A DNA stretch of 28,260 nt from the IMG/VR virus record IMGVR_UViG_3300020370_000430, positions 1 through 28,260 of that record; one strand, written 5' to 3'. The stretch comes from a virus. This document shows, in pieces, positions 1-28,260 of this stretch. The position numbers and the translations under genes were made by a program. The notes beneath the pieces were generated by a model, which saw nothing but the letters and a program-made list of their open reading frames with translations, was not told where the DNA came from and ran no database searches. Within the stretch, counting starts at the first letter, position 1; each line of letters opens with the position of its first letter.

Positions 1-278
1 CACCAGTGGGAATTTATACTGCTCCTGTTGGATATAGTGGTGTTGTTTTATTATCACAAACAACGAATGTAGATTCTATTACTCATACTGTATCATTAGA
101 TCATGTGAGGGGTGGTACAAAAACAGAAGTTGTAAAGAGTATGGCTATTCAAGGTCATGATACTATGAATTTAACTCAAGGTAAATTGGTTCTTGAGTCT
201 GGAGATTCTTTAGAATTGTCTGCAAGTAATCCTAATCATGTAAAATTTATTGGAAGTATATTAGAAACCCTTAATTAA
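1..278 (+). CDS. Small virion structural protein, 5' end cut off by the window
   Basis: The reading frame is open at the left edge (an in-frame proline codon sits before the GTG at position 6), so the true start probably lies outside the window. At least 91 residues are visible, ending LETLN before a TAA. The visible part is rich in beta-branched and polar residues and reads like a small beta-sandwich: alternating strands, then NLTQGKLVLESGDSLELSAS, a pattern common in small phage tail proteins. It resembles in style the 106-residue protein at 20327-20647, although I cannot show homology. The next gene starts 10 bases downstream, consistent with one late operon. The structural role is inferred from context; no enzyme motif is visible. 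Confidence 0.6.
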   Translation, partial: PVGIYTAPVGYSGVVLLSQTTNVDSITHTVSLDHVRGGTKTEVVKSMAIQGHDTMNLTQGKLVLESGDSLELSASNPNHVKFIGSILETLN

Positions 279-287
279 TATCAAGTA

Positions 288-3200
288 ATGACAAGGTTCA
301 GAAGCGGTAGATTATCACATCAACATATAGGTATATCATCATTTACTGAGGATAAACTTGTATTGGGTGTCACTGGACACGCTAATATTTCTGGTATTCT
401 AACTGTTGCTCAAGGAATCGATGCTCCTAGTATTACAGTTACTGGTGCTGGTTCATCAATTTCAGCTGATGATATTGATACTAGGAATTTAATTGTATCT
501 GGTATTGGTACATTTCTTGGTAAGATTGGTGCTGGTGATAGTCTTGGTAGTCCTGGTCAATATTTAAAATGCACTGAAGATGGTGTTACTTGGGCAAGTT
601 TTGGTGGAGTTAGAAATGAAGAAAGACATATTGCTACAAATGGACAAACACAATTTGCTGGAATTCAATATAATCCATTCTTTACTGACATCTATGTAAA
701 TGGTGTTAAATTAACTGATACTGAATATAGTGCTCCTGGTGGTAATACATTTAATTTAAATACAGGATGTTTTGCTGGAGATGTAGTTGAAATTATTTCT
801 TTCAATACAGATTCTGTTACTAATGGTGCAGGTGGTGGAAGTACTTTAGGTGTTAGTACAACAGGAACATCTTTATTCAATCATATTAATGCTACAGGAG
901 TTGTAACTGCTTTCCAGTTTCATGGTGATGGTTCAAATTTAACTGGAATTAACACAACTTCTACTTATGCACAAGTATCTGGAATATCAACACTTTCTGA
1001 AGGATTAACTGGATCACCAAATGTTGTTGTAGGTGTTATAACTGCTACTGAATATCGTGGTAATGGACAATATTTAACTGGAATACTTTCTGGAATAGAA
1101 TTTCAAGATCAAGGAACTACTGTAGGAACTGCTGGTACTGTTAGTTTTGTTGGTAATGGTGTAACAGCAACATATAATAATGGAACAGCATTTATTAGTG
1201 TTGGACATTATGCTAGTAATGCTGGAGTTGCAACGGTTGCAGCAAATGCACAAGGATTATCTGGAACTCCAAGTATAACTGTAGATAATATAATTGCTAA
1301 TAATGTTTCTATTGCACAAACTTTAACTTATGAAGATGTAACTAATATAGATTCAGTTGGTCTTATTACTGCAAGAAGTGGTGTTAAAGTTCTTTCTGGT
1401 GGTATTAATGTTGTTGGTGTTGTAACTGCTTCAAGTTTTCAGGGAAATCTTAATGGTGATGTTAATGGTAATGCGACTACTGCTACTAATGCATTCGGTA
1501 TACTTGGATCTCCCAATGCTACTTTTGGTGGAATAACTGCGGCTGGAGTAAATGTTACTGGTCTTTGTAGTGCTAGTACTTTTGTTGGTAATTTAGTTGG
1601 TAGTGTTCAAGGTGGTAATTGGAATGGATATGATGTAACTTCTAGTAATAATATATCTGCTGCTAGTTCTATAACTGGATCAGTTTTTTATGGTGATGGA
1701 TCTAAATTAAGTGGTATTGTAGTTACTGATGATAATGCACCAAGTAATCCTAGTGATGGTGCTTTATGGTGGAAATCTGATGAAGGAAAATTAAAAATAT
1801 ATTATGAGGATATTGATAGTGGTCAGTGGGTTGATGCTTCTCCAGGTGGTGGAGGTGCTGATGGCTCTGTTGGATCTAGTGATTTATTAAATGATTCAAC
1901 ACCACAGTTGGGTGGTAATTTAGATCTTAATAATTTTAATATTGCTGGAACTGGTGATATATCCGCTAATGGAAATTTAACAATTACTGGTACAAGTAAT
2001 GTAGGAAATCTATATTCAACTGGTATTATAACTGCAACCACTTTTTATGGTGATAATATAGGTAATATCACTGGTAATGTTGTAGGTAATGTTACTGGAA
2101 CAATTAATTCTCAAGTTGGTATATCAACTTTCACTACTCTTGATATTAATGGTGATGTTGATATAGATGGACATACTAACCTTGATAATGTAAGTATTGC
2201 TGGTGTTGCAACTGCTTTAGAGTTTCATGGTGATGGACAATATTTAACTAACATATATTCTGCACCTCCACAAGGTATTAGTACTACAGGATTTAGTGGA
2301 TTTACTAATGTATTTTGTGCTGGAACCCTTGAAGTAGATAAACAATCAATTCTTGATGATGTTATTGTATCTGCTGCTGCAACATTCCAAGGAGCAGTAA
2401 GTGCAAATACAGGTCCAATTACTCTTAATAATACAACTGCTAATGGTAATACTGATGTAACAGGTATTACTACATTTAGAAATGACGTAACTCTTATTGG
2501 AACTACTAATCATGCTAAGTGGAATACATCTCTTAATAGAATGGATTTTCCTCTGGGAACATCACTTGTTTTTGGTAATGCTGCAGAATTTAAGATTTAT
2601 AATGACGGAACTACAAAAGCTGAAGGTAATGTAAATTTTGATGGTAATGTTAATTTAAATGGTAATGTAGATCTAGGTAGTAATAGTGTTCATAGTATCA
2701 CTCCAAATGGTAAATTCGATGCCGATATATTACCGCATATTGATAATAATCAATATTATAGATTAGGAAGTCCTAATTATAGATGGAACACGGCACATTT
2801 TGGTACGGGTGGTATTAGTATTGATGGTGGTGGTATTACTGTTGTTGGTGTTGTAACTGCTTCAAGTTTTCAGGGAAATCTTAATGGTGATGTAACTGCT
2901 ACAACTGTATCTTCTACTAATGTTTCTGCTACAAATTCTGTAACTGCTACAACTGTATCTTCTACTAATGTTTCTGCTTCAAGTTCTATAACTGCTGATA
3001 GTGGTTTTTATGGAAATGTAGATGTTAATAATAAGAATATTGAGGTTGGAGATTGTACCACTGCTGGTTCTGATAATACAATAAAGGTAGGAACAAGTGG
3101 ATTAGAGATACATCATAGACCTTCTGCATACGCAACTTATATTCAAAATACTAATAATAATACAAACCTTTGGATTACTGGACAAAATACTTCTGGAACT

Positions 3201-3797
3201 TGGGGAAATATCTTCATAAGACCTTATCTAAATGCATTTAGTGGTGTTGCCTGTTGGTGGGGTGGTGCTACAGAATTGTATTATGGAAATACAGGATCTA
3301 AGAAACTGGAGACAACCTCTGGTGGTGTAACAATTACAGGAACCTTAAGTAAGAGTGGTGGATCATTTAAGATTCCTCATCCAGTAGCTGGGTTATCTAC
3401 TACCAAGCATTTGGTTCATTCATTCCTTGAAGGTCCACAGATGGATCTTATCTATCGTGGTAAGATTGATTTAGTTGGTGGTACTGCTACAGTTAATATT
3501 GACACAAAATCAGGAATGACTGAAGGAACATTTGTTTTATTAAATAGAGATGTTCAATGTTTCACCTCAAATGAAACAGGATGGACTGCTGTTAAGGGGT
3601 CTGTTTCTGGTAATATATTAACCATTACTGCACAAGATAATAGTTGTACTGATACTATCTCTTGGATGGTTGTTGGTGAAAGACAAGATGATACTGTTAA
3701 GTCATTAGATATGACTGATAGTGAGGGCAACTTAATTGTTGAACCAGATCAACCAGCACCAGATACAAAACACTCTGATGTTCAAGCACAGTTATAG
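288..3797 (+). CDS. Large repetitive tail fibre protein
   Basis: This 1169-residue protein begins MTRFRSGRL and consists mostly of degenerate beta-repeats. Examples are the recurring GDGSNLTGI or GDGQYLTGI turns and the VVTASSFQGNLNGDV element, which appears twice. Such repeats are typical of trimeric fibre shafts in T4-like cyanophages. The C-terminal part, from about residue 1025, changes character: an IPHPVAGLSTTKHLVHSF segment leads into a compact domain with conserved-looking Cys and Trp residues (QCFTSNETGW, SCTDTISWMVVGERQ), probably the fibre tip. The last 35 residues are acidic and Pro-rich. No signal peptide, membrane segment or enzymatic motif is seen. The ATG at 288 follows the previous stop by 9 bases without a clear ribosome binding site. 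Fibre identity is well supported; its position on the virion and its receptor are unknown. Confidence 0.85.
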   Translation: MTRFRSGRLSHQHIGISSFTEDKLVLGVTGHANISGILTVAQGIDAPSITVTGAGSSISADDIDTRNLIVSGIGTFLGKIGAGDSLGSPGQYLKCTEDGVTWASFGGVRNEERHIATNGQTQFAGIQYNPFFTDIYVNGVKLTDTEYSAPGGNTFNLNTGCFAGDVVEIISFNTDSVTNGAGGGSTLGVSTTGTSLFNHINATGVVTAFQFHGDGSNLTGINTTSTYAQVSGISTLSEGLTGSPNVVVGVITATEYRGNGQYLTGILSGIEFQDQGTTVGTAGTVSFVGNGVTATYNNGTAFISVGHYASNAGVATVAANAQGLSGTPSITVDNIIANNVSIAQTLTYEDVTNIDSVGLITARSGVKVLSGGINVVGVVTASSFQGNLNGDVNGNATTATNAFGILGSPNATFGGITAAGVNVTGLCSASTFVGNLVGSVQGGNWNGYDVTSSNNISAASSITGSVFYGDGSKLSGIVVTDDNAPSNPSDGALWWKSDEGKLKIYYEDIDSGQWVDASPGGGGADGSVGSSDLLNDSTPQLGGNLDLNNFNIAGTGDISANGNLTITGTSNVGNLYSTGIITATTFYGDNIGNITGNVVGNVTGTINSQVGISTFTTLDINGDVDIDGHTNLDNVSIAGVATALEFHGDGQYLTNIYSAPPQGISTTGFSGFTNVFCAGTLEVDKQSILDDVIVSAAATFQGAVSANTGPITLNNTTANGNTDVTGITTFRNDVTLIGTTNHAKWNTSLNRMDFPLGTSLVFGNAAEFKIYNDGTTKAEGNVNFDGNVNLNGNVDLGSNSVHSITPNGKFDADILPHIDNNQYYRLGSPNYRWNTAHFGTGGISIDGGGITVVGVVTASSFQGNLNGDVTATTVSSTNVSATNSVTATTVSSTNVSASSSITADSGFYGNVDVNNKNIEVGDCTTAGSDNTIKVGTSGLEIHHRPSAYATYIQNTNNNTNLWITGQNTSGTWGNIFIRPYLNAFSGVACWWGGATELYYGNTGSKKLETTSGGVTITGTLSKSGGSFKIPHPVAGLSTTKHLVHSFLEGPQMDLIYRGKIDLVGGTATVNIDTKSGMTEGTFVLLNRDVQCFTSNETGWTAVKGSVSGNILTITAQDNSCTDTISWMVVGERQDDTVKSLDMTDSEGNLIVEPDQPAPDTKHSDVQAQL
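1410..1462 (+). repeat. Long direct repeat, copy 1 (fibre gene)
   Basis: A 53-base stretch is identical to 2841-2893, about 1.43 kb downstream in the same gene and in the same reading frame. It encodes VVGVVTASSFQGNLNGDV. Perfect identity over 53 bases suggests recent duplication or gene conversion rather than protein-level selection alone. Confidence 0.9.
2841..2893 (+). repeat. Long direct repeat, copy 2 (fibre gene)
   Basis: Second copy of the 53-base repeat at 1410-1462. It is followed directly by the 48-base tandem repeat at 2891-2978, so this part of the fibre gene appears to be a hot spot for repeat change. Confidence 0.9.
2891..2978 (+). repeat. Tandem repeat, 48-base period
   Basis: Two copies of a 40-base identical block (2891-2930 and 2939-2978) are offset by exactly 48 bases, or 16 codons. 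Both encode VTATTVSSTNVSA. Because the period is a multiple of three, gain or loss of a unit keeps the fibre frame, as expected for a length-variable shaft. Confidence 0.9.
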
Positions 3798-3807
3798 AGG
3801 TAAATAA

Positions 3808-5118
3808 ATGGCTATTAATTTTCCAAACAGTCCTAACGTAAATGATACTCACACCGCAAATGATATAACATGGAAGTGGGATGGAACAACTTGGAAAGTT
3901 GGTATAACCACTATTAACGCTGCTACTATTCCAGGTATTAGCACAACAGGAACTTCATACTTTTATGATTTGGATGTTGCACATAATGTATCTGTAGGTT
4001 CTTCTGTAACTGCTTCTACTTTATTTGGTGATGGTTCAGGTATAACAAATATTGCAGGTACTGCTGGTCCAACTGGTCCTGTTGGTGCTCCTGGTCCTGC
4101 TGGTGCTGCTGGTCCAATTGGTCCTTCTGGTTCTCCAGGTACTCCAGGTCAAGATGGTCCTACTGGTGCTGATGGTCCTACTGGTCCTACTGGTCCTGTT
4201 GGTCCTTCTGGTGGTCCTCCAGGTCCTACAGGTACTCAAGGTCCTCCAGGTCCTGCTGGTGGACAAGGTGCAGATGGTCCTCCAGGTCCTCCAGGTGCTG
4301 CACCTTCTACTACACAAATTATTCCTTCAGCGTATGCTTATGTAAACACTAATAATGCTGGTCAAGGAACTAATATGTCGTGGGGTGCATATAATAGTAG
4401 TAATGGTGATATGGTGTTTACCTTTACTAATGTTTTAACTGATTCAAATTATTATGTTCTAGCAGAGAGAGAACAGTATGATACACATACGGTTAGTATT
4501 ATTAGTAAGACTGCATCAGGATTTACTGCAAGATGGTTGGATAATGCAGGAACAAGTCCATTAGATCCTTCTACTTTTGGTGGTGTTCTTATAGTATATG
4601 AATCTACACCTACAAAAATTATTGGTGGAGATGGACCTCCAGGTCCTCCAGGTCCTGCTGGTGGTCCTCCAGGACCTCCAGGTTCTCCAGGTTCTGATGG
4701 TAATGATGGTGCTGATGGAACTAATGGTACTCCTGGTCCTGCAGGTCCTCCTGGTCCTGCAGGTCCTCCTGGATCTGGTGGTGGTTCTGGTGGAACAACT
4801 GGATCTGGGTCATGGAATGCTGGAGCTGGAACTGCTGAGAATATAGACAGTATCTCAGTATCTAATGTTACTGCTGAATACTTATTATATTTTGTTGATT
4901 CTGGTACTTCTAATAGGCAGTCACAGAAAGTTATTTTAATGAATGATGGATCTACAGCATATTGTCAGGAGTATGGGGTTGTATTCAATAATGATTTAAT
5001 TGTTAATGTTGGTGTAACAATTAGTGGTGGTAATATGATACTACAAGCAACTCCAGATGGATCTGGGTATAATGGTAATACTATTGAATATAAATGGTTG
5101 CGAAATGAACTATCATGA
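3808..5118 (+). CDS. Collagen-like tail fibre protein
   Basis: The 436-residue product starts [26 protein letters not shown], an N-terminal module with a Trp-rich turn. A short fibre segment with [10 protein letters not shown] follows. Two Gly-X-Y collagen-like tracts lie at about residues 84-166 and 273-330, separated by a globular beta-domain of about 100 residues. A C-terminal knob domain fills 335-436. The Gly-X-Y tracts are rich in Pro (GPP, GPTGPV) and are expected to form triple helices, so the protein is probably a trimeric fibre. A good ribosome binding site (AGAGG, about 3796-3800) precedes the ATG. The stop overlaps the next start as ATGA, so translation with the protease is likely coupled. 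The repeated GGT CCT codons also create long spurious frames on both strands. Confidence 0.88.
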
Positions 5119-6974
5119 TTTCTACATCTATCGATGCTAATACTGGTAGAGTTATTGTTACTACAAGTGACAATGATGTTCAACCATATACTGTTTGTGT
5201 AAAGGATCCTTCTGATTGGGTAGAGATACACGATTATATTATTAATGAAAATGAAATAGACAATATACCAAATAGAAGAATAGACTGTACTTCCGAGATG
5301 CAGTGTTCTACTAAAAGGAGTGTTTATGAAATATCTCCACTTGAAGCTGATGTTTTAAAAAATCATCCTAAAATAGATTGGGTAGAAAGATCCACTTTGT
5401 TTAATGAAGTACCGTTAAAACAAAGGGTTTATGATCAGGAATTTGATAGTCATCTTATGACTAATAGATATAAGTTCCTATGTCAGAATAGAAGATTATC
5501 AGTATCGGGTGGTGGCAATCCAGGTACTGCAGCACTTGATTTTACTCAGTGGGGTATTCTTCGCCATTCGTCAAGGACAAATAATTTTAATGCGAATACT
5601 ATAGTATCTTCAGATAGTCAATATACTTTAACTGGAAAGAATGTTGATGTTGTTATAATGGATACTGGAGTTCGTTGGGATCATCCAGAATTTTTATTAG
5701 GAAAAATAACTCAAGTTCAAAATAATCTTGCTTGTGAAAGTGAAACTAGAGTTAGAGATATATTGATTCACGGTGCATCTGAATATGGTATTAATTGGTC
5801 TTCCTATGGACTAGCTGCTGCTGGATCAGGAGCATTGGGAAATTATAAAGTTGAATCTGCATTATTGCATGAAAAAGGATATACTTCTTATCCTTGGAGT
5901 ATTAGTTGGCATGGTAGTCACGTTGCTGGAACTGTTGCAGGGAATCAATTTGGTCATGCGTTTGAATCAAACATATGGTCTATTGCTTGTGTTGATAGAG
6001 GTGATTGTGGATGGTCAAGTCCTTCTTCTGGATTTGATTATATTAGAATATGGCATAAAAATAAACCAATTAATCCAGAAACTGGAAGAAGAAATCCTAC
6101 AGTTGTTAATGGTAGTTGGGGTCATAGACAATTCATTGCATCTCAACAACCTTATACTGCAACATATAGGGGTACTCAAGTTGATAATACACAGGTAAGT
6201 AGTAGTGTTGCACCAGCTATAAATTACATGTCAATGTTAAATAGCGATTATAAACAATTTACTGCTACACAAATAGCTGGTCAAGAAGAAGCAAATGAAG
6301 CTTTCAATGATCCTGATTGTCAAGATATTGTATGGGTTTTCGCTGCAGGTAATTCTGACGATAAGCAAGATTATATGCAAGGTGAGGATTATGAAAATGA
6401 ATTCTTAACGGGTACTTTTTATTATGCTCAAAATGCTTATGATAGTCATTATAATAGATCAGGAACACCTTCTGTAACTAAACAGGGTCAACCTGATGCT
6501 GCTATAGTTGTTGGTGCTATAGATTCTGCAAGGCAGACAGGATCTCAAGAAAGATGTTCTAGTTTTAGTTGTAGGGGACCAAATATTGATGTATGGGCTG
6601 GAGGATCACATATTCTCAGTCCATATAGTGTTGGTTATGCTGATCCAAGAAATCCTAATTTTGATAATTATGCTATAAGTGGGACTAGTATGGCATCTCC
6701 ACAAGTTGCTGGTGTGATGGCATTGTATATGGAGTCGCAACCAAATGCAACTAGAGTAGAGGCTAGAAATTGGTTATTGACTCATGGTTCTGTAGAAGTT
6801 GATGCTTCAGAATTTTATGACCCTTATCAAGATAGTAATACTTCAAATTATTGGAGCAATACTTATAGTTTGAAGAGTTCTCCAAGAAGAATATTATATA
6901 ATCCTTTCTGCAACAATGGGAAAGCGTCTATGGTTGGTGTAAGTCTTGAGGGGGTTTCTGTATCTAATGGGTAG
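5115..6974 (+). CDS. Subtilisin-family serine protease (peptidase S8)
   Basis: This 619-residue protein has the full S8 catalytic set: Asp183 in VVIMDTGV, His266 in HGSHVAGT, Ser525 in [12 protein letters not shown], and the oxyanion Asn413 in FAAGNSDD. Residues 1-110 contain [16 protein letters not shown], which resembles the end of an inhibitor-I9-type propeptide, so self-processing is plausible. The stretch between His266 and Asn413 is longer than in short subtilisins and includes VVNGSWGHR, matching the usual S8 strand. No signal peptide is seen, as expected for a virion component assembled in the cytoplasm. It starts in an ATGA overlap with the collagen-like fibre gene and lies among adhesin genes. 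It may cleave host surface proteins or process phage fibres; neither is shown by the sequence. Confidence 0.92.
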
Positions 6975-9441
6975 ATTTATAGGATTAGCGATTAAAAGAG
7001 ATTATCCTGGAAGTATATTCAGTAATGGTGGTTCTGGAACTGCTGATATATTATCAACTCAAGAGTGGATTAGAAATGCAACTGGAATAACAACAGATAG
7101 TAATAATAATGTAACAGAGATAACTCTTGGTGAAAGAACTTATACTTATATTGCATATGATAGTAATAATAGGATTACTTCATTTAATCAAACTATAGAT
7201 AATACTGAAACTGGATGGTCTATAAACTATGATTCTGTTGGATTAGTTACTTCTATTGTTGAAAGAGGTCCAAGACCACCAGAATCATATTCATTTAATC
7301 CACCAAGTGCAACACCAATAACTGAAGGAGGAGAGTCTGTAACCTTTAGTATAGCAACTGTTGGTGTAGATGATGGAAAACCTTTATATTGGAGTTTAGT
7401 GGGTATTGCTACTGCTGGTGATTTTAGTGGTTCTATTGAAGGTCAAATAACAAATGTTTTAACTGCACCTGAAATTAATTGGCATGGTACAGCATCATTT
7501 ACTACACCCATAACAGTTGAGGATTTTACCTCAGAAGGTATAGAAGAATTTCAGGCTAAACTTTATACAGACTCTGCTAGGACAAATCAAGTTGCTATAA
7601 GTTCATTAGTAGATATTCTCGATACTTCTTATCAAGGTCCACCAGGACAACAGAACTTTACTTCTGTTGGAACATATAGTTTTACTGTTCCTCCATATAC
7701 AAATAAAATCTCTATTCTTTGTATAGGTGGAGGAGCTGGAGGCGGTGGAGGCGGTGGCGGTGGATATTCTGCAATTGGTGGTGCTGGAGGTGGTGGTGCT
7801 TATGCCAATGATGTTACTGTGACAGCTGGTGAAACATTGACTGTTACTGTTGGTAATGGTGGATCTGGTGGAGGTGGTTCCAATCATCCTGTAAATCAAG
7901 GTGGAGATGGTGGACCTAGTAAAGTAGAAAGAAGTGGCACTGCTTTATGCCATGCTAGTGCTGGAACTTGGAGTGGTCATAGTAGCTGCAATGCTGGAGA
8001 TGTTGTAGTTGGTGATGGTGGTGGATTGGGTGGAAGTGATTATACTTATTCTGGACAAGGAGTTAATCAAACTAATGGTGGATCTACTGGTGGTGCTACT
8101 GGTAATGGTAATAGAAGAGAACATTTAAATGGAAATGGTTACTACTCTGGTGGAGGCGGTGGATATGGTACTGGTGGTGGAGGTGGTGGTGTAGGTCTTG
8201 TACAGGATGGTAGTTGGGGAGTAACTGATGGATCTTATAATGGTTCTGGCACATATGATGGAAATGCTAGTGGTGGAGTAGGAAGATATGGTGGTAATGC
8301 TGGTAGTAGTGGATCTGGTAATACTGGTGGAAATGCTGGTGATTATGGTGGAGGTGGAGGTGCTGGAAGATATGGTTCAAACGGTGGATCTGGTGGACAG
8401 GGTGCAGTGAGAATTATATGGTATGGTGATAGATCATTCCCAAGTAATCATCCTGATATTTTTCCAACATATAATATTAGTGTTCCTAGTAGTGTAAATG
8501 AAGGTGCTACGTGTAGTATGAGTGTGACAACTACACATATAGCTAGTGGAACAACTCTTTATTGGGATGTTGCGACAGTAAGTGGTGCAACAAGTCCTGA
8601 CTTTGTCTCTGGAGTAATGGTTGGAACAGTTACAATTACTAATAATACAGGAACCTTTGCAGTAGATATTGAAGCAGATGGATTAACCGAAGGAGCTGAG
8701 ACATTTAAGGCAAGATTATTTACTGATTCTGCTAGGACAAATCAAGTTGCACAAAGTTCTGATATAACAATTAATGATACTAGTAGTGGTACTACTGAAC
8801 TCACATCTATGACGGTGGTTACTCATACTAGTGGTGGAGATGGAACTACTGCACAAGTTACTGCTCCTGGAGGAATACAGGCAGGTGATTTATTAATCAT
8901 TATGGAATATGGTCCTGATGTTACTTCTAATATTGATGGACAAATTCCTACTGGATTTACTAAAATACAGGATGCAGAACATGCTGCTGTAGATCAAAGA
9001 ATACACTATAAGATAGCAACAGGTTCTGAAAGTGGTACTACTTATACAGGGCAAACTGGATCTAATGAAAATATGTGGATTGGAGTATTCCGTGGAAATG
9101 TAGCAATTACTGGGGTTCAAATACTTGCATCTCTAGGTGTTGATAATGTAACAAACCCATCAATTAATATGGGTGCTAGTAATCCATCTAATGGTAAACA
9201 ACTTATATTTGTATCTAATGGAACTAGAAGTGCTAGTACTTGTAATGTAAATCCTTCAGATCCTTCTAGTGGTTGGACAACTTATGATCACATAGAATCT
9301 GGTAGTGGTAATGAAGTACAAGGAATTGCTTGGAATTTCCCAGGTACTTCTTGGGATGGAGTTGTTAATTGTAGTGGTAGTTATGGTTCTAGTTCTAGAA
9401 ATACTATTGTAGGTTGTATTTTAGATCTAAGTATTACCTAA
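6967..9441 (+). CDS. Multidomain adhesin: N-terminal module, two Calx-beta-like domains, polyglycine domain
   Basis: I chose the ATG at 6967 (824 residues) over an in-frame upstream TTG because [11 protein letters not shown] matches the start of the paralogue at 9506 (MGRYVGLSHNR) and a GAGGGGG tract lies just upstream. Inferred domain order: a shared N-terminal module (1-100); a Calx-beta-like domain (about 108-215, ending DSARTNQVAISS); a polyglycine domain (about 225-486) opening with TYSFTVPPYTNKISILCIGGG and closing with GAVRIIWYG; a second Calx-beta-like domain (about 497-605, again with DSARTNQVAQSS); and a C-terminal beta-sandwich (about 615-824) with GIQAGDLLIIMEY. Polyglycine domains form receptor-binding tips in some T4-like phages such as S16 gp38, so host recognition is a reasonable role. 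The start overlaps the protease stop by 8 bases. Confidence 0.8.
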   Translation: MGRFIGLAIKRDYPGSIFSNGGSGTADILSTQEWIRNATGITTDSNNNVTEITLGERTYTYIAYDSNNRITSFNQTIDNTETGWSINYDSVGLVTSIVERGPRPPESYSFNPPSATPITEGGESVTFSIATVGVDDGKPLYWSLVGIATAGDFSGSIEGQITNVLTAPEINWHGTASFTTPITVEDFTSEGIEEFQAKLYTDSARTNQVAISSLVDILDTSYQGPPGQQNFTSVGTYSFTVPPYTNKISILCIGGGAGGGGGGGGGYSAIGGAGGGGAYANDVTVTAGETLTVTVGNGGSGGGGSNHPVNQGGDGGPSKVERSGTALCHASAGTWSGHSSCNAGDVVVGDGGGLGGSDYTYSGQGVNQTNGGSTGGATGNGNRREHLNGNGYYSGGGGGYGTGGGGGGVGLVQDGSWGVTDGSYNGSGTYDGNASGGVGRYGGNAGSSGSGNTGGNAGDYGGGGGAGRYGSNGGSGGQGAVRIIWYGDRSFPSNHPDIFPTYNISVPSSVNEGATCSMSVTTTHIASGTTLYWDVATVSGATSPDFVSGVMVGTVTITNNTGTFAVDIEADGLTEGAETFKARLFTDSARTNQVAQSSDITINDTSSGTTELTSMTVVTHTSGGDGTTAQVTAPGGIQAGDLLIIMEYGPDVTSNIDGQIPTGFTKIQDAEHAAVDQRIHYKIATGSESGTTYTGQTGSNENMWIGVFRGNVAITGVQILASLGVDNVTNPSINMGASNPSNGKQLIFVSNGTRSASTCNVNPSDPSSGWTTYDHIESGSGNEVQGIAWNFPGTSWDGVVNCSGSYGSSSRNTIVGCILDLSIT

Positions 9442-9464
9442 CTAAATTTAATAAATTTAAAACT

Positions 9465-9472
9465 GATAAATA
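9465..9472 (+). promoter_or_regulatory. T4-type late promoter box (GATAAATA)
   Basis: GATAAATA differs at one position from the T4 late consensus TATAAATA. It lies in the 64-base gap between two structural genes, 33 bases before the ATG at 9506, a suitable distance for a late leader. Confidence 0.55.
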
Positions 9473-9505
9473 TATAGAGAACTGGTACTATCTGAATAGA
9501 GAAAC

Positions 9506-11149
9506 ATGGGACGTTATGTAGGACTTAGTCACAATCGAGGTAAAGGTGGCGGTGGTGGTAGTGGAACCATAATAACAACATCTGCATTTGATAGATCTTC
9601 AGGTATAACAACTGATGGTAATAATAATGTAACTAAAGTAACTTTAGGTGAGAATGAATATGAAGCTATAATGTATAATAGTGTTGGATTAATTACTGCA
9701 TATAACGAAAAGATAGGAGATGAGATAAAGGGTTGGTCACTTACATATGATTCTAATAATATAATAACTGATATTGTTCAAGCAGAGAGATTCCCTGCAT
9801 TTGGTATTTCTATTGACGGTGGTGTTACAGCAATAGATGAAGGAGCTTCTGTTTCATATACTGTAACAACTGAGAGAATATCAGATGGAACAGTATTATA
9901 TTGGGACGTTTCTAGTCCTGCAGATTTTTCAACATCAAGTGGACAAGTTACAATAACTGGTAGTACTGCTTCATTCACTGTCACTGCTGCTAATGATGTA
10001 TCAACTGAAGGAACTGAAACATTCTTTGTATCACTTTATGTAGATGCTGCTAGAACTAATAGAGTTGTACAGTCTGCTAATATTACTATAAATGACACTT
10101 CAATAGCTCCAACTATCGGTGGAGCAATATTCCATGCTGATGCTTGGAATACTCAGGAGACTTATAGCTGGACTGTTCCTTCTGGAGTTGCTTCCATATC
10201 TGTTGTTTGTGTTGGTGGAGGCGGTGCTGGTGAAACCAACCATGACGGTGCTGGTGCTGGTGGAGGTGGATTAGCCTATAAGAATAATATTACTGTAACA
10301 GGTGGTGAAACAGTTACTGTTGTTGTTGGTGGTGGAGGATTTGCTACTAGCTGGGGAAACACTAATCCAGATAATGGTGGAAGTTCATATATTACTGTTG
10401 GTGGAACAAACTATGCAGTAGCTAATGGTGGACAAGGAGCTGAAGGTTCATCTGGTAATGGATGGTATTCTAACTCTGGTAGTTTCCCTAATACTAATAG
10501 TGATGGTGGTGGTGCTGGTGGATCTGGTATTCACTATGGTGGATGTAGAATGGCTGGTGGAGGTGCTGGTGGTTATAATGGCGGTGGAGATTCTGGTAGT
10601 GGACGTGGAGGAAATACTCCATATTGGGGAGTAAACCCAGAAGCAGGACAAAATGGTGGTGGTGGAGGAGGTCACTCCGCTAATGGAGGTTCTCCATATT
10701 ATTCAAATGGTGGTGGTGGAACAGGTGTCTATGGACAAGGTTCTAATGGAACTGCTGGAGCCACTGGTGGTTCACCTAGTAATGAGTATCATTGGTGTGG
10801 TGGAGGTGGATCAACCGCATATAATACTGGACTAAGAGGATACGCAAATCAAAGTAGTCAAAGTACTTATGCTTGTGGTACTGACTTGGGAAATGGTTAC
10901 GATAGACAATCTCAATCAAACCAACATGGACAGGGTGGTGGAACAACTCCTGATGGTGGATTCCCTGGTGGTGGTGCTGGTGGAGCAAATGGTGGTTCAC
11001 CTGCAGGAAGAGGTGGAAATGGTATGGTAAGAATCATTTACGGTCAAGTAAGTGGTGCTGAAAGAGCATTCCCAGCTACTAATGTGGATAAATCAGACCA
11101 GTATGGAGGAAGTGCCGAGGACGTTAATGGTACTCAAAAAATGTATTGA
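9506..11149 (+). CDS. Adhesin with shared N-terminal module, Calx-beta-like and polyglycine domains
   Basis: This 547-residue protein is a shorter paralogue of the product of 6967-9441. The N-terminal module (1-97) matches closely (GITTDGNNNVTKVTLGE against GITTDSNNNVTEITLGE). A Calx-beta-like domain follows (about 98-200, ending DAARTNRVVQSANITIND). A polyglycine domain runs from about 210 to 520, opening with TYSWTVPSGVASISVVCVGGGG and closing with GNGMVRIIYG. The last 25 residues are polar. It lacks the second Calx-beta-like domain and C-terminal sandwich of its partner. It is probably a tail-associated adhesin. A late promoter box lies upstream, and the stop shares a base with a small downstream ORF (TGATG). 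Confidence 0.8.
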   Translation: MGRYVGLSHNRGKGGGGGSGTIITTSAFDRSSGITTDGNNNVTKVTLGENEYEAIMYNSVGLITAYNEKIGDEIKGWSLTYDSNNIITDIVQAERFPAFGISIDGGVTAIDEGASVSYTVTTERISDGTVLYWDVSSPADFSTSSGQVTITGSTASFTVTAANDVSTEGTETFFVSLYVDAARTNRVVQSANITINDTSIAPTIGGAIFHADAWNTQETYSWTVPSGVASISVVCVGGGGAGETNHDGAGAGGGGLAYKNNITVTGGETVTVVVGGGGFATSWGNTNPDNGGSSYITVGGTNYAVANGGQGAEGSSGNGWYSNSGSFPNTNSDGGGAGGSGIHYGGCRMAGGGAGGYNGGGDSGSGRGGNTPYWGVNPEAGQNGGGGGGHSANGGSPYYSNGGGGTGVYGQGSNGTAGATGGSPSNEYHWCGGGGSTAYNTGLRGYANQSSQSTYACGTDLGNGYDRQSQSNQHGQGGGTTPDGGFPGGGAGGANGGSPAGRGGNGMVRIIYGQVSGAERAFPATNVDKSDQYGGSAEDVNGTQKMY

Positions 11150-11283
11150 TGCATATAATACATTTAATTTTTGAAGGCAGAAACTTAACTTTTATGATCT
11201 ATAATGATGTTAATACTAAAATGGGTGACGTTCGTCACCTATTTTCGTCTGATGATGATATTCTTTTAGGATATATTAAATAA
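11149..11283 (+). CDS. Possible 44-codon small protein
   Basis: An ATG overlapping the previous stop in the arrangement TGATG opens a 44-codon frame ending in TAA at 11281-11283. The product begins MHIIHLIFEGRNLTFMIYND and ends with an acidic, leucine-rich stretch. It fills almost the whole gap to the next gene, and the overlap would allow translational coupling, which favours a real gene. Against this, a strong terminator-like hairpin at 11218-11245 lies inside it, and no good ribosome binding site is visible. I recognise no family. It may be a small accessory protein, or chance coding within a transcription-unit boundary. Confidence 0.45.
   Translation: MHIIHLIFEGRNLTFMIYNDVNTKMGDVRHLFSSDDDILLGYIK
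11218..11245 (+). terminator. Strong hairpin, probable intrinsic terminator
   Basis: A 12-bp stem (11218-11229 with 11234-11245, one G-T wobble) closes a GTTC loop. The core is GGTGAC/GTCACC, with an A-tract on the 5' side and a T-run on the 3' side, the arrangement of an intrinsic and possibly bidirectional terminator. It is followed about 34 bases later by a late promoter box, so it probably separates two transcription units. Confidence 0.6.
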
Positions 11284-11286
11284 ATA
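11279..11286 (+). promoter_or_regulatory. Possible late promoter box (AATAAATA)
   Basis: AATAAATA lies just downstream of the 11218-11245 hairpin and 13 bases before the ATG at 11300. It is one mismatch from the T4 late consensus, but a start site at the usual spacing would leave a leader of only about 8 bases, which lowers confidence. Confidence 0.35.
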
Positions 11287-11299
11287 GATAAAAAATACA

Positions 11300-12085
11300 A
11301 TGGCAGATAAAGGTTTTGGCGTAAAGGAAATTAATTTGATTGGAGCTTCTGGTGTTCCAACAATTGAAAGCCCTAATAATTTAAATTTAAATGCCGTAAA
11401 TGTTGCAATTAGTACTGATGTATCAATAGGTGCAACCTGTACCGCTAGTAAGTTTGTTGGTGCTTTGGGTGGATGGATATTAGGTAATGATGCATCAAAC
11501 CATTATACATTTACTGGACCTGGATTAACTGGCACAGTAAATGATCCAGATATAAATCTTGTTCGAGGGCAGAAATATATTTTTCATAATAGATCTTCAG
11601 GTCATCCTTTTAGGATTCAAAGTACTCCTAATGGATCTGTAGGTACACAATATAATATTGGTGTAACTAATAATGATGGTGCTGCACCAACAGATATTGT
11701 ATTTGAAGTTCCACAAGATGCACCAAATACTTTATTCTATCAATGTGCTGCTCATCCTAATATGGGTGGAGTTCTTCATATTGGACCAGATTTTTCAAGC
11801 ACAACAAAAACTAGTTCATATACTTTAACTGCTTCTGATATTGGTACATTAGTACAAACAAATACTACGGTGACAGTGGATCAAGATATCTTTACTGCTG
11901 GAGATGCAATTACAATTTATAATAATAGTGCTTCTAATATAACCATTACTCAGGGAACTAACGTTACATTTTATTTGGCAGGAACTGCTACTACAGGAAG
12001 TAGAACTCTAGCTCAGAGGGGAGTTGCAACTGTGTTATGTGTTTCTAGTAATGCTTTTGTAGTATCTGGAAGTGGATTGACATAA
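11300..12085 (+). CDS. Fibre-like virion protein with cupredoxin-like (type 1 copper) domain
   Basis: The 261-residue protein starts MADKGFGVKEINLIGASG, followed by a short fibre-like segment. Residues about 60-160 form a cupredoxin-like domain. It has a His in RSSGHPFRI (His102) and the cluster YQCAAHPNMGG, giving Cys149-x2-His152-x2-Met155. The Cys-x2-His-x2-Met spacing is that of amicyanin, and the His/Cys/His/Met set is that of a complete type 1 copper site. The C-terminal 100 residues are a beta-rich domain (SSYTLTASDIGTLVQT) seen in other phage fibres. No signal peptide is visible, so copper would have to be acquired in the cytoplasm or after release. Electron-transfer function is not implied; the fold may serve only as a structural module. 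Confidence 0.75.
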   Translation: MADKGFGVKEINLIGASGVPTIESPNNLNLNAVNVAISTDVSIGATCTASKFVGALGGWILGNDASNHYTFTGPGLTGTVNDPDINLVRGQKYIFHNRSSGHPFRIQSTPNGSVGTQYNIGVTNNDGAAPTDIVFEVPQDAPNTLFYQCAAHPNMGGVLHIGPDFSSTTKTSSYTLTASDIGTLVQTNTTVTVDQDIFTAGDAITIYNNSASNITITQGTNVTFYLAGTATTGSRTLAQRGVATVLCVSSNAFVVSGSGLT

Positions 12086-12086
12086 T

Positions 12087-14654
12087 ATGTTAGTTCAGCA
12101 AATGTTGTTCATGGCTAGTGGCGATGGATTTGCTGGAGAACAGCAATCTTGGACTAACGCTAGTAATGCAACAAATAATCTTTTTTATACTTGGACAGTT
12201 CCTGCTGGAGTAACTGCTATATCTGCAGTTGTTGTAGGTGGTGGAGGAGGTGGTAGTCCTTCTGTATCTTTTTATGATGGATCGGATGAATATCAAACAA
12301 GACCAGGTTCAGGTGGAGGAGGTGGTGGATTAACTTATAATAATAGTATACCTGTTACTCCTGGTGAAACTTTAAATATTTGTGTTGGATGTGGTGGAAG
12401 TTATGGAATTAGTAATAGTAATGATCAAAAAGACCAAGCGAATGCTGGATGGGGTGGTCACTCTTGGATAAAAAGGGGTGGAACAGTTCTTATAGGTGCT
12501 ACTGGGGGAAGAGGTGGACAAGGTGCTGGTGATTATGATTCTGTAGGTGGAAATGGACCAAGTGGATCTCATACTTCAATACCTCCCGAATATACTAATG
12601 CTGGAGGAACATTTGCTACTGGTGGAACAGGTAGGCGTGGTGGAAATACTGGTTGGCCTAGAAACGCAGGATCTGGTGGAGGTGCTGCTGGATATGGTGG
12701 TCCTGGTGGTGCTGGTGGTAATTCTGGTGGAACAGGTGGTGGTGTACTTACTGGTGGTCCCGCAACTGCTGGTACATCAGGCGGTGGAAGTGGTGGTATG
12801 AATCCAACTGTTGGAACGCAAACTTATGGTGGATATGCAGTAGGAACTTCTGTAGGATTTGGTGGAGGAGGTGTAGGTGTAGATGGTAAAGGAGATAGTG
12901 GTGCTCAAGTTTCATTAGGTCCTGGTAAAGGTGGATCAGGTGGAACTGATGGTGCTCCTGCTCTTGTAGGAATAGGAACTACAAATGGAAGGTTGGATAA
13001 GGATGGTGGATATTTTGGTGGAGGTGGAGGTGGTGGAAACTATTTCCCTGATAATGCCAGAAAACATGGTGGATATGGAGGTGCTGGTGCTGTAAGAATA
13101 ATCTATCCAGGTGAAACTTATGTCTTCCCAAATAAAGATGGATTGCCCGATCCTGGACCATTAAATTATACTACAGCAAGTCCGAATACTTATAGTTGGG
13201 TAGTTCCTGATGGAATTACTAGTATTAATTTGTATGCTGTTGGTGCTGGTGGTGGAGGAGGTTGGAATAATTATCAAGGATCTGGTGCTGGAGGAGCAAT
13301 TGTTTGGACTGATGGTGTTTCTGTTACTCCAGGTGAAACTTTAACTCTTGGTATAGGTACAGGTGGAACTGGTGGAACACAGGATAATGGTGGTAATCAA
13401 CCTGCTGGTAGTACTTATTACGGATTACTAGGACAAACTACATTTGTTAAACGCCACAGCAATGGATCTGTTATATTAAAGGCTTACGGTGGTGGTGGAT
13501 CTGGTGGTAGAGGTGGTACTGGTATCTTTAATGAAGGTATTGGTGGAGTTATAGATGGTGGTGATGCTTATAATTATTCAGGAATACAAAATCAAGGTGG
13601 TGGAACTGGGGAATATCAATGGCATCAAAGTGGAAATAATGGATACAAAGGAAAAACTGGTGCTGGATCTGCTGGTGGTAATGGTGGTACTGGAGTTGGT
13701 ATAACAGAAGGTTATACTGGTGCTGCTGGTGAAACAGTTGGTAGTAATGGTGGTGCTGGTGGTTTTCCAGGTGGAGGAGGTGCATCAGGACCTACAAATG
13801 GTAGGGGTGGACATGGTGCAGATGGAGCGTTAGTTATAAGTTGGGCTGCTGCATCTAATGGTGGTGGACCTATTGGTGGAGGAAGTACCTATATTGCAGG
13901 AAAGCATAGTATTAACTTTATATCAGATGATGATGAAGATTGGATTGAATATACACCATCAGATTCTGACGGTTTCCAGTTAGGTAATGGTGATTGGACT
14001 ATAGAGTTCTGGCATAGAGGAAGTAATTTTACTTATCAGCAATATGATCAACGTAATTTACAAAGAGGAAATGCAACCTTTATAGAAGGTCTTGATTCTA
14101 GTAATAATAGTGTATGGAAAATAGGTGCTAGTCAACCATCAATTACCGATACTATATCTTGGTATGAAGGAACTGGTGAATCACCTAAGTATACTTCAAC
14201 TGGTAATGAATGTTTTGGTAATAATGGTGCGAATAATTGGAGACATTATTGCTTTATGAGAACAGGTAATTCTATACAATATCGATATGGTGGCACTCGT
14301 TATTATCCATATAATACTTCTGATTATACTACATCTATGAATGATACTAGTACTGTTAAGATAAGAATTGGTGGAGGAACAGGAACCTATAGTAAAGGAA
14401 TTCATGGAATATTATCTAATGTTCGTATAGTTAGAGGAACCGCACTTTATGTTAATGACATTTATGAAGCAAACAGGAGAAATCCTTTCACAGAAATAGA
14501 AAGTGGAACAATATTATTATGTGCTAATGGTTCTAATATAACTGATGCATATTGGGGTGCTGGTCAGGCTGCTGGTACTGTTACTACTAGTGGAAGTAAT
14601 AATGCAACTTATAGTAACTTACATCCTTTTGATACTTATGATGATGGTAATTAA
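12087..14654 (+). CDS. Large adhesin with two polyglycine domains and a LamG-like domain
   Basis: This 855-residue protein contains two consecutive polyglycine domains. The first (about 30-341) opens with FYTWTVPAGVTAISAVVVGGG and closes with GAGAVRIIYPG. The second (about 366-588) opens with TYSWVVPDGITSINLYAVGAG and closes with GADGALVISW. Residues about 605-845 look like a LamG/concanavalin-type jelly roll: NGDWTIEFWHRG, WRHYCFMRTGN, and GILSNVRIVRGTALY are typical strands. LamG-like domains often bind sugars, so glycan binding is plausible. The start at 12087 lies one base after the previous stop; a later ATG at 12111 (MASGDG) is possible but has no ribosome binding site. Unlike the other polyglycine proteins here, it lacks the MGR N-terminal module. 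Confidence 0.8.
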   Translation: MLVQQMLFMASGDGFAGEQQSWTNASNATNNLFYTWTVPAGVTAISAVVVGGGGGGSPSVSFYDGSDEYQTRPGSGGGGGGLTYNNSIPVTPGETLNICVGCGGSYGISNSNDQKDQANAGWGGHSWIKRGGTVLIGATGGRGGQGAGDYDSVGGNGPSGSHTSIPPEYTNAGGTFATGGTGRRGGNTGWPRNAGSGGGAAGYGGPGGAGGNSGGTGGGVLTGGPATAGTSGGGSGGMNPTVGTQTYGGYAVGTSVGFGGGGVGVDGKGDSGAQVSLGPGKGGSGGTDGAPALVGIGTTNGRLDKDGGYFGGGGGGGNYFPDNARKHGGYGGAGAVRIIYPGETYVFPNKDGLPDPGPLNYTTASPNTYSWVVPDGITSINLYAVGAGGGGGWNNYQGSGAGGAIVWTDGVSVTPGETLTLGIGTGGTGGTQDNGGNQPAGSTYYGLLGQTTFVKRHSNGSVILKAYGGGGSGGRGGTGIFNEGIGGVIDGGDAYNYSGIQNQGGGTGEYQWHQSGNNGYKGKTGAGSAGGNGGTGVGITEGYTGAAGETVGSNGGAGGFPGGGGASGPTNGRGGHGADGALVISWAAASNGGGPIGGGSTYIAGKHSINFISDDDEDWIEYTPSDSDGFQLGNGDWTIEFWHRGSNFTYQQYDQRNLQRGNATFIEGLDSSNNSVWKIGASQPSITDTISWYEGTGESPKYTSTGNECFGNNGANNWRHYCFMRTGNSIQYRYGGTRYYPYNTSDYTTSMNDTSTVKIRIGGGTGTYSKGIHGILSNVRIVRGTALYVNDIYEANRRNPFTEIESGTILLCANGSNITDAYWGAGQAAGTVTTSGSNNATYSNLHPFDTYDDGN

Positions 14655-14671
14655 TGCAGATGTTTAAGCAC

Positions 14672-14679
14672 AATAAATA
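14672..14679 (+). promoter_or_regulatory. Possible late promoter box (AATAAATA)
   Basis: AATAAATA sits in the 45-base gap, 20 bases before the ATG at 14700. A perfect 12-base palindrome, ACTTTATAAAGT (14679-14690), follows immediately. One mismatch to the T4 late consensus. Confidence 0.45.
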
Positions 14680-14699
14680 CTTTATAAAGTAATCATATA

Positions 14700-15503
14700 A
14701 TGGCATTCAATAGAGAACTTTCACAATTTGGTCATTATCTAGTAGTTGATGATACTACAGGTAAGATTGCTATTACTAGTACGACATCACCTAATGTTGG
14801 TATTGGGACTATAGATCCTCAATTCAAACTGGATGTCGATGGTGATGTTAGGGTTAGTGGTAATTTAAATGTTTCTGGTGACCTAGTATATGATGAAGTA
14901 ACTGGTAGAAATATTCAGATTAGTGGATTCTCTACTTTTATTGGAGTATCTACCTTTAAGGATAATGTATTTGTTGATGGTGATATAGATTTTGGTGGTG
15001 ATTTATATAAGGATGGTAGATTATTTGTTACTGGTGTTGGTATTGGATCTACATCAGTCAACCCAAACTCCGCACTTATTGGAACAAAAATTGGTGCTGG
15101 ATATACTGATATTAACTTTGTTGGTACTGGTTTAACAGTTACTGGTTATGGTACTACTATAGTTGTTGATTTTAATAACCTTGCTGTTAGAGCTGATGCT
15201 ACAATTCCACCATTAACTGTGCTGTCTACAGATGCTGTACTACAGTCTAATAGTGGATATCTTACAGACACTGTTGGTGCTGGATTTACTGTGACTCTTC
15301 CTCTTGTTAAAAATGCTGGAGACTTTATTGAGCTTCATGATACGGAAGTAAGTTGGGGCATAAATAATCTTATGGTTGCAACCCAAAATAATGAGCAGTT
15401 TAAGAACTATTCAGGCGTGATTGATTCTCCTTTAGCATGTGATGTCGATGGTGCTACTGTAAAATTAGTTTGGACTAACACTTATTGGAGGGTATTTGCA
15501 TGA
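14700..15503 (+). CDS. Short tail fibre-like structural protein
   Basis: The 267-residue protein starts MAFNRELSQFGHYLVVDD. It contains SPNVGIGTIDPQFKLDVDGDVRVSGNL split across residues 30-58, a motif family that recurs in phage fibres, including those of cyanophages, just before shaft repeats. Short repeats with STFIGVSTF and VDGDIDFGGDLY follow. The C-terminal domain (about 175-267: TDTVGAGFTVTLPLVKNAGDF, then NLMVATQNNEQF) is a beta-structured terminal module. It is much shorter than the 1169-residue fibre and may be an adaptor or short fibre. A possible late promoter lies upstream, and its TGA overlaps the next gene's ATG. Confidence 0.75.
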   Translation: MAFNRELSQFGHYLVVDDTTGKIAITSTTSPNVGIGTIDPQFKLDVDGDVRVSGNLNVSGDLVYDEVTGRNIQISGFSTFIGVSTFKDNVFVDGDIDFGGDLYKDGRLFVTGVGIGSTSVNPNSALIGTKIGAGYTDINFVGTGLTVTGYGTTIVVDFNNLAVRADATIPPLTVLSTDAVLQSNSGYLTDTVGAGFTVTLPLVKNAGDFIELHDTEVSWGINNLMVATQNNEQFKNYSGVIDSPLACDVDGATVKLVWTNTYWRVFA

Positions 15504-15886
15504 CAATGTTCCTAAGTGGAAGCATGCTTTCTGGCACTAGCGGTGGCGGTGGCGGTGGAGGGCTTCAAATTGGTCAGCAGGATACATTTACTGTTCATGC
15601 ATTAAGGAGAGATGATGATGGTATGCTTAGGTATACTAAAGTAAAGACTACTGATGAAACTGTAACCGATGTATCTCATAGGCTTGATGGGACACCTTAC
15701 CCAGAGTTCTTAGAAGGATTGGATTATGTGGATGAAACCACTGAAGAAAAAACTTATAGGAACAATGAGTTCGATAAATACCAACAGTTCAGATTTGATT
15801 TTAGGAGAACATCCTATTATATTGATGATGATGGATATCTAACTGTATCTTTTAGTGATCATGATTATTCCGCAGGACCAAAATAG
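15500..15886 (+). CDS. Small virion protein with N-terminal glycine linker
   Basis: I place the start at the ATG at 15500 (128 residues) because it forms an ATGA overlap with the previous stop and has a GGAGG sequence (15487-15491) about 8 bases upstream; an in-frame TTG at 15485 would lie over that ribosome binding site. The product begins MTMFLSGSMLSG, then has seven consecutive glycines, then a compact acidic domain rich in Asp, Tyr and Arg (HALRRDDDGMLRYTKV; FRFDFRRTSYYIDDDGYLTV). I do not recognise the family. The tight coupling between two fibre genes suggests a virion or fibre-assembly role. Confidence 0.72.
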   Translation: MTMFLSGSMLSGTSGGGGGGGLQIGQQDTFTVHALRRDDDGMLRYTKVKTTDETVTDVSHRLDGTPYPEFLEGLDYVDETTEEKTYRNNEFDKYQQFRFDFRRTSYYIDDDGYLTVSFSDHDYSAGPK

Positions 15887-15902
15887 GATTTAAGAAAAAA
15901 CA

Positions 15903-18900
15903 ATGGCTGAATTTAGACTTGGCAGATTAAAATTTAATTGGCGTGGCGATTGGCAAACTACGACTGCCTATGTCATTGACGACATCATAAAATATGGTGC
16001 TAATACTTACGTCTGTAAAAAGAATCACACATCTGCTGATGCTGAAACTTCTTTTTACTCTCTGGATATAACTGATAATTGGACTTTACATACTGAGGGT
16101 CTTGCTCAAAAAGGTAATTGGACTGGTGGGCAATGGTATAAGATAAATGATGTATACAAATATGGTAATACTCTATATCGTGTAACTTCTGGACATACTT
16201 CATCTGGTTCATTTACTGAAGCAGATACTATTGCTCATGCAACTGAGTACTTACAGTCATTTAACTTTGAAGATACTTGGGATGCTGCAACACAGTATCA
16301 GGATGGAGATGTTGTAACATATGGTGGTTATACTTATGTTTCAAAGAGTGTTCATGTTAATAAACCACCTTCATACAATCTAACAAATGATTGGGATATT
16401 ATAACTACTGGATTTAATGTAGTTGGTACTTGGGATTCGTCGACAGATTATAAGCAAGGTGATTTAGCATTATATGGTGGATATTCTTATGTTGCTATCA
16501 CTACTAGTACAAATAGTACACCTGCAACAAGTACTTCTAATTGGAGTTTAGTAACTAAAGGTGTTGCTTGGAAAGGTAATTGGGATTCAGCAGTAACTTA
16601 TCAGTTAGGTGATGCTGTAAAGAGATTAAGTAATAGTTATATTGGTGTTGCTACTGCTGGTAGTTTAAATCAAGACCCTTCAACAGATAGTGCTGGTCTT
16701 TATTGGAGTATGTTGGCTGAGGGTGCAGCAAACAATGTGATGACCACCCAAGGTGACCTTGTTTACTATACAACAGGTGCTGCAAGATTACCTGTAGGAA
16801 GTAATGGACAAACATTAACAGTAAGTCCAACTGGAATTCCTGGATGGGAAAATAATAGTGTAACGCATCCAGTTTATTATGTAACAGAAGAAGGAAGCGA
16901 TGAAAATGATGGTTCAAACATTAGTAGAGCATTTCATTCTATTAGACATGCTTGTTCTGTTGCAGAAGGTCCAGCATCTATCTATGTAAAGGCTGGAAAT
17001 TACGCAGAACAACTTCCAATTGTAGTTCCAGAAACTGTTTCTATAGTTGGTGATAACTTAAGAACATCTAAGATTAATCCTGCTAAACATTACGCACATA
17101 CTTTTGTATCTGCTGCTGTGGATTCAGTTACTCCTAATGCTGGTAGCTCAGTTACACCTGCAAGTGGAACAACTTACGATTCTACAACAGGAGATCTTGT
17201 ATTAGAAATTGGAACTCATAGTTTAACTACTGGTAATACAATTACAATTGGAAATGGTACATTAATATTTACTTGTGATCAGGATAATCATGCTACTCAG
17301 CATAAGTATCCAAGAGCAAAAGATCCTGCATTTGGTGCAACTCTTTCTATCACTGCAACAACAGGTACAACAATTACAGTTAATGTTGGTAAAGGTAATG
17401 CATCTAAGCATCAAGATATAACATTAGCATCTGCACCTTCTGCAACTTATACACCAACTGCGATTAATTATAATCCAACATCTGGTGATATGGTTGTGAC
17501 TATTGGAGATCATACTTTAACAACTTATGATAGTATTAGGATTAGTGCAAATTCTTTAGTATTTACTTGTGACTATAATGGTGATGGTAATACAACTCAG
17601 AAGACATATCCAAGAGCATCTGGTGCTAATACATCAGACGGTGAAGATTATGCATATAATACTGATTTACCAATTACTGCTGTAACTGCAGATAGTATTA
17701 CTGTAAATGTTAATGGTGGACAAGGTGCTATTACAGATACATCGGTACATAATTTTGTATCTGGTGGTGCTGGTTCGATTCAGAAAGCATCTCCTTATGT
17801 TTCCTATGGATCATCAATAAGAACTGGTGCTGGAGATAAGTGGGCTGTTGTTTTAGATTCAGATTACGCTGAGAAGAAAATACAGATCTATAATATTGCT
17901 GGTGGAGAATGGACGACATCAGATACTTGGGAAAATGGTGTATCAGATATAACAATTACTGCAGTTGAGACTAGACCTAACGAACATTCAACAATGTTCC
18001 AGTTAAGCAACGCAACGATGCTTAAGGATATTTTGATGGAAGGTCTTACTGGATTTACTCCAGCAGGTACAGTCGCAACTAAAACTTGTAGTATTAGTGG
18101 ATCAATAGTTACTGGTACTGATTTATTTCCAGATTTAGTTGGTACAACAGTAACTGGTGCTGGTGTTTCAACTGGAACAAAGGTTAGTGGATTTATTGAT
18201 GCTACTCAAATTGAGGTTGATAAGCAACAAAATCTTGGTGCAACTGCATTAACATTTACTGCAAATCAATATGATCCTAATAATGCACATATTAAAGGTG
18301 TGTTTGTTGCATTAAATCCAGCAAGTAGAGTTATTAAATCTCCATATGTATCAAACTGTTCTGCAAAATCAACTAAAGGTGTTGGTGCAATTGTAGACGG
18401 TGGAGTTCATAGACAATTTATAGATGGATCATCGACACCTTCTAACAAATCTATCGTGTTTGACTCATTTACAAACATTCACGATGAAGGAATGGCATTC
18501 TGGATCACAGATGGTGCTGTGGCAGAAACAGTTTCTTGTTTTACATACTATAACCATATAAGTTATGCTGCTACTCGTGGTGGAAGACTTAGATCTCTTG
18601 TTGGAAACAGTTCATGGGGTAAGTATGGTGTTGTAAGTTCTGGATTCAGTCCAATTGAAAAAGCAAGAGAAGGTGTTATTGAAGGTTTAACACTTACAAT
18701 TGATGTTGATACTCAAGTAGGAAGTGGATTCCAAGTAGGAGAAAGAATTAGAGGTAATACTTCTGAAGCTTGGGGTTATATTCATACTGTTCAAGGAACT
18801 ACTTTAAATAAGATTTTCTATTCAATAATTAGTGAAGGTGCTGTTGGAGTTGGTACAGGATTTGCTCCTGGTGAAACAATCACTGCACAAACTTCAGGCA

Positions 18901-20282
18901 CAACTGCTAATCTTATTAATAATCCAAGTGCAAACGAAGGACAAAGTGGAAGAATACTTGTTCTTTCTGGATTAGGAACTTCACCAACTCTTGAAGTTAA
19001 TGGTAGTATTGAGTTTATTACTGGATCTGGTAATGGTGGATATAATAGTGATAATATTAGTGGTGCAGATCCATTTACATTTGTGATTTCTAATGTAAGT
19101 CAAACTGGACCTGTTGGAAAAGGTAATGTTTCGATTGATAGGGGACAATGGACTACTGCTGGTGCTGCTCATACTGGTGGATCTACAACCTTTATTAAGT
19201 ATCCAATTCAAACAGGATCTTTCACACTACTAACTCCAGCAACTCAAAGTGATACTACATTTAGTGTTAGTACTATTAGTGGATTTAACCCTGGTGAGTA
19301 TTGCTTATCACCAACAAATGAATTATGTAAGGTTGTTAGTTTCCCAACTGCAAACTCAATGGAGGTTGTTAGAGAACAAGATGGTGCTAATACAGCACAA
19401 GGATGGCCAATTGGAACACAATTTACTTCAATTGGTTCAACTAGTTTTGTTAGTGCTGCTGAAGTTTTGAAAGACTTCACTGCTTCTGACACTTCATTCA
19501 GAGCAACATTATCTCAAAGATTTGAGGATGTTGTTGGTGCTTATATGAAGTTTGATGATGAGTTTATGAAAGTTACTGGAGTAACAACAGATACTTACGG
19601 TACTACACAAGTAATTTTGGTTGAAGAAAAACCTGCTAAAGCATATGATCAACAGAATATCAAGATTCGTTACATCTTTAGTCAGGCAAGATTAACTGGA
19701 CATGACTTCTTACAAGTAGGAACTGGTGGAACATCCACAACTAACTGGCCATCAGCACCAATACAAGACCCTGTTCAGACACAGGAGATTACAGAAGACT
19801 TCCCAGGTAGGGTATTCTATGTTTCTACTGATGAACAAGGAAACTTTAGGGTTGGTAAGTACTTCCGTGTAAACCAGGCAACTGGTGCTGCAACATTGAA
19901 TGCTAACAGTTTCGATCTATCTGGTTTGACTTCAATTCGATTGGGTTCAATTGGTGCTCAGTTAGGTGCTCAAGTTAATGAGTTCTCAACTGACGGAACA
20001 ATGTCACAAAATAGTAATGAGAAAGTTCCAACACAGGCTGCAGTTAGAACTTATGTTGAGACTGAAGGAGCTGCTAAACTACTACAGGCACAATCTCATA
20101 CTGCTTTGGGATTATCTACTGAGAGAGCACATACTCAGGCTGGTATAGCAACAGCATTGAATACAGCAATAAGTCATCTTACTGCTGGTATTGGAACTGT
20201 TAATGCAACTATTACACAAAATAGTAATGAGGTTGCTAGGAACGTTCAAATCTCTGAATTCTTTATTGGTAATTGCCAATAA
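15903..20282 (+). CDS. Giant structural protein with carbohydrate-binding-like repeats and beta-helix
   Basis: This 1459-residue protein starts MAEFRLGRLKFNWRGDW. Residues 12-253 hold five repeats of the pattern W-x5-Y-x2-GD-x-V-x-Y-G-x2-Y, which resembles CBM5/12-type carbohydrate-binding modules. From about residue 325 (VYYVTEEGSDENDGSN) a right-handed beta-helix like that of pectate-lyase-fold phage proteins begins (SIYVKAGNYAEQLPIVVP). Two related domains (about 417-500 and 520-610, each with a FTCD and a YPRA element) interrupt it. No catalytic acid cluster can be assigned from sequence alone, so depolymerase activity is only possible. The last 80 residues are predicted helical (TYVETEGAAKLLQAQSHT) and may trimerise. 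Together with its position, this indicates a large tail or fibre-network protein that binds host polysaccharide. Confidence 0.82.
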   Translation: MAEFRLGRLKFNWRGDWQTTTAYVIDDIIKYGANTYVCKKNHTSADAETSFYSLDITDNWTLHTEGLAQKGNWTGGQWYKINDVYKYGNTLYRVTSGHTSSGSFTEADTIAHATEYLQSFNFEDTWDAATQYQDGDVVTYGGYTYVSKSVHVNKPPSYNLTNDWDIITTGFNVVGTWDSSTDYKQGDLALYGGYSYVAITTSTNSTPATSTSNWSLVTKGVAWKGNWDSAVTYQLGDAVKRLSNSYIGVATAGSLNQDPSTDSAGLYWSMLAEGAANNVMTTQGDLVYYTTGAARLPVGSNGQTLTVSPTGIPGWENNSVTHPVYYVTEEGSDENDGSNISRAFHSIRHACSVAEGPASIYVKAGNYAEQLPIVVPETVSIVGDNLRTSKINPAKHYAHTFVSAAVDSVTPNAGSSVTPASGTTYDSTTGDLVLEIGTHSLTTGNTITIGNGTLIFTCDQDNHATQHKYPRAKDPAFGATLSITATTGTTITVNVGKGNASKHQDITLASAPSATYTPTAINYNPTSGDMVVTIGDHTLTTYDSIRISANSLVFTCDYNGDGNTTQKTYPRASGANTSDGEDYAYNTDLPITAVTADSITVNVNGGQGAITDTSVHNFVSGGAGSIQKASPYVSYGSSIRTGAGDKWAVVLDSDYAEKKIQIYNIAGGEWTTSDTWENGVSDITITAVETRPNEHSTMFQLSNATMLKDILMEGLTGFTPAGTVATKTCSISGSIVTGTDLFPDLVGTTVTGAGVSTGTKVSGFIDATQIEVDKQQNLGATALTFTANQYDPNNAHIKGVFVALNPASRVIKSPYVSNCSAKSTKGVGAIVDGGVHRQFIDGSSTPSNKSIVFDSFTNIHDEGMAFWITDGAVAETVSCFTYYNHISYAATRGGRLRSLVGNSSWGKYGVVSSGFSPIEKAREGVIEGLTLTIDVDTQVGSGFQVGERIRGNTSEAWGYIHTVQGTTLNKIFYSIISEGAVGVGTGFAPGETITAQTSGTTANLINNPSANEGQSGRILVLSGLGTSPTLEVNGSIEFITGSGNGGYNSDNISGADPFTFVISNVSQTGPVGKGNVSIDRGQWTTAGAAHTGGSTTFIKYPIQTGSFTLLTPATQSDTTFSVSTISGFNPGEYCLSPTNELCKVVSFPTANSMEVVREQDGANTAQGWPIGTQFTSIGSTSFVSAAEVLKDFTASDTSFRATLSQRFEDVVGAYMKFDDEFMKVTGVTTDTYGTTQVILVEEKPAKAYDQQNIKIRYIFSQARLTGHDFLQVGTGGTSTTNWPSAPIQDPVQTQEITEDFPGRVFYVSTDEQGNFRVGKYFRVNQATGAATLNANSFDLSGLTSIRLGSIGAQLGAQVNEFSTDGTMSQNSNEKVPTQAAVRTYVETEGAAKLLQAQSHTALGLSTERAHTQAGIATALNTAISHLTAGIGTVNATITQNSNEVARNVQISEFFIGNCQ

Positions 20283-20290
20283 CTTACATC

Positions 20291-20298
20291 TATAAATA
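20291..20298 (+). promoter_or_regulatory. T4-type late promoter box (TATAAATA)
   Basis: An exact match to the T4 late consensus TATAAATA lies 28 bases before the ATG at 20327, in the 44-base gap after the giant structural gene. An AAGGAAAG ribosome binding region follows it. Confidence 0.75.
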
Positions 20299-20326
20299 GT
20301 ACAAGACAAAGGAAAGTTTTAAAAAA

Positions 20327-20647
20327 ATGGCATCTGGTATTTTAGGACAAGCCGCATTGTCAGCAAGTACAAATACTACGGTATATACGGTTCCTGCTTC
20401 AACACATGCAGTTGTCAATATTAATGTTTTGAATCGATCTGCTACTGACGCTGTCACAGTAAGGTTGGCATTATCTTCAACAGGTAGTCCTGGTAATGCA
20501 GAGTATATTGAGTATGACGTAGCTGTTCCTAAGACTGCAGTTATTGAGAGAACAGCAATATCTCTTAATGCAGGAAAAAATATCGTTGCTTATACTAGTG
20601 GATCTGAAGTATCCATTAGTGTTTATGGTATAGAACAAGCGGTTTGA
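20327..20647 (+). CDS. Small virion structural protein
   Basis: This 106-residue protein starts MASGILGQAALSASTNTTVYTVPASTHAVVNINVLNR, has predicted beta-strands throughout, and ends VSISVYGIEQAV. The TVYTVPASTxAVVNINVLNR pattern followed by AGKNIVAYTSGSEVSISVYG is a recurring small beta-sandwich in phage structural clusters. It has no enzyme motif and no membrane segment. It resembles in style the partial protein at the left edge of the window. An exact late promoter box lies upstream, supporting late expression. It may be a fibre adaptor or decoration protein; the exact site on the virion is unknown. Confidence 0.75.
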   Translation: MASGILGQAALSASTNTTVYTVPASTHAVVNINVLNRSATDAVTVRLALSSTGSPGNAEYIEYDVAVPKTAVIERTAISLNAGKNIVAYTSGSEVSISVYGIEQAV

Positions 20648-20682
20648 TAATGTTGATTTATAAAACTACTGAGGTATAAGAA

Positions 20683-21765
20683 ATGGCAGCAGACGTATTA
20701 ACATATAATGCTCTGGCAGAAATAAACCAAGAACTTCGAGCTGAATCTGTAGGATTGACATCTGCGATTACTGTAGCACTGGAAGACATAGGAGGTGCAG
20801 GACCTGGAGGACCACCTCCTGCAGCTTCCGAGGGTGCTGTTGGACTTCAAGAAATAATGAAGGGTGCTGGATCACCTAATCTTGGTCTTTCTTGTATGAT
20901 TCCTCGATTTGCTGAAGGTCAAACTAGTTGGACTGGTGGATTTCAGGTTTGTGATACTTCCCAGTATCATAGATGTGGTTGTTGCTGTCAATGGACTGTT
21001 CCAGGTGGCGTAACTTGTGCTCGATTCCAAATTTGGGGTGCTGGTGGTGGATCAGGAACTGGTTGTTGTTGTGGCGGATCTCCTAACGGTGGATCTGGTG
21101 CATATGCATCTGTTATTATGCCTGTAACTTCTGGAGAACAATATACTCTTTGTGCTGGTTGTGCTTACTGTTGTTATACAACTAGGTCACAAATGACTGC
21201 TGATGGTGGTGATTCTTACGTTCAAGGACCTGGATTAACTAACTTCTGTGCTGAAGGTGGTGAATCTAATCTATTCTGCGAATCTAAAGTTAGATGTTTG
21301 AGAGGACCTAACGAGCAAAGTGCTTGTAAATATATGGGATCTTGTATTTGTAATAGTGGAACAGATTATTGTTCTGAACAACAACAAACACCTGGTACTG
21401 GATATCCAGAAGGTAGAAGAGAAGCAAATTATCAATCTACTGCAAATTGTAAGACTCATTATGGTACTGTAAGTACTGGTTCTACAATATACGGATTACC
21501 TGGACAATTCTCATACTTTGCTTATGATTATGGTGCTGATCAAGCATGTCATAGGCATCCTGGTATGTATGGATTCCCAGACTGCTCTTGCTGTAGTGCA
21601 TGTATGAGTAATGAAGCAAGTGGATGTTGTTGGCAAGCATGTTATTGTTCAGCAATGTGCTGTATTCCTGGTGCTGGTGCATGGGGTTACTCAACTTGCG
21701 GTGGAGATACTAATGGATGTGCTGATATTGGTAAAACTGGAATGGTATGTGTATCCTATATGTGA
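20683..21765 (+). CDS. Cys-rich, Gly-rich adhesin-like protein A
   Basis: This 360-residue protein contains about 36 cysteines, or 10 percent of residues. They lie in clusters such as RCGCCCQW, GCCCGG, CAGCAYCCY, CSCCSAC and SAMCC. The N-terminal 33 residues (MAADVLTYNALAEINQELRAE) look helical and resemble the start of the paralogue at 22503. A Pro/Gly linker (GGAGPGGPPPAA) leads into a domain whose QWTVPGGVTCARFQIWGAGGG opening and GKTGMVCVSYM ending match the polyglycine domains elsewhere in the window, but with glycine and aliphatic positions studded with Cys. No signal peptide is present. The cysteines could form disulfides after release or bind metal. GAGGT (20671-20675) is a good ribosome binding site. 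Likely a receptor-binding or capsid/tail decoration protein; that role is inferred. Confidence 0.78.
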   Translation: MAADVLTYNALAEINQELRAESVGLTSAITVALEDIGGAGPGGPPPAASEGAVGLQEIMKGAGSPNLGLSCMIPRFAEGQTSWTGGFQVCDTSQYHRCGCCCQWTVPGGVTCARFQIWGAGGGSGTGCCCGGSPNGGSGAYASVIMPVTSGEQYTLCAGCAYCCYTTRSQMTADGGDSYVQGPGLTNFCAEGGESNLFCESKVRCLRGPNEQSACKYMGSCICNSGTDYCSEQQQTPGTGYPEGRREANYQSTANCKTHYGTVSTGSTIYGLPGQFSYFAYDYGADQACHRHPGMYGFPDCSCCSACMSNEASGCCWQACYCSAMCCIPGAGAWGYSTCGGDTNGCADIGKTGMVCVSYM

Positions 21766-21772
21766 TACACAT
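21747..21772 (+). terminator. Hairpin over the stop codon, possible terminator
   Basis: A perfect 9-bp stem, ATGTGTATC (21747-21755) with GATACACAT (21764-21772), spans the stop codon of the Cys-rich gene, with an 8-base loop. There is no T-run, so it may instead protect the 3' end of the message. A late promoter box begins four bases later, which fits a boundary between transcription units. Confidence 0.4.
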
Positions 21773-21775
21773 CCT

Positions 21776-21783
21776 TATAAATA
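21776..21783 (+). promoter_or_regulatory. T4-type late promoter box (TATAAATA)
   Basis: An exact TATAAATA lies 32 bases before the ATG at 21816 and directly after the hairpin at 21747-21772. The spacing to the gene is nearly the same as for the exact box at 20291. Confidence 0.75.
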
Positions 21784-21815
21784 ACTAAAGAAAAATCAGA
21801 GAACTGTAAAAAACA

Positions 21816-22502
21816 ATGGCAAACATTACATCATCGTTTACTCATCTACTTCCAACTGAGCTATTCGTTGCTGGTATTTCTACTAACATTAGTGGTAGTT
21901 ACACATATACTGGACCTGAAGAATTTGATGTATGGGTAAATCCGCAAAGTGGTGGTATAACAAGGATTAACATTGCAATAGATCCTCCAAATGAGGCAGG
22001 TGCTGATATAAGAAAGACTATTAATGCAAAAGATAGTGCTCAATTACCTGCAGCATATATTTGCTCTCATCAATTCCATGAGAACTATCAGTGGGATTAT
22101 ACTTACACTGATGAAACCCAGAGTAATGGTGATGTATATAAAAAGATTGATAATCCAGATTTAAGAGATGCTTATGAGGCGAAGTGGAATTTTACTACTA
22201 GTTCTTGGCAATTAACTCAGATTTTAAAAGTACAAGAAAATATACATTCTGATGCTGCTAAGAAAAATAGGGATTATATTAAAACTTATGCTGATATGTA
22301 TGACTTTGGAACTGATATGAATACTAAGATAACTACTTATCTTGCTGCTATTGATACGTTCCTTGGTAATAATCCTGATTATAAAACTTGGAAGTATATT
22401 ACTATTCCAGATGCAGTAGGATCCACACCAAAGATTCCTATTGATGTTCAAGTTGAAATTAACAAAGTTTCTGGTTCTGGTATTGCAGGAGGCGTTATTT
22501 AA
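21816..22502 (+). CDS. Uncharacterised virion protein between the two Cys-rich genes
   Basis: The 228-residue product begins MANITSSFTHLLPTELFVAGIST. Its first 60 residues are beta-rich (GSYTYTGPEEFDVWVNPQSG), as in small phage domains of this type. The middle is charged and probably helical (NPDLRDAYEAKWNF; LKVQENIHSDAAKKNRDYIKTY). The end carries a short beta-rich tail (PKIPIDVQVEINKVSGSG). It has only one Cys, in sharp contrast to its neighbours. An exact late promoter box precedes it, and its stop directly abuts the next start. It may be a partner or assembly factor for the Cys-rich pair. I do not recognise a family. Confidence 0.7.
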   Translation: MANITSSFTHLLPTELFVAGISTNISGSYTYTGPEEFDVWVNPQSGGITRINIAIDPPNEAGADIRKTINAKDSAQLPAAYICSHQFHENYQWDYTYTDETQSNGDVYKKIDNPDLRDAYEAKWNFTTSSWQLTQILKVQENIHSDAAKKNRDYIKTYADMYDFGTDMNTKITTYLAAIDTFLGNNPDYKTWKYITIPDAVGSTPKIPIDVQVEINKVSGSGIAGGVI

Positions 22503-23594
22503 ATGGATGTATTAGTTTATAGTGCTCTGAATGAACAAGCAACACTAAAGAAAGAAATTCACGAAAAGCAGCAGTGTTTATTTGATCTTAAAGAAAATAA
22601 ACAACCTGAATCAAGTGGCGGCGGTGGTGGTGGAAGTTATGATGTAAATGCAGAAATTTGTGCTAAGGCATGGTTCTGCCCTACTAGTGACAATTTTGAG
22701 AAAAAAATATGGTCTTGTCCTGGTGAAATAGCTTTATGGAAACCTTATGAGGGAAAGGATTGGAGTGATGGTTTAACGGTTTGTGATTCTCAAGGATATT
22801 ATCGTTGTGGTTCTAGTTGTACTTGGAGTGTTCCAAGTGGTGCAACTTGTGCTAGATTCCAACTTTGGGGTTCTGGTGGTGGAGCAAATAAAGCTCCTTG
22901 CTGTTGTGGTCATACTCCATTTGGATCAACAGGTGCATGGGCATCTGTAATTATTCCAGTACAAAGTGGTTGGACATATACACTTTGTGGTGGATGTGCT
23001 TATTGTTGTTATGCATATACTACATCTGGATCTCAGAGATGGAGTGGATGCCCTTCTTATGTTCAAGGTTGTAAATTGGAAAATTTCTGTGCTGATGGTG
23101 GTCAAGGATCACTAGGTACTTGGAATGCTATGAGAGGTAATTACTGTACTTGTAGACTTGCTGCTTTAACTAATGATAACCAAGGTGCAAGAATATGTAA
23201 CTATGGTGGTGACTGGTGTTATACTGGTGAAACCTTTAATTGTATACCTTATATTTCTGGTGCTGGATATCACGGATCTATAAAGGATATTGAGAATCCA
23301 CAATATGAAAATACAATCTACGGATTGAGAGGTATTTGGCCAATGCAATGTTGGGATAATAATCATTATGGTTGGGAACAACACGCTCCAATTCTTGGTT
23401 CAGAATCTGATGTACTATGTTGCCCTACCTTCACTAGTGGAAACTGCTGTGGATATAACTGTGGTGCTTGGACTGGTAATGGATGTTTAAGATTTGCTGG
23501 TGCTGGTGGATGGGGTTCACACGCTATGGGTGGTGGAAACGGTCTGTGTGGAGATTCTGGTAAGTTTGGTATGGTTTGCGTTCAGTGGAAGTAG
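22503..23594 (+). CDS. Cys-rich, Gly-rich adhesin-like protein B (paralogue of A)
   Basis: This 363-residue protein carries about 31 cysteines. It begins MDVLVYSALNEQATLKKEI, a helical segment related to the start of protein A (DVLTYNALAEINQELRAE), then a GGGGGG linker. The main domain aligns by eye with protein A: RCGSSCTWSVPSGATCARFQLWGSGGG, CCCGHTPFGSTGAWASVIIP, LCGGCAYCCYAY, then QGCKLENFCADGGQ and the ending GDSGKFGMVCVQWK. Differences lie mainly in the insertions between these blocks, as expected for diverged receptor-binding tips. The ATG directly follows the stop of the 228-residue gene. It ends the structural block. A disulfide-rich or metal-binding adhesin is the best guess. Confidence 0.78.
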   Translation: MDVLVYSALNEQATLKKEIHEKQQCLFDLKENKQPESSGGGGGGSYDVNAEICAKAWFCPTSDNFEKKIWSCPGEIALWKPYEGKDWSDGLTVCDSQGYYRCGSSCTWSVPSGATCARFQLWGSGGGANKAPCCCGHTPFGSTGAWASVIIPVQSGWTYTLCGGCAYCCYAYTTSGSQRWSGCPSYVQGCKLENFCADGGQGSLGTWNAMRGNYCTCRLAALTNDNQGARICNYGGDWCYTGETFNCIPYISGAGYHGSIKDIENPQYENTIYGLRGIWPMQCWDNNHYGWEQHAPILGSESDVLCCPTFTSGNCCGYNCGAWTGNGCLRFAGAGGWGSHAMGGGNGLCGDSGKFGMVCVQWK

Positions 23595-23621
23595 TATAAC
23601 CATAACCTAACATTCTTTATA

Positions 23622-23643
23622 TGGTTGACTATATAATCAACCA
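23622..23643. promoter_or_regulatory. Inverted repeat over the -35 box
   Basis: A 7-bp inverted repeat, TGGTTGA (23622-23628) and TCAACCA (23637-23643), overlaps the -35 element of the promoter at 23625-23653. It could act as an operator. As RNA it could also form a weak hairpin behind the Cys-rich gene, but there is no T-run. Confidence 0.4.
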
Positions 23644-23653
23644 ATGGTATAAT
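23625..23653 (+). promoter_or_regulatory. Sigma-70-type promoter for the sugar operon
   Basis: TTGACT (23625-23630) and TATAAT (23648-23653) are separated by exactly 17 bases, close to the bacterial housekeeping consensus. The promoter points into the sugar genes, 24 bases before the first ATG. Unlike the TATAAATA boxes of the structural genes, it suggests early or middle expression by the host polymerase. Confidence 0.7.
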
Positions 23654-23677
23654 ATTAAACATTGAGGTTTGACTTGA

Positions 23678-24844
23678 ATGAATAAAGCTTTTTTTATTAA
23701 CGGTGGAGCAGGGCGTGTGCTGTGCTCCATTCCTGCGTTAGAAGGGTATGCAGAAACTCACGATGATTTTATAATAGTATCAGAGTCTTGGTCGGAATTA
23801 TATTTAAATAGTAAAGTATTGAGAGAAAAAGTTTTTCCTCTTGGGCATAAGGATTTATTTGAAGATCATTTAAAAGATAAGAAGATTATATCACCCGAAC
23901 CATATAGAGTAAACGAATATTTTACTCAGAGGTGTAATCTCATACAGGCATTTGATATAGAAATTAATGAACTTGATGAGATTCCTGAAACTAGGGAACT
24001 TAAGTTGGATCTTAATAAGGAAGATCAAATTAACGGACATAATGTAGTTGGTGAAGTAAAGAATACTTTAGGTAAAGATAAGGTTATTGTATTTCAACCT
24101 TTTGGACAAGGTGTAAAAGTTGAAGGGCAATTTATCTACGATACTTCTGGAAGAAGTTTTGAAATTGCTAATATTCTTAAATTAATTGAAAAACTTAATA
24201 AAGATTATGGTATTATACTTATGTCAAACATTGAGATTCCAGGTTGGCAGTCTCTTGGAATTGCGGCTCCCAAAAATATGGGATTGAATGGTTGGATGGG
24301 TGTTATAAATGCTGCTGATTATTTCTTAGGATGTGATAGTGTTGGGCAACATATGGCATACTCTTTAAATAAACCTACTACAGTTGTTATAGGATCTACT
24401 TATCCTGAAAATATATCATATCCTGATAGTAAGAAGTTTAGTATTATTGATAATGGTAAAGGTAAGAGAAAGTATAGTCCAATTAGATTAACAATGGATA
24501 TATGTGGTGATAGAACCAATGAGGATCTAATGGTTTTAGAAGATAAAACTGTAGATAGTATTATAAAGGGTATTAAGAATAAGATTGGTGTTAGTAAAAA
24601 AGATCTGTCAAATGCTTTAGGTGTAAAGAAACAAGGAGGTAGCACTTCGGGTGATTTAATAGAGAGTAATCCAAATTGGGGTGATAGAAAGGAAACTGTT
24701 TCTTTTAGTAGTCCAAAGGATTCTTCTAATGTTAAATCTGTATTGACTCCACCAGTTAAATATGATAAACCATTTGTTACTAAAACAAAAAAGAAGAAAA
24801 AACCAATTGATGAATTGTTGGAAATAGAATCAAAAAAATCTTGA
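23678..24844 (+). CDS. GT9-like glycosyltransferase (heptosyltransferase-type)
   Basis: The 388-residue protein starts MNKAFFINGGAGRVLCSIPAL, matching the N-terminal nucleotide-sugar fold of family GT9, which normally opens with a GxGDxLxxTPAL-type strand. The typical C-terminal domain feature is INAADYFLGCDSVGQHMAYSL, with Asp220, Ser221 and His225 in the place of the family's DSGPMHLA element, followed by KPTTVVIGST. GT9 enzymes transfer heptose from ADP-heptose, often to lipopolysaccharide core. Residues from about 305 form a polar, probably disordered tail with a run of five lysines. GAGG at 23664-23667 is the ribosome binding site. ADP-heptose enzymes downstream support the substrate, but it remains an inference, and the acceptor is unknown. 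Confidence 0.72.
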   Translation: MNKAFFINGGAGRVLCSIPALEGYAETHDDFIIVSESWSELYLNSKVLREKVFPLGHKDLFEDHLKDKKIISPEPYRVNEYFTQRCNLIQAFDIEINELDEIPETRELKLDLNKEDQINGHNVVGEVKNTLGKDKVIVFQPFGQGVKVEGQFIYDTSGRSFEIANILKLIEKLNKDYGIILMSNIEIPGWQSLGIAAPKNMGLNGWMGVINAADYFLGCDSVGQHMAYSLNKPTTVVIGSTYPENISYPDSKKFSIIDNGKGKRKYSPIRLTMDICGDRTNEDLMVLEDKTVDSIIKGIKNKIGVSKKDLSNALGVKKQGGSTSGDLIESNPNWGDRKETVSFSSPKDSSNVKSVLTPPVKYDKPFVTKTKKKKKPIDELLEIESKKS

Positions 24845-24852
24845 GGTAAATT

Positions 24853-26703
24853 ATGAGTATTATTGTATCTTGTAATCGTGGTCATAACGCTAGTACAACA
24901 TTGCTTGTTGATGGTGAAATTGTTTTTTATCTGGAAGAGGAAAGATTAACTAGATTTAAGAGGGATGGAACTCCTCTTATGGGATTGACAAAGGTTTTTG
25001 ATTATGTTGATCATATAGATCATTTGGTGGTTTGTCATACACATAGAGAAGGTCCACAAACGGATTGGACTGCAGAGGACATTTATAAAGGATGGATGAG
25101 AAAATTATCCAGAGGTAAGTTTCAATTTGATGTTACTTTCATTGATACTATACACCATCAGATGCATGCTGCTTGTGGATTTGTGCATTCTGGATTTGAT
25201 ACTGCTGCTTGTTTAATAGCTGATGGTGCTGGAAGTTTCTTACAATCAGATTCATTTGATGGATCTACTTTATTTGAATTTGAAACTATATTTAAAGCAA
25301 AGAAACCTCTTGAATTTGAGCAAGTTTATAAGCATTTAGGAACTGATAAATCTGTTGGTTTTAATATTATAGATGAAGATACAGGAACATATGTTACTGA
25401 ACATCCAGGTATAGTTAAAGCATATGAAGCTGTGACTAGGTATTGTGGTTTTCAGTCTATTGATGCTGGAAAACTAATGGGTCTTTCTCCTTATGGAAAA
25501 CCTAATCCTAATCTTCCTCCTATTGTGAGGGATGGTTGGGTTAATAGAGATCTTTTTATGCCTAATTATCCAAATGGTGCTTACATTATTTGTGATAGAT
25601 TTCCTGGTATGTTTAGTGTTGATGAGGAAGAGGCTCATAGAGGTAAACAGGATGCCAAATATACTGAAAATCAAAAAGATTTAGCTTATGCTATACAAGA
25701 GGCAAGTGAAATCTATATTGGCAATCTAATTGAAAAAGCAGTAGATATTACAGGTGAGAAAAATATTGTTATATCTGGTGGATATGGATTAAATTGTGTT
25801 GCTAATTATAAATTTAAACAACGATTCCCTAACTTAAATATCTTTGTTGAACCAATATCACATGATGGAGGTACATGTATAGGTGGTGCTTATTCTGTTT
25901 ATTATGATAAGTATTTAAAAAAACAGAGAGAATATTTTGAGATGAAACCTCAGAAGACAATTTATTATGGACCTCAATATAATACACAGATGTATTTACC
26001 TTATATAAATTCATTGGGTGATGATAGGATAGAAATTAGTGATGTAACTTATGATGATGTTGCTAAGGTAATTCGTGAAGGTAATATTGTAACTATCTTC
26101 CAAGGAAAATCGGAAGGTGGTCCTAGAGCACTTGGAAATAGATCTATTTTATTTGATCCTACTATTAAGGATGGTAAGGATATTATTAATAAGGTAAAGC
26201 ATAGAGAGTTCTTTAGACCATTTGCTTGTTCTATTCTTGCAGAAAAGGTTCATGATTGGTTTGATCTTGCTGGAATGGATGATACTCCACATATGATGTA
26301 TGCTGTTGAGTGTCAACCAGGTGTTGAAGAAAAGATTCCATCAGTAATTCATGTAGATGGTACTTGTAGAATACAAACAGTTGATAAGGATCATAATGAA
26401 CATTATTATAATCTGATTAGTGCATTTGAAAAACTTTCTGATACTCCTATTTTGTTTAATACCTCATTTAATCTTGGTGGTCAACCTTTAGTTGAAACTC
26501 TTGAAGATGCAATGGAGTGTTTGGGTTATAGTGAGATTAGCTATATGTATCTTCCAGAGATAGGTAAATTAATAAAGGTTGATTTTATATTACAAGATCG
26601 TATTTATGATTATGATTTTATACCTAAAGAAGGTATGAATGAATCTAATTGTAGAGACGATAATAAAAAGTCAAATTCCGATTTTTTAGTTAATGCAAAA
26701 TGA
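24853..26703 (+). CDS. NodU/TobZ-family O-carbamoyltransferase
   Basis: The full-length 616-residue protein shows both domains of the family. The N-terminal Kae1-like part has HNASTTLLVDGEIVFYLEEE (from residue 11), the metal-binding HHQMHAA (His101, His102 and His105), and IVISGGYGLNCVANY. The C-terminal YrdC-like part has GKSEGGPRALGNRSILFDP, KHREFFRPFACS, and TPILFNTSFNLGGQPLVET. Such enzymes move a carbamoyl group from carbamoyl phosphate, through a carbamoyl-adenylate, to a hydroxyl of a sugar or other small molecule. GAGGT just after the previous stop is the ribosome binding site. In this operon, carbamoylation of a nucleotide-sugar or glycan is most likely, but some family members in phages have been linked to DNA base modification, which cannot be excluded. 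Confidence 0.93.
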   Translation: MSIIVSCNRGHNASTTLLVDGEIVFYLEEERLTRFKRDGTPLMGLTKVFDYVDHIDHLVVCHTHREGPQTDWTAEDIYKGWMRKLSRGKFQFDVTFIDTIHHQMHAACGFVHSGFDTAACLIADGAGSFLQSDSFDGSTLFEFETIFKAKKPLEFEQVYKHLGTDKSVGFNIIDEDTGTYVTEHPGIVKAYEAVTRYCGFQSIDAGKLMGLSPYGKPNPNLPPIVRDGWVNRDLFMPNYPNGAYIICDRFPGMFSVDEEEAHRGKQDAKYTENQKDLAYAIQEASEIYIGNLIEKAVDITGEKNIVISGGYGLNCVANYKFKQRFPNLNIFVEPISHDGGTCIGGAYSVYYDKYLKKQREYFEMKPQKTIYYGPQYNTQMYLPYINSLGDDRIEISDVTYDDVAKVIREGNIVTIFQGKSEGGPRALGNRSILFDPTIKDGKDIINKVKHREFFRPFACSILAEKVHDWFDLAGMDDTPHMMYAVECQPGVEEKIPSVIHVDGTCRIQTVDKDHNEHYYNLISAFEKLSDTPILFNTSFNLGGQPLVETLEDAMECLGYSEISYMYLPEIGKLIKVDFILQDRIYDYDFIPKEGMNESNCRDDNKKSNSDFLVNAK

Positions 26704-27112
26704 TATTGTTTGGTGCAACGGCACATTCGATATTCTTCATCCAGGTCATATAGAACTATTCAAAGTTGCTAGATCTCTAGGAGAAAAAGTAATAGTTGCT
26801 ACGGATACTGATGAGAAGATTCGGACTGATAAAGGAGAGCATCGCCCTATAAATGATCTTCATTATAGGGTTGCTATGCTTGAGGCAATTAAGTATATTG
26901 ATGTTGTCCATACCTTTGGTAGTAGACAAGAGTTAGAAGATCTAATTGAACTATATCAACCTGATATATTATTACTTGGTGATGATTGGAGGGATGGTGA
27001 TGTAGTTGGTTGGGAACACGCTGGTGAGGTAAGACATCTTCCTAGAGTGGGAGGATATGCTAGTAGTAATGTAATCAAAAAGATTAATGAAAGTACTGTT
27101 ACTGGGAGATAG
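26693..27112 (+). CDS. hldE: Sugar-phosphate nucleotidyltransferase (HldE C-terminal domain type)
   Basis: This 139-residue protein carries the cytidylyltransferase-superfamily motif NGTFDILHPGH (residues 9-19; HxGH at 16-19). It also has the HldE/RfaE features RPINDLHYRVAMLEAI and a C-terminal GGYASSNVIKKI, corresponding to the usual STTxII nucleotide-binding end. By family, it joins AMP to a heptose-1-phosphate to give ADP-heptose. Length matches the C-terminal domain of bifunctional HldE. The ATG overlaps the previous stop by 11 bases, and its end overlaps the kinase by 26 bases. The two HldE activities are therefore split and reversed in order. A glycerol-3-phosphate cytidylyltransferase-like role is the main alternative. 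The symbol denotes only the C-terminal half. Confidence 0.82.
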   Translation: MQNDIVWCNGTFDILHPGHIELFKVARSLGEKVIVATDTDEKIRTDKGEHRPINDLHYRVAMLEAIKYIDVVHTFGSRQELEDLIELYQPDILLLGDDWRDGDVVGWEHAGEVRHLPRVGGYASSNVIKKINESTVTGR

Positions 27113-27821
27113 TTGTGAAGATGAGTACATCTATGGTAGATGTACTCGTATAAGTCCAGAAGCACCTGTGCCTGTGCTGGATTATGCTAAGATAAAAACC
27201 ACTTCTGGTATGGCTGGTAATGTATGTTTAAACTTACAATCATTTGGTATTGATATTACATTCTTAACTAATAATGAACAATTAGTAAAGACTAGATTCA
27301 TTGATGAGAAATCTAATCAACAGATACTTAGGGTTGATAATGAGGAAAAGATAAGACCTTTATTAATTCCTGTTTCCACTGATGGGTTTGATGCTGTTGT
27401 TATATCGGATTATAATAAAGGATATTTAACCACAGAAAAGATATTTGAAATTGTAGAGAGTGCAACCTGTCCTGTGTTTATTGATAGTAAGAAAACTATA
27501 CTTCCTAACAAACCTAATTGTTTTATTAAGATAAATGATGTAGAATATGAGAATCTAGATAATTATAATATAGAAAATTTAATAGTAACAAAAGGATCTG
27601 AAGGGTGTATATACAATAATATATTATATCCATCAGAGAAAGTAAAGGTTTTTGATGTAGTCGGTGCAGGAGATACTTTTCTTTCTGCTCTAGTGTTTGG
27701 ATATATAACTACTAATAATATAGACTATTCTCTTATGTTGGGAAACAAAGCGGCAGCAATTGCTGTACAACATTCTGGTACATATATTTTAAACGGAGAA
27801 GATATTGAAAGAATCGTCTGA
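27087..27821 (+). CDS. hldE: Compact PfkB-family kinase (HldE N-terminal domain type)
   Basis: The 244-residue protein starts MKVLLLGDSCEDEYIYG and contains SRISPEAPVPV-type sequence (RISPEAPVPVLDYAKIKT) matching heptose-7-phosphate kinases. It also has the QQILRVDNEE strand, ISDYNKGYL, and the PfkB active-site GAGDT (193-197; Asp196 as general base). It is about 70-80 residues shorter than the usual HldE kinase domain. By comparison with the E. coli sequence, part of the shortening is a missing stretch of about 30 residues between the first beta-alpha units and the TR(F)IDEKSNQQ strand. The family reaction is phosphorylation of D-glycero-D-manno-heptose-7-phosphate at C1. Overlaps with both neighbours imply coupled translation. 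The symbol denotes only the N-terminal half; a different sugar substrate is possible. Confidence 0.8.
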   Translation: MKVLLLGDSCEDEYIYGRCTRISPEAPVPVLDYAKIKTTSGMAGNVCLNLQSFGIDITFLTNNEQLVKTRFIDEKSNQQILRVDNEEKIRPLLIPVSTDGFDAVVISDYNKGYLTTEKIFEIVESATCPVFIDSKKTILPNKPNCFIKINDVEYENLDNYNIENLIVTKGSEGCIYNNILYPSEKVKVFDVVGAGDTFLSALVFGYITTNNIDYSLMLGNKAAAIAVQHSGTYILNGEDIERIV

Positions 27822-28164
27822 TATAAAGTTTGTTCCTAAAGGATGGGGTTACGAGAAGTGGATATGTAACACCTCAGAATATTGTGGTAAGCTTTTATTC
27901 TTTGTTAAAGGTAAGAGATGTTCTTGGCATTATCATCTTTTAAAAGATGAAACCTTTTATTTACAGAGTGGTAAGATACATCTTTTCTATGGTTTTGATA
28001 ATGATATTGCATTATCTGATAGTATAGTTTTAGAACCAGGTGATAAATTTCATATTGAAAGAAAGATGAGACATCAAATGTATGCTATGGAAGACTCTGA
28101 ATTATTTGAGTTTTCTACACAACACTTTGATTTAGATTCGCACAGAGTTTTTAAAGGAGATTAA
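27805..28164 (+). CDS. Single-domain cupin, sugar-related
   Basis: This 119-residue protein, starting at TTG (GGAG lies 6 bases upstream), overlaps the kinase gene by 17 bases. It fits the first cupin motif exactly: Gly36, five residues, His42-x-His44, four residues, Glu49, six residues, Gly56. The second motif is LEPGDKFHIERKMRH, with His90 as the likely fourth metal ligand. Similar cupins (opening with KGWGYEKWI and then YCGKLLFF) accompany sugar-phosphate isomerases and nucleotide-sugar genes in surface-polysaccharide loci. It could be a sugar isomerase, an epimerase or a sugar-binding regulator; I cannot choose among these. No ATG is available near the start of the conserved region, which supports the TTG start. 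Confidence 0.72.
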   Translation: MKESSDIKFVPKGWGYEKWICNTSEYCGKLLFFVKGKRCSWHYHLLKDETFYLQSGKIHLFYGFDNDIALSDSIVLEPGDKFHIERKMRHQMYAMEDSELFEFSTQHFDLDSHRVFKGD

Positions 28165-28260
28165 GATACTGTGCTATGTTTATGAACTGATAATCCCATA
28201 CCTTCTCTGCGATAGTTAGATATTGATATTTTCCTTTTAGATGTTCTGGGAATGGAATGT
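28151..28260 (-). CDS. hldD: 3' end of a probable nucleotide-sugar epimerase (HldD-like), truncated by the window
   Basis: On the minus strand a frame open from the right edge reads IPFPEHLKGKYQYLTIAEKV and ends at TAA (28153-28151). The sequence PFPEHLKGKYQ followed by a T-x-A position closely resembles the conserved region near the C-terminus of ADP-L-glycero-D-manno-heptose-6-epimerases, where the usual form is P-x2-L-x-G-x-YQ-x2-T-x-AD. The ending after it (WDYQFINIAQYLNLL) is unlike E. coli HldD. It overlaps the stop of the cupin gene by 14 bases in a convergent arrangement. Only 35 codons are visible and a second minus frame is also open here, so this is a tentative call; it would supply the next step after HldE. 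Confidence 0.5.
   Translation of the reverse strand, partial: IPFPEHLKGKYQYLTIAEKVWDYQFINIAQYLNLL

Follow-up and report, generated by a model that had tools for sequence, protein, structure and literature searches.

Two questions are raised by the boundary between tail and sugar genes in this virus DNA: when, and by which polymerase, the sugar genes are read, and what is contributed by an inverted repeat that lies across the -35 box ahead of them. The window, i.e. the whole stretch of 28,260 bases, is a virus record belonging to the P-SSM2-like phages of marine cyanobacteria. In the phage collection, the named relatives closest to it are Prochlorococcus phages P-SSM2 (classified as Kyanoviridae) and P-SSM5, with 79% identity in the 1.5 kb around the promoter. 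A gap of 83 nt separates the end of a tail-region gene (23594) from a five-gene heptose/carbamoyl operon (23678-28164), and the promoter lies inside this gap (Table 1). The timing bears on why large cyanophages carry such genes, as early expression would point to a host surface changed during infection and late expression to a role with virion assembly; a passage of PMC3037559 calls it not known whether phage sugar genes are functional or 'stuffer DNA'.

Table 1. Features at the boundary between the tail-region genes and the sugar operon, in positions of the window.
Feature	Position	Strand	Comment
Upstream tail-region gene, phrog_35878 (function unknown)	22503-23594	+	Stop codon 30 nt ahead of -35
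22-bp palindrome (arms 23622-23632 and 23633-23643)	23622-23643		10/11 pairs; P=0.0006 in 83 nt
-35 box TTGACT	23625-23630	+	Invariant in 15 distinct sequences
Extended -10 (TG 23645-23646, TATAAT 23648-23653)	23645-23653	+	17-nt spacer from -35
Predicted transcription start (about 23660, from -10) and 18-nt leader with GAGG 23664-23667	23660-23677	+	Leader conserved
First operon gene, GT9 heptosyltransferase-like, phrog_8954 (no PHROG function)	23678-24844	+	Profile match, predicted fold
NodU-like carbamoyltransferase	24853-26703	+	
HldE C-terminal-type heptose-1-phosphate adenylyltransferase	26693-27112	+	Score under NCBIfam cut-off
HldE N-terminal-type (PfkB) heptose-7-phosphate kinase	27087-27821	+	Score under NCBIfam cut-off
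Cupin protein, phrog_7851 (cysteine dioxygenase by PHROG name)	27805-28164	+	

The first operon gene is annotated as hypothetical in P-SSM2, and its modelled product resembles GT9 heptosyltransferases. It matches the NCBIfam heptosyltransferase III profile far under the cut-off, and its AlphaFold model (pLDDT 74.7) has GT9 enzyme chains as its best nine solved folds (e.g. heptosyltransferase II 1psw and WaaC 2h1h), with E values of 4e-9 to 2e-7 and TM-scores of only 0.41-0.56. A search of solved structures by sequence gave one chance-level match (E 0.61). Both HldE halves are encoded as separate genes in the operon. The corresponding P-SSM2 operon (PSSM2_307-312) has the first gene, the promoter cassette and most genes in common with the window, but includes an isomerase gene (PSSM2_311) between kinase and cupin that is absent from the window's operon (27087-28164). 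The tail-region genes include two proteins rich in cysteine and glycine that both belong to phrog_35878 (20683-21765 and 22503-23594), a protein whose translation carries collagen-like GPP-type repeats (3808-5118), and a subtilase-family (S8) protease gene (5115-6974), a type also present in P-SSM2 (PSSM2_297, PF00082 in its note).

The first-pass annotation described a TTGACT-17-TATAAT promoter close to ideal, and such a site is present at 23625-23653, with 11 of 12 bases matching the host sigma-70 (SigA-type) boxes, a spacing within the 16-18 nt range, and a TG ahead of the -10. It is the sole site with a score of at least 11/12 in the whole window and the best match within 12000-28260, a segment with 53 promoter-like sites in total, not above the shuffle mean of 69. 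In 30 simulations based on the window's dinucleotides, the two strands together gave a mean of 1.8 sites of at least 11/12 per window, so that the score alone is unremarkable and conservation decides, although the chance of finding such a site on the coding strand of the 83-nt gap is small (P=0.0021).

Conservation was assessed among 36 loci (the window, P-SSM2, AG-345-F15 and 33 IMG/VR loci, with L004-L006 outside the set). The promoter cassette is present in 18 of these as 15 distinct sequences, with no variation in TTGACTA, the TG or the TA and AAT within the -10, the spacer always 17, and the leader CATTGAGGTTTGACTTGA nearly invariant. A pattern scan of IMG/VR recovered 20 stretches with the cassette, all 20 ahead of the first operon gene, although the pattern contained part of the leader (CATTGAGG) and hence could hardly pick up other genes; three matches to a looser pattern (L072-L074) were chance hits at other genes and were dropped. 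More than 50 promoter bp are identical between L045 and L054, whose genes are 76% identical. Because the -35, the 17-bp spacer, the extended -10 and the leader are nearly invariant in the P-SSM2-like cyanophages, this is very probably a functional host-type promoter of the sugar operon; we infer its activity from sequence, conservation and gene content.

Host-type sites are also frequent elsewhere in P-SSM2, whose coding strand carries 32 scoring at least 11/12 and whose opposite strand carries 5 (5 simulations gave 3-11 per strand). One lies at 235229 ahead of the PSSM2_307-312 operon, and another at 192772 precedes PSSM2_254, the other sugar cluster following about 650 bp later. According to a section of PMC2984593, sigma-70-like boxes precede early genes in the T4-like cyanophages S-PM2 and Syn9, and none were found in S-RSM4. 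The window's promoter has these boxes in common with S-PM2 and Syn9, but sits between tail genes and a sugar operon and has a palindrome over its -35; it is a promoter of a known kind, interestingly placed.

The same section takes cyanomyovirus early genes to be transcribed by unmodified host polymerase, and late genes via NATAAATA. Upstream of 23678 no T4-type late box ([ACT]TAAATA) is present within 70 nt. The proposal that the structural genes instead carry late boxes holds in a looser form: exact TATAAATA occurs only twice in the window (20291 and 21776; shuffle mean 4.4), both copies 36-40 nt upstream of tail-region gene starts, while the looser [AC]TAAATA precedes, by no more than 70 nt, 5 of the 14 listed gene starts ahead of the operon. 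This looser box is strongly strand-biased in P-SSM2 noncoding DNA (41 on + versus 3 on -; here and below, coding and noncoding DNA were split from simple ORF calls). Given the conserved host-type promoter, distinct from these boxes, and the use of unmodified host polymerase by cyanomyovirus early genes, early or middle expression of the operon is likely in the P-SSM2 lineage, in keeping with the different time that the first-pass annotation proposed for the sugar genes. Unmodified host RNA polymerase could then read the operon ahead of, or independently of, the gp55-type late promoters, giving a short-leader transcript that begins near 23660 and spans the five genes.

Other lineages differ in what lies upstream of the first gene. 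Its relatives (the best 80 of 124 were kept, and sets were thinned at 75-80% identity) form 49 clusters, of which 16 have TATAAT only, 15 a late box only, 4 both, 12 neither and 2 the cassette, a TATAAT by itself meaning little in AT-rich DNA; one of the two cassette clusters also bears a late box. The host-type promoter here, together with late-type boxes in some other lineages, makes sugar-gene timing testable in cultured P-SSM2, for which a published infection time course is cited in passages of PMC5082946 and PMC7238727.

That the promoter 'isolates' the sugar operon was too strong a claim. No terminator lies between the tail-region gene and the promoter in the window, late read-through into the operon is therefore to be expected, and isolation from late transcription is incomplete. 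An inactive promoter, with late read-through out of the tail genes as the sole source of operon transcripts, would suit this 30-nt gap without a terminator and the late boxes upstream, but the strong conservation of the promoter and the terminator found just upstream of the cassette in 10 of 22 loci, which would cut read-through, make it very improbable.

The inverted repeat proved larger than first noted. Arms of 7 bp (TGGTTGA/TCAACCA at 23622-23628 and 23637-23643) are present as annotated, but the left arm covers only 4 of the 6 bases of the -35, and a 7-bp repeat by itself carries little weight (P=0.047 for 83 nt); these arms are the outer part of the near-perfect palindrome of 22 bp in Table 1. 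Across relatives, no stretch of the core promoter varies more than the palindrome's right arm. The window, L059 and L061 share a repeat of the type TGGTTGACTAT/ATAATCAACCA, with a close variant in L052 and L058; L050, L051 and L053 have an odd-centred type (GTTGACT-N5-AGTCAAC), and L015, L045 and L054 a type with perfect 10-bp arms and a 14-nt loop. Near-perfect palindromes are found in few relatives, the remaining loci show less, and L002, L003, L049, L057, L060, L062 and L064 have little or no repeat. L051 and L052 are 96-97% identical on both flanks, yet carry different repeats; with the promoter shared by L045 and L054, promoter-region sequences seem to recombine.

Control by a DNA-binding protein had been suggested for the repeat. 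A dimeric protein of phage or host would bind the palindrome and block the -35, and the dyad symmetry suits this, as do the 10-bp perfect arms of the L015, L045 and L054 type and the repeats at P<0.05 by permutation in 8 of 17 distinct promoter types. Neither conserved half-sites and spacing nor repeated copies were found, however: conservation within the core promoter is lowest in the right arm, half-site spacing shifts by 1 bp among promoter types, the exact 20-base core occurs in only 4 IMG/VR contigs (every one at the operon promoter), a second copy was not found in the window, and P-SSM2 matches with up to 2 mismatches fall under the reversed-pattern control (10 versus 23). Recombining repeat types and the lack of other copies argue against one conserved operator, and the comparative pattern is explained at least equally well by an RNA hairpin. 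The operator claim is weak, its support not going beyond symmetry, and we regard this reading as distinctly unlikely. A scan of genome contigs for a host origin of the palindrome gave 7 matches, none with a cyanobacterial title.

It is somewhat unlikely that the palindrome has no function at all, being an allele of a fast-changing spacer that mirrors the conserved GGTTGAC by chance. The loci with little or no repeat and the different repeats of the close relatives L051 and L052 are as this reading would have it, but the combined permutation test over 17 types gives 7e-8 (the types are not independent), and the hairpin formed by the palindrome falls under our cut-off solely in loci with a terminator. 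Nor is the palindrome readily explained as a dual promoter, in which its centre doubles as a late box and gives both early and late expression. The centre is CTAAATAA in L015, L023, L045 and L054, and overlapping early and late promoters have been proposed for cyanomyovirus middle genes (in a passage of PMC2984593), but in the window the centre is CTATATAA, and in P-SSM2 noncoding DNA CTATATA (6 on +, 2 on -) and CTATATAA (3 and 0) show a small bias compared with the late box (41 and 3). This reading is improbable.

The remaining reading places the palindrome in RNA. In the window it is predicted to form a hairpin of 7 bp (-7.1 kcal/mol). All 12 loci that lack an upstream terminator keep such a hairpin (-5.9 to -14.4 kcal/mol), versus 3 of the 10 loci that have one, a contrast that includes near-identical loci (10 and 9 distinct sequences) and a cut-off of -5 kcal/mol picked after the values were seen. 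Terminators were classed as hairpins of -10.7 kcal/mol or stronger ahead of a T-run; L058, with a weak candidate (-5.7), was classed as lacking one, and L046 was dropped with too little upstream DNA. Hairpin energies differ between the two classes (Mann-Whitney 0.007; 0.014 for distinct sequences), and the kept hairpins include G-U pairs in some cases and three geometries. In a gene-tree test 4 independent pairs gave an average of 2.8 as predicted and 0 opposite, which is not significant (sign test 0.125-0.5), and the contrast is therefore suggestive only. P-SSM2 shows an enrichment of hairpins adjoining the -10, but pooled relatives do not, and a general rule of this kind was rejected.

The window's hairpin lacks the T-run expected of an intrinsic terminator, and the ribosome site is unpaired to the same degree (0.25) in read-through RNA and in the operon's own transcript, showing no translational lock. 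Any role would therefore be at the end or in the stability of the tail mRNA. Read-through transcripts from the upstream tail genes would fold into the hairpin, the operon's own transcripts would lack it, and in loci with no normal terminator the hairpin may mark or stabilise the tail mRNA end. We infer any such role from the comparative pattern and propose it tentatively, as a possibility of somewhat less than even probability. For the combination of a genuine SigA/sigma-70 extended -10 promoter with a palindrome that is a variable allele acting most likely on RNA, the sequence evidence suggests about an even chance.

The window's arrangement is akin to the lock of T4 gene e, described in a section of PMC3014915, in that a hairpin surrounds the promoter and is missing from the gene's own transcript, but it leaves the ribosome site uncovered; lock-like cases occur only in relatives. 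In L087, L104, L112, L113 and L136 the read-through RNA is predicted to have its ribosome site sealed by a long stem upstream of the first gene. The stem arms of L087, L104 and L113 enclose a late box, like T4 gene e (same section of PMC3014915), and in L087 the short leader is predicted closed too (0.15 open). As a rule for the first gene such locks are not significant (5 of 27 versus 6 of 77, p=0.15).

Long inverted repeats are nevertheless over-represented ahead of the first gene in relatives, in 7 of 41 clusters (one being a cassette) versus 3 of 215 for other genes at a stem-length threshold of 14. Thresholds of 12, 16 and 18 give 10 of 41 versus 13 of 215, 5 versus 2, and 4 versus 0, respectively; this metric was devised after a first one, pairs spanning late boxes, had failed to separate the first gene (9 of 16 versus 59 of 97 others, p=0.79). 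The tail/sugar boundary may be an exchangeable insulator cassette, whose elements (promoter, an RNA hairpin nested in the promoter, terminator) are swapped for one another by recombination, such that read-through RNA in the P-SSM2 lineage would end in or carry a structure absent from the operon's transcript, and distant lineages would sometimes do likewise with a sealed ribosome site. Most distant relatives are without a long repeat, 34 of 41 clusters being under the threshold, which argues against this generalization, and we consider it unlikely.

 Upstream of the P-SSM2 sugar operon, in contrast to the window, a terminator is joined to a second promoter (235158), and the palindrome of that operon is poor. 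In L028 a 14-bp stem upstream of the first gene resembles a terminator with its T-run, and its loop holds a late box (AATAAATA). P-SSM2 (NC_006883.2) has terminators merged with promoters or -10 boxes near 48611-48640, 67190-67225 and 235158-235187, with the hairpin at the -35 position and the T-run leading directly into TATAAT.
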